Shown: one piece after another, positions 1-64,000 of the stretch
Layout of the letters: the number at the start of each line of letters is the position of its first letter
How positions within the stretch are numbered: position 1 is the first letter of the stretch
Program-made: the position numbers and the translations under genes
NCBI RefSeq assembly: GCF_017696075.1
Contig: NZ_JAAORI010000003.1
Location: 310,001 to 374,000, forward strand
DNA length: 64,000 nt
Direction of reading: 5' to 3'
From: Prochlorococcus marinus XMU1411
Lineage (GTDB): Bacteria > Cyanobacteriota > Cyanobacteriia > PCC-6307 > Cyanobiaceae
Notes under the pieces: generated by a model
The model's input: the letters and a program-made list of their open reading frames with translations, nothing else
What the model was told of the DNA's origin: nothing
Database searches by the model: none

Positions 1-326
1 GTACTGTTTTTCATTGTTTTAGGTTTGGTTGTTATTTTACAACCATTATTTTCTAATCCTTGGCAAATTAGATGAATATCTTTTACTCCAATAGCTATAT
101 GACCATATTTATCTCCAAGCTCATAGTCTTCAGACTTTTTGCCCCAGTTATAAGTTAATTCAATCACTGTGTTTTCTTTTTCTGAGCCATAACCAACAAA
201 TGCCAAAGTGAATTTTCCATGAGGGTAATCCTTTTTTCGCAATAAATTCATTCCTAATCTATTGACGTAGAAATCAATGGATTTATCTAAATCTCCAACC
301 CTCAACATTGTATGTAGGATACGCAT
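1..326 (-). CDS. gloA: Lactoylglutathione lyase (glyoxalase I), 3'-truncated by window edge
   Basis: The minus-strand frame opens with ATG at 326 and stays open to base 1, giving about 108 residues that begin MRILHTMLRVGDLDKS. This opening, the later FYVNRLGM and the GHIAIGV segment are typical of glyoxalase I, a VOC-fold metalloenzyme that isomerises the methylglyoxal-glutathione hemithioacetal to S-lactoylglutathione in the cytosol. The family is usually about 130 residues, so roughly 20 C-terminal residues lie outside the window. It is divergent from the Tic20-like gene at 460. Identification is by motif recognition only; another VOC-superfamily dioxygenase is less likely. Confidence 0.88.
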   Translation of the reverse strand, partial: MRILHTMLRVGDLDKSIDFYVNRLGMNLLRKKDYPHGKFTLAFVGYGSEKENTVIELTYNWGKKSEDYELGDKYGHIAIGVKDIHLICQGLENNGCKITTKPKTMKNS

Positions 327-459
327 TTTGAATTATGAACCTTAATCAATTATCTAATATTTAATAACTATCTGCCAAAGTTGATTTTTTCGAGGCTAAG
401 TCATTTATTAAGTTCAGAAAAATTAGGCTAAAATATGAATACGAAATTACAATAATATA

Positions 460-894
460 TTGAATCAGATATTCCAGAGACTTTCATCAGTATTTTTGTA
501 TACTTTGCCATTAAAGGCATCAATACCTTTTGGATATTATTTGTTCTATAAATATTCATTTTTAAAAATACTATTATTTCTAACTTTCCCGATAGCAATA
601 ATTGAAAAATCTTTGCCTTTTGGTAGTTTTTTATTATTTATAATTTTGTTTGCTGGATTAGTAAGAAATCCAAATGTTCCCTATTTCGTTAGATATAACG
701 CATGCCAAGCATTACTTATTGATATTGCTTTGATAATAATTTCATATCTCTTGAGAATATTCCCCATAGTTGAATTAGGCTCAATAATTTTTATATTTAC
801 ACTATGTATTTTTATTTACTCGATTTCCCAATGTATTTATGGAGTTGAACCTGAAATTCCCTTAATTAGTAAATCTGTAAGAATGCAAATTTAA
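460..894 (+). CDS. Tic20 family (Ycf60-like) membrane protein
   Basis: The 144-residue protein has about four hydrophobic segments and the family signature RNPNVPYFVRYNACQA near residue 70, followed by a membrane helix. This matches the cyanobacterial Tic20/Ycf60 family, whose plastid members are part of the inner-envelope protein import channel. The bacterial role is not settled. The reading frame begins with TTG at 460, and no in-frame ATG precedes the conserved part. It stands alone between divergent gloA and the convergent gene ending at 922. Confidence 0.85.
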   Translation: MNQIFQRLSSVFLYTLPLKASIPFGYYLFYKYSFLKILLFLTFPIAIIEKSLPFGSFLLFIILFAGLVRNPNVPYFVRYNACQALLIDIALIIISYLLRIFPIVELGSIIFIFTLCIFIYSISQCIYGVEPEIPLISKSVRMQI

Positions 895-921
895 AAAGAT
901 TTATAGATTTACTGACTTTCT

Positions 922-1251
922 TCAGCACTCATTCAGAATAGATTCCCATCTTTGTTGACTTGCCTTTATTGCTTGCATTGGCGGATTAGCCCCCTCTATT
1001 TCAAAGGCCTTAATTAATGATTTATTAGCTAATAGACCTAATCTTGCCGCCTCTCTTTGCCTAGAGCATACTTTTTTTCTTGACCCCTCTTTTAGACTAT
1101 TTTCGATTTCTTTAAGAATCTGACTAGCTTCATTCGATTTAGAATAAAAATCATTCATGTAAACATCAAGTGCAGTATCAGCAAAGATTTTAACTGGAGA
1201 GATTATTGTGACTAAGCACAATATAAAACTTACAAATGCAAATATTTTCAT
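922..1251 (-). CDS. Hypothetical secreted protein
   Basis: The 109-residue product has a clear Sec signal peptide (MKIFAF, hydrophobic core to about residue 20, likely cleavage after VKIFA-D). The mature domain of about 85 residues is charged and helical, with two cysteines (in KKVCSRQ and at the very C-terminus, NEC) that could form a disulfide in the periplasm. I do not recognise the family. It lies 7 bases downstream of the membrane protein gene starting at 1843, on the same strand, so the two are probably cotranscribed. Confidence 0.7.
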   Translation of the reverse strand: MKIFAFVSFILCLVTIISPVKIFADTALDVYMNDFYSKSNEASQILKEIENSLKEGSRKKVCSRQREAARLGLLANKSLIKAFEIEGANPPMQAIKASQQRWESILNEC

Positions 1252-1258
1252 AAGAATC

Positions 1259-1843
1259 TTAAGTAAATTTTTTGTCCGATCTCTTTAATACTAGATAAAA
1301 GGTAAGAACGCTAATTGTTCCAGATGGCCCAATTAAAACATGCCAAAATTGATCGCCACTAATTGAGAGCCTTGTGCCAAAGAAAGTCGTAAAAATAATA
1401 CCAAATATTGGGTAAAGAATAAAAAGCCAATCTTTAAAAACTCTTTGCCAATTTATAATTAGAAGGATGCTTATTATTACTTGAAAAAGGAGAGCAATAG
1501 TTTTATCAAATAAAAAATATGAGATTATTGAACATAAAGAAATACAAATATTAGTTTTTTGAATAAATTTATTTTTTATAACTGATATTGATAAACATGT
1601 AAGACCTAAAGATAGGAATGAATAAAATAACCAATTAAATAAAGAGGAGTGATCTACATAAATCCAAGATGTTTGGGTATGATCTATCATTTCAGAAATC
1701 GATGCCAATCCTAAAAAAATAAAACCGAAAGGTATCAATTTGTTCTTGCTTATATGTTTAAATTTATTGATCGATTTAATACCTAATAATATTGGGATGA
1801 TTGCGGCTTGAAAGTGGGCAAATAATAAAATTGAAAAAAACAA
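1259..1843 (-). CDS. Hypothetical multi-pass membrane protein
   Basis: The 194-residue protein has about six hydrophobic segments and few charged residues. Histidine-bearing motifs sit at predicted helix ends (AHFQAAIIP near the N-terminus, IDHTQTSW near residue 55, FWHVLIGPSG near residue 168), and spaced His residues in a membrane protein could bind metal or haem. That last point is inference; I do not recognise the family. It appears to be the first gene of a two-gene unit with the secreted protein ending at 922. Confidence 0.65.
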   Translation of the reverse strand: MFFSILLFAHFQAAIIPILLGIKSINKFKHISKNKLIPFGFIFLGLASISEMIDHTQTSWIYVDHSSLFNWLFYSFLSLGLTCLSISVIKNKFIQKTNICISLCSIISYFLFDKTIALLFQVIISILLIINWQRVFKDWLFILYPIFGIIFTTFFGTRLSISGDQFWHVLIGPSGTISVLTFYLVLKRSDKKFT

Positions 1844-1897
1844 AATAAATTCTCAAACTTAATTTATCCTAATTTAAATACAAAAAACAGTTTCGGG

Positions 1898-2098
1898 TCA
1901 CCTGAGTAGAGAAAGGTACCATTGCCCGATAAATATTATCAATATTGTAAGAACAAAAGGAAAAGCAGGATATCGTGTTTGAAAATTAGCAGGTGGCCAA
2001 GGAGACCAAGATATTAATCTTCCTTGCGGTTCATTTGCAATAACTTTTTTTTTCGATTTTTTGGATATTAAATTATCTGTTGCAAATCCTTTACTCAT
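1898..2098 (-). CDS. Small conserved-looking protein with C-terminal membrane helix
   Basis: The 66-residue product has a basic N-terminal third (SKKSKKK), a Trp/Pro-rich middle (LISWSPWPPANF) and one C-terminal hydrophobic helix ending WYLSLLR. It looks tail-anchored with the N-terminus in the cytoplasm. Function unknown. Its clean ATG and the tryptophan-rich segment make it more likely a real gene than a chance frame. Confidence 0.6.
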   Translation of the reverse strand: MSKGFATDNLISKKSKKKVIANEPQGRLISWSPWPPANFQTRYPAFPFVLTILIIFIGQWYLSLLR

Positions 2099-2302
2099 AA
2101 TATAAATAAAATCTATCCTAACAAGTACGTATTAAAAGGGCGTTTATATTATTCGGTTCTTTTTATTTGAGCGGGAGGGGGTTAAATTTGATTCAGCCCG
2201 AATGATTGCCTATGACTGTCTATGGCGATATTTATTGAACTTGACAAACTAAATCCCCCAGTAGGTTTGCTCCTTATTTTTTGGAAGTTGTAAGCGTTTT
2301 AT

Positions 2303-2530
2303 TTAATCTTCTGCATTTTCAAATTCTCTTAGCAAACGAAAAGTTTTTGAAATGAAAGGGAAGATCCATATCAACAACCCCACTACTGTTATCAAGGCGA
2401 CAAGAAAACCCAAAATTGCTAAGAATCCACCTGTTACATCACCTTCGTAAAAACGATCGAGCCCAATTGGTGCACCAACTCCTAAAAGGAAGAGTCTTGT
2501 TAAAGTTTGTTTTTCTTTTTTTCTCAACAT
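2303..2530 (-). CDS. TM2 domain protein
   Basis: The 75-residue protein carries the TM2-domain pattern: a first helix with GVGAPIGLDRFYEGD, then a glycine-rich turn and a second helix (VVGLLIWIFPFI). TM2 proteins are small two-helix membrane proteins with a conserved G-x-x-x-x-D-R-F-Y turn; their cellular role is not established. The stretch 2099-2302 around it holds no convincing gene. Confidence 0.75.
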   Translation of the reverse strand: MLRKKEKQTLTRLFLLGVGAPIGLDRFYEGDVTGGFLAILGFLVALITVVGLLIWIFPFISKTFRLLREFENAED

Positions 2531-2781
2531 AAAAAATATAAAAAGAGATTTTTATCCCTCCAATTTTAATTCGACTTTTAGATCGAATTCAATCCCCCAG
2601 TATTTTTTAACAAATCCCACACTATATATTCCAGTATATAGTTGACTCTTATTGGTTGTTTATGGAGGTCTATAACAAAGCTAAGTTTCTTAAATCTTTC
2701 GAATATGGTTTTATATCTACGATTAAAATAATTCTGCCTGCCTATGGTGGAATATGACGCAAAATGCAGGTTTTCTAAATA

Positions 2782-2868
2782 CGGAGGGGGTGGGATTCGA
2801 ACCCACGGTGCCCTTGCAGACACGCTAGTTTTCAAGACTAGAGCCTTAAACCACTCGACCACCCCTCC
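2782..2868 (-). tRNA. tRNA-Ser(UGA)
   Basis: Reading the minus strand from 2868, the seven-base acceptor stem GGAGGGG pairs with CCCCTCC near 2783-2789, followed by discriminator G. The D arm contains TGGTCGAGTGG. The anticodon stem CTAGT/ACTAG encloses loop CTTGAAA with anticodon TGA, which reads UCA serine codons. A long variable arm (class II tRNA) and the T arm GGTTCGAATCC follow. CCA is not encoded. A partial second copy of the 5' half lies upstream at 2998-3030. Confidence 0.97.
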
Positions 2869-3253
2869 AGGCAAAAAATATTTGATTTTTAGCTTTTCAA
2901 TTATAACAAAAGGTGGTTGATTTTTTTGGAAACAGTTCGGAAACTCATGTCCAAGTTATATGTAAAAGCTATTAGCCTAATTAGAAGTAAATCAAGCTTT
3001 CAAGACTAGAGCCTTAAACCACTCGACCACTCCTGCAGGTAAAAATATTTTAAATTTTAGCTTTAAAAAAAAATAGTTGAATTTAGGGAATACATGAACT
3101 CATTCTCATAATCAACTCTTTTTGGCAATCTAATTAGCAAAATGTCCAAATAAAAAAATTAGTTGGGACATTAATTTGTTATCTAATACTAAAAATAGTA
3201 GAATTTTTTGAGTTCAATTTTAAAACTTTTAGCATCACTATCGGGATTATCAA
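2869..3253. other. Gene-free AT-rich stretch between tRNA-Ser and pilD
   Basis: No ORF with a credible start and ribosome-binding site is visible on either strand. The only recognisable content is the promoter side of tRNA-Ser, the partial tRNA copy at 2998-3066 and the presumed pilD promoter region near the right end. Confidence 0.6.
2998..3066 (-). repeat. Partial duplicate of tRNA-Ser 5' half and its upstream flank (possible att remnant)
   Basis: Bases 2998-3030 are identical for 33 bases to 2830-2862, covering the tRNA-Ser acceptor-proximal, D and anticodon arms. Weaker similarity continues to about 3066 into the sequence upstream of the tRNA. There is no matching 3' half, so it cannot fold as a tRNA. 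Partial tRNA copies are commonly left by integrative elements that recombine at tRNA genes; that origin is inferred here, because no integrase is visible. Confidence 0.75.
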
Positions 3254-4063
3254 GTGGAAATAATATTGATATATTTGTTTGTAATTGGTTGTTGTATAGG
3301 AAGCTTTGTCAATGTAGTAATTTATAGATTACCTTTAAATCAATCAATAGTTTATCCCAATAGTAGTTGTCCGAAATGCAATTCAAAAATTAAATGGTTC
3401 GATAATATACCAATAATAAGTTGGCTTTTATTAAGAGGTAAATGCAGAGCTTGTAAGAACAAAATAGCTTTTTCTTACCCTAGTATTGAATTATCTACAG
3501 GCCTTTTATTTTGTCTTAATTTATACGCTCATCCAACAATTTATAATCAACAACCTATCAATGTAATTATATTTTTGGGATGCATTTTTGGTGTTATTTT
3601 ATTCACCTTAGCAATATTAGATTTTAAATATTTTTGGCTCCCGCAAGTTCTTACTTTAGGAGGTTTAGTTTTAGGATTAGCTGCATCTTTATATATTGAT
3701 CTTTATAATGATTTTTCTCAATTTAATTATTCAATTTATACATTACTTGCTTCTTTATTAGGTTTTACATTTTTTAATTTATTAAGTTCTATAGGTAAAA
3801 AAATTTATAATAGGCCTGTAATTGGAGGTGGGGATGCAAAACTAAGTGCCTTGATTGGTTCTTGGTTAGGCATACAGGGATTAATTATATCTATATGGTT
3901 TGCATTTATATCGGCGGGTATATATGTAACTTTAGGTTTGATTTTAAAAAAAATAAAGAGAAATCAAAAAATACCTTTTGGAGTTTTTTTGGCTTTGTCT
4001 GGATTACTTGTTTGGTATTTTGGTAATGAGAAATTTTTAGAAATATTCTTTTTGAAAATTTAA
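3254..4063 (+). CDS. pilD: Type IV prepilin peptidase / N-methyltransferase
   Basis: PilD is an inner-membrane aspartic protease that cuts prepilins after the leader Gly and N-methylates the new N-terminus. The 269-residue protein has the zinc-binding Cys pairs of the methyltransferase loop (Cys39/Cys42 and Cys64/Cys67, CPKC and CRAC). It also has the two catalytic Asp motifs: D124 in AILDFKYFWLP and D195 in GGGDAKL. About eight hydrophobic segments are present and the length is normal. Start is GTG at 3254. It converges with pilC and probably serves all the prepilins encoded between 13.8 and 26.2 kb. Confidence 0.95.
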   Translation: MEIILIYLFVIGCCIGSFVNVVIYRLPLNQSIVYPNSSCPKCNSKIKWFDNIPIISWLLLRGKCRACKNKIAFSYPSIELSTGLLFCLNLYAHPTIYNQQPINVIIFLGCIFGVILFTLAILDFKYFWLPQVLTLGGLVLGLAASLYIDLYNDFSQFNYSIYTLLASLLGFTFFNLLSSIGKKIYNRPVIGGGDAKLSALIGSWLGIQGLIISIWFAFISAGIYVTLGLILKKIKRNQKIPFGVFLALSGLLVWYFGNEKFLEIFFLKI

Positions 4064-4071
4064 AAAACGCT

Positions 4072-5433
4072 TTAACCAACAGTGGACATCATACTGAACA
4101 TAGGTAAATACATAGCAATTAATATGATTCCTACAAAAACAGCTACAAAAATTATCATTAAAGGTTCCATTATTGAAGTTAAGCTTTTGACGCTTGAGGA
4201 AACTTCATCTTCATAAAAATCAGCTAGTTTTGTAATCATTTCACTTAGCTCCCCTGTCTCTTCTCCAATCCTAAACATAGAAGTGAACATTATCGGAATT
4301 ACAGACTCTTTATCAAAAGCTTTGTGCATGGGATTTCCCGATTGAATATCCCTATAGGCATTTTCTATAATTCGACTAAAAATTTTATTTTTTAAAGTTT
4401 TTTTGGCTATTGTTAATGACTCTAAAATCGGAACTCCAGCACTATTAAGAGAAGATAATGTCCTTGAAAAATTGGCTAAACAAGATTTTGTAACCAAATC
4501 TTTTGTAATTGGCAATTGAAGTAATGTTTTGTCGTACCACCAAATGAAAGATGATCTACTTGATAAATATTTAGAAAATAAATAAATTGCTATGCCAGAT
4601 GGAATTGCCTTAAAGTAAAATTGTAGAGATCTAAGCTGTTCAGATAAGTCAATCAATAATTGAGTTATTCCAGGCAATGGGGCTCCAGATTGATCATAAA
4701 TATCAACGAAAATTGGAATAACAAATATCATCATTATAAAAACTATTACTACCGTAAGAATTGCTATTGCAGAAGGATAAGCCAAAGCACTCTTGATTTG
4801 ACCTTTAATTTTTGCAAGACTTTCTAGTAATTTCGCTTGTCTATCTAACGTAGTAGGGAGCAGTCCTGCAGTTTCACCTGCGTTGACAAGTGCTCTATAC
4901 ATTTCATTAAATACTTCTGGATATTTATCAAGCATTTCAGACATAGTAGAACCTTTACTAATGCCTAAAGCTATTTCTCTAAAAGAGTATTGAATCGTTG
5001 GGTTTTCCGCTGTATCTGAAATGATATTAAGAGAATCTAATAAAGGCAGTCCAGTTCTTATCATGGAGGATAATTGCTTTGTGGCTACCGCCAAGTCTTT
5101 AATTGGAGGGCTTTTTAATCTTCTTTTCTCCATTGATTTAGGTCTTATTAACTTCCTTCCTTCTCTTAGAGAAGTCATTTCACCCTCTAAAAATTCTTTT
5201 CTTTCTTGAATTTTTAATTCAACATAAGTTTTTAAAAAAGATAATTTACTTTTTTGTTTTTTTCTTAGATTTTTTTTCTTCGAAGGAATTGGGATGACGT
5301 TTTTATATTTTTGAGTTATTTTTGCATTTTTATGCTCAGGAATTCTATTAGGATTGTCTAGTACTTTTCTCTTGTGACGGGCTTTTTGCATGAGCCTTCT
5401 TAGTCTGGCATTTTCAATAAATTTATAATCCAT
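4072..5433 (-). CDS. pilC: T4P inner-membrane platform protein
   Basis: PilC is the polytopic platform on which the motor ATPases act. The 453-residue protein has two tandem T2SSF domains, beginning near residues 115 (LAVATKQLSSMIRTGLPLLDSL) and 325 (ANFSRTLSSLNSAGVPILESL). Each has the characteristic GE-T-G segment (NAGETAGLLP, RIGEETGELSEM), and membrane helices lie near 220, 275 and the C-terminus. The first 100 residues are unusually rich in Lys and Arg. It is third in the minus-strand pilB-pilT-pilC cluster, 36 bases after pilT, so cotranscription is likely. Confidence 0.93.
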   Translation of the reverse strand: MDYKFIENARLRRLMQKARHKRKVLDNPNRIPEHKNAKITQKYKNVIPIPSKKKNLRKKQKSKLSFLKTYVELKIQERKEFLEGEMTSLREGRKLIRPKSMEKRRLKSPPIKDLAVATKQLSSMIRTGLPLLDSLNIISDTAENPTIQYSFREIALGISKGSTMSEMLDKYPEVFNEMYRALVNAGETAGLLPTTLDRQAKLLESLAKIKGQIKSALAYPSAIAILTVVIVFIMMIFVIPIFVDIYDQSGAPLPGITQLLIDLSEQLRSLQFYFKAIPSGIAIYLFSKYLSSRSSFIWWYDKTLLQLPITKDLVTKSCLANFSRTLSSLNSAGVPILESLTIAKKTLKNKIFSRIIENAYRDIQSGNPMHKAFDKESVIPIMFTSMFRIGEETGELSEMITKLADFYEDEVSSSVKSLTSIMEPLMIIFVAVFVGIILIAMYLPMFSMMSTVG

Positions 5434-5469
5434 TATTTTAGAAACTTTATAGAATTAAACTCATGATAT

Positions 5470-6543
5470 TTAATTTGGTTTTTCAGGATTCATCTCATCC
5501 AAAATGCCTTTCAAAACATTAGGTCTATTGCATTTGTAGTAAGCCTCGTCTGTTGTAATAATGCTTTGGGATACAAGTTGAGAAAGAGATTGCTCCAATG
5601 TTTGCATTCCAAATTTGCCTCCAATTTGAAGTTGGGAATAAACTTGTGAAGCTTTGGCTTCTCTAATTAAATTAGCGATTGCATTATTGTTTACTAATAT
5701 TTCTGCAGCCAAAGATCTTTTATTATCAATTGTTTTGCAAAGGGTTTGTGAAATAACACCTATCAATGATGAGGAAAGTTGGACTCTAATTTGCATTTGT
5801 TGAGAAGTTGGGAAAACATCAATAATCCTGTCAATGGTTTGAGATGCAGAAGCTGTGTGTAAAGTCCCTAAGACAAGGTGTCCTGTTTCTGCAGCGGTAA
5901 TAGCTAAACTTATAGTCTCTAGATCTCTCATTTCACCTACCAAAATAATATCTGGATCTTCTCTTAATGCAGATCTTAAGGCGTTAGAAAAAGATTTTGT
6001 ATCTTCCCCAACTTCTCTTTGTCTTACAAGACAATTTTTATTACTATAGATAAACTCTATTGGATCCTCAATTGTAAGAATATGGTGAGCAAAATTCGAA
6101 TTAATCCAATCAATTCCACTGGCAAGAGTCGTAGTCTTTCCTGATCCTGTAGGTCCAGTTACAAGCATCAAACCTCTTGGCCTACTTAAAAGTTGTTGAA
6201 CACTGTCAGGAAGACCTATTTGGGAAAAATTTGGAATCTCAGTGTTTAAAGCTCTCATAACACAAGAGATCTTCCCTCTATCTAAAAAAATATTCATTCT
6301 AAATCTTGCGATTCCTTCTAATCCATAACTACAATCTAATTCTTTTTCTTCTTTAAATATTTGAATTTTTGAGGGACCGAGAATTTCTTCAAGGTCAAGA
6401 TATAAATCTTTGGTTGAGTATTCTTCGCTCGATGCGGGCAATATTTGACCTTGAACTCTAAAAAATGGGACACTATCTCCTGTTAGGTGTAAGTCGGAAC
6501 CGTTCCGTTTTACTAACTCGGTCATAAGGTTTTTTAATTTCAT
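5470..6543 (-). CDS. pilT: T4P retraction ATPase
   Basis: PilT is the cytoplasmic hexameric ATPase that drives pilus retraction. The 357-residue protein has Walker A GPTGSGKT at 130-137, an Asp-box-like EDPIEF, the Walker B region DPDIILVGEMRD near 195 and the His-box GTLHTAS near 225. Family length is normal. The ATG overlaps the pilB stop by four bases (ATGA), so translation is coupled to pilB. Its presence implies dynamic, retractable pili rather than a pure secretion pseudopilus. Confidence 0.93.
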   Translation of the reverse strand: MKLKNLMTELVKRNGSDLHLTGDSVPFFRVQGQILPASSEEYSTKDLYLDLEEILGPSKIQIFKEEKELDCSYGLEGIARFRMNIFLDRGKISCVMRALNTEIPNFSQIGLPDSVQQLLSRPRGLMLVTGPTGSGKTTTLASGIDWINSNFAHHILTIEDPIEFIYSNKNCLVRQREVGEDTKSFSNALRSALREDPDIILVGEMRDLETISLAITAAETGHLVLGTLHTASASQTIDRIIDVFPTSQQMQIRVQLSSSLIGVISQTLCKTIDNKRSLAAEILVNNNAIANLIREAKASQVYSQLQIGGKFGMQTLEQSLSQLVSQSIITTDEAYYKCNRPNVLKGILDEMNPEKPN

Positions 6544-8279
6544 TGACTTTTATTGGGTGAATCATTTAATAAACAAACACGTTCTACTTCTTCAATTGTG
6601 GTAAGTTCATTTTTTATCAAATCCATCCCATATGAAAGCAAGCTTCTTCCTTTACTTTTGAATGCAATTTCTCTGATTTCCTCAGCATTAGATTGTTTCA
6701 TGATTAACTCCCTAATTACATCATTTACTTGCATAACTTCATAAATGCCAACTCTCCCTTTGTATCCAGTTCCGTTACAGGTGGGACATTCTATGTTGTT
6801 TTTTCTTAAAAATCTTGCTTTTTTAACTCCCATGCTAGCAGCTAGTTGATTCTCTGAAGGATTTATTAGCTTAAATTCACTGCATGATTTGCATACTTTT
6901 CTTACTAATCTTTGCGCAACCAATCCGATTATTGAAGCTCCAATCAAATATGGAGGTATTTCCATCTCGGCAAGTCTTGTTATTGCAGTCGAGGTATCAT
7001 TTGCGTGTAATGTGGTAAATACCATATGACCAGTAAGAGCAGCCTCCATGGCTGCTTGAGCTGTTTCTTTATCTCTTGTTTCTCCAACCAAAATAATATC
7101 AGGGTCTTGTCTCATCAATGATCTAAGTGCTCTTGAAAAATCGAGACCTTTCTCTCTTATAACTTGAACCTGGTGTATTCCATCTAGTGTATATTCAACT
7201 GGATCTTCAACGGTACTTATATTAACTCCCGGTTTATTAAGTTCACTTAACATGGAGTACAAGGTAGTTGACTTTCCTGATCCAGTAGGGCCTACTATGA
7301 TAACTATTCCATAAGGAGATTTGGACATATTTTGTATTAATTTCAGCTCACTTTTTTCAGTTATTAATTTAGATAGATTTAAAACAGAATTATCACTCTC
7401 TAGAGCTCGAAGGACAACTTTTTCTCCCCATCTCCCAGGTAATGTACTAACTCTGAAATCAGATTTTCTACCTCTTAAAAGACACCTAATCCTTCCGTCC
7501 TGAGGTAATCTTTTCTCTGAAATATCTAATTTACTCATGATTTTTATCCTGCTTATTATTGGACTCACATGAGACTTTGGAAAAGCAAATGCCTCAACCA
7601 AGACTCCATCAATTCTATATCTTATTCGTAATCTGTCTTCTAAAGGCTCTACATGAATATCAGATCCCTTTAATGTAAAACACTTGCTTAAAATGGACGC
7701 AACACCAGAAATTACTGGATCTCTTGAAGATGTTAATTCTTCTCCAAAAAGAATATCATTTTCTATTTCAGAATCTTCTCCAATTCTAGCTTGAGCTAAT
7801 TTGATTAAAGCCTCATCATTTTCATCATCAACTAATTCATTACTTTCTTCCTCAAGAGAATCATCAAAATCAGAAGGTTGATCATTTTCTATATATTTAG
7901 CATCTTCATATTGTTCTGAAATTTTATTTTTTGTCTCAATAGTTTCAATAAAATCATTTTTTGCTTCATAGCTATCTTTAGTCGTTTTTCTTTGAATACT
8001 TTCAACAGACACTGAATGGGTGTTTTCAAACCAAGTTTCCCACTCAAGAGATGTTATTTGTTTTAAACTCACCTTAAGGTTAAATTCACTTTCTATAGTA
8101 TTGATAACTTCCTTTACTTTGGCGTATGCCAAATTCATGGCTCCTAGCATTAATGTATCTTCTTCAATTTCAATAATAATTATTCCAGCATCTTCGCATA
8201 ATTCAGGAGTGAGAAAATCACTGATGTCCCTATTATCTAAAATCCCATCTTTATTTTTGATTTCGCTGAAAGCAGACAT
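6540..8279 (-). CDS. pilB: T4P extension ATPase (GspE/PilB family)
   Basis: PilB powers pilin extraction and filament growth. The 579-residue protein has an N-terminal MshEN/GspE-N-like region, an acidic linker (about residues 130-170), then the N2 domain and the ATPase core. Walker A is at 330-337 (GPTGSGKS), followed by EDPVEY, DPDIILVGETRD and TTLHANDT. A C-terminal zinc-binding tetracysteine (CKSC near 466, CPTC near 500) distinguishes it from PilT. It heads the minus-strand unit and is divergent from the pilP-like gene across 86 AT-rich bases that must hold both promoters. Confidence 0.94.
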   Translation of the reverse strand: MSAFSEIKNKDGILDNRDISDFLTPELCEDAGIIIIEIEEDTLMLGAMNLAYAKVKEVINTIESEFNLKVSLKQITSLEWETWFENTHSVSVESIQRKTTKDSYEAKNDFIETIETKNKISEQYEDAKYIENDQPSDFDDSLEEESNELVDDENDEALIKLAQARIGEDSEIENDILFGEELTSSRDPVISGVASILSKCFTLKGSDIHVEPLEDRLRIRYRIDGVLVEAFAFPKSHVSPIISRIKIMSKLDISEKRLPQDGRIRCLLRGRKSDFRVSTLPGRWGEKVVLRALESDNSVLNLSKLITEKSELKLIQNMSKSPYGIVIIVGPTGSGKSTTLYSMLSELNKPGVNISTVEDPVEYTLDGIHQVQVIREKGLDFSRALRSLMRQDPDIILVGETRDKETAQAAMEAALTGHMVFTTLHANDTSTAITRLAEMEIPPYLIGASIIGLVAQRLVRKVCKSCSEFKLINPSENQLAASMGVKKARFLRKNNIECPTCNGTGYKGRVGIYEVMQVNDVIRELIMKQSNAEEIREIAFKSKGRSLLSYGMDLIKNELTTIEEVERVCLLNDSPNKSQ

Positions 8280-8365
8280 TTAAAAAAGAAAATTTTGGAT
8301 AAGAAAACTTTTAAAAAAGTTGTTAAATACTTTATCTTGAAATATAGCTATAATTTTAATTAAAC

Positions 8366-8890
8366 TTGTATAAAATGCATTATTTTTCAAAAGTCTTTGC
8401 AAGATTCATGAAAAATTATAATCATTTACCCTATTTAATTTGGTACGTGTCACTTACTTTAGCAAGTATTTTTTTTGTAACCGAGCTTAATAGTGAAGAA
8501 CAAAAAAATAATTCATTAGTGATTGAAGATGGTTCTAATACAAGTAAAATTATGAATGATATCTTAAGGCCAATGCCAATTGGGGATTTCAAATCTGCAT
8601 CACAAAGAGTAAATATAAATAGAAATCCTTTTCAAGATCCTGCAAAGTCTGAATTGACAAATATTGATGATATTTACTCTGCTTTGGTATTTAAAGGTAT
8701 AGCTAGATCAGGGGGCACATTAGTTGCAATTATAGAAACAGATGATGTTCAAAAAATTTACGAAGTTGGCGATTTAATGGATAATGGATTTACTATCGAT
8801 TCGATTTCTTATGAAGAAACCTCAGTTGAAGTTAGTAATGGGTCCAGAAAATATAAATTAATTTTATCAGGTCTTAAATATGAAAATTGA
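8366..8890 (+). CDS. pilP: PilP-like T4P assembly protein
   Basis: The 174-residue protein has one N-terminal membrane helix (about residues 20-40), a linker, then the NRNPF motif near residue 83 that is characteristic of PilP/GspC proteins. A small beta-rich HR-type domain follows (LVFKGIARSGG..., with EVGDLMDNGFTI). PilP links the PilNO inner-membrane complex to the PilQ secretin. Start is uncertain: TTG at 8366, with in-frame ATGs at codons 4 and 15. The last 11 bases overlap the next gene. Unusually it precedes rather than follows pilMNO. Confidence 0.75.
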   Translation: MYKMHYFSKVFARFMKNYNHLPYLIWYVSLTLASIFFVTELNSEEQKNNSLVIEDGSNTSKIMNDILRPMPIGDFKSASQRVNINRNPFQDPAKSELTNIDDIYSALVFKGIARSGGTLVAIIETDDVQKIYEVGDLMDNGFTIDSISYEETSVEVSNGSRKYKLILSGLKYEN

Positions 8891-10391
8891 TCCATTATTT
8901 TTAGAAAAATATATTAATGCAAAAAGAGTAGAGGTTTTTGACTATTTTACTTTGATTTCAAAAGTAAAATTTCTAAGAAATAAATTTAAAGAAAGCAAGA
9001 AGTCTTTTCCTTTAATAAAAAAAATTTCTAGAACTGAAAAATATAGAAAAATTATTGAAAGAATTAAAAATTTAAAGATAGATAGTGAATTAAATGACAA
9101 ATCAAAAAAAAGTAAAGATTCAGCTTCTTTAATCAAAGAAATTATGAGTTCTAGTAGCTACAAGAATATAATTTCTCAGATCAATCAATTTAAAAATAAA
9201 AAAGTTAAACAAAAAAAATTAAAAAAAAATAATAAAATACTTTCTTTAAAAAAGAAGGTTGTGAATAATGGTAATTTTGAAAACTTAATTTCTAAGATCA
9301 ATAAATATAGATCAATATTTAGAAGTTCTTTAAAATTGCAAAAAAATGACTTTATCAAATATTTGGTTTCTAATTATAAATTAAATACCCAATTTTTTAG
9401 AGAATTAAAAAAATATCAATTCTTTAATAAAGATTATTTAGTAAAGCAAAACAATAATAAAAAGTTTGATCAAAAAATTGGAGTTGTTTTTTATTCTGAT
9501 CATAATCTTATTTTTATAAGCTTAAATATTAATTTAAATAATAGAATTAAAATCAATGGAGTAACAGAAATACCAATACCAGGAAATGTCATTGGAGATT
9601 CTTTAGTAGAAGATAGTAATGAATTAGCTAATATTGCGCTCGATTCAATTAATCTATTAGATTTAAATTCCGCACCTCTTCTGGTGGTATTATCAAGTTC
9701 TTTTTTTAATATCCATACATTCAAAGCTTCCGATTTAAAGCAGATTTCACAATCAGATAGAAAAGTTCAGTCAAAAAGTCCTTACTTGCCAGATAATACA
9801 CTTGTGGATTTTTTCAGGATGTCAGATGCTCAAATCTCAAATGGTTTTGTTAGAACAACTTACTCTAAAAAAGACTTTATTAAAGGTTGGACTGACACTT
9901 TAGAAATGATCGATCTTCCAGTAATTGGTCTGGTTCCAGCAGCGCCTTTGATTTTCGATGCCATAACAAAAATAACTTTAGAAGAAAAAACTGTTTTAAT
10001 TGATATTGAATCAACGGTTACGACATTATTAATAGGGGGCGCATTATCAGAATTGAATTCTTATAAGCTTCCTTTTGGCTCAAGCTTATACATATCAAAT
10101 AATCTTAAAAATTCAGGGAAAAATTATTTTGAAAGGGTTTCAAATTCAATTGAAGTTATAATGAAAGATAATAATGAGAAGCCACCTTTAAGTATATTCG
10201 TTATGGGCTCTGGATTAGATAATCTTATTAATTCTGAATTCGACATACCTAAAGGGTTTAAGAATATTGCAGAACTAAAATTATCTGATTTTTCTTATTC
10301 TCCAAAAACTATGCAAATACATGAAACAATATCAAATTCAATAGATTCAAGAATTTTTTCGCTTGCATCAATTTTGACATTATGCGTATAA
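8880..10391 (+). CDS. pilM: PilM-like actin-fold protein with long Lys-rich N-terminal extension
   Basis: The 503-residue protein is placed by position and by actin/FtsA-like ATPase motifs in its C-terminal half: VLIDIESTVTTLLIGG near 375 (phosphate-2-type loop), LPFGSSLY, and the adenosine-type FVMGSGLDNL. PilM is the cytoplasmic ring protein that binds the PilN N-terminus. The first 190 residues are extremely rich in Lys, Asn and Ile and look like a separate coiled or disordered extension absent from textbook PilM (about 350 residues). It overlaps the genes on both sides (11 and 10 bases). Confidence 0.7.
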   Translation: MKIDPLFLEKYINAKRVEVFDYFTLISKVKFLRNKFKESKKSFPLIKKISRTEKYRKIIERIKNLKIDSELNDKSKKSKDSASLIKEIMSSSSYKNIISQINQFKNKKVKQKKLKKNNKILSLKKKVVNNGNFENLISKINKYRSIFRSSLKLQKNDFIKYLVSNYKLNTQFFRELKKYQFFNKDYLVKQNNNKKFDQKIGVVFYSDHNLIFISLNINLNNRIKINGVTEIPIPGNVIGDSLVEDSNELANIALDSINLLDLNSAPLLVVLSSSFFNIHTFKASDLKQISQSDRKVQSKSPYLPDNTLVDFFRMSDAQISNGFVRTTYSKKDFIKGWTDTLEMIDLPVIGLVPAAPLIFDAITKITLEEKTVLIDIESTVTTLLIGGALSELNSYKLPFGSSLYISNNLKNSGKNYFERVSNSIEVIMKDNNEKPPLSIFVMGSGLDNLINSEFDIPKGFKNIAELKLSDFSYSPKTMQIHETISNSIDSRIFSLASILTLCV

Positions 10392-11107
10392 ATTATAATT
10401 TTGCTTTTCAAAACTCAAAATTAACCCCTTGGGAGAGGCCATCCCCCCCTAATCTGTTGATTTCAGATGCAAGTCTGAAGAAAAAAATTAGCTACATAAT
10501 TGATCAGACTAAATTAAATAAGGAATTAATTTATCCCTCTATTTTTATTTTATTATCTAGTTTAGGGATGCAATTTTTAACTTTCTTTCCTAACAGAAAT
10601 ATCAAAAACTTAGAAAGTGATCACTTTGAGTACCAAGTTATTTCTCAGAAATTGTCTGATTTAGAATCCTCAAAAGCAAGATTTAGAAGAAAACTTAGAA
10701 ATATTGATAAATATTTTACACAAGCCACAACATCATATATGTTTGCATTTTATTTACAAAACTCTGTACCCAAAGGTGTTCAACTTAATAGCTATTCATT
10801 TAGTGATAATGGTTTTGATATTATTGCAACCGCATTCAATCTTGATGCACTTAATGAATTTATAACTTTAATAGTTGAATCACCAGTAATACTTAAAGAG
10901 TCTGTAAGTATAAATCAAGTTAATAGAAAAGATTTTGCTAAATCAAATAATTCTGATCCCGTTCCTGATTTTGAGATGGAAATTTATGGAGCTATAAAAA
11001 AATTAGAAATAGCAAAAAGAAAAGATTTGTATATAGAATCTAAAGCAAATGGTTTACTTCAAAAATTAAAAAGATTTAACAATCTAAAATTTAAACTAGG
11101 ATCTTAA
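10382..11107 (+). CDS. pilN: PilN-like inner-membrane protein
   Basis: The 241-residue bitopic protein has a roughly 55-residue cytoplasmic N-terminus, one membrane helix (YPSIFILLSSLGMQFLTFF, about 56-75), a periplasmic coiled coil and a ferredoxin-like domain (VPKGVQLNSYSF...). This is the PilN architecture. The order after PilM and before a PilO-like gene supports the call; sequence similarity alone would be weak. PilN pairs with PilO and its N-terminal tail docks in PilM. Confidence 0.72.
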   Translation: MRINYNFAFQNSKLTPWERPSPPNLLISDASLKKKISYIIDQTKLNKELIYPSIFILLSSLGMQFLTFFPNRNIKNLESDHFEYQVISQKLSDLESSKARFRRKLRNIDKYFTQATTSYMFAFYLQNSVPKGVQLNSYSFSDNGFDIIATAFNLDALNEFITLIVESPVILKESVSINQVNRKDFAKSNNSDPVPDFEMEIYGAIKKLEIAKRKDLYIESKANGLLQKLKRFNNLKFKLGS

Positions 11108-11112
11108 GGAAA

Positions 11113-11970
11113 TTGGCACAAAAAAACGATAATAATTTCTTCCAAAAACTTAAAGATATTGATCTTAATGAGATTTTTGGCAGTCTTAACGATTTTAAAA
11201 TAGAGGATCTTAAAAATATCAATTACAAAAGATTGTTTTATGATATTCGCAAATCTAAGCACACCAAACCAATACTAGGCATTACTTTTGCTGGATTGTT
11301 ATCCGTGCTTGTTTTAATACCCAAATTTGAATTATTAGTTTCAACACGTAAGAAGTTAAAGCAGTTTAGAAAAGAATCACAAAACTTGCCTTTTAAGCTT
11401 TCGCAATTAAAGGAGGCGAAGAAAGAATTTAAAGAAGTTGAAAAAATAATGACAGATGTTAATAATTCTTTTTTAAGAAATAATCAATTAGTTTTTATTA
11501 CCCAACTATTAAATGAAGTAGCTTTAAAATCAAATGTAAGACTCAATTCTTTTTCGCCAATACTAAAGCCTGATTCCTCGAAATTATGTAAAAAGTCAAC
11601 AATTCAAAAGCAATCAAAAGAATTCAAATCTAAACAAAAGAAACAAAATTCATCTCAGAAAGGTTCAACTTTAGATAATTTTTATGAGGTCAGTTTTAGT
11701 TCTGATTATTTAGATATCCTAAAGTTCCTTAATTTAGTTCAAGAATATGACGTAACTGTTATTCCTTATTGTTTAGAAGTTGAATCTGAATTAAACATTA
11801 CAACACAAATTTCAAAAAAAGATACTAAAAATGAATCCTTAATTATTCCATTGGACGAACTTGGTAGACCTATTAATAGCTCTTATGAAATTGATGAAAT
11901 AAAGGAAAATTCTAAATTAGGAAAAGTAATTACGAGGATTATTTTTAAGATCCCTTCTTATACCAGATAA
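11113..11970 (+). CDS. pilO: PilO-like inner-membrane protein
   Basis: The 285-residue protein has a 55-residue N-terminal tail, one helix (PILGITFAGLLSVLVLI, about 53-69), a coiled coil (about 75-115) and a C-terminal domain interrupted by a Lys/Ser/Gln-rich insert. Domain order and position match PilO, the PilN partner. Start is TTG at 11113, six bases after the pilN stop and preceded by AAGGA. Confidence 0.7.
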   Translation: MAQKNDNNFFQKLKDIDLNEIFGSLNDFKIEDLKNINYKRLFYDIRKSKHTKPILGITFAGLLSVLVLIPKFELLVSTRKKLKQFRKESQNLPFKLSQLKEAKKEFKEVEKIMTDVNNSFLRNNQLVFITQLLNEVALKSNVRLNSFSPILKPDSSKLCKKSTIQKQSKEFKSKQKKQNSSQKGSTLDNFYEVSFSSDYLDILKFLNLVQEYDVTVIPYCLEVESELNITTQISKKDTKNESLIIPLDELGRPINSSYEIDEIKENSKLGKVITRIIFKIPSYTR

Positions 11971-12084
11971 ATAATTTTCAAACAAACAAATTACTAATAT
12001 AACTGAATAAAAATACTTGAGAATAAATTATTAGTCCTAAGTTAGTACAAATTGCTATCATTATAGGAAATATAATGACGAACA

Positions 12085-13782
12085 TTGTATCCGCAAAGAA
12101 AGTCGATTCAAAGATCTATAGTTTTACTAGTATTTACATGTTTTTTTGGAGCGCCTAATATTGCTCAAGAATTGTTAAATACTAAATCTCAGAAGAAAAT
12201 TTTTTTAGATAATAGTAAATCTTTCTTATCAGAATTAAAAATTTCTAATAAAGATAATTTCTCAAGAAATCAACTTATTTCATCCTCCATAATAAATCCG
12301 AATCTTTTAGATATTGAAGGCCCGAAAGTTTCTTTAGTTTTCAAACAAGCTAAAGCAAAGGAAATTTTTGAGTATTTAGCAAAAATAGCAAATTATGGAT
12401 TCGTTTGGGTTAAAAATAATCCTAATGATGAATCTAAGTTCGATAATGATCGTTTAATATCTATGACTTTGAATGATGAGACTTACAAAAAGGCATTTAA
12501 CTCCCTGCTTCTGGCCAGTGGGTTACAAGCAAAATTACATGATAATGTCTTATATGTTGGACCTAATGTCAGGAACACTGTATTTACTCAAAGAGCTACA
12601 GATGTTTATCAATTAAATCAAATTAGCGCAAGTTCAGCCGCTGACTACTTAGCCAATCTTGGAGCTAGCGTTACTAAAACATTTACTATCACAACTTCAG
12701 TTACTTCTGGGACGTCTCAATCTCAAGCGGTACAAGGTTCTTCTGCTTCGTCAACTACCACAGATCAATCAGAAACTTCTGTAAAAGTATATGGAGCGAG
12801 TATTGGTCCATTGGTTGGACTTATTGCAACAACGGATGAAAGATTACAAACAGTCACCATGGTTGGTGAAGATCAATTAATAAATTTAGCGAAATCATTT
12901 TTGGGAAAATTAGATATCAGACAAAAACAAGTTGCTTTAAGCGTTAAAGTTTTGGACGTAAACTTGTCTGATAAGAATTCCTCAATGAAAGATTATGGGG
13001 GTACTTTGGATGATGCATTTATTATTGGTACACAAGGAAAAATAAAATCTGCATTTGGTGCATATTTGCCTACATTCCCAGATGCAGGCGGTTCGCTTAA
13101 TTCTAATCCAGGTTCTACTATTCAAAACAAATCTTTTTTTGGATTACTTGAGGCAAGTATAGAAAATGGATCAACCAAAGTATTAGCAAGTCCTACTTTA
13201 TTACTGAGTGAGTCTAAACTAACTGATGCGGGAAATGATAAAGGTATTGGAAGAAAAATTGGTAGCGAAGGATTTGTAGTTATTGGAGATAAGGTTCCAG
13301 TAGATGCTACGCAGGGAGAAGGAGGAGCATGTTCCTATAGTTACGATACTGTTGGAGTGAGTTTAGGAGCAAAGATTTTGGGAATCGATGAAAATAATTA
13401 CGTTACTTTCACAATGACTCCTATTGTTACTGGAATATCAGGAAGCTTTAATGTGGTTGGATGTGGATTGGTATCTAAAATAAATAATAGAAGGCTTGAT
13501 ACAGGTGCAATTCGTATAAAAGATGGAGAGACTCTAGTACTTACTGGAATAATCCAAGAGACTGATGTAGATACAACTTACAAATATCCAATACTTGGCG
13601 ATATTCCTTTATTAGGAGCTTTGTTTAGATCAAAACAAACTAATAATGATCAAAGAGAATTAATTATTTTAGTCACTCCAAAAGTCTTAGATGACGATAC
13701 CACTATTAATAACAAAAAATATGATCTTGAATTTATTAGTGAAGATGCAAATAACTTATATAATAATTTAAATTCTAAATAA
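12085..13782 (+). CDS. pilQ: T4P secretin (outer-membrane channel)
   Basis: PilQ forms the outer-membrane gate through which the pilus passes. The 565-residue protein has a signal peptide, an STN/N0-like domain (about 70-150, KAKEIFEYLAKIANYGFVW), an N1-type domain split by a Ser/Thr-rich insert (about 205-235), and a C-terminal secretin core with VLTGIIQETD...PILGDIPLLGALF and LIILVTPKV. It is shorter than proteobacterial PilQ and lacks AMIN domains. Start is TTG at 12085; an upstream stop rules out a much longer start. It ends the pilP-M-N-O-Q run. Confidence 0.92.
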   Translation: MYPQRKSIQRSIVLLVFTCFFGAPNIAQELLNTKSQKKIFLDNSKSFLSELKISNKDNFSRNQLISSSIINPNLLDIEGPKVSLVFKQAKAKEIFEYLAKIANYGFVWVKNNPNDESKFDNDRLISMTLNDETYKKAFNSLLLASGLQAKLHDNVLYVGPNVRNTVFTQRATDVYQLNQISASSAADYLANLGASVTKTFTITTSVTSGTSQSQAVQGSSASSTTTDQSETSVKVYGASIGPLVGLIATTDERLQTVTMVGEDQLINLAKSFLGKLDIRQKQVALSVKVLDVNLSDKNSSMKDYGGTLDDAFIIGTQGKIKSAFGAYLPTFPDAGGSLNSNPGSTIQNKSFFGLLEASIENGSTKVLASPTLLLSESKLTDAGNDKGIGRKIGSEGFVVIGDKVPVDATQGEGGACSYSYDTVGVSLGAKILGIDENNYVTFTMTPIVTGISGSFNVVGCGLVSKINNRRLDTGAIRIKDGETLVLTGIIQETDVDTTYKYPILGDIPLLGALFRSKQTNNDQRELIILVTPKVLDDDTTINNKKYDLEFISEDANNLYNNLNSK

Positions 13783-13816
13783 AGTACTTTTATTTAATTT
13801 TTATTAAATGCTTACT

Positions 13817-15307
13817 TTATTTGATATGAACGCAATAAGATTCTGCTCCCTTTGATAGTGAACCTAACCATTGGTTATTGAAAATATTTTTTGAATCTTC
13901 GCAGTAGTTGTTATAAAGAGATATGCTGTCGATTAATAAAGCTCCAGTAGCAGATTTACTTCTAGTGAACTGATTATATTCACTTACTATATCAGCGAAA
14001 TCTCCTTCAGATGATCCAGCACAAGGTTGTCCAGAAGATGCAGAAACTATATTTGGCTTCCATGCGCTTAAAATTATCAACTGACCGACATATTCAGATT
14101 CTAAAATTCTGCAAATGTCATCCCAAGGATCTATTGCAGTTTCTCTTTCTGCTCTTAAATTATTTAAAAAGTTCAATGCATTAACTTTATTTGTAGAAGA
14201 AAGTTCTTGAGGTCCATTTTCAAACAAATAATTTGAAGAACTATTATTTGAAATAATTTGAACATACATTTTATTACCATCGGACAGATTATTTGATGAT
14301 GGTAATTGATTTATATGTTGTTTTAAGCTGCTTATCATATATTCAAACAAATTCTTACCATTTATTCTTGGAGATAATACTTCAGGTTCACTAATTGGCT
14401 GCCAATTACCATTTATTATTTCACCGTTGAAGTGAAGGTAATCTTCATGCATAAAAAAAGAATTATCTATTAAATAGGTAATTCTATTAGATCTTAAACA
14501 AACGCCAAGCCAACAGCACTTTCCCCCAAAACATAATGGGGAATTATCAAAGTTATTTAAATTTAACTGAGAAATATTAATTTGACTTTGATCTTGTATC
14601 GAACTGAATCCACCTATTGAAGCTATAGATCTTAGTTGATTATTATTTATTCCTTCTTGAGGATCGCCAGCCTCAATTTGTATTTCGATTGCTTTTTTAA
14701 ATTCATCTACACAAAATGAAATCCCTTTTATTGTTTTTAATGAATCCCATCCATCAGGACAATTGATTTTTTTATAATTTGTCGATGAAGTAATTCCATC
14801 GAGTAATATTGTTTCCTGAAATTTTATAAAGGAAGGTGATATATAATATCCTAATTCATTGTATTGGGGGCCATATCTTATTAGTGTATATGGCGATTTT
14901 TCGTTATTTTGACTTGGTCTAAGAGAATAAACAATTGGACATTCAACTTGATTTAAAGTAAGTTGATCACCCTTTGGCATATAGTCGCTTTTAGCAAGAG
15001 CTTGATTTGGTATGCTTATTCCAAAAAGGAATTCTCCTTCATCGGGCATTTTGCAGTTGTTATTGAATAGAGTAATATCCGCTTCGTTATCAATTATTCT
15101 TTTACTTGATTTCACTTCATCTAAAATAAAATCCAAAGTATCACTTATTCTTCCATTGATTCCCATTTGAGTTTCATCAATTTTATTTCCCCTGAGAGCA
15201 ATTTGTAATATTGAAAATCCAATACTTATTGCAGTTATTGACATAGCCCCTGCAATTATCAGTTCAATTATTGTAAAGCCATTTTTTTTATGTATTTTAT
15301 TATTCAT
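13817..15307 (-). CDS. PilW-like prepilin with C-terminal vWA-like domain (modular pilin)
   Basis: A 10-residue leader ends in Gly and is followed by FTIIELIIAG (Glu at +5), the class III prepilin signature. The protein runs to 496 residues instead of about 200. After the pilin domain comes a Cys-rich loop (CFGGKCCWLGVC, 259-270), then from about 277 a von Willebrand A-like fold: YLIDNSFFM (the DxSxS position reads D281-N-S283-F-F), KMYVQIISNN, T390/D393 and GQLIILSAWKPN (409-419). vWA-bearing modular pilins act as tip adhesins in other bacteria. The metal site looks degenerate (second Ser replaced by Phe). It is last in the minor-pilin operon. Confidence 0.75.
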   Translation of the reverse strand: MNNKIHKKNGFTIIELIIAGAMSITAISIGFSILQIALRGNKIDETQMGINGRISDTLDFILDEVKSSKRIIDNEADITLFNNNCKMPDEGEFLFGISIPNQALAKSDYMPKGDQLTLNQVECPIVYSLRPSQNNEKSPYTLIRYGPQYNELGYYISPSFIKFQETILLDGITSSTNYKKINCPDGWDSLKTIKGISFCVDEFKKAIEIQIEAGDPQEGINNNQLRSIASIGGFSSIQDQSQINISQLNLNNFDNSPLCFGGKCCWLGVCLRSNRITYLIDNSFFMHEDYLHFNGEIINGNWQPISEPEVLSPRINGKNLFEYMISSLKQHINQLPSSNNLSDGNKMYVQIISNNSSSNYLFENGPQELSSTNKVNALNFLNNLRAERETAIDPWDDICRILESEYVGQLIILSAWKPNIVSASSGQPCAGSSEGDFADIVSEYNQFTRSKSATGALLIDSISLYNNYCEDSKNIFNNQWLGSLSKGAESYCVHIK

Positions 15308-15312
15308 TCTAT

Positions 15313-15921
15313 TTAAGATGCTTCACACTTATTGGGAGTTAAAATATTATTTTGATCTATTTGACTTACTGGCATTTGACCTGAAATCCACTCTTTATCT
15401 ATGAATTTCCCTTTAACAATATGACCTGTTGGCGATTTTATGACGAGGCAGTTTAGTAGTTTTGCCCCTGAATTAAAGTATCTTGAGCCTATTACAATAA
15501 CCACTGAACCATCTGAACTTATTCTTCCGTTTGGAGTAATGCGAAAGTCTAAATTTGTGACTTGAAAAATAGAATTATTGATGGCTGGGGCCAAGGAATT
15601 AATGGTTCTGGATTGTCCACTACAAGAAACATCATAACCATAATAGTTTTTATCATTAGGAACGCTATTATAAGAAATCGAATTTGTATTAACATTACAA
15701 ATAGAACCCCATCTTCTAGCATCTAATCTTACTACTCGGAAATATTCTCTTAGTTCTCTAGTATAAGAGTTTACTTGTTCTGTCCTAATCCAATTTAGAA
15801 AACTGGGTAACATTAAACCTGAAAAAATACTTATTATCCCTACTACAATTATAAGTTCAACTATAGTAAATCCAAAAGATTTACTTTTTAAAAGAGATTT
15901 CTTACTCAAAAGTGAGTTCAT
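15313..15921 (-). CDS. GspH/FimU-like minor prepilin
   Basis: With the ATG at 15921 the leader is 17 residues ending in Gly, followed by FTIVELIIVVGIISIFSG with Glu at +5. The remaining roughly 185 residues are a beta-rich pseudopilin domain of normal length with three cysteines. I prefer this ATG to GTG at 15939 because it falls one base after the stop of the preceding gene. GspH/FimU-type pilins form part of the priming tip complex. Stop to next ATG spacing is five bases, so this is one operon. Confidence 0.8.
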   Translation of the reverse strand: MNSLLSKKSLLKSKSFGFTIVELIIVVGIISIFSGLMLPSFLNWIRTEQVNSYTRELREYFRVVRLDARRWGSICNVNTNSISYNSVPNDKNYYGYDVSCSGQSRTINSLAPAINNSIFQVTNLDFRITPNGRISSDGSVVIVIGSRYFNSGAKLLNCLVIKSPTGHIVKGKFIDKEWISGQMPVSQIDQNNILTPNKCEAS

Positions 15922-15922
15922 T

Positions 15923-16498
15923 TTAAATAATTTGTTCACACCAGCTATGAGCTTCTGGAGTCAGGTCAATACTTAACCAATGTTTGTTATTTTCTCCCCA
16001 TTGCACTCTGTAATTTAATGTTGCTATGGAATTATTTAGTGATTCATTATTAATAGGTGCAGAGATATTCAATTCTCTTGTTATTAGAACCTTACCACCG
16101 CTAAATACTTTGCTTCTCTCTTTACCAGGTTGCCAGGATTGAATCATTTCGTTTTCTGAACTAGAGTCCAAAACCCAACTTGGTAGATTAATTATTTCCT
16201 CTGAAAAGTTACTACATGTTTGGTTTGATAATCTATATTCACCAGAGTTTTTATCGTAAGACATAGACCATAAATCTAATTTTAATCTCTCGATATCTCT
16301 TTCAATTTCTTTATTTATGGAACGAATGAGGTTAGAAGAATGAACTGTACCAAGACGTAAAGAGGAGAAATAAATTCCATATGTAATAACCCCTGCTAAA
16401 AGACTTATGCTAAGTATGGCGTCAACCATTCCAAAACCATTTTTTTTAAAACTTATATTTTGAGTAATTATTTGATTTAATTTCTTATTTATATTCAT
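15923..16498 (-). CDS. PilV/GspI-like minor prepilin with Asp at +5
   Basis: The ATG at 16498 overlaps the upstream stop as ATGA, which decides the start (an in-frame codon at 16522 is less likely). The 191-residue protein has a basic leader ending in Gly21 and then FGMVDAILSISLLAG. The usual Glu at +5 is Asp, a conservative change. The rest is a short pseudopilin domain. It sits between the large 711-residue protein and the GspH-like pilin, an arrangement that mirrors minor-pilin and pseudopilin operons. Confidence 0.75.
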   Translation of the reverse strand: MNINKKLNQIITQNISFKKNGFGMVDAILSISLLAGVITYGIYFSSLRLGTVHSSNLIRSINKEIERDIERLKLDLWSMSYDKNSGEYRLSNQTCSNFSEEIINLPSWVLDSSSENEMIQSWQPGKERSKVFSGGKVLITRELNISAPINNESLNNSIATLNYRVQWGENNKHWLSIDLTPEAHSWCEQII

Positions 16499-18630
16499 TG
16501 AAAATCTCGCAGAGTATCCCAAAGGATTATTGATTTACCTCTATAGTATTTAATTCCCCAATTAAATTCATTACCATGCCATTCTTTTATTTTTTCTTTA
16601 AAGCTTTCAGAAAATTCCCATGTTTTATCTCCAGTAGCATCAAAACATAAATTTTTTACCCATGCCGCACCTGTAAAGTTCCTAATTGTTTCTTTATTAA
16701 GAGATTGAACTTTAATATTGAAAGCTTCTAACCAAAGTTTAGCTAAATTGTAATCTGTTAAATTACTTCCTAAATTAATATCATTTTCATCATTTTTAGG
16801 ATTAAGGATTGCGAAATGACCTGGATAGGAATACATCATATTTTGATTATTTAAACGATTGATATTTATTGTTTGAAAGCTTCTTAAATGATAATTACCA
16901 GTAGAATTATCAAAAAGTAAAAACACGTTATTTGTCAATGAATTAAATTGTGTACCTAATGGTAAATCACTTACTCTTTCTCCAACTCCTATAACCTCAA
17001 TATTATTGAAAAGATTGCTTTCTCTTAAACCTCCATATGGTATGAGTCTTAGGTCAGAATTTAAAATAAGGTTTGTAATCTTGTCATCAACTGAATTACC
17101 AATTGTATTTTTAATATATCCGTAAGATCCTCTTGAAGTTATTACCATCCCGCTATTGATTCCCTCTTCTTCATTATTAATTTGAACCCAATTAGAGTTT
17201 GGCGTTACTGAAATAAAAGTAGTCTTTGGTCCATAAATAAAAGAACCAAATTTGCTTGTAGAATCATCACTTGTATTATCAATTAAAAAGCTATGTCCAG
17301 GTAAAAGATTATTATCTATTGGGTAACTAATATTTGCATATGTAATATTGTTTTTAAAAGCTACCCCACCATTGTTATCTTCACGATTGCAAACTAATTT
17401 GTTTATTTCAGATTGATTTTTTTGTTTAAAAAGTATAGTAAGGTTTTCTGGCTTACCAGTTCCGCAATCTCCAGTTCCATTTTTATGGCAGAAAATGCCT
17501 CCATTGCTTATATCAATATCCCCCATTATTTCAAGGATAACTTTTGATTCATCGGTAGTGGAGACTTCGAATTTCGAACCAGGACCTTTTGCGTAAAGTG
17601 AATATATACGATAAGTTTTTTGAGTTGAATTTTCTGCATCTAATTTGCAATTGGTATTAATATCTTCATAATTATTTTTTGTACAAATTAATGTTCCAAT
17701 ATCGATTACATTTTTCAATCTAGGTTGTTTGGGAAGACTCAAAGGTTGTATCCATATTCCCCCATTCCCAGGTTCAGGTAATATTGAATTTTCTCCTTTA
17801 GCTAATTCTTTTAAATTTTGACAGTCATTAATATTATCAAGATTCATCCTCCAAATTATCGAACCTTTTGCATTATAAAAAGGAAGTATATTTAGATTTC
17901 CAAGGAAAAGAGAATCTTTTTTATCTGAATTATTTTCTCCAATTCCAAAGAAACCGAATCCTGATTCTGGTATATCGCTATTTACTTGAATATTGACTCT
18001 TAGTTTATTTGAAGCAGATTCTTTAGTACTATCTATTGGGGATGATATACCTTCAATAAGAATTGAATTAATACCAGAATTTTCAGTGCCTATATATTTT
18101 GTAGAAATTAAGTTAAAAGATTGTTCAAATTCTTTTTCTAAATTTGCTGAAAAGTTTCCTATTATGTTTGACCCAATGAATAAATTCCTAACTAGTTGCT
18201 GTTCTTCCTCCCACGATGAATTTTCATTAGTTGTACAGAAAGGAGCTTTTTGCCTACCACTGCAGTTCTCTTCATCATTACACCAAGAATCATCAGTCCA
18301 ATATTCATTGGATGGATTCGATATATTTGTTAATTCACAATCAGTAGATTTATCTGAGCAATTATTTACAATCCAAAAATAATTAAATAATCTCCCTCGA
18401 GAATTGTCATTAAATAATGAACGTAATCTAGCGATCCCTGAATAAGAAGAAGCTTTTGCTAGAAGTTCTTGTCTATTTATTCTTGATCCAGTTAGGCTTA
18501 ATATTGATGCCGCCATTAAGCCACTTACACCTACTGCAATTCCAATTCCTATTATTAATATTTGAGGTAAAGCAAATCCTTGATTATTTTTTATGAAACT
18601 AATTTGAAAAAATTTTTTCCAATAAAACAT
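16495..18630 (-). CDS. Very large GspK/PilX-like minor pilin
   Basis: The 711-residue protein starts with a basic leader, Gly18, then FALPQILIIGIGIAVGVSGLM. This is a prepilin-type helix but with Gln at +5 in place of Glu. GspK and PilX-type tip pilins are the largest minor pilins and tolerate loss of Glu5 because they sit at the filament tip. The 650-residue ectodomain has about 12 cysteines, beta-rich segments and no family I recognise. It is the first gene of the operon that continues with the PilV-, GspH- and PilW-like genes, and follows 51 bases after the major-pilin-like gene. Confidence 0.7.
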   Translation of the reverse strand: MFYWKKFFQISFIKNNQGFALPQILIIGIGIAVGVSGLMAASILSLTGSRINRQELLAKASSYSGIARLRSLFNDNSRGRLFNYFWIVNNCSDKSTDCELTNISNPSNEYWTDDSWCNDEENCSGRQKAPFCTTNENSSWEEEQQLVRNLFIGSNIIGNFSANLEKEFEQSFNLISTKYIGTENSGINSILIEGISSPIDSTKESASNKLRVNIQVNSDIPESGFGFFGIGENNSDKKDSLFLGNLNILPFYNAKGSIIWRMNLDNINDCQNLKELAKGENSILPEPGNGGIWIQPLSLPKQPRLKNVIDIGTLICTKNNYEDINTNCKLDAENSTQKTYRIYSLYAKGPGSKFEVSTTDESKVILEIMGDIDISNGGIFCHKNGTGDCGTGKPENLTILFKQKNQSEINKLVCNREDNNGGVAFKNNITYANISYPIDNNLLPGHSFLIDNTSDDSTSKFGSFIYGPKTTFISVTPNSNWVQINNEEEGINSGMVITSRGSYGYIKNTIGNSVDDKITNLILNSDLRLIPYGGLRESNLFNNIEVIGVGERVSDLPLGTQFNSLTNNVFLLFDNSTGNYHLRSFQTININRLNNQNMMYSYPGHFAILNPKNDENDINLGSNLTDYNLAKLWLEAFNIKVQSLNKETIRNFTGAAWVKNLCFDATGDKTWEFSESFKEKIKEWHGNEFNWGIKYYRGKSIILWDTLRDFQ

Positions 18631-18681
18631 TTAATTAAAAAAGTTTGAAAACAAACTTTTAGTTTTCTTATAGACTAAGAA

Positions 18682-19317
18682 TTATTGTTGACACGGACGG
18701 TAGGTTCTAACCCCTTTACCATCAGCTTCTGTGGCTGCTTTTGCTGTGAATTCATAAACTTCAGAAAGAGCAACTTGCGGAGCATAACAACCTGTTACTG
18801 CACTTCCATTCGCAGCATATGCAGTCCCATTGGGATTCGCTAATACTTGAAACTCTTCGTTCCCATTAATAGTTGCTAACTGAAATGAAATAGCATAATG
18901 TCCAGATGACGAGACAAATGAAGTATCAGTATTAGCTAGTGCAACTGGAGTTGCATTTTTGCAAACTGGGCCACCAGTAGTAGCAGCATCTGAATGTCCG
19001 CATTTTTGAAATTTTGCGTATTCTGAAAGTTGCAGAGCAGTTGAAGGTAAACCTCCATATTCAGTTTGGTAGGCAGTAGCTGCTTTAATCAGTGCCGCAA
19101 CAATTCCAGTGGCCTCTTTTTGTTTAGCTTTATCAGCAGCAGTCATGAATTGTGGAATTGCTATCGATGATAAAATTCCAATCATCATAACGACAACAAT
19201 TAATTCAACTAATGTAAATCCATCTTCTGAATTCAATTGCTGAATAGAAGAAAGATTTTTAATTTTATTAATTCTTAGTTTTGGGCTAAATAAACTAGAC
19301 CTGAAAAATTTTCTCAT
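18682..19317 (-). CDS. pilA: Major-pilin-like protein (PilA-type)
   Basis: The leader is unusually long (33 residues from the ATG at 19317; a TTG at 19374 would make it 52) and ends DG before FTLVELIVVVMMIGILSSIA, with Glu at +5. The ectodomain of about 150 residues is Ala/Thr-rich with cysteines in FQKCGHS, PVCKN, GCYAPQ and a C-terminal RPCQQ, suggesting two disulfides. It is rich in GC and commonly used codons compared with its neighbours, as expected for an abundant filament subunit. Its core is shared by the repeat-tailed proteins at 21299 and 25341. A long AT-rich region upstream (19318-19482) may hold divergent promoters. Confidence 0.85.
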   Translation of the reverse strand: MRKFFRSSLFSPKLRINKIKNLSSIQQLNSEDGFTLVELIVVVMMIGILSSIAIPQFMTAADKAKQKEATGIVAALIKAATAYQTEYGGLPSTALQLSEYAKFQKCGHSDAATTGGPVCKNATPVALANTDTSFVSSSGHYAISFQLATINGNEEFQVLANPNGTAYAANGSAVTGCYAPQVALSEVYEFTAKAATEADGKGVRTYRPCQQ

Positions 19318-19482
19318 TTTTAGAAAAATTTTATACCTACTAGTAATTTTACTGTTTCTTTCAAAATGTGACAATAAAAAACCATTTTGTAATATTGAAA
19401 ATTATATCTAATGTTTAAATTTCTGTTTTTTTACAATTTCTATATATAAATAAAATAAATAAAGTAATTTATATTATCAATA

Positions 19483-20010
19483 ATGTTTTTGAAACAAAAA
19501 AAGATGATCATAAAAAAAATTAGAAAAAAACAGGAAAATGGCTTTTCAATAGCTAATCTTTCTGTTGCTTTAGCCATTATTGGGATTCTGGCAACAATGT
19601 TGGTGCCAAATTTTTCTTCCGCGCTTGAATTTTTAGAGGTTTTGGTAGCGGAAAAATATTTATTAAAAAGCGTTAGGGAATGCCAGTCAGATTTAATAAA
19701 AAACGAATTATCTCCTCAATATGATTTGCAAATTAATAATTCTGGAATAGGAATTTTTAAAAACAACAAATATATTTTTTCTTACACAGGTAATCAAGGT
19801 GCATGTATTAATGAAATGAATACAGAGGGAAACAGAATTAAAATAACAAAATCTAGTACTGGACAAAACTTAAATTACTCATTAATAATAAATGTAATTA
19901 CTGGGGAGAAAACTTATGAGGGTCAACTTCCAGTATGGCTTGATTGGTGGGAAGGAGCTTACTCACCAATTATTCCAGAAAATGATCCCTTATTAAATGA
20001 ATACCAATAA
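19483..20010 (+). CDS. Pilin-like protein with atypical cleavage region
   Basis: The 175-residue protein has a very basic leader ending ENG, then FSIANLSVALAIIGILATMLVP. The hydrophobic helix and the Gly-Phe junction are prepilin-like, but +5 is Asn. The ectodomain has only two cysteines and ends in an acidic Pro/Asn-rich tail. It is alone on the plus strand between the major pilin and a secreted protein. It could be a minor pilin or a pilus regulator. Confidence 0.6.
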   Translation: MFLKQKKMIIKKIRKKQENGFSIANLSVALAIIGILATMLVPNFSSALEFLEVLVAEKYLLKSVRECQSDLIKNELSPQYDLQINNSGIGIFKNNKYIFSYTGNQGACINEMNTEGNRIKITKSSTGQNLNYSLIINVITGEKTYEGQLPVWLDWWEGAYSPIIPENDPLLNEYQ

Positions 20011-20020
20011 GTTTACAGAA

Positions 20021-21280
20021 TTACTCTAAATCATTCTCAATTCTAAAATGTAAATCTTCTGCAGCAAATTGCCAATAATGTTTGGTTGAAAATATTAATT
20101 TATCTATTTTTCTTAAATCAGCCTCTAGCCACTTAGGCCCTAAATGAGATAGTTGAAATTCCTCTTCAAATACTTTTTTGCCATTTCTATAAGCTTCTAT
20201 TTTTAATTCTTCTCCATTCGCCTTACCCCACCCTACAGTAAAATAACCCCCCACAAAATCGAAAGTTTTTCCTTTGAAAGCCTCTATAGTGACTGGATGC
20301 CCAGAACTGCTATATGCTATTCCATGGCCACTATTCAATATATTCACGTATCCTGGACCTCTTGCTGTTTTATTATTTATTGCCAAAAGATAATTCCATT
20401 TTAATCCCAAGTGTCCGTCAGGAATTTTCTCAAGATCTGAATATTGAATCCAATCAAAGTTTTCTATTTTCAATTTACCCGCAATTGGCAACTTATTTTC
20501 ACCTGCAACAATATTCATTAACTCGATTGGAGCATGATTGACATTAATGATTTTTTTTTGCATCCAATTTATTGATTTACTTTTGAAAATTAATTGCCAG
20601 TTTCCTTTGTAAACAGGAAATATAAATTCACTATTTTTCCCTAACTTAACATGTTCCTTTTTTTTATTTGGGCTTATCGCTTTAATAGTTAAATCACTAG
20701 GTAATTTTTGTTCCCTTCCCTTAATTTGTCCTTTGATAGTTAAATTTGGAGCTAAGCCTACCCAGTTTGGAGGCTCTTTTGCAATTAAACCTCCAGGGGA
20801 GCCAATCTTTCGCAAGAAAAATATTTTTTGAGTCTTGTTTCCTGTTGTTATTCGCCAATTTGGCGGTTCTAAAACTTTAAAAGTATATAGTTCATTATTT
20901 TTATTTATATGCCTATAGTTTGAACTTCCCAAGGCCATTTTGAAGTTTGTATATCCGTTTGCATTTGATTTTGCAATGACGCTTATTCCATCTGGTTTAA
21001 TTAATTCTGTTTCAACTCCCACCATAGATTTATCTCCTAAATCATATATTCCATTTCTATTCCTATCATGGAAAATATAAACAGATATATTTAGATTTCC
21101 TGGTTCGAGTCGATTAAAATTACTTTTCTCATATGGGTGAGCTTTGACAAAAATATTGATCGTAGATAAAGAAATGATAAAAAGCTTGGTAAAAAATTTC
21201 TTAAAAATTGAATTCTTAAAATCTAGACTTTTTATTTTTTTCAAGTATTTTGATCTCTCGATTACCATTTCATAAATCAT
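20021..21280 (-). CDS. Secreted SdrD-B-like / surface protein
   Basis: The 419-residue protein has a long basic N-terminal region and a hydrophobic segment (LFIISLSTINIFVKA, about 33-48), a likely signal peptide. An SdrD-B/Cna-B-like module follows with the calcium-loop pattern HDRNRNGIYDLGDKS (about 71-85). The C-terminal 120 residues (YVNILNSGHGIAY... FTVGWGKANGEELKIEAYRNG) resemble a beta-sandwich found in secreted, possibly sugar-binding proteins. The role is unknown. Position inside the pilin cluster suggests a surface or pilus-associated adhesive partner. Confidence 0.6.
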   Translation of the reverse strand: MIYEMVIERSKYLKKIKSLDFKNSIFKKFFTKLFIISLSTINIFVKAHPYEKSNFNRLEPGNLNISVYIFHDRNRNGIYDLGDKSMVGVETELIKPDGISVIAKSNANGYTNFKMALGSSNYRHINKNNELYTFKVLEPPNWRITTGNKTQKIFFLRKIGSPGGLIAKEPPNWVGLAPNLTIKGQIKGREQKLPSDLTIKAISPNKKKEHVKLGKNSEFIFPVYKGNWQLIFKSKSINWMQKKIINVNHAPIELMNIVAGENKLPIAGKLKIENFDWIQYSDLEKIPDGHLGLKWNYLLAINNKTARGPGYVNILNSGHGIAYSSSGHPVTIEAFKGKTFDFVGGYFTVGWGKANGEELKIEAYRNGKKVFEEEFQLSHLGPKWLEADLRKIDKLIFSTKHYWQFAAEDLHFRIENDLE

Positions 21281-21298
21281 TTGTAAATATTGTACTTT

Positions 21299-22651
21299 TT
21301 ACCTAAACCAAGGAGGTATTAGAGATTCATCTTGATTTATTTCAAGTTTAGAGCTTTCGTTTGTTTCTTCTAAGTTCACTCTCTTATTGGAAGTATTAAA
21401 TTTTTCAACGGTTTTTGTGATAGTAAATTTTTGTTTGTTTTCACTAATACCTGAAAGTGATGGTTGTTCATTGATATCAGATATTTGGCTATTTCTACTG
21501 CCTGAGCCATTCCCATTTCCTGTTCCATTCCCTATTCCATTCCCTATTCCATTTCCTATTCCATTCCCTACTCCATTTCCTACTCCATTTCCTACTCCAT
21601 TTCCTACTCCATTTCCTACTCCATTCCCTATTCCATTCCCTATTCCATTTCCTATTCCATTCCCTACTCCATTTCCTACTCCATTCCCTATTCCATTCCC
21701 TACTCCATTTCCTATTCCATTTCCTACTCCATTTCCTACTCCATTTCCTACTCCATTTCCTACTCCATTCCCTACTCCATTTCCTACTCCATTCCCTACT
21801 CCATTCCCTACTCCATTCCCTACTCCATTCCCTACTCCATTTCCTACTCCATTCCCTACTCCATTTCCTATTCCATTTCCTATTCCATTCCCTACTCCAT
21901 TTCCTATTCCATTTCCTATTCCATTCCCTACTCCATTTCCTATTCCATTTCCTATTCCATTTCCTATTCCATTTCCTACTCCATTTCCTACTCCATTTCC
22001 TATTCCATTTCCTACTCCATTTCCTATTCCATTTCCTACTCCATTTCCTACCCCATTTCCTTGGGAGATAAGAGAACCGCAAGTTATATAATCCTTTTCT
22101 CCTTTATCATATCCTGAAAATTCTTTAACTAAACTCACGCCACTTGTGGGACTATAACAACCAATAACGGCATTCCCTTCATCTTTGTAATTTAAACCGT
22201 TTGGATTAGCTTTAACCAGAAACATTGAACCCTCTTCCCTAATATAGGATGAAGACATCTCAATTTTGTAATTACCAGAGGGCGAGAAAAAGCTTATATC
22301 ATTTTTTTCTACAGGAGTTGGTTTTATATTCTTGCAAGATAATCTTCCATTTATATCGACATCATTTGCATTACATTTTTTCAAATCTGAAAATTTAATT
22401 ATTTCGCCAAAGGATGAAGGTAAATAAGCATATAAGCCGTAATTTGATTTTGCTGCTTTGAGAATTGAATTTACAATTAAGGTAGCTTCTTTTTGTTTCG
22501 CTTTATTCTGTGACGAATTGAATATAGGGAATATTATCGATCCTGTTATGCCAAGAAGAGTAATAACAAATATGAATTCTACAAATGAAAACCCATTAAT
22601 TTTTGAGTTCTTATTTAATAAGTATTTATTATGTTTATTTGTATTTATCAA
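21299..22651 (-). CDS. PilA paralogue with long Gly-Asn repeat tail
   Basis: A 20-residue leader ends in Gly before [18 protein letters not shown] (Glu at +5). Residues 45-190 parallel the major pilin, including KQKEAT, four cysteines at equivalent places, FLVKANPNG and AVIGCYSP. Where the major pilin stops, this protein continues with CGSLISQ and about 46 four-residue units Gly-Asn-Gly-Val/Ile, then an 80-residue Ser/Thr/Glu-rich end. The tail would extend from the filament surface as a flexible or beta-solenoid-like stalk. Long antisense frames over the array are by-products of its 12-base period. Confidence 0.8.
21509..22062 (-). repeat. 12-bp tandem repeat array, about 46 copies
   Basis: The unit on the coding strand is GGAAATGGAGTA (Gly-Asn-Gly-Val), with ATA replacing GTA in many copies (Ile) and synonymous GGA/GGG changes. 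The unit is a multiple of three, so copy-number changes keep the frame. The array is nearly pure, which favours slippage, and all three frames on several strands stay open. Confidence 0.95.
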
Positions 22652-22661
22652 AATTTCGTTA

Positions 22662-23477
22662 TTAGATTTCTGTGAAAAATGCTCTCAATATTAAAGGAGC
22701 CACCGAAATTGACTTTATGTTTTTTCCATCTCCATAGACCTCTAAATTTCTTTGAAATTTAATATCAATATTGCCTTTTGTCTTTTTGTTTAAGGTAATA
22801 GGAGGAGATAATTCAACATTATAAAAAAGATATTTTGTCTTTTCTCCATAGCTTTCTATAAAATTTTCATTTAAACCAATTGCAGTTAGTTTATACCCGT
22901 TGTAGTTTAAATCGCATCTAGAGAAAGTCCCGCCATTATTATCACAATATTTGTTATCTAGATTGTTTAAACCTCGCCAATTAGTAAGTTTTTCACTGAA
23001 CTTTTTCGGAACTTCGAAATTATCTTTTGCTTTCAGAACATTTTTAGGACCTTTTTTACCAGTATTCCACGAGTTCTCATTTGAAGAGAATTTTCCTGAA
23101 ACGGTAAATTTATTTTTAAAGATAATGGAAATATATTTATATTCTCTATTATCAAGATTATTTTCTGGTATTTCTAATTTTGAATTATTTGTTAAGTTTA
23201 ATTTCCTGGAATTAATTTTTTTATCATACAAGCTTAAACATAATGAGCCTGCATAATCAGGAGTAGTTCTAAACTCTGGAAATGGATTTTTTGGACATAT
23301 ATCTACTTTTTCAATTTCTACATTGTATGAATAAGCTTTTATTAGGCAAGGAACACCTTTAGGAATTTTACTATTGCAATTTAAAATTGTTGAAGAGGCA
23401 TGTATAGGCTTTAATTGGAAAGAAGTAAAACTTGTAAGATAAGCTATTAAAAAATATGATATTTTACTAATTTTCAT
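22662..23477 (-). CDS. Hypothetical secreted protein of the pilin region
   Basis: The 271-residue protein has a signal peptide (hydrophobic core about 8-22, probable cleavage at IHA-SS) and a Lys/Asn-rich mature domain with about eight cysteines (for example STILNCNSK, GVPCLIK, DICPKN, KYCDNNGG, SRCDLN). Several cysteines suggest disulfides outside the cytoplasm. I do not recognise the fold. It ends 10 bases before the ATG of the repeat-tailed pilin on the same strand, which suggests that the two are cotranscribed and may work together. Confidence 0.65.
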   Translation of the reverse strand: MKISKISYFLIAYLTSFTSFQLKPIHASSTILNCNSKIPKGVPCLIKAYSYNVEIEKVDICPKNPFPEFRTTPDYAGSLCLSLYDKKINSRKLNLTNNSKLEIPENNLDNREYKYISIIFKNKFTVSGKFSSNENSWNTGKKGPKNVLKAKDNFEVPKKFSEKLTNWRGLNNLDNKYCDNNGGTFSRCDLNYNGYKLTAIGLNENFIESYGEKTKYLFYNVELSPPITLNKKTKGNIDIKFQRNLEVYGDGKNIKSISVAPLILRAFFTEI

Positions 23478-23526
23478 TATTCAAAAAAAACTCTTGGATT
23501 TAAATTCCTTTGTAAAATTTATTTGA

Positions 23527-23979
23527 TTAATATTTTATACCTAATTTGGGATCAATCCAAAAACATTTAGAGATGAATAAAAAATGATTTTTGCTTCCTA
23601 TTATCTCAAATGTCTTCTTAGATAATTTTTTTGTATTAATAATGTGTTTAATTTTTCTATCTTTTTTTGATGTATCATAACCATATTCAATTGTAGTGAT
23701 AATTAATTTGTTATCAAGAAGTTTCGAATAAAATTCAATTGAATCTTCACTAAAATATCCAGATTCGTATCTTTCACTTTTTAGAAAAAATTCATCTTTT
23801 TTCTGATCATAAAAATATAATTTACCATCATTTAAATCAAAAATATAATCATTATATTTTTCATCTTGTATATTTGATTCACATCTTATTGCTTGAAAAT
23901 TATTGAACAATATTGGATTATTTTTGCTGCAACCCGTAAAAAAAAATAATAAAAATATGCATATTTGTTTTTTATTCAT
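23527..23979 (-). CDS. Hypothetical lipoprotein
   Basis: The 150-residue product has a short basic start, a Phe/Leu-rich core and the lipobox FFTGC at 13-17, predicting lipidation of Cys17. The rest is charged, beta-rich and has two further Cys (RCESN, KCFWID). Family not recognised. It lies on the same strand 49 bases upstream of the secreted-protein gene ending at 22662. Confidence 0.65.
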   Translation of the reverse strand: MNKKQICIFLLFFFTGCSKNNPILFNNFQAIRCESNIQDEKYNDYIFDLNDGKLYFYDQKKDEFFLKSERYESGYFSEDSIEFYSKLLDNKLIITTIEYGYDTSKKDRKIKHIINTKKLSKKTFEIIGSKNHFLFISKCFWIDPKLGIKY

Positions 23980-24025
23980 GAGTTTTACTTTTCTAGAATT
24001 AACTTATATCTAACAATTGAAAGAA

Positions 24026-24298
24026 TTAAGCAGCCTGATCTGAAAAATTTAGCTTTGTCCAACCATCATCCAGAAGCTTTTTTAATTTGTTTAAAGCTCT
24101 TATTGTTGTAAGTCTTTTCTTGAAAATAAACTGCTTATTATTCGATTTGGAAATTTCCCAATAAATGATAAATCCTTCATTAAAAGGGTTATTAAAGTCC
24201 CTTTCAAAAACCACTAATTCACTCTTGTTTTTATTAATCAATGAAATTTTGGGATACATCAAAATTTGAGAGTATCTTAATTCAGTTAACAACCTCAT
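24026..24298 (-). CDS. Hypothetical small soluble protein
   Basis: The 90-residue basic protein lacks a signal peptide or membrane helix. It has a central aromatic strand pair (EGFIIYWEISKS) and a C-terminal helix (ALNKLKKLLDDGW). I recognise no family. The start ATG at 24298 is preceded by an AT-rich divergent region shared with the gene at 24460. Confidence 0.55.
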   Translation of the reverse strand: MRLLTELRYSQILMYPKISLINKNKSELVVFERDFNNPFNEGFIIYWEISKSNNKQFIFKKRLTTIRALNKLKKLLDDGWTKLNFSDQAA

Positions 24299-24459
24299 CT
24301 CTATGTGTCAAGTAAAATTACACTAGGCATCTAATAATTAGTTCTTTATTCTTATTTTTAATTTTTTAAAATCAAATAAATGAGGCTTTGACTTTATATG
24401 ATTTAAAAGATTTAATTTAAATAACAAAAATTTAAAACACTAATAATTCTATCAAGGAA

Positions 24460-25311
24460 ATGATTCATAGGAAAATTCTATTTTTAATTTTCTTTCTAAA
24501 TTTCTTCCTTTCATCTTGTGCATTAATAAATCAAGATATTAAACACAATGTCGTCAAAAAAACAAAAATATCTGAAGAGAAGAAAATAGCAAAATTTCTT
24601 GAGGAAAAAGATCCAAAAAACTTAAAAGCTGAATTAAATTTTTCTGAGAAAAATACCAAAGAAATTAAGCTAATTAAAATGAAAATAAATAATAATGAAA
24701 AAGTTGAAAATATTTCAAAATCAATAAAAAATTTCTATCTAAACTTTGCTTTTGGTTATTCAAATTTAGAAAATTATGATGTTTATAATACTTCTACGAA
24801 TAAAGCGATATGGGATGATAGGTATACTGAATTAGGTTATACTAATGAGATAGGTTTAGGTTATGACTTTGGGAAAATAAGAACAGAAATATCATATGCT
24901 CAAGAAAATGGAAGATTTGATGAATATCTTACTTATTTTGACAAAAGTATTACTAAAATCGGAGATGACAGAGGGAAATTACATAAAGACTTTTACATAA
25001 TAAATACTTACTATGATTTCAGATCAAGAAAAAAAATCTCACCATTCATTGGCTTGGGAATTGGATTTGTTAATAGTGTTCAAGATTCAGCTCCTTTTAT
25101 TCCTGAATATGTAAGACAAGCATTCGTATTACAGCTAAAAGGAGGTTTGAGTTATGAGTTTTATAATAAAAACGTCATATATGTAGAGGGATTTATTAGG
25201 AATGCAAAATCTCACACAACAAATGATGGCTTGGGTACACCTTATATATACGAAGCTAAAGATGGCTTTGATTCATCAGGAATACAAATGGGATTTAGAA
25301 GAATTCTTTAA
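24460..25311 (+). CDS. Outer-membrane beta-barrel protein with lipobox
   Basis: The 283-residue protein has an N-terminal lipobox (FLSSC, Cys at about 20), a charged Lys/Glu-rich spacer to about residue 85, then an eight-strand-type barrel pattern. The barrel has alternating aromatic/hydrophobic strands (FYLNFAFGYSNL, EIGLGYDFG, DFYIINTYYDF, SPFIGLGIGFV) and a final strand ending in IQMGFRRIL. This matches small OmpA/OmpW-like barrel domains. The role is unknown; location in the pilus block suggests a surface function. Confidence 0.65.
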   Translation: MIHRKILFLIFFLNFFLSSCALINQDIKHNVVKKTKISEEKKIAKFLEEKDPKNLKAELNFSEKNTKEIKLIKMKINNNEKVENISKSIKNFYLNFAFGYSNLENYDVYNTSTNKAIWDDRYTELGYTNEIGLGYDFGKIRTEISYAQENGRFDEYLTYFDKSITKIGDDRGKLHKDFYIINTYYDFRSRKKISPFIGLGIGFVNSVQDSAPFIPEYVRQAFVLQLKGGLSYEFYNKNVIYVEGFIRNAKSHTTNDGLGTPYIYEAKDGFDSSGIQMGFRRIL

Positions 25312-25340
25312 AATAAAAAACTTCTATGCAAAATATTTAA

Positions 25341-26168
25341 TTATTCAAACCTAAAACATTGTGAGGGATTTCTGGGGTTCCAGTAAATACATTTAGGTTT
25401 TGCTTCTTTAGCTAATCTAGCCTCCTCAGCTAATTTTGCCTCTTCAGCTAATTTTGCCTCTTCAGCTAATCTAGCCTCTTCAGCTAATCTTGCCTCTTCA
25501 GCTAATCTTGCCTCTTCAGCTAATCTTGCCTCTTCAGCTAATCTTGCCTCTTCAGCTAATCTAGCCTCCTCTGCTTTTTTGATTTGAAACACGGTAAAAC
25601 AAGACATGAAATCTTTCCCCCCAGCATTAAAAGGTGAATATTCTTTAATATTTGATATTCCTGCGATTGGGTTGAAGCAACCAGTTACACTACTGCCCAT
25701 ATTTTGATAGCGAACTCCATTTGGAATTGCTCTTACTTGAAAGATAATATCAGAATTACTTATTTCAGTTGTTTTGAGTTCAACTTTATAATTTCCTGAT
25801 GGAGAGTAAAAATATTTTTCATCACCATCTATTGGAGCAATAGTATTTGGATTGCAAACTTCGCTACCTTTCATCTCAACTTCTTGAGAGATACACTCAT
25901 GCAAGGATGCAAATTTATTAAGAGATTTTACTTTAGTTGGTAAAAATGAAGTTAATGAATAATTAGCTTTTACTGCTTTAAGAACACTATTTACTATTAG
26001 AGTTGCTTCTTTTTGCCTTGCTTTATTAATTACAATCCCAAACAAAGGAAGAGATATACTAAAGGTCAATCCAATAATTAAAGTTATGAGAAGAATTTCA
26101 ACTATCGTATATCCTTGTTGTTCTTCTTTGAAAGTATTTTTTTTGGGAAAAAAGATTTCTTTTTTCAT
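25341..26168 (-). CDS. PilA paralogue with helical EEARLA repeat tail
   Basis: The leader is 19 residues ending in Gly, followed by YTIVEILLITLIIGLTFS. Tyr replaces Phe at +1; Glu is at +5. Residues 45-185 parallel the major pilin (KQKEAT, four Cys, FQVRAIPNG, VTGCFNP). After the conserved FMSC it continues with about nine six-residue units Glu-Glu-Ala-Arg/Lys-Leu-Ala, a strong predictor of a long rigid alpha-helix, and ends with a short Cys-containing cap (KCIYWNPRNPSQCFRF). It is the second repeat-tailed pilin in the locus and closes the pilus region. Confidence 0.8.
   Translation of the reverse strand: MKKEIFFPKKNTFKEEQQGYTIVEILLITLIIGLTFSISLPLFGIVINKARQKEATLIVNSVLKAVKANYSLTSFLPTKVKSLNKFASLHECISQEVEMKGSEVCNPNTIAPIDGDEKYFYSPSGNYKVELKTTEISNSDIIFQVRAIPNGVRYQNMGSSVTGCFNPIAGISNIKEYSPFNAGGKDFMSCFTVFQIKKAEEARLAEEARLAEEARLAEEARLAEEARLAEEARLAEEAKLAEEAKLAEEARLAKEAKPKCIYWNPRNPSQCFRFE
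25410..25572 (-). repeat. 18-bp tandem repeat array, about nine copies
   Basis: The unit read on the plus strand is gctaatcttgcctcttca, with near-identical copies encoding Glu-Glu-Ala-Arg/Lys-Leu-Ala on the minus strand. The period is a multiple of three, so expansion or contraction is in frame. Confidence 0.9.
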
Positions 26169-26329
26169 AAATCAATCAACTATACCAAGCATCTCACTTT
26201 ATATTCTTTTGTCTAGCTGCATATTAAAAAAAGCCCAAAAATCTGCCACTTAGCTAGAAATAAATCGTTTAAAAAAATGTAAGAGTTTTATTTAATTGCT
26301 TTATAAAAGAAAGTTAGTTAAAAATGAAC

Positions 26330-26479
26330 TTATCCGAAATTAACATTTTCTTGAAATAAACCAAATAAGTTATTCCCAATTATGGCAGAGATTATTAAAA
26401 CTAAGGCAACTATGGCGAAAAGAGCACTTACATCTTTTATGTCATAAGGTGCTTTAAATAAAGGTTTCTGGTCTGCCAT
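26330..26479 (-). CDS. Small single-helix membrane protein (49 aa)
   Basis: ATG at 26479 opens a 49-codon frame beginning MADQKPLFKAPYDIKD, followed by a strong membrane helix (ALFAIVALVLIISAIIG) and a short tail. The composition resembles the tiny thylakoid proteins of cyanobacteria, but I cannot match it to a named photosystem subunit. The coding-like amino acid composition supports a real gene. Confidence 0.6.
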   Translation of the reverse strand: MADQKPLFKAPYDIKDVSALFAIVALVLIISAIIGNNLFGLFQENVNFG

Positions 26480-26569
26480 AATTATCAGATATATAAATGC
26501 AATTAAATCATATTAATTTAATTCTTGTTATAAAGTATTAAATGTTTTTTTTGATTAAGTTTGGACAAT

Positions 26570-26598
26570 AAAAAAAGCCACTAAAAGTGGCTTTTTTT
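26570..26598 (-). terminator. Rho-independent terminator
   Basis: AGCCACT and AGTGGCT form a perfect GC-containing stem with a short AAA-type loop, flanked by A7 and T7 runs. It can terminate in both directions. It lies 19 bases beyond the stop of the minus-strand DUF4278-like gene. Confidence 0.85.
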
Positions 26599-26616
26599 AT
26601 TTATTGGATAATTGAA

Positions 26617-26718
26617 CTAGCTTGTATAAGCTTTTCCTCTATAAGTTAGTACGTTGTGCTGCTTTTTAGCGGCTTCCTTGTTTTGGACGTACTTTTGCCC
26701 TCTGTAAATTAGAGTCAT
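26617..26718 (-). CDS. DUF4278-like small protein (33 aa)
   Basis: ATG at 26718, preceded by GGAG at a good distance, opens a 33-residue frame starting MTLIYRGQKYVQNK and containing a second LTYRGKAY. The repeated TYRG/IYRG-x-x-Y motif is the hallmark of DUF4278, small proteins common in cyanobacteria. Function unknown. It has its own leader of about 55 bases, a candidate NtcA site upstream and a strong terminator behind. Confidence 0.8.
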   Translation of the reverse strand: MTLIYRGQKYVQNKEAAKKQHNVLTYRGKAYTS

Positions 26719-27025
26719 TTTTTAAGCTCCGGTTTCGCTTAAGTCCCCGTTCCATGGCTTAAGTCGATTTGCGGCTTGCTATACGCAAGTTGAACGTTTT
26801 GGTAGCGGTTGCTACAATTTAATAATAACATTCATGAAAATTATTTGTCTAGTTCTTTAATAAAAAAAAACTTAATACTTAAATAATGAAATATGGTCCT
26901 ACTTAAGAAATTTGTTTTTTTATTTATGTAGTTTCTTGCAGGTTACATTTTGTTCGTTTTTGAGAAGTATTTTTTATTTAATGAACTTTTAAATGTAAAA
27001 TTCTTAAGATTATAAAATTTGTTTT
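26719..27025. other. Intergenic leader/promoter region
   Basis: No gene seen. The left half is the leader of the DUF4278-like gene and is more GC-rich than the surroundings, with two GCTTAAGT-like copies and a small stem (CTTGC-tatac-GCAAG). The right half is plain AT-rich DNA before the plus-strand gene at 27026. Confidence 0.5.
26802..26815 (-). promoter_or_regulatory. Candidate NtcA-type site GTA-N8-TAC
   Basis: GTAGC-N4-GCTAC on the minus strand fits the NtcA consensus GTAN8TAC with extra symmetry. A TATAGC element lies 18 bases downstream toward the DUF4278-like gene, slightly closer than the usual spacing. Sites of this form occur by chance in AT-rich genomes. Confidence 0.35.
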
Positions 27026-27220
27026 ATGTTTTCTAGAAGCAAAAAACCTACAGTAAAAAAATCCGCAATAGTTGAAGAGACTCCATTATTTGCTCAATTA
27101 TTACCATTCGCAAACAGAATGAATGATAAGGTTCAATTAGTAAATGCTTTGGCCTTTACTTTCATTATGGGATTCTCAATTTTTGGAATTGCTTTATGGA
27201 AACTATCAGGACTAACTTAA
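27026..27220 (+). CDS. Small membrane protein (64 aa)
   Basis: The protein has a basic 20-residue N-terminus and one C-terminal hydrophobic helix (ALAFTFIMGFSIFGIALW). The segment NDKVQLVNALAFTFIMGF vaguely resembles a Hli-type helix but lacks the E-x-x-N-G-R-x-A-M chlorophyll-binding motif, so I do not call it Hli. Function unknown. Confidence 0.6.
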   Translation: MFSRSKKPTVKKSAIVEETPLFAQLLPFANRMNDKVQLVNALAFTFIMGFSIFGIALWKLSGLT

Positions 27221-27483
27221 TTATTTAATTTTTGCAAAGCATCAATTTTTGATTCTTTGTTTTTAATTATGGTTATTAACCACCTTGAGGCTAGACCTCT
27301 GGATATCGATCTGTTTTTTAGAAATCTACATATATAAATGTGTAGATTTTTTTCGTTTTTGGAGTTAAATTTTTCCTCAAAATCTAAGATATCTTCTTCT
27401 GATGTTCTTTTTCTTAGCTCATCAACTAATGCATGACTAGAGGAATCATTAAATAAGTTCCCAATATTTAAGCTTAATGTCAT
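27217..27483 (-). CDS. Hypothetical soluble protein (88 aa)
   Basis: The product is helical and charged, with KRTSEEDILDFEEKF and a C-terminal LITIIKNKESKIDALQKL. It has no signal or membrane segment and the family is not recognised. It converges with the gene at 27026 and overlaps its stop by four bases (TTAA-type). Confidence 0.55.
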   Translation of the reverse strand: MTLSLNIGNLFNDSSSHALVDELRKRTSEEDILDFEEKFNSKNEKNLHIYICRFLKNRSISRGLASRWLITIIKNKESKIDALQKLNN

Positions 27484-27571
27484 AAATAATTTATGTCCCT
27501 ATTTAAGAAGTAGCCATAAATTAAATTTTTAAAAACTAATTTATATTTTTTATTTACATATAATTCAAAAT

Positions 27572-29905
27572 TTAATCTTTTGGTTTAGCCAGAGGAAGTA
27601 GACACTTATCTGAATCACAACCTGCTGGTCCTGCTTCAGATAGTTCTCCAACATCATATTTATTTAGAGCGTCAAAGAAATCATTATTAACTTTCCTTTC
27701 TATTACTTTATTTTGCAATGATATATATTCCTCTTTACTTATTGGTTCAAAGGGTAATCTAGGGAAAGTAGCGTTTGCACTAAATCGAGCTAACAATGCT
27801 GCTGAAATATATCCCTCATTATTTTCTATCGCATTATGAATAGCCTTAGCTAAATCCTCGATTTCATTTTCTCTAAATTCTACGGTTGCAGAGGTATTAT
27901 GCTCTGTGTAAAATTTTTGCACTTGCATGTAAAAATCAAATTGAGCTAATGCTGAGAAATTATTGATATCTATTTGGTCTGCGCCTTCTATATTTGCCCA
28001 ACTAACTTCTGTAGGGATTTCAACTAACCATTCTGTACATCTTGGATCAAATGGATTATCAAGCAAACAGCCATTTTCATCCTTATCAGATTGAGATGGG
28101 ACAACTGAGTAACCATAATCCATGCAAGCTAATGCGATTGGATCATTTTTCCTGAAAGTTATTCTTCTTATGAATCTTTGAGCTTTTGGAGGATGCCATC
28201 CTGGAGCTGCTCCAGTAAGAAGACTTTTAGTCCCAGCTGGCTGAACTGTTGTGCATCTATTTGGTCTCCTTAGATTATGCTTATCACAATATTCCCATAC
28301 AGTTTCTTTTACTATTTTTCTCCACGAATCTAAGAATTCAGCTTCCTTTTCTTTGAATGCCTTCCCTTCTTCACTATTTGGCCTTCCTGCTTCCCACCAC
28401 TTCAACCATGGTGTCCCAAATGCGTGGACGCAGAAATCAAACAATCCAGTGAAACTTACCCCTACGATAGGATCATATTCTCTACTTTTCCTGTAACGCT
28501 CGACTTCAAATTCATGATTGAGTAAGCATGCTACAGAAAGAGCTGCAGCTTTGAAAGCCTTTTTTTGCTCTTCAAAATTTCCGGGATCAATCTGATTTAA
28601 ATGAACTTCAGCTAAATTGCAGTGAAAATCATTTCCCAATATCTCCCCGCAGGGGTTAAGTCCATATCTGCTCATCCTGTGATCGAGCTCTTCTTCAGAA
28701 AATGGGCCATAACTACTATTTATCCAATTTCTCGCTTCATCCTTACCTTGTTCTGAGTAGATTTCAATAAATTCCTTTCTTAATTCATCGTCCTTGAGGA
28801 TATCTGCATTTGATCTTGCGATTGCTTCTGGAGCAAATTGAATAGCCCCCTCACCTGAATGGAATTGTTTGGTTACGGCATCCAAAATAGTTTGGTATGT
28901 GGGTTTTGTATGGTAAACCCTGGTATGATTAGCCATCCTGAGGGCATCTTTTTCAGGATCTATTCTCCAATTACCATTTGCATCTTGACTCCATAGATTT
29001 TCTTTTGCAGATGCCGCCTCCTTATCATTTGAGGCAAATTGCCTCATTCCAGCACTTCTTCTTATATTCCCAGCAACTATAGTTACTGCAGCTTCATCAA
29101 TTAGTAAACAACATTCTACTGTACTTAATTTCCTGCCTATTGCCTTTCCAAGAAGTGATGCGACTCTAGAGTAGAGATCTTTCAATTTAATAGGATTTGC
29201 CATCCCACCAAAACCTTTTAATGATTCTCCAGCAGGTCTAATATCTTCCAAATTTATATAAACATCAATTTCTCTTTCAAGATTTTCATTACTTGATGCC
29301 TCAAGAAGATATTTGTAACTATCTACCCAGCCTCTTCTGCTATCTCCAACTTTGATGTGAAGATCTTTTCCTTTGATTTCTAATGATGACTTTTCTTCTC
29401 TTTGATCTTTAGGAGTTATTCCAACTTCACTGACTGATTTAATATTTATTTTGTTTAAAACTGTAGGAAGTTTGTTTATAAAATGAGGTTCAATTATTGC
29501 ACCTGTTCCACATCCCATCATTGCTAAGTCCATCATTAATGCGAAGGCTTCCCAATCAATTAAGTTCGTTGATGTACAGTTGTATGCTCCTGAAAAATTT
29601 GGGTTCTTATTAATCCAAGGGGTTCCGCCTATCCATAACCATCTCCCTGAAGGTTGAGCTTTTTGGTTACTTTGCATCTCTCTCATTAGGATCAACTCTT
29701 CCTCGGAAAGTTTTCCTAGTTCTTTTAATCCCGATAAATTCCTTTCGCCAACTTCGCTCCAGTTCTCCCTTTTGCCAGATGAAGTTTTTCTGCTGTAAGA
29801 TCTGAAAAAAACAGGATAAGCAGCTGGCGCAGTCTTTGGAAAATCATCTTTTTTAAGATTATTCGAATTGCTCTCAGAAGAAGCTTTATTTGGTGCAACA
29901 GTCAC
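27572..29905 (-). CDS. nrdJ: Adenosylcobalamin-dependent (class II) ribonucleotide reductase
   Basis: This enzyme reduces ribonucleotides to deoxyribonucleotides using a B12-derived radical. The 777-residue protein matches the monomeric class II type: YNCTSTNLIDW (first redox Cys) followed by GCGTGAIIEPHF, NPCGEILGNDFHCN (thiyl-radical Cys, catalytic Glu and second redox Cys), PAGTKSLLTGAAPG, and a C-terminal CDSDKC pair for re-reduction. No intein is seen. Dependence on cobalamin fits Prochlorococcus, which makes pseudocobalamin. The 134-base leader to the divergent gene at 30040 shows no convincing cobalamin riboswitch. Confidence 0.96.
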   Translation of the reverse strand: MTVAPNKASSESNSNNLKKDDFPKTAPAAYPVFFRSYSRKTSSGKRENWSEVGERNLSGLKELGKLSEEELILMREMQSNQKAQPSGRWLWIGGTPWINKNPNFSGAYNCTSTNLIDWEAFALMMDLAMMGCGTGAIIEPHFINKLPTVLNKINIKSVSEVGITPKDQREEKSSLEIKGKDLHIKVGDSRRGWVDSYKYLLEASSNENLEREIDVYINLEDIRPAGESLKGFGGMANPIKLKDLYSRVASLLGKAIGRKLSTVECCLLIDEAAVTIVAGNIRRSAGMRQFASNDKEAASAKENLWSQDANGNWRIDPEKDALRMANHTRVYHTKPTYQTILDAVTKQFHSGEGAIQFAPEAIARSNADILKDDELRKEFIEIYSEQGKDEARNWINSSYGPFSEEELDHRMSRYGLNPCGEILGNDFHCNLAEVHLNQIDPGNFEEQKKAFKAAALSVACLLNHEFEVERYRKSREYDPIVGVSFTGLFDFCVHAFGTPWLKWWEAGRPNSEEGKAFKEKEAEFLDSWRKIVKETVWEYCDKHNLRRPNRCTTVQPAGTKSLLTGAAPGWHPPKAQRFIRRITFRKNDPIALACMDYGYSVVPSQSDKDENGCLLDNPFDPRCTEWLVEIPTEVSWANIEGADQIDINNFSALAQFDFYMQVQKFYTEHNTSATVEFRENEIEDLAKAIHNAIENNEGYISAALLARFSANATFPRLPFEPISKEEYISLQNKVIERKVNNDFFDALNKYDVGELSEAGPAGCDSDKCLLPLAKPKD

Positions 29906-30039
29906 GATAAAAAAAAATGTATGTAAATAACCCGTACTGGAAGAATAACTCTACCTGTGGCGTCTGCAACCATTCTTACCACTATTTAACGGTTTGTGTA
30001 AAATTATGTTTAATATGAAATCTTTGTTTAAGAAAGGAT

Positions 30040-30735
30040 ATGGAAAGAATCCCTGAACCTGAATTAATGGTAAAGAAAGAGCAGGTCATTTCTTATGACG
30101 AAGCTGATTTTTCAGAAGGGGAAATTAATCTAATTAATCAAATAAATTATTATCTTTTTAGAAAAAATATTTCTTTAGGTGAAAAAGATTTAATAGTTGA
30201 TTTGGGATGCGGCCCAGGAAATATGTCTGAGAAGTTAGCAATAAAATGGCCTAATACTGAAGTAGTTGGAATAGATGGTTCTAAAGAAATGATTTTGAGA
30301 GCAGAATATAATAAAAGTATTTCTACTAATCAAGAAAAATTAAAAAATTTAAGCTACATTTGTTCTGACATCAAAGACATTGAATCAAATAATTCTTTAC
30401 TTAAAAAAAGAATTAGTTTACTTGTAAGCAACAGTTTGATTCATCACATTAGCAATCTTGAAGATTTCTTCAACACCATAAGAAGTTTGTCTAGTAATAT
30501 CACTGTAAATTTTCACAAGGACTTGAAAAGACCATTAGATGAAAAGTATGCTTTAGAACTCAAAGCACAATGTTCAACAAAATATAATGATATTTTAACC
30601 AATGATTATTATGCATCTTTAAAGGCTTCTTATACTTTCAAAGAGTTAAAATATTTCACTTTAAAGAATAATCTATCCTCTTTAGATGTGTTTGAAGACG
30701 GTGATAATTATTTAATAGTCTATGGTAATGTTTAA
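30040..30735 (+). CDS. Class I SAM-dependent methyltransferase
   Basis: The 231-residue protein has motif I VDLGCGPGNMSEKL near residue 53, motif II acid VVGIDGSKEM, and LLVSNSLIHHI in the motif IV region. Substrate cannot be told from the sequence. It is 31 bases upstream of prfC and may be cotranscribed with it. Confidence 0.8.
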   Translation: MERIPEPELMVKKEQVISYDEADFSEGEINLINQINYYLFRKNISLGEKDLIVDLGCGPGNMSEKLAIKWPNTEVVGIDGSKEMILRAEYNKSISTNQEKLKNLSYICSDIKDIESNNSLLKKRISLLVSNSLIHHISNLEDFFNTIRSLSSNITVNFHKDLKRPLDEKYALELKAQCSTKYNDILTNDYYASLKASYTFKELKYFTLKNNLSSLDVFEDGDNYLIVYGNV

Positions 30736-30766
30736 GAACTAAGTGAAAGGCCCTTATATTATTTAA

Positions 30767-32404
30767 ATGAGCTTAGGTACCAAAATTCTTAATAATAAAG
30801 ACATACTGGATGCAGTAAATAAAAGAAGAAATTTTGCTATTATTTCACATCCAGATGCTGGGAAAACCACTCTTACTGAAAAGCTTCTTTTGTATGGGGG
30901 TGCCATTCAACAGGCAGGTGCAGTAAAAGCTAGGGGTAACCAGAGAAAAGCTACATCAGACTGGATGGACCTTGAGAAACAAAGAGGTATTTCTATTACA
31001 TCAACTGTATTGCAATTTGAATATGAAAGATCAGTAATCAATTTACTAGATACACCAGGACACCAAGATTTCTCTGAAGATACTTATAGAACATTAGCTG
31101 CTGCTGATAATGCAGTTATGCTGGAAGATGCTGCTAAAGGACTAGAACCTCAAACTAGAAAACTGTTTGAAGTTTGCAAGATGCGGAAAATACCAATATT
31201 TACTTTCATAAATAAAATGGATAGACCAGGAAGGGAGCCATTTTCTTTACTTGATGAAATTGAATCAGAACTTGGATTAAATACTTTACCTATTAATTGG
31301 CCAATTGGAAGTGGCGAACAATTTAGAGGGGTTATTGATAGATTTTCGAGAGAGGTCATTTTATTTGATAAAGCCGTGAGAGGAAAACAATCGAATGAGA
31401 AAAGATTAAGTCTTGAAGATAAAGAGCTATTAAAATATGTAGAAAGAGATTTACTTGAAAACTCACTTGAAGAATTGGAGGTTCTTGATGAGGCAGGATC
31501 GAAATTTGAAAAAGACAAAGTTTTTAATGGTTCTTTAACCCCAGTTTTCTTTGGATCTGCCATGACTAATTTTGGCGTAAGACCATTTTTAGATAGTTTT
31601 TTAAACATGGCACAAAAACCAACTTCAAGAAATAGTAATAAAGGGGATATTGAACCTGCAAGCGATGAATTTAGTGGGTTTGTTTTTAAGCTACAGGCAA
31701 ATATGGATCCAAAGCACCGAGATAGGGTTGCTTTTATAAGAGTTTGTAGTGGCAAATTTGAAAAGGATATGTCAGTTAAACATTCCAGAACTGGGAAAAC
31801 AATCAGATTATCAAGACCACAAAAAATATTTGGGCAAGATAGAGAAGTAGTGGATGATGCCTATCCTGGAGATGTTATTGGCTTGAATAATCCAGGTATG
31901 TTTTCTATTGGAGATACTCTTTATACTGGTGCTCATCTGGAATATGAGGGCATACCATCCTTTAGTCCTGAAATATTCAGCTGGCTAAGAAATCCAAATC
32001 CTTCAGCATTTAAAAACTTTAGAAAGGGTGTTAATGAACTTCGGGAAGAAGGCGCTGTCCAGATTCTTTATGACTTTGATGAAAGTAAAAGAGATCCTAT
32101 ACTCGCAGCTGTTGGTCAATTGCAGTTGGAGGTGGTAACTCACAGATTAAAAAGTGAATATGGTGTAGATGCAAAACTTGAATCAATGCCATATCAATTG
32201 GCTAGATGGATTTCTGATGGGTGGCCAGCCATTGAAAAACTAGGGAGAATATTCAATTGTAAAATAGTTAAAGATTGTTGGAATAGGCCAGTTATTCTTT
32301 TTAAAAATGAGTGGAATCTAAATCAATTTGTTGAAGATAATAATCAATTAACTTTAAACAAAGTTGCTCCTGTTGTTAGTGGAGTCGAACCAATTGTTTT
32401 ATAA
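30767..32404 (+). CDS. prfC: Peptide chain release factor 3
   Basis: RF3 is a translational GTPase that removes RF1/RF2 from the ribosome after termination. The 545-residue protein shows G1 [14 protein letters not shown]3 DTPGHQDF, G4 NKMD and the RF3-specific [13 protein letters not shown]. Length is typical. A minor oddity is MLEDAAKG where most RF3 have a VIDAAKG-type segment. The antisense frame at 31150-31755 is a shadow. Confidence 0.96.
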
Positions 32405-32456
32405 AGTCTTAATGGATTATAAAATTGGTTAATCTGTTATTATTGGGAAAAAAATT

Positions 32457-33131
32457 TTGGATTCAAACAGTAGTAAAAACAATAGTGAAAAATCACCTTA
32501 TGAAATTTTAGGTATAGAAGAAGGTGCTGCTTTTGAGGAAATTCAGAGAGCCAGAGACCTTAAGGTTAAAGAGGCTGGTGAAGATTTAATTTTGAAAGCT
32601 AAAATAGAATCTTCTTTTGATCAGTTACTGATGGGGAGTTTGAAATCTAGGCAATCAGGAAATGTAAGCTATGAAGCTGTGAGTGCTTCAAAAAAAGAAA
32701 AACAAATTAACCAATTTACCAATAATAATTTTCCACTGCTATCAAAGATAAAAAATTTAAATAATAACTCTAATAATTCAAGTCAGTATAGTCTGCCAAA
32801 AATAACGACCCCATCATTTGATAATCTTCCAATAAAAATATCAGTTGGGCTATTGTTTTTAGTTTTGTTACTTATTAGTCCAGACTCAAATAATAGACTT
32901 TTACTTTCTATCTCCACATTAATACTTACCTATACTCAAATTAAATCGGGGAAAAGATTTATAGGTTCTTTAGGATGGAGTGTCACCTTTCTTTCAATAG
33001 GGTTAATATTTGGTGGATTACTTGAGACTAATTCTTTTATTCAGGAAGTATCAAACAATTCTTTATCAATACAAAAAATTCAAAGTATTCCAGCCATGGT
33101 TATTTTATGGCTGGGCGTAATTTTCTTATGA
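32457..33131 (+). CDS. CPP1-like (DUF3353) J-domain-like membrane protein
   Basis: The 224-residue protein starts with a degenerate J-like domain (SPYEILGIEEGAAFEEIQRARD) that lacks the HPD motif, followed by a linker and three to four C-terminal membrane helices. This is the architecture of CPP1/CDF1-like proteins of cyanobacteria and plastids, associated with protochlorophyllide oxidoreductase stability in plants. Start is TTG at 32457. It abuts hslO tail to tail with no spacer. Confidence 0.75.
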   Translation: MDSNSSKNNSEKSPYEILGIEEGAAFEEIQRARDLKVKEAGEDLILKAKIESSFDQLLMGSLKSRQSGNVSYEAVSASKKEKQINQFTNNNFPLLSKIKNLNNNSNNSSQYSLPKITTPSFDNLPIKISVGLLFLVLLLISPDSNNRLLLSISTLILTYTQIKSGKRFIGSLGWSVTFLSIGLIFGGLLETNSFIQEVSNNSLSIQKIQSIPAMVILWLGVIFL

Positions 33132-34037
33132 TTAATTTTCTATCATCGATTTAATTTCTTCATAATTTATAAGATATTTATTCTTACAGAATTCACAAAC
33201 TAATTCTGCTTTGCCATCTTTCTTAAGGATGTCCTCCAACTCGCTCTTATCAAGCATCTTCATTGCATTTAAACTTCTTTGTTTAGAACACTTGCATTTA
33301 AAACTAACTTCTTGGGAACGAGCTTTTTCAGAGATTGATTTATCGTCAATATCGGGGAAAATATTCCTTATTAACGAAAGAAGATTATCTTTTGACTGAA
33401 ACAGGTCTTCGCTAAAAGAATTAATTTCTTTGCATCTTTCTTCAAGTAGTGAGACTAGTAAAGGATCAGTATCTTTTTTAGGTAAGACTTGAGCTAATAA
33501 GCCACCACTACAAATAACACCTTGATTTTGAATTTTTTCTCCAATGAATACAGCAGAAGGGGTTTGTTCTGAATGATATAAATATGAAGCTAAGTCTTCT
33601 GCAATATTCCCATTTACTAATTCAACTGTACTTGTAAAGGGCTCTCCAATTCCACTATCTCTAATAACATTTAAATATCCAGTACCTAATGCTTTTGTGA
33701 AATCAAAAGAATATTTATTATTGTCTATTTTGACTAGATCTAATTCTAAATCGGGATTCCCTACATAACCTCTAACTTTGCCGTCTCTTCCTGCATCAAC
33801 CAGCAATCCCTTTAAAGGTCCGTCAGATCTAACTCTTAAAGTTACTCTCCCATGCATTATCTTCATTGAACTGGCTAAAAGCAGTGAAGCACTAAATGCT
33901 CTCCCTAAGATACAGGTGGTTAAATAAGATAAGCCGTGTCTCTTTTTGGCTTCTAGGGAAGACTCTGTTGTTAAGACCGCAACTAATCTTATTCCTCCAT
34001 TTGCGGCAGTAGCTCGTACTATCCTATCCCTCATCAT
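33132..34037 (-). CDS. hslO: Redox-regulated chaperone Hsp33
   Basis: Hsp33 is a cytosolic holdase activated by oxidation of a zinc-bound cysteine cluster. The 301-residue protein has the C-terminal CKCSKQ...CEFCKNK pair arrangement (CXC and CXXC) and the N-terminal Hsp33 fold ([20 protein letters not shown]). Its start overlaps the end of the ABC ATPase gene by 14 bases, so the two are cotranscribed. Confidence 0.94.
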
Positions 34038-34671
34038 TTTTTTTCATAAGATTTTTGATTTTTCCTTTTTCCAGAATTAATATCCTAGACGGAATGCCCT
34101 CAAATAAGGCAGGTTCATGAGTAACAATAATAATTGTATTTTTATTTTTTAGATCAATGATTAAATTCTTAACATCATTTCTCATTGAATAGTCTAAACC
34201 AGCAGTTGGTTCATCAAGTAAAAGAATTGATGGGTTTCTAAGTAGCTGAACTGCTACAGCTAACCTTCTTTGTTGTCCTCCACTTAGTTGTTCTGGTGGT
34301 TGGGTCAGATTAATTTTATTTAAACCAACCTTATTTAAAACTATTTCTATATTTTTTTCTCTTAAAGATTTATGGCCTATTTTTAATTCTTTCCCAATAG
34401 TTGTACCTATAAAGTATCTTTCAGGGAATTGGAATACTACTCCACAAAACCATCTCCTTTGCCTAGAAGATAAAAGTTTATTCTTCCAAGTAATTTTTCC
34501 TTTTTGTGGATTTGTTAATCCGCTTATTATTTCGAGAAGTGTAGTTTTCCCAGAACCACTATTGCCGCAAATTAAGATAATTTCATTTTCATGAACTTTT
34601 AAATTAAGATTTTCTATTATTTTTCTTTCACCAGTTTGAGGTTGATAAGATATTTCTTTTAAATCAAGCAT
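34024..34671 (-). CDS. ABC transporter ATP-binding protein
   Basis: The 215-residue protein has Walker [10 protein letters not shown] near 35, Q-loop [10 protein letters not shown], signature [12 protein letters not shown] and Walker [11 protein letters not shown]. It resembles the energy-coupling-factor/cobalt-type ATPases, and no permease is adjacent, so the substrate is unknown. It is upstream of and overlapping hslO. Confidence 0.85.
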
Positions 34672-34754
34672 TATTAATTAAGTTATAAGTATGAATTTTA
34701 AACTAGTAATAACTTACTTATAATAGCTATATATCTAAAAAGCTATTAGTCAAT

Positions 34755-35198
34755 ATGAATATTATTTTTAGAGAAGTTGATCCTTTTAATTGTTGGATAT
34801 GGATAAGGTTTTCAGAATCACCAACTAAAGATGAAAAAAATTATTTAGATGGTGTTTTTGATAGTTGGTACGTTTTGGGCAGGTTAGGGGGATTTAATTC
34901 TGAAAATTTGCAAACTCATGAAGAGGGTTCTGATCTCAGTTGGATGTCCTATGATAATGAACAAAAAAACGCATCTCTTCCAGCCTTAATGCATAATTTA
35001 GGAATCATGGAATATCAAAACCTGTGGGGTAGATGTTGGGTTGATTTTGGGACTTCAGACTCCCTTTCAATAGATATCTTAATTAATTCTTTGAATGAGA
35101 TATCAAATAATTATGTAAAAATTGAAGAGTTAATTATTGGTGGTGAAAATGATGATTGGGTTATTGAAGAACATGAAGATTTAGTTTTCAAAGATTAA
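34755..35198 (+). CDS. DUF3531 family protein
   Basis: The 147-residue protein has the Trp/Tyr-rich start DPFNCWIWIRFSESP, DSWYVLGRLGGFN and a Gly/Trp motif NLWGRCWVDFGT typical of DUF3531, a cyanobacterial and plastid family of unknown function. It is ten bases before rsmE on the same strand, suggesting an operon with rsmE and the DUF92 gene. Confidence 0.75.
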   Translation: MNIIFREVDPFNCWIWIRFSESPTKDEKNYLDGVFDSWYVLGRLGGFNSENLQTHEEGSDLSWMSYDNEQKNASLPALMHNLGIMEYQNLWGRCWVDFGTSDSLSIDILINSLNEISNNYVKIEELIIGGENDDWVIEEHEDLVFKD

Positions 35199-35207
35199 GT
35201 ATTTTAG

Positions 35208-35981
35208 ATGGAAGACTTAACAAGATTAATTATTTCCCATGAAAGAATTGAAAATATAAAGAACAATTATTTAGAACTAACTAATGAAGAGGCGCATTAT
35301 ATTAATAAAGTGATGAGGATAAAAAATGGGAAAGAAATATTTATAGCTAACGGAATGGGTTCATTATGGAAAGCAATAAAAGTTAAAAATGATTTTTTAG
35401 AAATAAGTCAATTAAAAAACCCTCACTTATTTCAAGAAAAAGAAATTTACTTATTAGGGATAGCGGTTGTTATACCTAAAAGTGGTTTTGATGATATTTT
35501 GAAAATGTGTACTGAGATAGGAATTGATTTTATACAACCATTATTTTCAGAAAGACAGGTAAACAAAAATTTAAACTTTTCGAGAAAAATATTGAGATGG
35601 AACTCGATTATCAAAGAAGCAGTTGAACAAAGTGAGAGATTATGGAAACCATCTATTTTTAATAGTATGGATATTATTGAATGGCTAAAAAGTAGAGATA
35701 ATCAAGAAAGAGTTTCAATTTCTATTACTAGAGAAAATACACATTATGACTTAAATCAATGGTTAAGAAAACACCAAGATTTCGTTAATAAAAAAGGGGG
35801 TATTTTCTGGAATGTAATTGGCCCTGAAGGAGGTTGGTCCTCTAAAGAAGTTGATTTTTTCAATAAAAATAATACTACCTTTGTTAAACTCTCTGACACT
35901 ATATTGAGAACTTCTACAGCTAGTATTAATGCATCATCAATTCTAAATCAGTGGAGAATTGATTTGAAATTAAGGAATTAA
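35208..35981 (+). CDS. rsmE: 16S rRNA m3U1498 methyltransferase
   Basis: RsmE is a SPOUT-fold enzyme acting on the 30S decoding region. The 257-residue protein carries the C-terminal knot motifs WNVIGPEGGWSSKEVDFF and LSDTILRTSTASINA, and the N-terminal PUA-like EEAHYINKVMRIKNG. Length is normal. The next gene begins seven bases downstream. Confidence 0.93.
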   Translation: MEDLTRLIISHERIENIKNNYLELTNEEAHYINKVMRIKNGKEIFIANGMGSLWKAIKVKNDFLEISQLKNPHLFQEKEIYLLGIAVVIPKSGFDDILKMCTEIGIDFIQPLFSERQVNKNLNFSRKILRWNSIIKEAVEQSERLWKPSIFNSMDIIEWLKSRDNQERVSISITRENTHYDLNQWLRKHQDFVNKKGGIFWNVIGPEGGWSSKEVDFFNKNNTTFVKLSDTILRTSTASINASSILNQWRIDLKLRN

Positions 35982-35987
35982 ATAAAT

Positions 35988-36731
35988 ATGGATTTAATTA
36001 GAAATCAATTTTTTATAGGTTTTTGTATAAACTTTATTTTGATTTATATATTTTGCAAGGTTCCTTTGATGACAAAAGGTGGTTGGATAAGTGCAGGTAT
36101 TTTAGGAACAATTTTGTGGGGATGTTTGTCTTGGCAGGGATGGATGTCAGTTGTAATTTATTTATTATTTGGATCTCTCGTTACCAAAATTGGTTTTAAA
36201 TTTAAAAAAGAACAAGGAATAGCCGAAAAAAGAGATGGGAGAAGAGGTCCTGAAAATGTATGGGGCTCTGCAGCTACAGGATTATTTCTTGCTATTATGA
36301 CAAAATTTAATGATGCCAACGTAGTGATTTTAAAAATAGGATTTGCTGCAAGTTTTGCTGCAAAGTTGGCGGATACTTTTGGTAGCGAAATTGGAAAAAG
36401 GTTTGGGAAGGATACATATTTAATTACTTCACTTAAAAAGGTTGAGAGTGGAACTGAAGGAGGAATAAGTTTAGAAGGAACATTAGCTAGTGTCTTGGGA
36501 TCAATATTTATGGCTTTTATAATGCTTCGTTTATCACTTATTTCTACAAAAATCCACTTCGTAATTGTTGCAGTCTCGGGATTTTTGGCAACACTCTCCG
36601 AAAGTATTATTGGTGCTAGATTTCAAAATAAATATAAATTAAGTAATGAAATGGTAAATGCTATTCAGACAAGTATTGCGTCTGTTTTTGCAATCTTTTC
36701 CATGATCTTTTACTCATATTTTTTAAATTAA
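35988..36731 (+). CDS. DUF92 / phytyl-phosphate kinase-like membrane protein
   Basis: The 247-residue protein has six or so membrane helices and the DUF92 motif AAKLADTFGSEIGKRFG, plus RGPENVWGSAATG and SGTEGGISLEGT. Plant VTE6, which phosphorylates phytyl phosphate for tocopherol and chlorophyll salvage, belongs to this family. A role in prenyl salvage here is inference. Confidence 0.82.
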   Translation: MDLIRNQFFIGFCINFILIYIFCKVPLMTKGGWISAGILGTILWGCLSWQGWMSVVIYLLFGSLVTKIGFKFKKEQGIAEKRDGRRGPENVWGSAATGLFLAIMTKFNDANVVILKIGFAASFAAKLADTFGSEIGKRFGKDTYLITSLKKVESGTEGGISLEGTLASVLGSIFMAFIMLRLSLISTKIHFVIVAVSGFLATLSESIIGARFQNKYKLSNEMVNAIQTSIASVFAIFSMIFYSYFLN

Positions 36732-36747
36732 AAATATTTGAAAAGAT

Positions 36748-37392
36748 TTAGGATTCCTTCCATTTTGTAAGAATCTCCCAGCTCTTAAGTCTTTGGTAAA
36801 TCCAGAAATGACCTTCGGAATTCAGATGAATTCCATCATGCGTAATCCAATTTTTACTCCTTTTATCAGAGTACATTTCTCTAAAAGTAGGAAGAAATGG
36901 GACATTCTGATTGAGGCATACTTCTTCCATTCTCCTTTCATAAGAATTACAAAAATCATTTGAATACCATAAACATCCTGCGAACGGCATTTTGCTTTCG
37001 TCAACTGGTGTCAGACCAATAACAAAGACATTTGTTTGAGAGTCCATTTCATTAATTAGTCTCTCTAATCCATATTCAAATCCATCTATATCTAATTGAT
37101 GTCTTCCGTTTTTCTGACCAATTGCTGCAGTGTCGTTAAGACCAACATTTAGCAGGATTGCTTTAGGTTTATTTCTTCTTGTTTCTCCTCTAGAAGACCA
37201 TTCTTTTTCCCATCTAGATGAAACTTTTTCTATACCATCTCCCCTTACTCCAAGTTGATAAATTACTGGCCCATTTTTGTTATTGCACCAATCTTTTCTA
37301 AGCCTCTCACACCAACCGCCACCTTCATTATCTCCCCATCCATAAACTGAGCTATCTCCAATTACAACTAGCTGTTTTGGTAAACTAATCAC
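36748..37392 (-). CDS. SGNH/GDSL-type esterase or lipase
   Basis: The 214-residue protein has block I VVIGDSSVYGWGD (catalytic Ser), block III GLNDTAAIG (Asn) and block V THDGIHLNSEGH (Asp and His), the complete SGNH set. It has no signal peptide and so is probably cytosolic; the substrate is unknown. Confidence 0.85.
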   Translation of the reverse strand: MISLPKQLVVIGDSSVYGWGDNEGGGWCERLRKDWCNNKNGPVIYQLGVRGDGIEKVSSRWEKEWSSRGETRRNKPKAILLNVGLNDTAAIGQKNGRHQLDIDGFEYGLERLINEMDSQTNVFVIGLTPVDESKMPFAGCLWYSNDFCNSYERRMEEVCLNQNVPFLPTFREMYSDKRSKNWITHDGIHLNSEGHFWIYQRLKSWEILTKWKES

Positions 37393-37440
37393 TATAACCG
37401 GAAAAAATAACTACTTGATTCAAAAAATTATTCTTACAAA

Positions 37441-38943
37441 TCAAGTTAAACTATTTTTGATTTTAACATTTATTAATTCGCCAACTATTGCGATGGAGCT
37501 ATAAGCTATCAAAACTAACATAACTTCTTGCCATGCGAAGGAACTAAGTGATTCTTGCAATTGCCAACCTAGACCAACACTACCAATAACCCCAACAATT
37601 GCAGTTTCTCTAATAATTATGTCAGATCTATAGGCGCAATATGCTAAATAACTTTTTGCTTGTTGAGAAAATAAACCTAAAAGCCAACTAGTCTTTTTTG
37701 AGATTCCTAAAGATGTCATTGCGATATAATTTCTCTTGTCTTGTCTATCTAGATTTGTAAAAAGTAATTTGCTTGTAATGCTAGCGTTATGAAGACCTAG
37801 TGTTAAAGCTGCTAAAGATAAAGAAGGATTGTTAAAAGTTAATAGAATTAGAAGTATTAAAGGTGTTGGTATTAAACGTAATAAAAATGCAAAAATTTTT
37901 ATAAAAATTTTAGAAGTATTGTTGTTAAAAATCCCTATTAATAATGGAGGTAAACTAATAGCGATTCCAGTTGATAAAAGACTTAAAATTATTGTTTCCA
38001 AAATAATTTTTAAGAAATCAAATGATCCTAATTTTGAACTTGATTTAAATAGAGAACTAACAGAATTAAAACCTTCAAAATTATTATTAAAAATAAAATA
38101 AAGAAAATATGAAAAAGAAAATAAAATTGTTATAAAAAAAACTGCAATAAAAAAAATAGATATTATTTTATTTGTATTATTAAATTTAATCTTTTTGAAT
38201 ATTAATCCAGAAAGAATTATCAAAATTGCTAAGGACCATAAATAAGTCCATAACTCTCTAAAATTCAAAGTTTGGAAAGATAAAAAAATACTAGTACCTA
38301 TTCCTCCAATCCCAAAAATTCCTAAAATTACAGTACTTCTTATTGAACACTCTAATCGATATAAACCAAAGTTTTTAAATGTATTTATTATTGGATTCCA
38401 TATTAAGGTAAATAAAGTAGAAAGTTTAGGAGCATTTATTCGATTTATAGATTCAAAACTTTTGTAGTCAATAGTTTCTAATTGTTCAGCAAAAACTTTT
38501 GAATTTACAGCAATATAAGGAATACATATAGCTATTATTCCTATTGAAAAATTTATTCCATATATTTGCATTAATAGTATTCCCCAAACTACTTCATGTA
38601 TAGATCTAATTATTGTTAGAAAAAACCTTATTGTCTTATAGAAAAAATTTGGAATATTAAAAATTTTATAAAAAATATTTGAGGATAATATTCCAAAAAT
38701 TGCCCCAAAAATAATACTTACTAACCAACTAAAAAAACCAATGCAGATAGTTTCATTTAATCGATTAATTACGGTAACAATAATTTCATTATCGAGCTTG
38801 GGATTAAATGCAGAAATTAAAAATTCTTGGAATAATTTTAATCCTCCAAAATGAATATTGGTTATTAATTGATACCCTAGAGGTATGCAAACCAAAATTG
38901 GAAGGAAAGATAATGAGGTATGGTTTAATTTTAATTTATTCAA
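37441..38943 (-). CDS. phnE: Phosphonate/phosphite-type ABC transporter permease, double length
   Basis: The 500-residue protein is about twice the usual PhnE length, with two tandem permease halves of about six helices each. EAA-loop-like segments occur in both (near 165, ESINRINAPKLSTLF, and near 410, YIAMTSLGISKKTSW). It would form the membrane channel as an internally duplicated chain. It is third in the minus-strand phnD-phnC-phnE operon. No C-P lyase or phosphonatase is present in this window. Confidence 0.85.
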   Translation of the reverse strand: MNKLKLNHTSLSFLPILVCIPLGYQLITNIHFGGLKLFQEFLISAFNPKLDNEIIVTVINRLNETICIGFFSWLVSIIFGAIFGILSSNIFYKIFNIPNFFYKTIRFFLTIIRSIHEVVWGILLMQIYGINFSIGIIAICIPYIAVNSKVFAEQLETIDYKSFESINRINAPKLSTLFTLIWNPIINTFKNFGLYRLECSIRSTVILGIFGIGGIGTSIFLSFQTLNFRELWTYLWSLAILIILSGLIFKKIKFNNTNKIISIFFIAVFFITILFSFSYFLYFIFNNNFEGFNSVSSLFKSSSKLGSFDFLKIILETIILSLLSTGIAISLPPLLIGIFNNNTSKIFIKIFAFLLRLIPTPLILLILLTFNNPSLSLAALTLGLHNASITSKLLFTNLDRQDKRNYIAMTSLGISKKTSWLLGLFSQQAKSYLAYCAYRSDIIIRETAIVGVIGSVGLGWQLQESLSSFAWQEVMLVLIAYSSIAIVGELINVKIKNSLT

Positions 38944-38947
38944 CTAA

Positions 38948-39688
38948 TTAATATATTTTATCCAAATGAAGCTTCTTTAAATAATTTCTTTTAATATTGA
39001 AAAAAATTTTACCATCCCTTATTCCAATAACTTTATCGAAATCTTTCAGCAAATCTAATCTATGTAATGCAACTAATGTTGCCTTTGGGGATTTTTTTGT
39101 ATTATTTTTATCTACATTTTCTAGCAGCAGGTTTTTAATTGTTGTTATCAATTTAGGATCTAAATTATTAAAAGGCTCATCTGCAAGTAATATATCCGAT
39201 CCTTGAATTAATGACCTAGCTATAGCCACCCTTTGTTTTTGCCCCCCAGATAGTTTTCTGATCTTTTTGTCGTAAATAGAGCTATGAAGTCTACATAATT
39301 GCATATATTTATGCGCCTGTTTAAAAGAACTTATATTTAGCAAATTTTTTAAAGCGAAATAAAAATTTTTTTCCGCGAGTAGTCCACAATTAACATTTTG
39401 TTCTGCTGAGAGATCTTCTATTAATCTTAAATCTTGCCAAATAGTTGTTATCTTGCGTTTCTGCTTTCTATCTAATTCATCGAAACTTTTATTGAATAAT
39501 TTAACCCTACCTTGAGTTGGCTTGATAGTGCCATTTAGCACTGATATAAGAGTAGATTTTCCTGAACCGCTTTTACCTAAAAGTGCAATTTTCTCCCCTG
39601 AATTTATTTTTAAATTTACTTTATTTAGGATTAGATTATTTTTGTATTTATAAGATATATTTTTTAATTCTAAGAGAGTATTATTCAT
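38948..39688 (-). CDS. phnC: Phosphonate-type ABC transporter ATP-binding protein
   Basis: The 246-residue ATPase has Walker A LLGKSGSGKST, Q-loop TTIWQDLRLIED, signature KLSGGQKQRVAIARSL and Walker B DILLADEPFNNLD. It overlaps phnD by four bases (ATGA), and phnE follows after four bases. Assignment to PhnC rests on the operon. Confidence 0.9.
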   Translation of the reverse strand: MNNTLLELKNISYKYKNNLILNKVNLKINSGEKIALLGKSGSGKSTLISVLNGTIKPTQGRVKLFNKSFDELDRKQKRKITTIWQDLRLIEDLSAEQNVNCGLLAEKNFYFALKNLLNISSFKQAHKYMQLCRLHSSIYDKKIRKLSGGQKQRVAIARSLIQGSDILLADEPFNNLDPKLITTIKNLLLENVDKNNTKKSPKATLVALHRLDLLKDFDKVIGIRDGKIFFNIKRNYLKKLHLDKIY

Positions 39689-40578
39689 CTGATTTTATTT
39701 AATTTCCTCCCTATGTCCTCTATATTTTTATACTGTTTTGCTTCTGCATTTATAAATCTTTTTGTATTGAACATATCCAATATCTGTTTATGCGATTTTT
39801 GATTTATATCTAAATTTAGAATTACTGATTTAAGTTTTTTTGTAAACCCTTCCCCGTATCTATTCTCAAGATCCCCTTGAGCTACCCAATGATAGTCTAC
39901 ATATTCTGGGGTGATCCAGAATAATTCTAAATTACTTGTTCTTTTGGGATTATTTTTAAGATTTTTTTCCCAAACTTGTTTATTTAAAGCTCCAGCATCA
40001 AATGCTCCAGCATTAACTAAAGCTATAGTGGCATCATGGCTCCCACTAAAACCTGCTTTTTTCCCTTTAAAGTGTTTAATTTGTACCCCTGCTCGATTTA
40101 AAAAATATTCTGGCATTAATCTTCCAGATGTTGAGTTTTCAGAGCCAAAAGTAAATCTTAAATTCTTTAGTTTTTTAAGTCCTTTAATGTTTGAAATTGA
40201 GTTAAGTTCTAAATTTTTATTTACTATAAAAACACTTTGAAATTCCTTATCGATATCTCTTTGAGCTACAACAATTGAATTAGGAGTTTGTAATCTTGCC
40301 TGCACTCCTGATAGACCGCCAAACCAAACTAAATCTAAATCTTTAGTTCTAAATCCAGTTACTGCTGCAACATAATTAATAACAGGAATGTATTTAACTT
40401 CTACATCAAGTTGTTTGGATAATTCTTTTGAAAATAAATTAAATCTTTTGTCTAAAACATCTTGATTTTGATCAGGTATCGCTCCAACTTTTAAAACTTT
40501 GGGATTTGACAATACAGGTGATGAAAAAATTGAAAATAATACAGAGGAACTTATTAGGAAATTTTTTAAATTAAACAT
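39685..40578 (-). CDS. phnD: Phosphonate/phosphite-type periplasmic binding protein
   Basis: The 297-residue protein has a signal peptide (cleavage near VLSNP) and PhnD-family features: VGAIPDQNQD, LVWFGGLSGVQARL, FTFGSENSTSGRLMPEYFL and FDAGALNKQVWE. Homologous PhnD proteins in Prochlorococcus are thought to bind phosphite, phosphonates or phosphate; the exact ligand cannot be read here. It is the first gene of the operon. Confidence 0.9.
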   Translation of the reverse strand: MFNLKNFLISSSVLFSIFSSPVLSNPKVLKVGAIPDQNQDVLDKRFNLFSKELSKQLDVEVKYIPVINYVAAVTGFRTKDLDLVWFGGLSGVQARLQTPNSIVVAQRDIDKEFQSVFIVNKNLELNSISNIKGLKKLKNLRFTFGSENSTSGRLMPEYFLNRAGVQIKHFKGKKAGFSGSHDATIALVNAGAFDAGALNKQVWEKNLKNNPKRTSNLELFWITPEYVDYHWVAQGDLENRYGEGFTKKLKSVILNLDINQKSHKQILDMFNTKRFINAEAKQYKNIEDIGRKLNKIR

Positions 40579-40589
40579 AATATTTTAAA

Positions 40590-41768
40590 TTAGTAATATT
40601 CGGATATAGCTTTTTCAATCCTTTCTAATCCATCTTTTATTTTAATTTCTGAAGCGGCACAAGACATTCTTATACATTCATCAGCCCCAAAAGCTTTTCC
40701 TGGTACAACAACTAATCCGTAATCTTGAAGAGCTTTATTGCAGAAATCAACAGAAGTAATTGAGGAGTTAGGTAATCTTGGAAATGCGTAAAATGCTCCA
40801 TTAGGTTCTTTAATATAAATACCATTTATATTCTTAAGGCCTTCATAGAGAAGACTTCTTCTTTGATCATAATGGCTATTTATCATTGAGAAAAATTCAT
40901 TATTAATTTTTAAAGCCTCCAAAGCACCTTTTTGAACAAAAGAGCAAACATTACTTGTACTTTGACTTTGTAATGCTGAGGATGCTTTGATTACATCTTT
41001 GGGACCTACTAAATAACCTATCCTCCAGCCAGTCATGGCCCATCCTTTAGCAAATCCATTTATTATAAAAATCCTATCTTTTAAGTCATTTGCTAATGAA
41101 GATAAGCTGTAATGGTTAAATTCTTTTTTAAGGATTAGTTCGTAAATCTCATCAGAAAGAATATTGATATTTGGATTTTCTCTGACTAAATCGGCAATTT
41201 GTAATAATTCTTCCTTTGACATAACTCTTCCAGTAGGGTTATTAGGAGAATTGATAATTATAAATTTAGTTTTTGAAGAGATTTTAGACTTCAAATCTTT
41301 TATATTAATTTTAAATCCATCTTCTGCCGAAGAGTTTGTAAAAATTGGCTTTCCACCCGCCAATCTAACCATCTGGGGATAACTTAACCAGTATGGAGAA
41401 GGAATAATAACTTCGTCTCCAGTATTTAACAAAACTTGGAAAAGATTATATATTGCTTGCTTAGCACCATTTGTGACCATTACATTTTCAAATTCATAAT
41501 TTAAATTGTTTTGAACTTGAAATTTATTTGCAATTGCTTTTCGGAGATCTAAATTGCCTGCTGCGGGCCCGTACTTTGTAAATCCATCAAATATAGCTTT
41601 ACTTGTAGCCTCTATAACTTCTTTTGGAGCATTAAAGTCAGGTTCTCCTGCACTTAAATTGCAAATATCTACTCCTTCTTTAGATAATTGATTTGCTTTG
41701 GCACTTATCTGCAATGTAAGAGAAGGCTCAATTGAAAGTGCCCTTTCCGATAAATTAACTTGACTCAT
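40590..41768 (-). CDS. aspC: Aspartate aminotransferase (class I/II PLP enzyme)
   Basis: The protein begins MSQVNLSERALSIEPSLTL at the ATG at 41768; a TTG six codons upstream is less likely. It carries SAGEPDF, the PNNPTGRVMSKEEL motif, the Schiff-base lysine in IINGFAKGWAMTGWRIGYL and the substrate Arg in DECIRMSCA. About 392 residues is typical of the I-gamma subgroup. It catalyses oxaloacetate/glutamate transamination and is next to the phn operon on the same strand, 11 bases away. Confidence 0.93.
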   Translation of the reverse strand: MSQVNLSERALSIEPSLTLQISAKANQLSKEGVDICNLSAGEPDFNAPKEVIEATSKAIFDGFTKYGPAAGNLDLRKAIANKFQVQNNLNYEFENVMVTNGAKQAIYNLFQVLLNTGDEVIIPSPYWLSYPQMVRLAGGKPIFTNSSAEDGFKINIKDLKSKISSKTKFIIINSPNNPTGRVMSKEELLQIADLVRENPNINILSDEIYELILKKEFNHYSLSSLANDLKDRIFIINGFAKGWAMTGWRIGYLVGPKDVIKASSALQSQSTSNVCSFVQKGALEALKINNEFFSMINSHYDQRRSLLYEGLKNINGIYIKEPNGAFYAFPRLPNSSITSVDFCNKALQDYGLVVVPGKAFGADECIRMSCAASEIKIKDGLERIEKAISEYY

Positions 41769-41930
41769 TGACTTATAACTTTTCAAATATGACTTTTAAT
41801 AATGACAAATGCATAAATTAACAATAAGTAAAAGTATCACATAATGGTTTAATTTAGTTCATTTTCTTAATCTATTTTATTTTCATGTTTTGAGTTCTTA
41901 AGATAAAAAATATTTAAAGTTTTATTTTCG

Positions 41931-42434
41931 GTGAAAAGGTTAGTTATTGGGAGAGGAAGCGTATTCGCAGATTTGTTAATAATTGGTGAGGCACCTGGAG
42001 CGCAGGAAGACTTAGAAGGAAAACCATATGTAGGTAAATCTGGCAAGTTATTAAACGAATTATTGATAAAAGCTGGGATTGATTATAAGGAGGATGTTTA
42101 TTTTTGCAATGTGATTAAATGTCGTCCACCAAATAATAGAAAACCCACTGCTAGAGAAATTAATATTCACAAACCTTGGTTGTTACAGCAAATAAAGCTA
42201 GTTGATCCAAAATTTATTTTGCTTACTGGTTCGACTGCTATGAGAGCTATTTTAGAAGTTAAAGATCCTATAAGTAATTTAAGAGGTCAATGGATTAAAA
42301 AAGATGGCAGAGAAATTATGGTAATTTTTCATCCATCTTATTTGTTGAGATTTCCTTCAAGAGAAATAAATAAACCTTATCATCTAACTTTGAAAGACCT
42401 AAAGAATGTAAGTGGTAAACTATATGCCGTATAA
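41931..42434 (+). CDS. Uracil-DNA glycosylase family 4-like, lacking Fe-S cluster ligands
   Basis: The 167-residue protein has the UDG family 4 motif GEAPGAQEDLEGKPYVG and the C-terminal FHPSYLLR. Typical family 4 enzymes carry a 4Fe-4S cluster held by an N-terminal Cys pair, a Cys in the NxxKCRPP region and another in the following helix. Here the frame starts (GTG at 41931) immediately before the uracil-binding motif, so the N-terminal pair is missing. An in-frame TAA 33 bases upstream excludes a hidden extension, and the later Cys position reads His (INIHKPWLL). It should remove uracil from DNA; activity without the cluster is a question. Confidence 0.85.
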   Translation: MKRLVIGRGSVFADLLIIGEAPGAQEDLEGKPYVGKSGKLLNELLIKAGIDYKEDVYFCNVIKCRPPNNRKPTAREINIHKPWLLQQIKLVDPKFILLTGSTAMRAILEVKDPISNLRGQWIKKDGREIMVIFHPSYLLRFPSREINKPYHLTLKDLKNVSGKLYAV

Positions 42435-42468
42435 TTTAGTGAATCCTTTTTGAATATCAAGAATTTTA

Positions 42469-43686
42469 ATGTCATTAACTCAATCAAAAGAGGTTAATAG
42501 TCTCTCCAAAAGGTATTCAACTCATATTGAGAGAAGGATAACTAGAACAGTAATGGTTGGTGACGTAGCTATTGGAAGTGATTATCCAGTAAGAGTTCAA
42601 TCGATGATAAATGAAGATACTATGGATGTCGAAAATGCTTACTTGGCTATCAAAAGACTTCATGATGTAGGTTGTGAAATAGTAAGATTAACTGTCCCTT
42701 CCTTAGCGCACGCAAAAGCAGTAGGAGATATTAAAGCAAAACTATTAGAAAATAATATCAACACCCCCTTGGTAGCTGATGTTCACCATAATGGTATGAA
42801 AATTGCAATGGAGGTTGCAAAACATGTTGATAAAGTAAGAATTAATCCCGGATTGTTTGTGTTTGAAAAATCAGACCCTACAAGAACTGAATATACAGAT
42901 GAGGAATTTGAAACTATTAAAGAAACAATACTTAAAAGGTTTACCCCTTTAGTTGAAGTTTTAAAGTCTGAAAATAAAGCTCTTAGGATTGGAGTTAATC
43001 ATGGGTCTCTATCTGAGAGGATGCTTTTTACTTATGGAGATACGCCATTAGGAATGACTGAATCTGCGATGGAGTTCGTCAAAATTTGTGATGAACTTGA
43101 TTTTCATAACATAATTATCTCTATGAAAGCTTCTAGGGCTCCAGTCATGATGGCGGCTTACAGAATGATCGCAGATAGGCTTGACTCTGAAGGATATAAC
43201 TATCCCTTACATTTAGGAGTGACTGAAGCTGGAGATGGTGATTATGGAAGGATTAAAAGTACTGCTGGAATTGGAACCCTTTTAGCAGAGGGATTAGGAG
43301 ATACTATTAGGGTTTCTTTAACAGAAGCTCCGGAAAAGGAAATACCCGTGTGCTATTCAATTTTGCAATCTTTAGGCCTTAGAAAAACGATGGTTGAATA
43401 TATTAGTTGCCCTAGTTGTGGGAGAACACTTTTCAATTTAGAAGAAGTTGTAGACAAAGTTAGGAACGCTACTTCACATCTTACGGGTCTAGACATAGCA
43501 ATAATGGGATGTATTGTTAATGGGCCAGGAGAAATGGCAGACGCTGATTATGGTTATGTTGGAAAAGGTAAAGGAACTATTGCTTTATATAGAAGAAAAG
43601 AAGAAATAAAAAGAGTACCTGAAAATGATGGGGTTGATGCTTTAATCCAACTAATTAAGGATGATGGAAAGTGGATTGATCCTTAA
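42469..43686 (+). CDS. ispG: 4-hydroxy-3-methylbut-2-enyl diphosphate synthase
   Basis: IspG is the 4Fe-4S enzyme of the MEP isoprenoid pathway converting MEcPP to HMBPP, ferredoxin-dependent in cyanobacteria. The 405-residue protein has the TIM-barrel start [16 protein letters not shown], the Cys ligands CPSCGRT and [18 protein letters not shown]. The ATG at 42469 is 35 bases after the glycosylase stop. Confidence 0.96.
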
Positions 43687-43748
43687 GGATTTGTCAAATT
43701 TTTGAAATTATAAATAAATTCTTTTTATAATAAAAAATATCAAATTCT

Positions 43749-45083
43749 TTGAAGATAAGAAAATTGTTTAAAAAAAATTTTATAGTTCTTTTTGCTACTA
43801 GCTTATCTGGACTATTTTTAAATAATTACGCAGAAGCATCAGTTTTAACTAACAGTTATAAAGAAGTAATTGATCACGTTTGGCAAATCGTATATAGAGA
43901 TTTTCTTGATTCAAGCGGTAAATTTCAAAAGTCTAATTGGATTAATGTAAGAAAAGAAGTTTTATCAAAAACATATTCAGACAGCAATGAGGCATATGAT
44001 GCGATTAGAGATATGCTTTCTAACTTAGATGATTCATATACAAGATTTTTAGAACCTAAGGAATTTAATCAAATGAGAATCGATACCTCTGGTGAATTAA
44101 CTGGAGTTGGTATCCAAATAGTAAAAGATAAAGAATCTGATGATTTAATAATTATTTCTCCCATAGAGGGCACCCCTGCATTTGATGCTGGAATTAAAGC
44201 TAGAGATAAAATATTATCTATAGATGATATTTCTACTGAAGGTATGAATATAGATGAGGCCGTGAAATTAATAAGAGGACAAAGAGGTACTAAAGTTAAG
44301 CTTGAAATTCTGAGAGATTCTAAATCCTTTTTTAAGATTTTATCAAGAGAAAAAATTGAAATAAAATCTGTATCAAGTAAAGTCAATCAAACCAAAAATG
44401 GCTTATTAATTGGCTATGTGAGAATTAAACAATTTAATGCAAATGCATCAAAAGAGACTAGAGATGCTATTAAGGATTTAGAAACAAAAAAAGTCGCAGG
44501 ATATGTTCTTGACTTGAGAAGTAATCCAGGAGGTTTATTAGAATCAAGCATTGATATATCAAGACACTTTATTAACAAAGGAATAATAGTAAGTACAGTA
44601 AGTAAAGATGGTTTAAAAGATACAAGTAGAGGAAACGGTCAAGCCCTAACAAAAAAGCCCTTAGTTGTCTTAGTTAATGAGGGTTCTGCTAGTGCCAGTG
44701 AAATAGTTTCTGGTGCAATAAAAGATAATAAAAGAGGAAAATTAGTTGGGAAGAAAACGTTTGGTAAAGGTCTTGTTCAATCTATGAGAACATTAGTGGA
44801 TGGTTCAGGCCTAACTGTTACAGTCGCTAAGTATTTAACTCCAAACGGCACTGACATAAACAAATTTGGAATTATTCCAGACATAGAAGTAAAAATGAAT
44901 ATTAACCCTATTCTCCAAAGAGAGATCGGAACTAGAAAAGACAAGCAATATAGAGCTGGTGAAAAAGAGCTAATTAATATAATTAATAGAAATAATCAGA
45001 TAAGTGAATTTAAACCTAACACTACAAACCTTAATGCATTCATAAAAATTAATAAGGAAGATAAAGTATTTTCATTTAATTAA
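43749..45083 (+). CDS. ctpA: Carboxyl-terminal processing protease
   Basis: The 444-residue protein has a signal peptide, a PDZ domain (GELTGVGIQIVKD... IRGQRGTKVKLEIL, about 115-200) and the S41 protease core with catalytic Ser in NEGSASASEIVSGA and Lys in GKKTFGKGLVQS. CtpA-type enzymes act in the lumen or periplasm and mature the PSII D1 C-terminus. Start is TTG at 43749. It converges with nadA, sharing a TTAA. Confidence 0.92.
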   Translation: MKIRKLFKKNFIVLFATSLSGLFLNNYAEASVLTNSYKEVIDHVWQIVYRDFLDSSGKFQKSNWINVRKEVLSKTYSDSNEAYDAIRDMLSNLDDSYTRFLEPKEFNQMRIDTSGELTGVGIQIVKDKESDDLIIISPIEGTPAFDAGIKARDKILSIDDISTEGMNIDEAVKLIRGQRGTKVKLEILRDSKSFFKILSREKIEIKSVSSKVNQTKNGLLIGYVRIKQFNANASKETRDAIKDLETKKVAGYVLDLRSNPGGLLESSIDISRHFINKGIIVSTVSKDGLKDTSRGNGQALTKKPLVVLVNEGSASASEIVSGAIKDNKRGKLVGKKTFGKGLVQSMRTLVDGSGLTVTVAKYLTPNGTDINKFGIIPDIEVKMNINPILQREIGTRKDKQYRAGEKELINIINRNNQISEFKPNTTNLNAFIKINKEDKVFSFN

Positions 45084-45994
45084 TTACTCATATCCAGCAT
45101 TCTCTTTATTGGTACATAGGCTCTTCTTATTATTTCGGGGTCAAGTTCGATAGATGGTGAATTATTTTTCAAACAATCTAGAATTTTTTCTAAAGTATTT
45201 AATTTCATATATGGACACTCGTTACATTTACAACCCTCTATATCTGGGACTTCAATAAAAATTTTGTTAGGTTCTTTCTTCTTCATTTGATGGATTATTC
45301 CAGGTTCAGTTAATACCATGTAAGTTTTAGATGTATCTTTACTTACGAAATCAAGCAGTTTACTTGTTGATCCAATAAAGTCTGAGAGAATTAGTAAATT
45401 TTGACTACATTCAGGATGAGCAATTACTTTTGATTCTGGATTTTGATATTTTAATTTTAGAAGTGCTTCTTCACTAAATGATTCATGAACAATGCAGCTG
45501 CCAGGCCATAATTTAAGATCTCTTCCAGAATTTTTCTGTACCCATCTCCCAAGGTTCTGATCTGGCGCAAATATTATCTTTTTATCTTGAGGGATCTTTT
45601 TTATTAATGAGACTGCATTACTGCTTGTACATATCAGATCACTTTGAGCTTTTACTTCTGCAGTACAATTTATATAACTTACGACATAGTGATCTGGATT
45701 TTCTTCTCTAAACTTTTGAAATTTATCTGAGGGACAATCGTCTGCTAATGAGCATCCTGCGTCAATATCTGGTAATAGGACTGTTTTATTAGGGCTAAGT
45801 ATTTTTGCGGTTTCGGCCATAAAGTGCACACCGCAAAAAATTATTATATCAGCATCATTATTTGCAGCTTTCCTAGATAGATCTAATGAATCGCCAATAA
45901 AATCTGCAATTTCCTGAATCTCTGGAGCTTGATAATAGTGCGCAAGAATAATTGCATTAGCTTTTTTGCAACGGTCCTTTATTTCAGAAATCAA
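45080..45994 (-). CDS. nadA: Quinolinate synthase
   Basis: NadA condenses iminoaspartate and DHAP to quinolinate for NAD synthesis and carries a 4Fe-4S cluster. The 304-residue protein has ILAHYYQAPEIQEIAD, IIFCGVHFMAETAK, the CTSSNA motif and the C-terminal GCKCNECPYM cysteines. The start is uncertain: TTG at 45994 is the nearest acceptable codon, and the frame stays open about 18 codons further upstream. Confidence 0.93.
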   Translation of the reverse strand: MISEIKDRCKKANAIILAHYYQAPEIQEIADFIGDSLDLSRKAANNDADIIIFCGVHFMAETAKILSPNKTVLLPDIDAGCSLADDCPSDKFQKFREENPDHYVVSYINCTAEVKAQSDLICTSSNAVSLIKKIPQDKKIIFAPDQNLGRWVQKNSGRDLKLWPGSCIVHESFSEEALLKLKYQNPESKVIAHPECSQNLLILSDFIGSTSKLLDFVSKDTSKTYMVLTEPGIIHQMKKKEPNKIFIEVPDIEGCKCNECPYMKLNTLEKILDCLKNNSPSIELDPEIIRRAYVPIKRMLDMSN

Positions 45995-46097
45995 ATCCTC
46001 TTCATTTTGAACTGATTTCTGTTTTGCAGTAGAAGTTATACTGGTCAGGATTTAGAATATCTCTAAATAGATTATATGCCTTTAAACAGAAAAAATT

Positions 46098-46931
46098 CTG
46101 ACAAATTTAAAAATTGCTATTGTTGGTGACTGTCATGGTCAATGGTCTGAATTAGACTTGAAAGTTTTATCGATTATCAAACCACATATTGTTTTATTTG
46201 TTGGTGATATTTCTGATGGGAGTGTCAAAATAATTAAAAAAATCAATGAGATCAAAATTCCTACTTTTGTGATTTTAGGAAATCATGATAGAGGGAAAGA
46301 TTCTACAGGGGAAACTCTTTCAAAGCAGATACGTGTTCTTGGTGAAAAATATTGCGCATGGGATTTGAAAGTTTTTAATAATCAAATAAATTTATTGTCT
46401 GCCAGACCATGTAGTTCTGGCGGCGGCTATTATCTTTCGAGAGAAGTTAAAGGTGTTTATGGACCTATCACCGAACAAGATTCAATAAATAAAATAATTA
46501 AATGTTCGGAAAAGACTGTAGAAGATATACCTTTAATAATTATGTCTCATGCTGGCCCCTCGGGTTTAGGTTCAGAACCTAAAAGCATTTGTGGAAAAGA
46601 CTGGAAATTACCCTCATTAGATTGGGGAGATAGAGATTTGTCTGTGGCTATTTCTCAAATACAAAAGAGAAGAAAAGTTGATCTTGTAATTTTTGGTCAT
46701 ATGCACAACAGGCTTAAAAGAAATCTTGGTTTAAGAGAGATGTTTAAAATTGATAGCAAAGGAACAATTTATTTCAACACTGCTGTGGTGCCAAGGTACA
46801 AAACTGATGAAGATGGGAAATTATTAATTAACTTTTCATGGATTGAGTTTAAAAAAAAGGGATTAAGTCATGTTTCTCATCGATGGTATTCAGAGTCTGG
46901 TGAAATTTGTGAAGAAGATAAATTTTTTTAG
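46098..46931 (+). CDS. Metallophosphoesterase, calcineurin-like (start uncertain)
   Basis: The frame contains the full motif set: KIAIVGDCHGQW (GDxHG), VGDISD, LGNHDRG, MSHAG and FGHMHN. The first motif lies upstream of the TTG at 46158, so translation must begin earlier. CTG at 46098 is the only plausible in-frame codon after the TAA upstream, while an ATG (46077) begins in another frame that would join after loss of one A in a five-A run. Either a rare start or a sequence or natural frameshift explains this. Substrate unknown. Confidence 0.78.
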   Translation: MTNLKIAIVGDCHGQWSELDLKVLSIIKPHIVLFVGDISDGSVKIIKKINEIKIPTFVILGNHDRGKDSTGETLSKQIRVLGEKYCAWDLKVFNNQINLLSARPCSSGGGYYLSREVKGVYGPITEQDSINKIIKCSEKTVEDIPLIIMSHAGPSGLGSEPKSICGKDWKLPSLDWGDRDLSVAISQIQKRRKVDLVIFGHMHNRLKRNLGLREMFKIDSKGTIYFNTAVVPRYKTDEDGKLLINFSWIEFKKKGLSHVSHRWYSESGEICEEDKFF

Positions 46932-46954
46932 GATTAGATATTTTTGTTTATATT

Positions 46955-47752
46955 TTAAGTATTTTTGGGCTTTTCATATCTTGAAAATAATGTTTGAGAC
47001 AAGATATAACCCGCAATTCCTGCGGCCGTAAAAGCTAAACCATTTTTAAATAAAGGTAATAAATCATTTGTTCTGGATATTATCGGTGCCAAACCAAAAA
47101 TTCCAAATAACATTCCCCATAAGGGAGAAAGAAGAGCTAAAAATCCAATTGATATGACTTGACCTTCTTTTCTTGGAGCAGATGCAAAACCTGCTACTAA
47201 ACCTCCAAGAATAGATGTACATAAAGTCCAAATATATTGCTCTTTGGGTAGGCCTGGGACAACTTGGCATCCTCCTCTTTCGAGGCAAACCTTTACTGAA
47301 TCAATTGCATCTAATACTGCACCATCCTCACCGTGATCTTTAACATAGTATTGGTTGCCAAATCTTGTTTGAAGTTCAACCCAAAATAACCTTGGCATAA
47401 AATTAAAATAAGCCTCTCCTACGTTAAAGTTCAGCAAATTTCCCCCTCTTGGATCCGCGACTATCAACAAACTTGTCTCATCTAGATCCCAATAGTCCTT
47501 TATTGCGCTACCAGGAGAACTTTCAAACTGAGATAAATATTTAATTTTCCACCCACTTTCAATTTCTAGATTGTTGAGCTTTTCCTCTAAAGATTTTTTC
47601 TGATTAGGGCTTAATGTTTTAGCTAAATCAATTACTGGTGTTTTTTCTTCTGGTAATAGATTTGGATTATTTATAGCGAAAACGGGTTTATGTGAAATTA
47701 AAACTAATATAGATAGAAATATTCCTAATAAATAGTTAATCTTTGAAGGCAT
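46955..47752 (-). CDS. TPM-domain protein (Psb32/TLP18.3-like)
   Basis: The 265-residue protein has a signal peptide (cleavage near VFA-IN), a TPM domain of about 130 residues (VIDLAKTLSPNQKKSLEEKLNNLE, SLLIVADPRGG) and two C-terminal membrane helices. Related Psb32/TLP18.3 proteins take part in PSII repair at the thylakoid. Assignment to that function is by family only. Confidence 0.75.
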   Translation of the reverse strand: MPSKINYLLGIFLSILVLISHKPVFAINNPNLLPEEKTPVIDLAKTLSPNQKKSLEEKLNNLEIESGWKIKYLSQFESSPGSAIKDYWDLDETSLLIVADPRGGNLLNFNVGEAYFNFMPRLFWVELQTRFGNQYYVKDHGEDGAVLDAIDSVKVCLERGGCQVVPGLPKEQYIWTLCTSILGGLVAGFASAPRKEGQVISIGFLALLSPLWGMLFGIFGLAPIISRTNDLLPLFKNGLAFTAAGIAGYILSQTLFSRYEKPKNT

Positions 47753-47783
47753 AAATAAGTTCTGTCTTTTTATATTTTCGCCG

Positions 47784-48974
47784 ATGAATAGCTTACCCGC
47801 GAATAATCCAGATTGGTTAGTAAAAAAAATAATAAAAATGGGTGGGACTATAAGTTTTTATGACTTTATGAATTTTGCATTAAATGATCCTATTAATGGT
47901 TATTACGGCAGCGGTAAGGCTGAGTTAGGCGTTCGAGGAGATTTTGTCACATCACCCTCTTTATCTGATGATTTTGCTTTTTTGGTTGGTAAACAAATAA
48001 AAGATTGGTTGATTCAGTTCAAAAATAGTTTTTTATCTAATCAGAAATTAGCTGTAATTGAATTTGGAGCAGGAGATGGAAGCTTTATGAGTGGATTAAT
48101 TAAATATTTTTTAGAAAACAGCAAGAATTTTTTGGAAGGAGTTTCTTTTGTAATTATTGAACCTAATGAAGGGATGGTAGAAAAACAAAAAAATAAATTG
48201 GAAGAATATTTAAACTTAGGCATTGATATTTTATGGAAAGGTTTGGATGAAGTAGAAGAAAATAATTTAAATGGAATAGTTCTTGCAAATGAGGTTTTGG
48301 ATGCTTTGCCAGTAGAGAGAATAACCTTCTCAAAAGGAAAATTACTTCGACAAGCAGTTTCTATAGAGAAGAAATCTCATAAATTATATTTTGATGAAAT
48401 GTCAATTACAAGTGAATTGAGAAAAAGTATTGAACTTGCTAAAAGTGAGTTGGGAATCACTATCCCGCCTGAAGATGCTCTTGAAGGATGGACAACCGAA
48501 TGGCATGTAGATAATTCAAAATGGTTAGAAGCTATTTATGGAAAAATCAATAATGGTATTTTATTGATAATTGATTACGCTAAAGAAGCTGAAAAATACT
48601 ATAACTCTAAGAATTCTGATGGGACGATAGTTTCTTATGTAAATCAAAAAATGATGAATAATGTTCTAGATTCTCCTGGAAATTGCGATTTAACATCTCA
48701 TGTTTGTATAGAAACTTTAATTAATGATGCTGAGACTCTTGGATTTAATACTCTTGGAATAACTAAACAAGGAGAGGCTTTGTTGGCACTTGGATTGGCA
48801 GAGAGACTTTATGGAATTCAGAAGGAATTTAAGGAGGATTTATCAAATGCTCTTTTAAGAAGAGAGGCATTACTTAGACTCGTTGATCCTGTATGTCTAG
48901 GTAATTTTAAGTGGTTTGTTTTTAATAAGTTTAAGGAGAAGGAAATGAAAATAAATTCAACCTGTTTACGTTAA
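47784..48974 (+). CDS. MidA/NDUFAF7-like SAM methyltransferase (DUF185)
   Basis: The 396-residue protein has [24 protein letters not shown] at the N-terminus, motif [16 protein letters not shown] and [13 protein letters not shown], all DUF185 hallmarks. Mitochondrial NDUFAF7 methylates a complex I subunit arginine; the cyanobacterial target could be NDH-1, but that is inference. It converges with aroB with shared TTAA stops. Confidence 0.85.
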
Positions 48975-50062
48975 GAAAAAAACTTTAAAAATAATGAATC
49001 TTCTACGTCATCATATATATCTACTGCACCAATTTCTTTCGGTAATATAAATCTCATTTTGCCATCACGAACTTTCTTGTCGCCCATAAGTATTGTTAGA
49101 ACCTCTTCTTTATTTATTTTGGGGATCTCGGTAGGAAGATCGTAACTCCTTAAAAGATTCTTCTGTCTTTCTAATTCTTCTTGAGACCATAACCCTTTCT
49201 CAATTGCTATTTTCCCCGCAATATTCATACCAATTGATATTGCCTCACCATGTAGAAATTTGCCGTATCCACATAAATTTTCAATGACGTGACCAAAAGA
49301 ATGACCATAATTCAATATCGCTCTAACACCATTTTCATGTTCGTCTTGAGAAACAATATGAGACTTTGTTTTTATTGAACTATTAATTATTTTAATTAGA
49401 TAATCATTCTTGAGATTTATAAGTTCATTCTTGTGTTTTTCAATTTCTAAGTATTCGAAAAGTTCTTTATCTCTTATTACTCCGTATTTTATTACTTCGG
49501 CCATGCCTGCATTAAATTCTCTTTTGGGCAAACTTTTTAAAGTTTCTGGATCAATAAAAACAGCTTTAGGTTGATTGAAAGCTCCAATTAAATTCTTACC
49601 TTTTGGATGATTTACTCCTGTTTTTCCTCCCACAGATGAATCAACCATCGATAATAATGTTGTTGGAATCTGTATATATTCGATGCCTCTTAGCCAAGTA
49701 GCAGCAGCGAAGCCACTTACATCTCCAACAATTCCTCCTCCAAGGGCAATAATTATTGAATTTCTATCTAAGCCAAATTCAAATGCAACATCATATATTT
49801 CACTTAAGGTTTTTAAGTTTTTATATGATTCTCCAGTCTTGATAAGGAACATTTTGGCCTGGTATTGATTATCTTTTAAATTATTTAAGAATTTTTCTCC
49901 ATACAAATTTGATATTTCTTCATTTGAAATTACAAGTATTTTTCTATTCTTTGTTATTCCAATTCTTAAGAGTTCTTCGCTGATATTATTCAGTATCCCT
50001 GCTTTTAGTGTTACTTCGTATGACTTATCACCTAATGGGACTAATATTTTTCTCTTATTCAC
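48971..50062 (-). CDS. aroB: 3-dehydroquinate synthase
   Basis: AroB catalyses step two of the shikimate pathway using NAD+ and zinc. The 363-residue protein has the NAD-binding [38 protein letters not shown] and the metal ligands in [12 protein letters not shown] and [10 protein letters not shown]. It is divergent from purK across 125 bases. Confidence 0.96.
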
Positions 50063-50187
50063 AATTGATTACCTGGTTAAAATTTATAAATATTTAGTAT
50101 TAAATACTTTATATATTAGCAAAATCTAAGCTCTGGATACTTAAAAATTCAGTTGTTAAGAATTAGAAATGGTAATAAAATCATGCT

Positions 50188-51378
50188 ATGAGTTTAAAAA
50201 AAAATATAAACGATATTAAGAAAAATTATTCTCTGGGAATAATTGGAGGTGGTCAACTGGCTTTAATGTTAACCGAGGCAGCAAAAAAAAGAAATTTAGA
50301 AGTATGTGTGCAAACAAAATCTTGTGATGATCCTGCTGGTTCAAAAGCAGATCATGTCATAGAAGCTGATCCTTTAAAGATAAGAGGTAATAAATCATTA
50401 ATTAATGAGTGTGAAAAAATAATTTTTGAAAATGAATGGATAAAAATTGATAAATTAAATTTAATTGACAATAAAGATATTTTTGTCCCAAGCCTTAATG
50501 CAATTAAGCCATTAGTAGATAGGTTTTCTCAAAAAAAATTAATAGATAGAATGAATATTCCTTGTCCAAAATGGATAAGCATTGAAGATTTTAAAAATCT
50601 CTCGGATGAGGAAATCAATAATTGGAATTTTCCTCTAATGGCAAAATCAAATAAAGGTGGATATGACGGTAAAGGGAACAGAAAAATAAAGACAAAAGAA
50701 GATTTAGATTCTTTTTTAACAGAGAATAATTCTGATGAATGGTTAATAGAAGAATGGATAGAGTATGAAAAAGAACTGGCTCTCGTTGGTTCGAGAGATA
50801 GGACCGGTAAGATAAGATTCTTTCCAATAGTTGAGACATTCCAATCAAACCATGTTTGTGATTGGGTTCTTGCACCTGGAACAAATGAATATGATTTGAA
50901 CTTATTTGCAATAAATATTTTCTCTTCAATAGTCAATGAACTTAATTACGTTGGAGTTTTAGCTATTGAATTCTTCTATGGAGATAATGGTCTTTTAATT
51001 AATGAAATAGCTCCTAGAACACATAACTCAGCTCATTTCTCTATTGAAGCTTGCACTTCAAGTCAGTTTGATCAATATGTTTGCATTTCTTCTGGGATAA
51101 TGCCACCTGAAATTAAAATGAACTGTGAAGGTGCAATTATGATAAATCTACTGGGGTTAAAAAAGAATTTCCCAATCTCAATGGAATCCAGAATTAAGAT
51201 GTTATCTGAAATTGAGGGTTCTAATATTCATTCTTATGGCAAATCTCGCGAAATGCTGGGAAGAAAAATGGCTCACATCACATTTCTATTAAATGGTAAA
51301 ACGCATTCAGAAAGATATGATGAAGCTCAAATTTTATTAACTATGGTAAGAGACATTTGGCCATCTCCAAATGCATAA
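50188..51378 (+). CDS. purK: N5-carboxyaminoimidazole ribonucleotide synthase
   Basis: PurK is an ATP-grasp enzyme of purine synthesis that carboxylates AIR. The 396-residue protein has IIGGGQLALMLTEAAK, the ATP-grasp lid KSNKGGYDGKGNRKI, and EIAPRTHNSAHFSIEACTSSQFDQY. 6S RNA follows 15-20 bases after its stop, as known in other marine picocyanobacteria. Confidence 0.95.
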   Translation: MSLKKNINDIKKNYSLGIIGGGQLALMLTEAAKKRNLEVCVQTKSCDDPAGSKADHVIEADPLKIRGNKSLINECEKIIFENEWIKIDKLNLIDNKDIFVPSLNAIKPLVDRFSQKKLIDRMNIPCPKWISIEDFKNLSDEEINNWNFPLMAKSNKGGYDGKGNRKIKTKEDLDSFLTENNSDEWLIEEWIEYEKELALVGSRDRTGKIRFFPIVETFQSNHVCDWVLAPGTNEYDLNLFAINIFSSIVNELNYVGVLAIEFFYGDNGLLINEIAPRTHNSAHFSIEACTSSQFDQYVCISSGIMPPEIKMNCEGAIMINLLGLKKNFPISMESRIKMLSEIEGSNIHSYGKSREMLGRKMAHITFLLNGKTHSERYDEAQILLTMVRDIWPSPNA

Positions 51379-51394
51379 AAAAATAAGTTAGAGT

Positions 51395-51582
51395 TAGATT
51401 ACTGGGTCTTTGGTTAAGTTCTTCTTTATGTGCTCTGATCTGACTCTCTTTCGACATGAGGAGACTGTCGTGATGCGGTAGTAAACCGATCTTGTAATCG
51501 GAAACGAAAGCCCACTTTGAATCCTCTTCTGGCATTTCCAGGTCGATGCAGCAGAGAACTGACGGGGATCCGGTGTTACCTA
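51395..51582 (+). ncRNA. ssrS: 6S RNA (ssrS type, cyanobacterial 6Sa)
   Basis: ACTGGGTC (51401-51408) pairs with GATCCGGT (51567-51574), and AGTTCTT (near 51418) pairs with GAGAACT (near 51553), forming the closing stem of a long, bulged hairpin of about 185 nt. The GC content is higher than the surroundings. Its place directly downstream of purK matches published Prochlorococcus/Synechococcus 6S RNA. 6S RNA binds the RNA polymerase holoenzyme as an open-promoter mimic. Exact ends are estimated. Confidence 0.85.
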
Positions 51583-51584
51583 TC

Positions 51585-51611
51585 AAAATGCTTGCTAAAA
51601 CAGGCTTTTGG
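51585..51611 (+). terminator. Possible terminator hairpin after 6S RNA
   Basis: CAAAAtGCTTG and CAGGCTTTTG form a bulged 10-bp stem around a CTAAAA-type loop; the tract behind it is interrupted (GTGGGTATTTTATTTTTTT), so it is a weak terminator or processing structure. Confidence 0.4.
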
Positions 51612-51687
51612 TGGGTATTTTATTTTTTTGGAATAACTGGGCTGTTTTTATTCTCTATCAGTGTAAATAATTTATTTGCCAAAATAC

Positions 51688-51735
51688 TTGACGATCCATT
51701 TCTGATGTATTTATATTTGTAGTACACATGTATTA
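51688..51735 (+). promoter_or_regulatory. Promoter with LexA-box-like palindrome upstream of DUF1651 gene A
   Basis: TTGACG (51688-51693), an 18-base spacer and TATATT (51712-51717) form a good sigma-70-type promoter. Overlapping the expected start point is tagtacacatgtatta (51720-51735), an imperfect palindrome with TACA-N2-TGTA core. It fits the published cyanobacterial LexA consensus RGTACNNNDGTWCB with one mismatch. The same arrangement recurs at 54137-54183. Confidence 0.65.
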
Positions 51736-51742
51736 CTAATTA

Positions 51743-52042
51743 ATGACTTTAGGAGGAGCTAATGTTTGGACTAATTTTTCTTACGGTTATCGTAATGAGT
51801 CCCCAAGTGGTTGGTTGCTTAGCCCAGACCGCAGCAGACTAATTTTATTTACAAGGAATAAAAAATCTCCAAGAAATAGTATGAGAATTTTTGCTCATAC
51901 ATATTATGCAAATGATCTTGGTGAGCCAATGGCAATTAAATCATCAACTCAAATGTACTTGGATAATGCTTGGGATAAATGGCATGACCTTCAATTAGAA
52001 GGTTGGACTTTTGAAGAACTTGAATTACCTGAATCTGTATGA
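51743..52042 (+). CDS. DUF1651 family protein A
   Basis: The 99-residue protein has the DUF1651 core: GWLLSPDRSRLILF (about 23-36), then FAHTYYANDLGEPMAI and WDKWHDLQLEGW. The function of this picocyanobacterial family is unknown. ATG at 51743 has no Shine-Dalgarno sequence and would have a leader of under 20 bases from the predicted start point, while a second ATG with a strong AGGAGG opens another frame at 51762. The core, not the first 20 residues, is shared with the paralogue at 54189. The stop overlaps the next ATG (ATGA). Confidence 0.75.
   Translation: MTLGGANVWTNFSYGYRNESPSGWLLSPDRSRLILFTRNKKSPRNSMRIFAHTYYANDLGEPMAIKSSTQMYLDNAWDKWHDLQLEGWTFEELELPESV
51762..51842 (+). CDS. Overlapping 26-aa hydrophobic ORF in +1 frame of DUF1651 A (candidate)
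   Basis: ATG at 51762 follows AGGAGG by five to six bases. The frame encodes MFGLIF, a hydrophobic stretch, SPQ and VVGCL, then a short polar tail, 26 residues in all. It looks like a tiny membrane peptide or lipoprotein precursor. The paralogous locus has an ORF of identical length, at the same offset and with the same pattern (54208). The GC-Leu triplet is partly forced by the Gly-Trp-Leu codons of the DUF1651 frame, so expression needs proof. Confidence 0.4.
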   Translation: MFGLIFLTVIVMSPQVVGCLAQTAAD

Positions 52043-52179
52043 CTAACTTAAATCCAATCAAAAAGAAATTATCAAAAGTAGATAGAAAGATATCTATGCA
52101 AGACCCATCAAAATTATTAGCAGAATTTTTTAATGGTGTTGTGATTGAACTTCATGAAGAATATAAATATGACTCATAA
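52039..52179 (+). CDS. Small basic protein (46 aa), coupled to DUF1651 A
   Basis: ATG overlaps the DUF1651 stop (ATGA). The 46-residue product has a Lys-rich first third (IKKKLSKVDRK) and an acidic end (IELHEEYKYDS). Family not recognised; translational coupling supports it. Confidence 0.5.
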   Translation: MTNLNPIKKKLSKVDRKISMQDPSKLLAEFFNGVVIELHEEYKYDS

Positions 52180-52321
52180 AGAATTGATAGATCAAGTTTC
52201 CGCAAATTTATTTAAACAAAGTGGAAAGTTAGAAAGCAGAAGATCTTGGTTGGCAATGAGGAATTATCTTGAACAATTAGATACCGAACAACTTAAATCC
52301 ATGCTTAAGGACCACGGATGA
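52169..52321 (+). CDS. Small helical protein (50 aa), third in DUF1651 A operon
   Basis: It overlaps the preceding 46-aa gene by 11 bases. The 50-residue product begins MTHKELIDQV and is amphipathic and helical throughout (SWLAMRNYLEQLDTEQLKSML). Function unknown. Confidence 0.5.
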   Translation: MTHKELIDQVSANLFKQSGKLESRRSWLAMRNYLEQLDTEQLKSMLKDHG

Positions 52322-52331
52322 TTCAAAAACT

Positions 52332-52445
52332 TTATTTAGTTTTTATTTTTTTCTTAATTCTCAGAAAACCATAAGTTGCAAAGCCAACCAAAAACATATC
52401 CAAGTAAATATGCCAAGTAGGAAAAATCTGGTTTATTAATTCCAT
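52332..52445 (-). CDS. Small single-helix membrane protein (37 aa)
   Basis: ATG at 52445 overlaps the stop of the ligase-domain gene (TAATG), giving 37 residues with one helix (IYLDMFLVGFATYGFL) and a Lys-rich cytoplasmic tail. It looks translationally coupled to the upstream gene. Confidence 0.5.
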   Translation of the reverse strand: MELINQIFPTWHIYLDMFLVGFATYGFLRIKKKIKTK

Positions 52446-53194
52446 TAACGTTTTATTGCCACTTGCCAATAAGGATAATCTAAATTTGATTTTTCTCTAA
52501 TCAATTGTAATTTTCTAGAATTTATTTTTACTACTATTCCATCTGTTGGATAGTTACTAAAAAGTTTCCCTTCTAGCCATTGTTTTCTAAATAATTCAAG
52601 TTGGCTCGTAAAGTTGCATGAAATATCCTGAGGGATCGTGAAGCCAAGCTTTGAAAGACTTTTTTTGGACTCATATTGGTTAAGTTTTGAATTAAGTATT
52701 TGAAATGCACAGAAGCTAAGACTTTCAGAAAATCCTTCTTTAGCTCTTAGAAATCCAGAAGAGATTCTCTGGGAGATATTTGGACTTTGGTTGGGTGCAT
52801 ATAATTCACCTCTAACTTGAAGAACTCCTCGTAAAGGGAGATTATTGGGAATGTCTTGGACTTTAATAAGTTTACTAGTAACGTCTGCCCCTTTTCTTGA
52901 AATTGCTTTCTCCAAGGTTCCATCCCTATATTGCAAAGCAACAGCACAACCATCAATTTTTGGTTCAATTAATAATCTGGTATCTACTAATAATCCTTTC
53001 AAAAATTCATCTATTGAATCCTTTTCTAATGAAGGTAAAACTAGTTTATTTTTCTTTTTAAAGTAATCACAATTTGGGTTTGTTCTTAATAAATTTTTTT
53101 CAAGTTGGTCGAACTGCTTATCAGAGATTAAAGCATTACCATTTCTATAATTATCGTCATACCATTCAATTCGTTCTTCTAAATAACTCTTCAT
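52445..53194 (-). CDS. Minimal NAD+-dependent DNA ligase-like adenylation domain
   Basis: The 249-residue protein begins with a domain Ia-like helical region (EWYDDNYRNGNALISDKQFDQLE), then the nucleotidyltransferase motifs: I EPKIDG (adenylated Lys, about residue 79), motif III-like QVRGELY, motif IV TDGIVVKIN and a terminal motif V-like VAIKR. It stops there: the OB fold, zinc finger, HhH and BRCT domains of LigA (about 670 residues) are absent. It might seal nicks poorly, join with a partner, or transfer AMP to something else. It is coupled to neighbours at both ends (TAA-ATG with 53195, TAATG with 52445). Confidence 0.8.
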   Translation of the reverse strand: MKSYLEERIEWYDDNYRNGNALISDKQFDQLEKNLLRTNPNCDYFKKKNKLVLPSLEKDSIDEFLKGLLVDTRLLIEPKIDGCAVALQYRDGTLEKAISRKGADVTSKLIKVQDIPNNLPLRGVLQVRGELYAPNQSPNISQRISSGFLRAKEGFSESLSFCAFQILNSKLNQYESKKSLSKLGFTIPQDISCNFTSQLELFRKQWLEGKLFSNYPTDGIVVKINSRKLQLIREKSNLDYPYWQVAIKR

Positions 53195-53401
53195 TTAATA
53201 CGATGGCTTAAGTTTTTGGTCAGGTATCCAACTTGGTTTATCTATAATCCATTTTTCTCTATCTTCATATTTAACAGTCCATAAAAGAAATGAAGAAATT
53301 TCTTTAAGAGTTATGCCAATCAAATATCTTGTTTTTGGACTTGTTAATATAAATCCAAATAATAAAATTAATAAAATAAGTTTAAACATACCTTTAATCA
53401 T
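53195..53401 (-). CDS. Small membrane protein (68 aa) upstream of ligase-domain gene
   Basis: It has one N-terminal helix (LILLILLFGFILTS) and a soluble basic tail with several Trp (LLWTVKYEDREKWIIDKPSWIPD). Its stop directly abuts the ligase-domain ATG, so the two are cotranslated. Function unknown. Confidence 0.55.
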   Translation of the reverse strand: MIKGMFKLILLILLFGFILTSPKTRYLIGITLKEISSFLLWTVKYEDREKWIIDKPSWIPDQKLKPSY

Positions 53402-53432
53402 TTAAAAACTCAGCACAATTTTTGCGAACTTT

Positions 53433-53690
53433 TTAATTAATGCAATTCTTATAACCCTCAATCTTTGCTAGTTCATCAATATTCAAACCTGTTTCTTCTA
53501 ATAAAGTTTCTCCTATATCGTCCTTATTAAATTTAGTTAAAGCTCCTTTAGTAGAGTACTTAATACATTGGTTTTTGTATTTTGCTTCTTTGACAACAGG
53601 AGATAAATAAAAACCAAACAATATGATAAAAGCCCCATAGGTTACAACTTTTCTATGGTTTTTCCACCATTCATAAAATTTATTGGACAC
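53433..53690 (-). CDS. Hypothetical membrane-anchored protein (85 aa)
   Basis: It has a short basic N-terminus, one helix (VVTYGAFIILFGFYLSPVV), then a soluble domain with two Cys and an acidic helix. It lies 31 bases upstream of the 68-aa gene on the same strand. Family not recognised. Confidence 0.5.
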   Translation of the reverse strand: MSNKFYEWWKNHRKVVTYGAFIILFGFYLSPVVKEAKYKNQCIKYSTKGALTKFNKDDIGETLLEETGLNIDELAKIEGYKNCIN

Positions 53691-53759
53691 GAAAAATAAA
53701 TGACTATTTTCTATTTTAAATTGACTGTCAACAAATTACTTTAGAAATTTAAGGATTGG

Positions 53760-54068
53760 TTAATTTATTGTTTTTTCATTAATAGATTTAACCCAAGAAT
53801 AATATCTTGATTTTCTAATCCTTTGCTCTTTCGAGACTAATCTATCGGCAGATTCTAGAGGTGATTCTCCTTTCTCAACTTTTGTTGTAATAGAAATACC
53901 AAAACCTTTTGCTTCAATTTTTGCAATGCCACCCTCTAAAAAAAATAAAAAAGACCAACCTTTGTTCCATCCTAAATAGAAGGGATTTCGATACATTGCA
54001 TTCTTTTGGAGATACTCTTTAAATGATATTTTCCTTTTCGAGGAGTTACTTGTATTCACTATTACCAA
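53760..54068 (-). CDS. Hypothetical protein (102 aa)
   Basis: It is a basic protein with an aromatic patch (YRNPFYLGWNKGWSFLFFLEGG) and a C-terminal helical segment. The start is either TTG at 54068 or GTG three codons later. It is divergent from DUF1651 gene B; the LexA-like site at 54168 lies about 100 bases from its start. Confidence 0.5.
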   Translation of the reverse strand: MVIVNTSNSSKRKISFKEYLQKNAMYRNPFYLGWNKGWSFLFFLEGGIAKIEAKGFGISITTKVEKGESPLESADRLVSKEQRIRKSRYYSWVKSINEKTIN

Positions 54069-54136
54069 ATAAGAAGTTTACGGCTGCTTATTTCTGGAAA
54101 GTAATTTTAGTATTTAAATAATTATCAGAGGAATAC

Positions 54137-54183
54137 TTGACTTCTATAATTAGTACATTTATATTAATAGTACAACTGTATTA
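54137..54183 (+). promoter_or_regulatory. Promoter with LexA-box-like palindrome upstream of DUF1651 gene B
   Basis: TTGACT (54137-54142), a 17-base spacer and TATATT (54160-54165) are followed by tagtacaactgtatta (54168-54183). Twelve of the 16 palindrome bases are constrained by symmetry, and it matches the copy at 51720 except at two central bases. One mismatch to RGTACNNNDGTWCB. Confidence 0.65.
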
Positions 54184-54188
54184 TCTTA

Positions 54189-54479
54189 ATGACTTCAGGA
54201 GTCGCTAATGTTCGGACTTATTTTTATAGTGGCAGCCTTATTGACCCCCCAACTGGCTGGTTGTTTAACAAAAAAAGTGGTTTATTAATTTTTTTTGAGA
54301 GTTATAAGAAATCTGTATCTAATAACTTACAAGTATATACTCATCTTTTCTATGCAAATGAATTAGGTGAACCAGCCCAAATTAAAAATTCAAGACTTCA
54401 TTCTAATGAGTGTGCTTGTGAAACATGGAATGAATTAATTGCAGGAGGTTGGCAAATTGTTACTAATAAATTCCAGTAA
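54189..54479 (+). CDS. DUF1651 family protein B
   Basis: The 96-residue paralogue of the gene at 51743 shares GWLF...LLIFF, HLFYANELGEPAQI and W-x-x-L-x-x-x-GW. Similarity in the first 20 residues is lower than in the core, and the substitutions there are radical (Trp/Arg, Asn/Tyr, Ser/Tyr) although the DNA is well conserved. A 77-aa Cys-rich gene follows after two bases. Confidence 0.75.
   Translation: MTSGVANVRTYFYSGSLIDPPTGWLFNKKSGLLIFFESYKKSVSNNLQVYTHLFYANELGEPAQIKNSRLHSNECACETWNELIAGGWQIVTNKFQ
54208..54288 (+). CDS. Overlapping 26-aa hydrophobic ORF in +1 frame of DUF1651 B (candidate)
   Basis: ATG at 54208 is preceded by AGGAG at six bases. The product starts MFGLIF, has a hydrophobic core, TPQ and LAGCL, and a basic tail (TKKVVY). 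Eleven of 26 residues are identical to the ORF at 51762 and most others are conservative hydrophobic swaps. Same length and same 19-base offset from the DUF1651 ATG. Confidence 0.4.
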   Translation: MFGLIFIVAALLTPQLAGCLTKKVVY

Positions 54480-54481
54480 TC

Positions 54482-54715
54482 ATGATCAAGGTAAATCCGT
54501 CAAAATGGGAATATCTAAAAGAATCTACCCTAAAACGAAAACGAACAAAGATTTGTATTACTTGCAATCACTTTCGCTACAGCACTACAGAAACTTTTGC
54601 TACTATCTTGATCTGTCCAAAATACGAAAAACGCATACCCCAGGGTGAGCATTTACTTAAAGGCTGTGAGTATTGGCAAAAAAATAGAACGATATTTTCC
54701 CCTGAAGCGTCTTAA
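54482..54715 (+). CDS. Small Cys-rich protein (77 aa), possible zinc binder
   Basis: It begins two bases after the DUF1651 B stop. It contains CITC, ILICPKYEKRIPQG and GCEYW, a C-x2-C...C...C spacing suggestive of a zinc ribbon. The overlapping frame from 54439 is rejected in its favour. Likely cotranscribed with DUF1651 B. Confidence 0.65.
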   Translation: MIKVNPSKWEYLKESTLKRKRTKICITCNHFRYSTTETFATILICPKYEKRIPQGEHLLKGCEYWQKNRTIFSPEAS

Positions 54716-54815
54716 TTATTATCTAATTAAACTTCTCTCGGTAGAGATATTTAATTATGTAAACAAAGCATTATTTTATACAACTTAAAAAATTCTTTTT
54801 AAGTAATTTTGAAGC

Positions 54816-54917
54816 ATGATTCAATTCTACTTTTCCATATTTTTATTAGTGGTGCTTACATTTTTTGCACTTTTATTAGATGCACCAGAATTAGCATCTT
54901 TAATTCAAACATTTTAG
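54816..54917 (+). CDS. Small hydrophobic protein (33 aa)
   Basis: ATG at 54816 opens a frame that is almost entirely one membrane helix (FYFSIFLLVVLTFFALLL) with an acidic end. A short inverted repeat (AAATCAG/CTGATTT, 54928-54949) follows and may end transcription. Function unknown. Confidence 0.45.
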   Translation: MIQFYFSIFLLVVLTFFALLLDAPELASLIQTF

Positions 54918-54999
54918 AAAATAATAAATCAGCATTTTTACTGATTTACTTTCTTAATAAGTAAGGCCTAGGTTTAACTTATTGAATAGGAGGGATCTA

Positions 55000-55041
55000 A
55001 TGATTGACAGTCCACCAGAGAAGTTAAATTATAAAATTTAA
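55000..55041 (+). CDS. Very short ORF behind a strong ribosome-binding site (13 aa, candidate)
   Basis: AGGAGGG lies at a good distance before ATG at 55000, and the frame encodes MIDSPPEKLNYKI. Strong Shine-Dalgarno sequences are uncommon in this AT-rich DNA, so the peptide or a leader-peptide role is possible. Confidence 0.25.
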   Translation: MIDSPPEKLNYKI

Positions 55042-55195
55042 ATCTAGATAAAACTAATGCTAAATATGGAATGAATCTTCTATTTGAGATTCATTCCTTA
55101 TTAATTTCTTAATAAATATTAAATTTTAAAAGTAAAAAATCTGTTCATATAAAAATGACTTTAGGCTTGAGTCCCTTCTTAGATAGCTGCTAACT

Positions 55196-55378
55196 TTACC
55201 TGAATCCAAAACCAGTTTTTAGTTCTTCTTTTTCTTCCCATTCACTAATAATTAGTTTCAGTAAACTTATAAGTTCTGAATTCGAAGCATCAGTATCTTT
55301 TTGTAGGTTTATACAAATGTTTTTTATTTCCTCATAAGCATTATCAATTAATATTGTTTTCTGATCTGGATTAGCCAT
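55196..55378 (-). CDS. Small helical protein (60 aa), paralogue of 57135 gene
   Basis: An acidic helical protein with Y-E-x-I-K...LQKDTDAS...IISEW. The same pattern occurs in the protein at 57135-57344 (YELIKEELSELQKETGCP...IQNEW), so the two look like distant paralogues. Function unknown. Confidence 0.55.
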   Translation of the reverse strand: MANPDQKTILIDNAYEEIKNICINLQKDTDASNSELISLLKLIISEWEEKEELKTGFGFR

Positions 55379-55384
55379 AGAATT

Positions 55385-55582
55385 TTAAAATGCTCCATTA
55401 CAGTTAAACCCACTGCAGTTAATAACCCTAAAGATATTCATTACAAAGTTGTGAAATCTTTCATCATAAAAAAATGCCCAGGTTGAGAATATAGCAAAAC
55501 CAGAGACTGCAAAAGCAGCATATTGAAGCCAATGTATGCCATAGCCGTCTAATCCATTTTTATCAAAATCAGAATTACCCAA
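55385..55582 (-). CDS. Small membrane protein (65 aa)
   Basis: It has one helix (LQYAAFAVSGFAIFSTWAFF) with soluble ends and two C-terminal Cys (NCSGFNC). It lies six bases upstream of the 60-aa gene on the same strand. Function unknown. Confidence 0.55.
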   Translation of the reverse strand: MGNSDFDKNGLDGYGIHWLQYAAFAVSGFAIFSTWAFFYDERFHNFVMNIFRVINCSGFNCNGAF

Positions 55583-55686
55583 TTGCTTTTTAACTTATAT
55601 TAAAAATTTTTTTTTAAAAAGGAGAGTTTGTTTTGAAAGATAAATTCATGTTTCTTTAAATTTAAAAATTTAAATAAATTAATAAT

Positions 55687-55941
55687 CTAAATAAAACCAG
55701 GTATTATCCACCCAAAAAAACCGTAGTTTATTATTAAAACTAAAAAACCAATCATAGCTAATCTCCCATTTGTTATTTCGGCATTTTTCCAATATTTACC
55801 CATATAGCTCTTAATTTCTTTTGATTTTTTATCTGTCAAATAATTCGGTTCTAAAGGTTCCTGTAACCTTTTAAACGCGTATAAAGAGAATTGAATTGTA
55901 ATTGCGATGATAACAACTATAAAACTAGTAAGAGCATCCAT
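55687..55941 (-). CDS. hli: High-light-inducible protein (Hli/Scp family)
   Basis: The 84-residue protein has an N-terminal hydrophobic segment and, near residue 52, the chlorophyll-binding signature WKNAEITNGRLAMIGFLVLIINYG. Hli proteins bind chlorophyll and carotenoid in the thylakoid and protect photosystem assembly and repair under stress. The N-terminal extra helix is longer than in the shortest Hli proteins. Confidence 0.92.
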   Translation of the reverse strand: MDALTSFIVVIIAITIQFSLYAFKRLQEPLEPNYLTDKKSKEIKSYMGKYWKNAEITNGRLAMIGFLVLIINYGFFGWIIPGFI

Positions 55942-56296
55942 TTTGAGAATTCATATGCGATCAATTAGTAAGCCAAAAAAAATGACATTTGTATGTATCA
56001 AAATTTTCCATATTTCTCATTTAATGAAATAGGGAAGTACGACTTAAATTATTAACAAATGTAACATATTTTAAAAAAATTAGTATGAATTCTTACTTTT
56101 TCTTTGGATTTGAAATTCTTAAACACTAGATTGATACAATTATGTGTCAGTTTTCTTTAGGAAGTTTTCTTGATGTAATCAAAGAATTAACTGTAATGTT
56201 TTTATTTTCCGCATCAGAAAGAGTATAATTATTTTTTTAATTAGGAGTATATTTTAAATATAATTTTATGAATAATTTTAAATAAACTAGTAATAA
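55942..56296. other. Largely gene-free AT-rich stretch
   Basis: Only one weak candidate is seen: a plus-strand frame from ATG 56142 to 56228 encoding 28 residues (starting MCQFSLGSF), preceded by a GATACAAT -10-like element. No RNA structure is apparent otherwise. It contains the hli promoter on its left side. Confidence 0.4.
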
Positions 56297-56416
56297 TTAT
56301 TTTTGTTTAATTTCGGGAAGATAGAATTTATTTCCTAATGTATAACCTATTGACATAAGTACGAATCCAATGAGTTGAGGTAAATGAGAATTTGCAAGTG
56401 AGATTTTTTCAATCAT
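56297..56416 (-). CDS. Small protein with one hydrophobic helix (39 aa)
   Basis: ATG at 56416; the sequence MIEKISLANSHLPQ is followed by a helix (LIGFVLMSIGYTLG) and a basic tail. Function unknown. Confidence 0.5.
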   Translation of the reverse strand: MIEKISLANSHLPQLIGFVLMSIGYTLGNKFYLPEIKQK

Positions 56417-56467
56417 TTCTCAGTAAATAAAATATTATACTAATAGAAAAATTTTGATTCCGTAAAT

Positions 56468-56641
56468 CTATTTTTTTTTGGAGTCTTTAATTTCACCAGA
56501 TTTTTTTAGTGAATTAACAAGTCTTTCATTTTCTGTTTTTAAATTTTCTAATGCAGATTTTGTGAATTGTTCTTTAGCCTCAAATTTTGCTGAACTTATA
56601 ACTTTTTTATTAGGAAGTTTTTTCTTCGGTTCTGGCTTCAT
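56468..56641 (-). CDS. Small Lys-rich coiled-coil protein (57 aa)
   Basis: ATG at 56641. The sequence is highly charged with a heptad-like segment LENLKTENERLVNSLKKSG. A similar segment (LKVLTNENDFLVKNLKKAG) occurs in the 41-aa protein at 60452, indicating paralogy. Function unknown. Confidence 0.5.
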   Translation of the reverse strand: MKPEPKKKLPNKKVISSAKFEAKEQFTKSALENLKTENERLVNSLKKSGEIKDSKKK

Positions 56642-56745
56642 ATTAAACAGCTTTTAGAAAATCTTAGAAGTTATTTTTTGTGTATTAGGTATTATTTTTT
56701 ACAGTTTTGTGGTTAATAATATTTGTTTACATAAGCAAATTAATC

Positions 56746-56952
56746 TTAATCTTTTGGGAGACGTAACCATCCAGTAGTCCATTCTGATTTTAGTTTTGCC
56801 CATGAGATCCTTTTAATATCTTTTTTATTTTTGGTTGGGAAAATATCAACCCATCTATCTTCATTTTTACCACCGTAAGATTTAACTTGAAAATGTCTAT
56901 TACCGTTAATTGTCTTCGGTGCTGTCCAACAAAGAGTAGGAGGCCATTTCAT
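56746..56952 (-). CDS. Small Trp-rich protein (TIGR02450-like)
   Basis: The 68-residue protein has KWPPTLCWTAPKTINGNRHFQV, DRWVDIFP and W-x-x-GWLRLP, the Trp/Arg pattern of TIGR02450, a short family of picocyanobacteria with unknown role. Complete length. Confidence 0.7.
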   Translation of the reverse strand: MKWPPTLCWTAPKTINGNRHFQVKSYGGKNEDRWVDIFPTKNKKDIKRISWAKLKSEWTTGWLRLPKD

Positions 56953-56978
56953 GTGAAATATTTAAAAGTTAAAAAAAA

Positions 56979-57065
56979 CTAAAGGTTGCTTTGACCAGTC
57001 AAAACTAAGCCATAATATGCGATCGTACCAAGAATAAGTACGATACCTAATATTCTAATAATCAT
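56979..57065 (-). CDS. Tiny single-helix membrane peptide (28 aa)
   Basis: ATG at 57065; the product is one helix (IIRILGIVLILGTIAYYGLVL) with a polar end, like the smallest photosystem and cytochrome subunits in size. I cannot match it to a known one. Confidence 0.45.
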   Translation of the reverse strand: MIIRILGIVLILGTIAYYGLVLTGQSNL

Positions 57066-57134
57066 GCTTTAATATTTTTAAATTCAAATTATTTTAAAGA
57101 ATTTTTATAAATTTGAGTTGAAGATTTAATATTT

Positions 57135-57344
57135 CTAATTTTTTCTTTTTTTATTTCTAACTATGGAGTGGCAAGACTCAGGATGCCATTCATTCTGAAT
57201 CTTGCCAATAAAATCATAAATAAATGAATCGGGACATCCAGTTTCTTTTTGAAGTTCTGAAAGTTCTTCTTTAATTAATTCATATACACTCGTTATTACA
57301 CCTAAATTTTCTTCTTGGGAGGGAGCCCATTTTTTATTCTCCAT
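57135..57344 (-). CDS. Small acidic helical protein (69 aa)
   Basis: It contains YELIKEELSELQKETGCPDSF and IQNEWHPESC, paralogous in pattern to the gene at 55196. Its start overlaps the end of the 63-aa gene by 11 bases, suggesting coupling. Confidence 0.55.
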   Translation of the reverse strand: MENKKWAPSQEENLGVITSVYELIKEELSELQKETGCPDSFIYDFIGKIQNEWHPESCHSIVRNKKRKN

Positions 57345-57525
57345 TAATATTTTTTAAATTATTTTCCACAATATCGTAATAGGTTATGTCTCCATAATCA
57401 GCATCTGAACAACATAAATCTCCATATAGTTCCTCCAACAAATCGTATGCTTCTGAATACTTATCAAAACTTTGAGAGGTTAATTCATCATCTTTCCCAT
57501 CAATTCTAATTATTTTGTAGTTCAT
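57334..57525 (-). CDS. Small acidic protein (63 aa)
   Basis: It has an alternating beta-alpha pattern (NYKIIRIDGKDDELTSQSF, AYDLLEELYGDLCCSDADY), acidic overall, with an adjacent Cys pair. It precedes and overlaps the 69-aa gene. Function unknown. Confidence 0.55.
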   Translation of the reverse strand: MNYKIIRIDGKDDELTSQSFDKYSEAYDLLEELYGDLCCSDADYGDITYYDIVENNLKNINGE

Positions 57526-57585
57526 GTTTTACTTATACGCAAAAATTATTTTTTTAATTATTAGTTTACTTTAAAAATAAAAATC

Positions 57586-57792
57586 TTATTTTGTAGTATT
57601 TGTTGGGTAAAGCTTCTGAATTTTATTTTTCTGAATTTCTATTTTTCTTTGTTCATATTTTTTTGCCATTATTTTTCTAATAAATAATTGTGGTATGAGC
57701 CAAACTAATGCAATAGCTACAGCCATGAAAGCAGGATTTCTCCATGTTAACCTAATAATCTCTTGTATAAATTCTTGATTGAAAATTTCCAT
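57586..57792 (-). CDS. Small membrane protein (68 aa)
   Basis: One helix (PAFMAVAIALVWLIPQLFI) is followed by a basic coiled tail (KKYEQRKIEIQKNKIQKL). Function unknown. Confidence 0.5.
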   Translation of the reverse strand: MEIFNQEFIQEIIRLTWRNPAFMAVAIALVWLIPQLFIRKIMAKKYEQRKIEIQKNKIQKLYPTNTTK

Positions 57793-57964
57793 ACAATAAA
57801 TTTTGATTATAAAAATATCTTCGCTTTCTTTTAAAAATCTTTGAATATTTCAATTAATTATAACCTTAAAAAATCTCATCAGGTAATATATAACTTTTTT
57901 CTTTTTCTAGTTTGTTTTTTTTTATATTTGGATTTAGATTAATTTTTTATTTTTTATTTTAAAG

Positions 57965-58630
57965 ATGCCAACTTATCTAATTACAGGATCAAATAGGGGA
58001 ATTGGATTAGAATTATGTAGGCAAATTCATAAGAGGGGAGATAATGTAATTGCAACGTGTAGGAAAGCTTCAAAAGAACTTAGAGATTTAGGAGTGAGAG
58101 TTGAAGAGAATGTAGAAATTTCTTCTGATGAGTCAATAACAAATTTGTGTAAAAAATTATCTGGAGTTAATTTAGATTGCTTAATTCATAATGCAGGAAT
58201 TTATGAATTTAATTCTTTCGAAAACTTAGATAAGAAAAGTATTTTGCGTCAATTTGAAGTCAATGCATTGAGCCCAATATGTATGACGCAATCACTTAGA
58301 CATCTTTTAAAAAGATCTTCTAAAGTTGCTTTTATCACAAGTAGAATGGGGTCTATTGAAGATAATACATCAGGAAGTTCTTATGGTTACAGGATGTCTA
58401 AGGTAGCCTTGTCTATGGCAGCAAAATCACTTTCCATAGATTTATCAAGAGAAGATATTTATGTAGCTATTTTGCACCCTGGGTTAGTAAGTACAAGAAT
58501 GACTGGTTTTACAAGAAATGGAATTAGTCCTGAAGAATCAGCAAATGGCATTTTAAAACGTATTGATTCTTTAAATAAAAATAATTCGGGGATGTTTTGG
58601 CATTCCAATGGAGAAATTTTGCCCTGGTAA
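57965..58630 (+). CDS. Short-chain dehydrogenase/reductase
   Basis: The 221-residue protein has the Rossmann motif TGSNRGIGLEL at the N-terminus, HNAGIYEF, and the catalytic YGYRMSK (Tyr and Lys). Substrate unknown; it resembles C-factor-like SDRs. A long inverted repeat follows at 58667-58701. Confidence 0.88.
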   Translation: MPTYLITGSNRGIGLELCRQIHKRGDNVIATCRKASKELRDLGVRVEENVEISSDESITNLCKKLSGVNLDCLIHNAGIYEFNSFENLDKKSILRQFEVNALSPICMTQSLRHLLKRSSKVAFITSRMGSIEDNTSGSSYGYRMSKVALSMAAKSLSIDLSREDIYVAILHPGLVSTRMTGFTRNGISPEESANGILKRIDSLNKNNSGMFWHSNGEILPW

Positions 58631-58666
58631 TATCTTTACCTTTGTATTGAAGAAATTTATATCGAT

Positions 58667-58701
58667 AATTTGTTAAAAAACTTTTAAGTTTTTAACAAAT
58701 T
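58667..58701 (+). terminator. AT-rich hairpin after SDR gene
   Basis: AATTTGTTAAAAAACTT and its near-perfect inverse AAGTTTTTAACAAATT form a stem of about 15 bp, 37 bases after the SDR stop. It is AU-rich, so it may be a bidirectional terminator or an mRNA-stabilising stem. Confidence 0.45.
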
Positions 58702-58762
58702 TCCTTCCATGTTTAATTCTTTTGGTTATCTTTAGAAAAACATTAGTAAAGGAGGTGATTCA

Positions 58763-58885
58763 TTGTCGTATCTACCGAAAAATGCGGTTAACAAAGGGAC
58801 CGTGAATTCAGTATCTTCATCACATTCATCGGTCTCTTTTTCTTTAATTAAGAAAAAAGGTTTCATCATCAATAGATTTATATAA
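58763..58885 (+). CDS. Small Ser/Lys-rich ORF with near-perfect Shine-Dalgarno (40 aa, candidate)
   Basis: AAAGGAGGTGATT, fully complementary to the 16S rRNA tail over nine or more bases, stands five bases before TTG at 58763. The product starts MSYLPKNAVNKG and is rich in Ser, Val and Lys. A good rho-independent terminator follows at 58909-58941. This makes a neat monocistronic unit. Function unknown. Confidence 0.5.
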   Translation: MSYLPKNAVNKGTVNSVSSSHSSVSFSLIKKKGFIINRFI

Positions 58886-58908
58886 ATCAATCACTTAATA
58901 ATCAAAAG

Positions 58909-58941
58909 CTCTGCATCTCAAGTAGTTGCAGAGTTTTTTTT
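58909..58941 (+). terminator. Rho-independent terminator
   Basis: CTCTGCA and TGCAGAG form a perfect seven-bp stem around an 11-base loop, followed by seven T. It ends the small transcription unit at 58763. Confidence 0.85.
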
Positions 58942-58971
58942 ATGAATTTAAATAGTCTTTCAAAATCTACT

Positions 58972-59073
58972 CTATCTTTTTTGGCCAAAATAAATTAGGG
59001 CTAAAAAAGATAAAGTGCTTACCAAAGCTATTAAATACCACCCAGTTGAGGAGTTGCTAGTTACTTCTGTCAT
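58972..59073 (-). CDS. Small single-helix membrane protein (33 aa), fourth in coupled operon
   Basis: ATG overlaps the stop of the 31-aa gene (ATGA). It has a polar Ser/Thr start, one helix (WYLIALVSTLSFLALIYF) and a GQKR end. Confidence 0.5.
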   Translation of the reverse strand: MTEVTSNSSTGWYLIALVSTLSFLALIYFGQKR

Positions 59074-59165
59074 TTAACTTTATTTTTGTCGAAGGAATTG
59101 ATTATTTGAGTGAAAATCACAATTGACATCATTAAAAAAACTAAAAGGATGTAAGTTACGTTCAT
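59070..59165 (-). CDS. Small single-helix membrane protein (31 aa), third in coupled operon
   Basis: ATG immediately follows the TAA of the 84-aa gene. It is nearly all one helix (YILLVFLMMSIVIFTQII) with a basic tail. Confidence 0.5.
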   Translation of the reverse strand: MNVTYILLVFLMMSIVIFTQIINSFDKNKVK

Positions 59166-59420
59166 TTATAGAAAAATGCTAATTATCAAAAAGATTATTC
59201 CTAGAACTACCGTAACAATTGCTGCATCTACTAATAAGTCTTTCCATGTATAGCTTTTAAGCATCCTTGTTTTATCTTCTTCACTCATAAGGTTTTTTAA
59301 CCATGTCCAATCTAAAATCTGTGTTAATGCAACACCAAAAATTAAATGACCAATCAAAATACCAATTAGATCAATTCTAGAAATATCTTTAGTGAGACTT
59401 TTAATAATAAAAAAGTCCAC
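59166..59420 (-). CDS. Small two-helix membrane protein (84 aa), second in coupled operon
   Basis: The GTG start shares a base with the upstream TAG (TAGTG), so translation is coupled. It has two helices, one near 18-38 and one C-terminal (VDAAIVTVVLGIIFLIISIFL), with an acidic/Lys loop between. Family not recognised. Confidence 0.6.
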   Translation of the reverse strand: MDFFIIKSLTKDISRIDLIGILIGHLIFGVALTQILDWTWLKNLMSEEDKTRMLKSYTWKDLLVDAAIVTVVLGIIFLIISIFL

Positions 59421-59647
59421 TAGCTTTTTTCTTTATTAGATAAAGCTCCACCTTCTTCTTTGTATTTTTCCCAAGCTTCACTTATTTTTGCTTTGGAGAA
59501 GTTTTGTTTTCCCTCAGAAAATTTATTTTTGAGATTATTAAAACTATTTGTCAGCTCTTTTTTTGTCGGTTCATCAAGGAAGTTTGATGTTAATTTCCAT
59601 AGGTACCAGCTACTAGCTAGAAGAAGAATTAATCCCAGTAATTGCAT
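59420..59647 (-). CDS. Small membrane-anchored coiled protein (75 aa), first in coupled operon
   Basis: It has an N-terminal helix (LLGLILLLASSWYLW) then a charged helical tail (KKELTNSFNNLKNKFSEGKQNF). It heads a run of four genes with overlapping or abutting ends down to 58972. Confidence 0.6.
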   Translation of the reverse strand: MQLLGLILLLASSWYLWKLTSNFLDEPTKKELTNSFNNLKNKFSEGKQNFSKAKISEAWEKYKEEGGALSNKEKS

Positions 59648-59737
59648 ATTGGTTTTTTACTATGCTACAACTTTTTAAATGGTTTCGATAAATTAATTTA
59701 TTTAATACCTGCAGAATTTTTTTGACAAAAATAAAAA

Positions 59738-59893
59738 TTAAAACTTTAACCAGTGGAAAAATATTCTATCAAGCAACCATATAGTTAAACCCCCTTCTAG
59801 GAAAGCTAACCAGTACATCCCATAATCAGAAAATCCCATTTGTTCTTTTACTGTTTTAATTAATTTTTTATGAGCTTGAATTAGATCTTTCAT
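59738..59893 (-). CDS. Small protein with one hydrophobic segment (51 aa)
   Basis: ATG at 59893; a basic helical start (IQAHKKLIKTVKEQM) is followed by a Trp-rich hydrophobic segment (MYWLAFLEGGLTIWLLDRIFF). Looks like a real gene; function unknown. Confidence 0.55.
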   Translation of the reverse strand: MKDLIQAHKKLIKTVKEQMGFSDYGMYWLAFLEGGLTIWLLDRIFFHWLKF

Positions 59894-59908
59894 GAACAAT
59901 AAAATTTT

Positions 59909-60160
59909 TTAAACCTGCTGAATTTCTTTAATCAAAAAACCCTTCCCATAACAAGATAAACAGGTTTTAGTTTCATCTAATGAAATTCTTAGAAAACCTA
60001 CACCATTACATTTGAAGCAATTTACTTTAGATGTTGAGTAAAGTTTTGACTTAATTTTAGCAGCACGGTTTAAGTAAGAAACAGTTTCTTTACGACCGTT
60101 TGCTTGAGCAGCTTTATTTAAAAGCTTTTTATAATTGACTTTTAGTTCTTGGGTATTCAT
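59909..60160 (-). CDS. Small DnaJ-type zinc-finger protein (83 aa)
   Basis: An N-terminal helical half is followed by two CxxCxGxG motifs (CFKCNGVGF and CLSCYGKGF), the zinc-binding repeats of DnaJ, without a J domain. The ATG at 60160 is preferred over the ATG at 60190 because family-like sequence begins there (MNTQELK). It may act as a thiol/zinc chaperone; inference. Confidence 0.7.
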   Translation of the reverse strand: MNTQELKVNYKKLLNKAAQANGRKETVSYLNRAAKIKSKLYSTSKVNCFKCNGVGFLRISLDETKTCLSCYGKGFLIKEIQQV

Positions 60161-60451
60161 TTTTTGATAGAAACAATGACTCGAAAACATGGAAAATTAT
60201 TGTTTATATAATTAAAAAACTAGGAATTTTCCGTTTATATTTCTGATCTGATCTCTTATTGAGATTAAAATAATATAACTAGGATTTGATTTATATGTTT
60301 AGTATCTGAAGTATTAACTTGAATATTTAATAGAAATTTTATATTTGACAATTTAAAAATATTTATGTGATCATTCAAGAGAATTATTTCGTACAAGAAA
60401 GGGATTTTTGAAAATTTTGTTGTTTAAAAATATTTTTTTAGCTCTAAAAAA

Positions 60452-60577
60452 TCATCCAGCCTTTTTGAGGTTTTTTACTAAAAAATCATTTTCATTAGTA
60501 AGGACTTTGAGCTTAGACTTTTCTAACTCTTTTTTGATTTCGTGATTTAAATCCTTTTTTGTCTCATTTGGGTTCAT
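60452..60577 (-). CDS. Small Lys-rich coiled protein (41 aa), paralogue of 56468 gene
   Basis: ATG at 60577; MNPNETKKDLN is followed by a helical segment ending NENDFLVKNLKKAG that parallels the 57-aa protein at 56468-56641. Function unknown. Confidence 0.5.
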   Translation of the reverse strand: MNPNETKKDLNHEIKKELEKSKLKVLTNENDFLVKNLKKAG

Positions 60578-61109
60578 AAGATTTGTTCTTAAAATTATTT
60601 AAAGACATTTGAGATCTTAGTGATCCCCAAAAAAAATTGTGGATAGTTTTTTTAAAAAGAAGATAATATTTTATTTTGCACATAGAAATTCAAATTTAAT
60701 CAACATATTGTGGAAAACCCTGTTGAAAAACTCTTAAAAAGTGGATAACTCTTCGGGAGCATTATCAAAACAAGCTTTTCTAGAAAAAGTTTTTAAGTAT
60801 TAATACTTCATCAAAAAAAATAAAATATAGTTTAAAAAGTAACACAATCTATTGTTATAACAGTGGGATCATCACTTTTTAAAAAAGATATATTTTTTAT
60901 ACCAGAAGCTCATGTTGATAAAAATTTTTAAAAGTTTTTTCTTGATATGTATCAAATTGAAAATTAAAGTGAAGAAAAATCAATCAAAACTTGAAATTTT
61001 TAATTTTTGTCATAGATGAAGTATAAATTGTTTAATTCGGTTTTCTCTATGAAAATATTTCTCAAACCTAAAGTTAATTAAATAAATTTAAGTTAGTTAA
61101 AAAAATTAA
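60578..61109. other. 532-base gene-free region with three DnaA-box-like sites
   Basis: No credible ORF on either strand. It contains TGTGGATAG (near 60638), TGTGGAAAA (near 60710) and AGTGGATAA (near 60740), each one mismatch from the DnaA box TGTGGATAA and in the same orientation, in very AT-rich DNA. This could be a DnaA-binding locus or chance. Confidence 0.4.
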
Positions 61110-61346
61110 ATGACACAAGAAAAAAAGGATTCAAAAAAATGTTCTGGAAAGAAAAACCTTATGTTTGCCTATGGTTTTATACAACTGGGTTCTAGTTTCG
61201 TATCGGCAATAGCATTAGCTGCAATAGCTTTTGGATTCTGTTCAGTAAAAAAGGAATCTAAACTTTTTAATAAATGTGTTGCAGAAATTATTGAAGATGG
61301 TGGCACCAACTCTGAGGCCGTAAGGTATTGCAATGGGGGCAATTAA
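61110..61346 (+). CDS. Hypothetical membrane protein (78 aa)
   Basis: It has a Lys-rich start, one long hydrophobic stretch (FIQLGSSFVSAIALAAIAFGF) and a Cys-containing tail (KCVAEII, RYCNGGN). The next gene starts 21 bases later. Function unknown. Confidence 0.55.
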   Translation: MTQEKKDSKKCSGKKNLMFAYGFIQLGSSFVSAIALAAIAFGFCSVKKESKLFNKCVAEIIEDGGTNSEAVRYCNGGN

Positions 61347-61367
61347 AATCCCTCTCAGATTAATTAA

Positions 61368-61610
61368 ATGGATTCAACCTGTGATTTGATTATTGATTCC
61401 TTAAAAGAGGAGCCAATTGGAGAAACTGATCTTTTTATTTGGTTCATAACAGATATTGGCATTGTTGCCCTATTTAAAAGAGAGGAAAACTTTGAAACTT
61501 ATAGTTCCAATGTCGAAATTGAGGCAAATAAAATTGCTTTAGATATAACTAAAGAAGAGAAAGAGTACCTCAAAATAAAAGAGAGACAGCTTTTCTTGTT
61601 TTATTCATAA
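61368..61610 (+). CDS. Hypothetical soluble acidic protein (80 aa)
   Basis: Acidic, with a short hydrophobic beta segment (LFIWFITDIGIVALF) and a charged C-terminal helix. Probably cotranscribed with the gene at 61110. Family not recognised. Confidence 0.5.
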   Translation: MDSTCDLIIDSLKEEPIGETDLFIWFITDIGIVALFKREENFETYSSNVEIEANKIALDITKEEKEYLKIKERQLFLFYS

Positions 61611-61630
61611 TCTAGAATTTAGTTCTTGAT

Positions 61631-61825
61631 TTAGTAAGATGGCTCAAGGTTAAAGGCTGGCTCCATAATATTGTTTTCGCTAATTAATTCGTAGGTTAGC
61701 TCTTTATTTAGGGCATTTATATAAGATGTATAAAGTTTTCCCCAAACGAATTCAAATTCATCTTTACTTAAATTCTTGAAAAGAATTTCTCCTTTAAAGT
61801 AAATGTGATAAGAATCATTCATCAT
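61631..61825 (-). CDS. Hypothetical small protein (64 aa)
   Basis: A compact acidic protein (YHIYFKGEILFKNLSKDEFEFVWGKL). An NtcA-like GTA-N8-TAC (61871-61884) lies about 46 bases upstream; this may be coincidence. Function unknown. Confidence 0.55.
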   Translation of the reverse strand: MMNDSYHIYFKGEILFKNLSKDEFEFVWGKLYTSYINALNKELTYELISENNIMEPAFNLEPSY

Positions 61826-61920
61826 GGAAAATTAATCTTATCCTTTTTAACGCAGTGATATATCTATGTAGTATTAGGTGCTACTAAAAAGAAATTTATA
61901 TTTGGAAGTTCGAAATACTT

Positions 61921-62232
61921 TTAGACTATCCTTGTATTCATTTTTTGTTTTTTAAATAATCCGACTGTTTCATCAAGGTCCATACACGGCTGAATACTAA
62001 TATCCATTAACCTTCTCCAGGGATGCCATTGCTTCCAAATTGTCTCAAGAGAATCTGCACTTACTACAGAATGTCCAATCCCATTTTGAACCATAAAAAT
62101 CCAAGAATGAACCTCATAGTTTTCAGGTCTGTTTTGGGGACCACCTGATTCGTACCAATTAATTAGCATTTCTGCCCCTTCTTCTTGATCCTCGCCATCT
62201 GTAAATTCGTAGGAAATCAAATACCTTTGCAT
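61921..62232 (-). CDS. DUF3303-like protein (103 aa)
   Basis: It contains WYESGGPQNRPENYEVHSWIF and GHSVVSADS, with a WHPW segment, matching the DUF3303 pattern (dimeric alpha-beta-barrel-like small proteins of unknown function). Complete length. Confidence 0.7.
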   Translation of the reverse strand: MQRYLISYEFTDGEDQEEGAEMLINWYESGGPQNRPENYEVHSWIFMVQNGIGHSVVSADSLETIWKQWHPWRRLMDISIQPCMDLDETVGLFKKQKMNTRIV

Positions 62233-62514
62233 ATAGATATTATTAAAATCTCTAAACTATTTTAACTCTAGATTTAGATATTGCCTCCCAATTTAATTAA
62301 TGCTATGAAGCTTATAGAAGAGATTATTTTAAATGACCGAAAGATTTGGGAAAATTAAAAAGAATATTTTGACTAATTTATCTTTTATAAATAAGACAAT
62401 CTTGAAGTATTTCCAAAACCATGATCTGTTTGTATAGCTCCAGTTAACAGATAAAATTTGATACTTTTTAAAATTTCTGAAATTAGTTAACATATTTGTA
62501 CTGTATAGATACCG

Positions 62515-62898
62515 ATGATAAATAAAAAGGATAGTAGTGATCCAATTGATAATTTAGAGTACGAAAAAGTTCTAGAGGAAGAAATAATTAATTCATACGA
62601 AAGTAAATTTCAGAAAGATACTGAAGAAGATAGTAAAAAGATTAAATTTTACAGACTTAAAAGAACTCCATTAGAAATACTAAATAGGACTTTTTTCTTT
62701 TTCTTTATTGGAAGTTTTCTTTTCTCTTTGTTTTTAGCTTATTCAGAAAGTAAGTTATGGTTCATACTTTATGTAATAAGTGCATTGTCATGTGTTTTCT
62801 ATACTCCTAATAGAAAAGCACTTAAAGAATTAATAGCAGCTTGGCCAAATATAGAGGATCTCATTAAAGGGAGGAGTTTGTGGAGAAAAGGCAAGTAA
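62515..62898 (+). CDS. Hypothetical membrane protein (127 aa)
   Basis: An acidic 50-residue N-terminus, two adjacent helices (FFFFFIGSFLFSLFLAY and LWFILYVISALSCVFY) and a basic C-terminus. It is followed at short distance by two coupled tiny genes. Function unknown. Confidence 0.6.
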   Translation: MINKKDSSDPIDNLEYEKVLEEEIINSYESKFQKDTEEDSKKIKFYRLKRTPLEILNRTFFFFFIGSFLFSLFLAYSESKLWFILYVISALSCVFYTPNRKALKELIAAWPNIEDLIKGRSLWRKGK

Positions 62899-62905
62899 AT
62901 AGATT

Positions 62906-62998
62906 ATGAAACCATTAATTTCATTTAAAAAGTGGTTATTAAATATTCTTGTGCCATACATTGAGGGCACCAACAAGAAAAAAAAGGATAAGAAATGA
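62906..62998 (+). CDS. Tiny basic protein (30 aa)
   Basis: ATG eight bases after the 127-aa gene; MKPLISFKKW, a short hydrophobic part and a Lys-rich end (KKKKDKK). The stop overlaps the next ATG (ATGA), arguing for coupled translation. The antisense frame over this region is rejected. Confidence 0.5.
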   Translation: MKPLISFKKWLLNILVPYIEGTNKKKKDKK

Positions 62999-63132
62999 GT
63001 CTAATAAAGGTTGGAATTATTGTTGAAATTTTTTTGTTTGTGGGAGTTTTTTTATGGGTTAGGAAACTAACTAGTAATAAAAGTAGACAACCATCTCTAT
63101 CAAAAAAAACAATTAAAAATCTCAAATTTTAG
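62995..63132 (+). CDS. Small single-helix membrane protein (45 aa)
   Basis: Coupled to the previous gene by ATGA. It has one helix (VGIIVEIFLFVGVFLWV) and a basic Ser/Lys-rich cytoplasmic tail. Function unknown. Confidence 0.55.
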   Translation: MSLIKVGIIVEIFLFVGVFLWVRKLTSNKSRQPSLSKKTIKNLKF

Positions 63133-63208
63133 AATTTTGATCACAAAATAAGGAATCTTTATAAAGGGATCAAATTTATGGGAAAATTCTTTACTTTTTT
63201 CTCTCACT

Positions 63209-63607
63209 TTGTGTACGAAATCGGTTAGAACAATCATATCTTTTTTTAAAAATATGGTTTCCTCCGTTCAAGGTCTTGCTCCAATAACTAATCCATTAAA
63301 TAGTGTCTTAATAGAAAAGAAACTAATAAATGTTGATCAAAAGTTCATTCAACTTGTCTCTCTAGCAGAAGGATTACCTCGTACAGAAGTCATTGAGAGT
63401 GGTAGAAATTATTGGAGAGGTGTTTGTAGAAGCTTAATTTTTAGATTTCCAGATGACCTCGAAATTTTAAAGCTTGATGTAAGAAGTTATGTAGATAGAT
63501 CTAAAGGAATAATCCAAATAAGATCTGCAGCAAGATTAGGACAATCTGATTTGGGCGTTAATCTAAGAAGAGTGGAATACTTATTTAATCAATTAGAGAA
63601 ATTTTAA
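63209..63607 (+). CDS. DUF1499 family protein
   Basis: The 132-residue protein ends with IQIRSAARLGQSDLGVNLRRVEYL, the hallmark of DUF1499, a family of unknown function. The N-terminal half is shorter and more divergent than usual. Start is TTG at 63209; ATG at 63254 is the alternative. Confidence 0.75.
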   Translation: MCTKSVRTIISFFKNMVSSVQGLAPITNPLNSVLIEKKLINVDQKFIQLVSLAEGLPRTEVIESGRNYWRGVCRSLIFRFPDDLEILKLDVRSYVDRSKGIIQIRSAARLGQSDLGVNLRRVEYLFNQLEKF

Positions 63608-63684
63608 TTAATCTATTTTTTATAAATTTAAGGTTCTTTTTACTAAATAGTTGTGCTTTAATTCATAAGAATATTTGAATTGCC

Positions 63685-63816
63685 ATGGTAAAAATAATCT
63701 TAGTTGCAATTATAGTCGCGCTAGTATATTCTCAACCTGACCTTCGTCTTACTGTCGCTGATTGGTTAAAAGCAGCTTCTGATTTTCTTATTGAATCAGT
63801 ACAAGTAAAACCTTAA
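63685..63816 (+). CDS. Small secreted or membrane protein (43 aa)
   Basis: ATG at 63685; a short hydrophobic N-terminus (IILVAIIVALVYS) is followed by an amphipathic helix (LRLTVADWLKAASDFLIESV). Composition looks coding. Function unknown. Confidence 0.55.
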   Translation: MVKIILVAIIVALVYSQPDLRLTVADWLKAASDFLIESVQVKP

Positions 63817-63831
63817 AATAATAATGAAGAA

Positions 63832-63918
63832 TTAAAAAAGACCTGAAATAGTAATCATTTGTTTAACGCATACAGCCACGAAAATAAATATTATTATCCT
63901 GCTTAGTATATATTTCAC
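63832..63918 (-). CDS. Tiny membrane peptide (28 aa, candidate)
   Basis: GTG at 63918 opens a frame with one helix (RIIIFIFVAVCV), of the same size class as the peptide at 56979. Weak evidence: no clear Shine-Dalgarno sequence. Confidence 0.3.
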   Translation of the reverse strand: MKYILSRIIIFIFVAVCVKQMITISGLF

Positions 63919-64000
63919 TTAAACAAATAAATAGTTTTAGGAACATAATAGAAAATTTTTTTGAAATTTTTGAATAGTTAACGATAATAAGGGATATGAA

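Follow-up and report, generated by a model that had tools for sequence, protein, structure and literature searches.

What can a minor pilin contribute to its pilus when its C-terminal module appears to have lost an ancestral metal site? This question is raised by a gene at 13817-15307 (minus strand) of the window, the whole 64,000-nucleotide stretch of Prochlorococcus DNA analysed here. Marine picocyanobacterial pili are credited with slower sinking and grazer avoidance (PMC7994388), and the control of pilus function by minor pilins in cyanobacteria has been named as an open question (PMC12288463). The open reading frame runs from ATG to stop, with exactly the place, strand and length given in the initial annotation, and from its translation, homologs and synteny it is predicted to encode a 496-aa protein combining a minor pilin of the PilW/GspJ slot with a vWA-derived module. 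The vWA modular pilin is a known class, of which the window's clade is, judged by sequence comparison, a variant with a lost metal site (MIDAS). No description of a cyanobacterial vWA pilin turned up in a literature search that covered the main text of freely accessible papers.

The N-terminus of the 496-aa pilin reads HKKNG10^F11TIIE15L. This class III prepilin signal has its Glu at +5 and, together with the hydrophobic helix, spans residues 10-36 (15200-15280, minus strand). The match to the Pfam N_methyl model is weak (13.6 bits, under the 21.2 cutoff), and F11 and E15 are invariant in 17 aligned sequences. N_methyl was the only model found in the Pfam scan at E <= 1, with no match to the PilW, GspJ or T2SSJ models, so that of the 'PilW-like prepilin N-terminus' proposed earlier the prepilin signal holds and the PilW likeness is one of operon position only. 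The one named relative in the genome collection comes from Prochlorococcus sp. AG-459-D04 (72% identical), and relatives of the pilin are present in 21 of 200 genomes of the genus. A family-wide profile search returned matches in 86 of 400 genomes and 19 of 59 genera, part of which cover the pilin module alone; no relatives were found on the viral contigs searched. Those relatives that carry the C-terminal module form three sets, namely set A (the window's clade), set B (a second form from the same genera) and set S (a Synechococcus-type form of about 520-630 aa).

The vWA pilin gene is the terminal gene of a minor-pilin operon, where it adjoins and converges with the secretin gene pilQ (12085-13782, plus strand; Secretin 9e-28). 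Further pilus genes occupy 3254-11970 on mixed strands, including pilD (plus), pilC, pilT and pilB (minus), which were assigned by family matches, and pilP, pilM, pilN and pilO (plus), which were assigned by order and size only. On the minus strand, the vWA pilin gene is accompanied by putative genes for a FimU/GspH-like minor pilin (15313-15939; GFTIVE, N_methyl 21.0 bits, a weak GspH match and synteny), a PilV/GspI-like minor pilin (15923-16522; GFGMVD, a prepilin-like N-terminus and synteny, no family match), a 711-aa PilX/GspK-like large pilin (16495-18630; GFALPQ, lacking Glu at +5) that is conserved across almost every A and B locus read, and a PilA-like pilin (18682-19374; N_methyl 24.4 bits). 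The PilX-, PilV- and FimU-like partners take their names from gene position and signal sequence rather than from family models. A and B loci share much the same gene order: pilB, pilP, pilM, pilN, pilO and pilQ, then on the opposite strand the vWA pilin and the PilV-, PilX- and PilA-like genes, with the FimU-like gene adjoining the vWA pilin in A loci and lying beyond PilA in B loci. Because PilT of this type IVa cluster exceeds its family cutoff (457.6 against 319.1 bits), the pilus is probably retractable. PilQ was found in 33 of 200 genomes, about a dozen of which carry a third type of type IV pilus cluster in the genus (L106-L112), with PilQ 36-40% identical; no relative of the vWA pilin was detectable in the seven third-type loci read.

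When searched directly against Pfam and PDB, neither the window protein nor the degenerate clade to which it belongs gave a relevant match to vWA models or PDB sequences. The vWA-like domain reported in the initial annotation is nevertheless supported through canonical relatives. For the module (about residues 276-496; 13820-14482, minus strand), the degenerate profile (set A) matched a mixed canonical alignment at 99.9% (E 2.9e-32), compared with 2.1% or less for reversed and column-shuffled controls, and matched set B at 99.9% and set S at 96.5%. Among 24 canonical modules, Pfam matches were obtained to VWA_3 in 14, to VWA_2 in 13 and to VWA in 6. The bridge from the degenerate clade to vWA is considered sound because L049, a sister of this clade, passes the VWA_3 cutoff on its own (30.4 against 27). 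Moreover, the canonical profile retrieved a single protein from PDB at E <= 0.01, the Streptococcus sanguinis vWA pilin PilB, in two entries (7b7p, 5e-6; 7ba2, 1.8e-4, in which the metal-site Asp reads Ala in the alignment), in agreement with the comparison made earlier to this species. The match to PilB was 0.7% for the degenerate-clade profile alone and 97% for the whole-family profile. An AlphaFold model built from two sequences only (the window's and L030) reached a pLDDT of 30 over the full length and 39 over the module, and Foldseek with this poor module model gave no significant match. Linked in this way via intermediates, the C-terminal module is by profile evidence homologous to vWA, and a vWA fold would be expected for it through the same intermediates.

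A D-x-S somewhere in 496 aa is meaningless by itself, as it is expected by chance. The D281-N-S283 noted earlier at residues 281-283 is a real remnant since D281, S283 and M286 are invariant in 17 aligned sequences and relatives show the full DxSxS / T / D set in the same alignment columns. In the alignment with relatives, the first motif of the window's protein is D281-N-S283-F-F285-M286 (14450-14467, minus strand), and F285 indeed takes the place of the second MIDAS Ser. Describing the metal site as degenerate was correct but too mild: the former Thr loop at residues 388-395 (14123-14146, minus strand) reads RETAIDPW, canonically GGGTNPW, with no conserved Thr, and the former Asp loop (14060-14074, minus strand) reads I412-L-S-A415-W416, canonically ISDG, so that the MIDAS is incomplete at all three motifs. 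In PilB, the metal is directly liganded by Ser206, Ser208, Thr291 and Asp319, and a D319A change abolished Mg2+ and Mn2+ binding and impaired twitching, with structure and piliation unaffected (PMC8179133). Ala415 aligns with Asp319 and, by this alignment, is equivalent to the D319A change. The same loss extends through the window's clade (n = 19), in which Phe, Tyr, Asn, Leu, Val or Ala stands at the second Ser position, a conserved Thr is missing from a Thr loop of variable length, and all members have Ala or Ser in place of the metal Asp. Sequencing error is ruled out as the source because 19 sequences from many genomes share the lost state. DGSGSM, GGT and [ST]DG are kept in all 28 sequences of set S, and set B keeps DxSxS and DG, with Thr in most. 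As a separate observation, genome G144 has two intact-MIDAS pilin copies (L061 9835 and L062 8595) about 12 kb apart, one inside the operon and one outside.

In a maximum-likelihood tree from which the motif columns were left out, the degenerate label changes twice in total, once for the window's 19-sequence clade, which is united by a branch of modest support (89/72), and once for L054 and L055. Adjoining the degenerate clade, L048 keeps DxSxS and TDG and has no Thr; next out, L049 and L050 have an intact MIDAS. The loss is therefore compatible, on these sequences, with one event in the 19-sequence clade, whose sister is partly eroded and whose outgroups are intact. L054 and L055 represent a second, independent MIDAS loss of a different kind (IATNSSL) in a related pilin. 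A simple lineage-wise shift of lifestyle is not the favoured reading, as the same genera contain both intact and degenerate forms.

Beside the former metal site, directly after the first motif, the degenerate clade has gained a specific loop, H292-x-NG-x-IING-x-W302 (14402-14434, minus strand), which is also present in L048 and not in the intact sisters L049 and L050. H292, N294, G295, G300 and W302, together with D281, S283 and M286, are invariant in all 14 aligned members of the clade. In addition, the degenerate clade and L048-L050 all carry Cys399 (14111-14113, minus strand) beside the former Thr loop (22 of 22 sequences); this cysteine is missing from every B sequence, from L054/L055 and from the tabulated S sequences. 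B sequences have instead a Cys near position 440, which is absent from the degenerate clade and L048-L050. As a single event on one branch, this cysteine swap is suggestive rather than statistical evidence. A possible disulfide between Cys399 and Cys429 would join the former Thr and Asp loops. Across eight pairs, dN/dS was 0.06-0.18 for the module and 0.07-0.22 for the pilin part; with such values the module is under purifying selection and is not decaying. This selection is compatible with a structural role as well as with binding.

In GspI-J-K and PilV-W-X, the PilW-slot pilin lies at the tip. By analogy, the N-terminal pilin module may join the neighbouring PilX-, PilV- and FimU-like gene products in a complex at the tip, and the C-terminal module, derived from a vWA that depended on metal, would be displayed at the filament tip, as has been proposed for PilB. 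Its metal site may have been lost stepwise, in the presumed order of the cysteine swap, then the new conserved loop and the loss of Thr, then the loss of the second Ser and of Asp. The head now probably either holds on to a ligand without metal or serves as a structural cap. Because it is kept by purifying selection, retained ligand binding of a metal-independent kind seems the most likely role of the module, with contact made through the new loop rather than a metal ion. On balance, we find it rather likely that the gene encodes a pilus-tip binding head that works without a MIDAS metal, carried by a minor pilin in a retractable Prochlorococcus type IVa pilus.

Known systems share parts of this arrangement. 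In S. sanguinis PilB, a class III pilin module precedes a vWA module, an arrangement like that of the pilin and vWA-derived modules in the window's protein; the MIDAS of PilB is functional, binds Mg2+ and Mn2+ and is needed by PilB for adhesion and twitching (PMC8179133), whereas the window's clade lacks the MIDAS and is encoded in an operon with PilX/PilV/FimU-like partners and a diderm secretin. In PilY1/PilC of Pseudomonas aeruginosa, an N-terminal vWA is thought to be displayed at the type IV pilus tip via minor pilins (PMC8179133). The window's protein resembles PilY1 in its vWA-derived module and, by analogy, its presumed display at the tip; unlike it, PilY1 is not a pilin and has a C-terminal beta-propeller. 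A search for PilY1 in 61 genomes of the genus gave no match with a control that was silent as well, so that absence is not established. The gene order with PilX/PilV/FimU-like genes and the Glu at +5 recall PilW/GspJ minor pilins, from which the protein differs by matching neither model and by its additional module of about 220 residues. The vWA domains A1 and A3 of vWF bind ligands without reliance on a MIDAS metal, although, unlike the window's pilin, they belong to an animal plasma protein with no pilin module and an unrelated ligand.

The main rival, which we regard as unlikely while taking it seriously, is that the former vWA head has become a ligand-free structural cap or spacer that primes or stabilises the pilus tip. 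All metal ligands have been lost except one Ser (plus D281) while the operon and tip partners were retained, as a cap would allow, and purifying selection cannot separate binding from packing; however, the five invariant residues of the newly gained loop, which lies at the former ligand face, seem beyond the needs of a cap, and the third cluster type, with no detectable relative of the vWA pilin, argues that a vWA head is not generally needed in the genus. It is improbable that the module still binds metal through an altered site formed by D281, S283 and other residues: the invariance of these two residues in the degenerate clade would fit such a site, but a single Ser is left of the four direct ligands of PilB, the Asp is gone from every member, and D319A alone abolished binding in PilB (PMC8179133). 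The transformation of Synechococcus elongatus requires minor pilins including PilW (PMC12288463), yet a comparable function of the 496-aa pilin in DNA uptake is very improbable, as a search of 11 genomes, the window's included, detected ComEC in none, with a control that recovered ComEC from 10 of 14 known genomes. That the domain is a decaying remnant heading for loss, as stepwise erosion of the MIDAS motifs might suggest, is scarcely credible: dN/dS is 0.06-0.18, the ORFs are intact, and many residues stay invariant even among modules that share as little as 43% identity.

For the preferred reading of a metal-free binding head, chitin had been suggested earlier as one possible ligand. This suggestion is unsupported, as no GH18 chitinase was found in eight genomes, the window's included, though binding need not accompany digestion. 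A more specific version of the reading is offered tentatively, as possible rather than probable: a metal-free site would have replaced metal-dependent binding, with the disulfide stapling the old metal loops and the HxNGxIINGxW hairpin making the contacts, and metal-dependent and metal-independent tips would be interchangeable in Prochlorococcus as flexible islands. The whole pilus cluster of the window lies within a flexible island of about 22.7 kb (3110-25766), in place of which the relative G041 has about 230 bp. The island adjoins a tRNA-Ser(UGA) at 2781-2869, and the short replacement in G041 adjoins the same tRNA-Ser. A third-type pilus cluster occupies the same slot in G042, and the pilus cluster is elsewhere in the genome in G446 and G313. 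At the island ends, no repeat indicative of site-specific integration was found, just a 13-base chance-like match.

The occurrence of intact-site and lost-site vWA modules in alternative clusters of one genus provides natural pairs for comparison and names a candidate tip head. The vWA module family predicts which heads would depend on Mg2+ and which would be independent of it, and its evolutionary record makes a direct test possible. A pilin-like protein at 21299-22651 (minus strand) contains about 45 tandem GNG[VIT] units at about residues 198-377, with similar runs in L091 and L093. Within the island, between two pilin-like genes, an SdrD B-like domain protein is encoded at 20021-21280 on the minus strand (24.2 bits against a cutoff of 29.7), and a pilin-like ORF at 19483-20010 on the opposite (plus) strand has the signal GFSIAN, without Glu at +5.

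What the first reader, a model, noticed from the sequence alone, without database searches (positions are those of the whole stretch)
21509..22062. Near-pure 12-bp repeat array of about 46 copies: candidate contingency locus
The array is nearly identical unit to unit, in frame, and encodes Gly-Asn-Gly-Val/Ile. Such arrays change copy number by slippage. Every frame on both strands is open, which creates false ORFs of 195-234 codons. Val/Ile alternation along the array could serve as a strain fingerprint.
Basis: seen in the sequence. Interest (0 to 1): 0.52.

Follow-up and report, generated by a model that had tools for sequence, protein, structure and literature searches.

The report
Repeat stalk of a pilus protein
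The 46-copy repeat is the flexible middle of a hair-like surface (pilus) protein in a tiny ocean cyanobacterium; relatives keep both ends of the protein but carry quite different repeats in the middle, so it looks like a variable tether rather than an on/off switch.

Summary
The array is real: 46 units of 12 bp at 21509-22060, in frame in a minus-strand gene (22651-21299). It is more than a repeat in an ORF. The gene lies in a type IV pilus cluster (PilB, PilT, PilC, PilN, secretin, minor pilins, PilA) of a Prochlorococcus-like genome and encodes a pilin head, the (Gly-Asn-Gly-Val/Ile)46 stalk, and a C-terminal cap ending PPWFR. Relatives in the same family keep the head, the cap motif PPW[IF][RK] (9 of 9 readable C-termini) and an adjacent secreted six-cysteine protein (14 of 19 genomes holding that protein). 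The stalk between is replaced: GNG[VI], GN, CELYPNDPKC, Cys/Gly or Pro-rich repeats. A sibling pilin nearby has its own repeat tail, (EEARLA)n, with about 4-15 units across 9 genomes. Each 12-bp unit is four codons, so copy-number change cannot shift frame: an ON/OFF contingency switch is not supported. Turnover of the array between species is supported (the two GNG arrays were homogenised to different codons); variation within a strain could not be tested. Best reading: a pilus-borne variable tether, between modular pilins and Periscope proteins, not a clean member of either. The role of cap and partner is inferred.

The parts
21509..22060 (-). 46 in-frame 12-bp units encoding (Gly-Asn-Gly-Val/Ile)n: stalk of the pilin, 184 residues
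22061..22651 (-). pilin leader and head (...[11 protein letters not shown]..., about 173 mature residues)
   Evidence: 40% identical to the window's own PilA-like protein; long N-terminal helix plus antiparallel sheet in the model, best solved match PAK pilin 1oqw; orthologs
21299..21508 (-). C-terminal cap, 69 residues, ending IPPWFR
   Evidence: aligned in 6 genomes of the genus and, as PPW[IF][RK], in 9 of 9 readable C-termini
22662..23477 (-). secreted-looking 271-residue six-cysteine protein, partner gene directly upstream of the stalk pilin
   Evidence: directly upstream on the same strand in 13 of 13 loci read and in G266
25341..26168 (-). sibling pilin with (EEARLA)n tail (18-bp repeat, 9.4 copies by TRF) and its own C-terminal cap
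18682..19374 (-). PilA-like pilin (N_methyl, TIGR02532)
13817..18630 (-). four minor-pilin-type genes (496, 208, 199 and 711 aa)
   Evidence: the same set in fetched orthologous loci
4072..13782 (.). type IV pilus machinery: PilC-type T2SSF (4072-5433 -), T2SSE ATPases (5470-6543 - and 6540-8279 -), T2SSC-like below cut-off (8366-8890 +), PilN (10382-11107 +), secretin (12085-13782 +)
20021..21280 (-). 419-residue protein with SdrD_B-like match (below Pfam's cut-off), next gene downstream of the stalk pilin
   Evidence: also in G009, not found in 8 other genomes asked

Best explanation
The array encodes the stalk of a minor type IV pilin. The N-terminal head is built into the pilus (inferred from the pilin signature, the fold and the pilus cluster). 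The 184-residue glycine-asparagine stalk is an extended, probably unfolded tether that carries the 69-residue cap, ending PPWFR, away from the filament. The cap most likely docks a partner, the best candidate being the secreted-looking six-cysteine protein encoded just upstream (inferred). Because the units are whole codons, the DNA can gain, lose and homogenise units by slippage or unequal exchange, changing length and sequence without breaking the gene; over longer times the whole stalk is replaced by other low-complexity repeats while head, cap motif and partner are kept. Shown: gene, in-frame array, conserved ends, replaced middle, array homogenisation, partner linkage. Inferred: surface display, tether function, cap-partner binding, slippage as the mechanism.
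For: Pilus cluster around the gene; pilin head paralogous to PilA, pilin-like model with PAK pilin as best solved match. Head and cap under purifying selection against G009: dN/dS 0.106/0.49 and 0.063/0.22. The array is homogenised at the DNA level: all 44 core units use ATA or GTA, about 1e-20 under the window's codon use, while G009 uses ATT/ATC/GTT and mixed 12- and 15-bp units in three higher-order blocks. Stalk replaced between conserved ends in 9 genomes with readable C-termini. Among 2,368 distinct ORFs of 100 or more codons in all held sequence, the 8 that end in PPWx[RK] are all this gene. Partner directly upstream in 14 loci. Stalk without predicted fold, pLDDT about 30-40. Sibling pilin repeats its own unit 4-15 times in 9 genomes.
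Against: Curated family models do not recognise this protein: Pfam gives only TrAA12 below cut-off, over the array, and NCBIfam pilin models score below their cut-offs. The head model rests on 3 sequences (pLDDT 69.9) and its best match is only E 0.04. Unit order in this array shows no block structure or clustering beyond chance (p 0.92 and 0.60), so there is no sign of recent expansion. Low pLDDT from a 3-row alignment is weak evidence of disorder. Five genomes carry the partner without an adjacent stalk pilin: G371, G425 and weak hits G059, G228, G065. G447 has a second head copy with no partner beside it and G390 has a relative but no partner. In G012 head and stalk are in different frames. 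No expression or binding data.
Confidence: 0.6

Rival explanations
1. Contingency locus: the 12-bp array changes copy number at high rate within a culture and so switches the phenotype of the pilus (length classes rather than ON/OFF).
For: High DNA identity of units; homogenised arrays in two species; copy number of the sibling's repeat differs between close relatives, G012 8, G233 10, G079 4.
Against: Unit is four codons, so no frameshift switching; unit order looks old and unclustered; extension length after the head is similar in four genomes (259, 262, 247, 245 residues) carrying three kinds of stalk, which argues for a kept length there, though G012 has 301, G351 138 and G279 150.
Confidence: 0.15
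2. Neutral low-complexity drift: the middle of the protein is unconstrained and fills with whatever repeat slippage produces; only head and cap matter.
For: Stalk composition changes completely between relatives; sibling copy number varies widely; no predicted fold.
Against: A stalk is present in all 7 genes read through to the C-terminus on one contig (extension 138 to 301 residues); frame is kept in all but G012; every readable stalk is glycine-, proline- or Cys/Gly-rich, as expected of a tether.
Confidence: 0.2
3. Variable decoy: the stalk is an exposed face that varies to escape phage or grazers, in line with the published suggestion of phage escape for PilA1 C-termini (PMC7994388).
For: Pilus gene, extreme stalk divergence and turnover; the published hypothesis (passages seen).
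Against: No phage or grazer data; the cap is conserved, which a pure decoy would not need.
Confidence: 0.2
4. Assembly artefact: copy number or unit order was made by the assembler.
For: In 7 of the 14 paired loci the gene runs into a contig end, so the region is hard to assemble.
Against: All 79-mers of the array are unique; G009 and G316 carry comparable arrays (187 and 151 residues) inside contigs of 1.57 and 2.03 Mb; frame is kept into a conserved cap.
Confidence: 0.06

Closest known systems
Modular type IV pilins (S. sanguinis PilB/PilC; PMC8179133, PMC10191384, passages seen)
   Same: Pilin module at the N-terminus with a C-terminal addition for display; many different additions in related pilins.
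   Different: There a recognisable domain joined by a short linker; here a 184-residue repeat stalk and a short cap with no known domain.
Periscope proteins (SasG, Rib, Sgo_0707; PMC8201768, passages seen)
   Same: Near-identical tandem repeats form a stalk between an anchored end and a distal end; DNA identity allows gain and loss of units.
   Different: There folded domains are repeated and the functional domain is N-terminal; here four-residue units with no predicted fold, on a pilin, with the distal part C-terminal.
CofB/CofJ minor pilin and its secreted partner (described in PMC8179133, passage seen)
   Same: A large minor pilin works with a secreted protein; here pilin and secreted-looking gene are neighbours in 14 loci.
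   Different: No sequence test made; CofB has folded extra domains; binding here is inferred.
Simple-sequence contingency loci (PMC5084427, passages seen)
   Same: In-frame tandem repeat in a surface gene.
   Different: Unit 12 bp, no frameshift, variability within a population not shown.
PilA1/PilE pili of marine picocyanobacteria (PMC7994388, passages seen)
   Same: Same group of organisms and pilus type, linked there to drag, floating and grazing; exposed C-terminus hypervariable.
   Different: No repeat stalk described in the passages seen ('repeat' and 'C-terminal' occur 0 times in the main text).

Membership tests
Type IV pilin | Prepilin leader with Gly before the cleavage site and Glu at +5, hydrophobic helix | tested here: met
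   [13 protein letters not shown] seen in sequence; helix 4-55 in the model; motif rule recalled
Type IV pilin | Match to curated pilin models | tested here: not met
   No pilin model reaches its cut-off for this protein; its paralog PilA does
Type IV pilin | Pilin fold | tested here: inconclusive
   Best solved match PAK pilin, prob 0.94, but E 0.04
Type IV pilin | Encoded with pilus machinery | tested here: met
Modular pilin | Extra module that is a known domain not specific to pili | tested here: not met
   No known domain in stalk or cap at cut-off
Modular pilin | Module joined by a short linker | tested here: not met
   The link to the cap is 184 residues
Periscope protein | Repeats over 50 residues and at least 80% identical, as screened in PMC8201768 | tested here: not met
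   Unit is 4 residues
Periscope protein | Repeat-number variation between strains | not testable with these tools
   One genome per species held; between species unit type and sibling copy number vary
Periscope protein | Folded repeat forming a rod | tested here: inconclusive
   pLDDT about 30-40 over the stalk, alignment of 3
Contingency locus | Copy-number change switches expression by frameshift | tested here: not met
   12 bp = 4 codons
Contingency locus | High-frequency variation within a population | not testable with these tools
   No reads or isolates of the same species available

The most novel reading that the evidence does not exclude
Marine picocyanobacterial pili carry a three-part 'stalk pilin' in which head, terminal tag PPW[IF][RK] and a co-encoded secreted six-cysteine partner are conserved across genera while the stalk is freely exchanged among unrelated low-complexity repeats: a tag-and-tether display module in which length and flexibility, not sequence, are selected, with the tag as docking site for the partner.
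Probability: 0.35. Interest if true: 0.68.

Novelty: new variant of a known kind. Interest (0 to 1): 0.5.

Why it matters
Pili help picocyanobacteria stay afloat and avoid grazers (PMC7994388, passages seen). A pilin whose stalk is rewritten between relatives while a C-terminal tag and a secreted partner are kept gives a concrete handle on what these pili hold out into the water, and a natural series for testing whether tether length or tether sequence matters. It also warns that draft genomes tend to break at this gene: 7 of the 14 paired loci run into a contig end.

Tried and rejected
Contingency switch by frameshift: rejected, unit is four codons. Block duplication inside this array: no repeated block longer than in shuffles; G009 does show three higher-order blocks by eye. 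TrAA12 Pfam match and NF033849 match: low-complexity matches over the array, below cut-off. Spread of the pattern: 53 stretches in the genome-contig scan and 13 in the viral-contig scan; the longest run of such units is 32 residues (in L133, a viral contig), most are 12; none examined further. The search for related loci with the head found no confirmed relative in genome contigs. A pattern search for a Gly-Gly-Asn-Gly spelling in the own genome added nothing. The full-length model's fold search gave no usable match; repeated with the head alone. Literature: the ten searches gave no paper describing this repeat or a PPW-ended pilin in the listings and passages seen; subscription papers are mostly not held.

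Full report
Observation. The array is there: TRF reports period 12, 45.8 copies, 92% matches at 21513-22061. In the coding sense it is 46 units at 21509-22060; 44 encode Gly-Asn-Gly-Val/Ile and the last two GNGT and GNGN. Four spellings make up 43 of 46 units; almost all variation is GGA/GGG at position 3 and GTA/ATA at position 10.

What carries it. The frame is a minus-strand gene (22651-21299, 450 codons from a TTG; the true start is not known). Its first part has a prepilin-type start (SKING, then FSFVEF), is 40% identical to the window's PilA-like protein and 41% to the pilin at 25341-26168, and is modelled as a long helix plus antiparallel sheet with PAK pilin as best solved match, at a weak E of 0.04. 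Curated pilin models do not reach their cut-offs for it. The genes to the left are a type IV pilus cluster: PilC-type protein, two ATPases, PilN, secretin, minor-pilin-type genes and PilA. The window's G+C is 30% and the genome is 1.67 Mb in 6 contigs; with the genes seen this looks like high-light Prochlorococcus (inferred).

Relatives. Of 266 genomes of the genus, 45 have some match to the head at E 0.001, most of them other pilins; 7 hold the ortholog with the same upstream gene: G000, G009, G012, G079, G153, G200, G233. In a draw of 400 genomes of the family, 30 match at 1e-10, adding G316, G351, G279, G348, G447 and G523 as stalk-pilin loci with the partner; G266 was found through the partner gene. 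Stalks: GNG[VI] in G000; GNGI with GGNGI in G009; 151 residues of Gly-Asn in G316; Gly-Asn with Leu or Val in G447; CELYPNDPKC-type repeats in G012, G200, G079 and G233, with Pro- or Thr/Ser-rich stretches in G012 and G200 as well; Cys/Gly repeats in G348 and G279; Pro-rich in G351. G153, G523 and G266 break too early to read the stalk. For G079 and G233 head and cap lie on two contigs, and I assume they are one gene because the second contig continues with the same neighbours. On a tree of 29 heads, siblings and PilA rows the labels sit with the clades, with 9 changes where 7 is the least possible; support is often weak.

Conserved ends. The C-terminus reads PPW[IF][RK] in 9 of 9 genomes where it can be read, and among 2,368 distinct ORFs of 100 or more codons in the held sequence the 8 with that ending are all this gene (G233's cap piece is 86 codons and falls below that size). 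Between G000 and G009, dN and dS are 0.106 and 0.49 for the head and 0.063 and 0.22 for the cap. The gene just upstream, a secreted-looking protein with six cysteines in every copy, is on the same strand within 75 bases, or overlapping by open frame, in 13 of 13 loci aligned and also in G266. Nineteen genomes have a match to that protein together; 14 have the pilin beside it. The five without are G371, G425 and the weak matches G059, G228, G065. A second head copy in G447 and the relative in G390 lack the partner.

How the array evolves. All 44 core units use ATA or GTA; under the window's codon use that has probability about 1e-20. G009's array uses ATT, ATC and GTT, with ATA only near its edges and three higher-order blocks (by eye). 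So each array was homogenised after the two split, as slippage or unequal exchange would do; edge units are the odd ones in both. Against recent activity, unit order in this array shows no repeated block or clustering beyond shuffles, apart from one run of 12 Val units (p 0.018). Copy number inside a species could not be examined. The sibling pilin's EEARLA-type run counts 4 to 15 units over 9 genomes, with 8, 10 and 4 in the close relatives G012, G233 and G079.

Mechanism. Since a unit is four codons, gains and losses never shift frame. The model gives no fold to the stalk (pLDDT about 30-40, alignment of three). The simplest account is a tether: head in the filament, stalk extended, cap at the free end. 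The adjacency of a secreted-looking protein recalls minor pilins that hold a secreted partner, such as CofB with CofJ (described in PMC8179133, passage seen), so I propose the cap docks it; this is not shown. Pili of these organisms raise drag and reduce grazing, and their exposed C-termini are hypervariable, which the authors suggest is phage escape (PMC7994388, passages seen).

Known kinds. It works like a cross between modular pilins (PMC8179133, PMC10191384, passages seen) and Periscope proteins (PMC8201768, passages seen) but fails a defining feature of each: no recognised grafted domain and no short linker; no large folded repeat. It is not a frameshift contingency locus (definition from PMC5084427, passages seen).

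Artefact. The gene runs into a contig end in 7 of the 14 paired loci (G079, G233, G153, G348, G447, G523, G266). For this window the array is resolvable in principle from reads above about 80 bases, since all its 79-mers are unique, but the exact count still needs long reads.

Noticed in passing
25400-25568 (gene 25341-26168): A second pilin with an 18-bp in-frame repeat (EEARLA) and its own conserved C-terminal cap (PKCIYWNPRNPSQCFR in most); about 4-15 units across 9 genomes.
   Followed up: partly
L064 8267-8833 and 7333-8289 (G012): In G012 the head and stalk/cap of the ortholog lie in different frames, near an A tract; pseudogene, sequencing error or a slippage switch cannot be told apart. 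Unbroken copies exist in relatives.
   Followed up: partly
L182 1864-3601 (G390): A related pilin head followed, in another frame, by repeats that look like FG-GAP/VCBS (recalled resemblance, no family search), and no partner gene in that genome.
   Followed up: no
20021-21280: SdrD_B-like 419-residue gene directly after the stalk pilin, present in G009 and not found in 8 other genomes asked.
   Followed up: partly
19483-20010: A divergently oriented pilin-like gene next to PilA, found in the same place in several fetched loci.
   Followed up: no
L142 1091-2197 (G009): A further pilin with an unrelated C-terminal extension far from the cluster, in G009.
   Followed up: no
2781-2869: tRNA-Ser gene close to the start of the pilus cluster; the cluster may be an island, not tested.
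   Followed up: no
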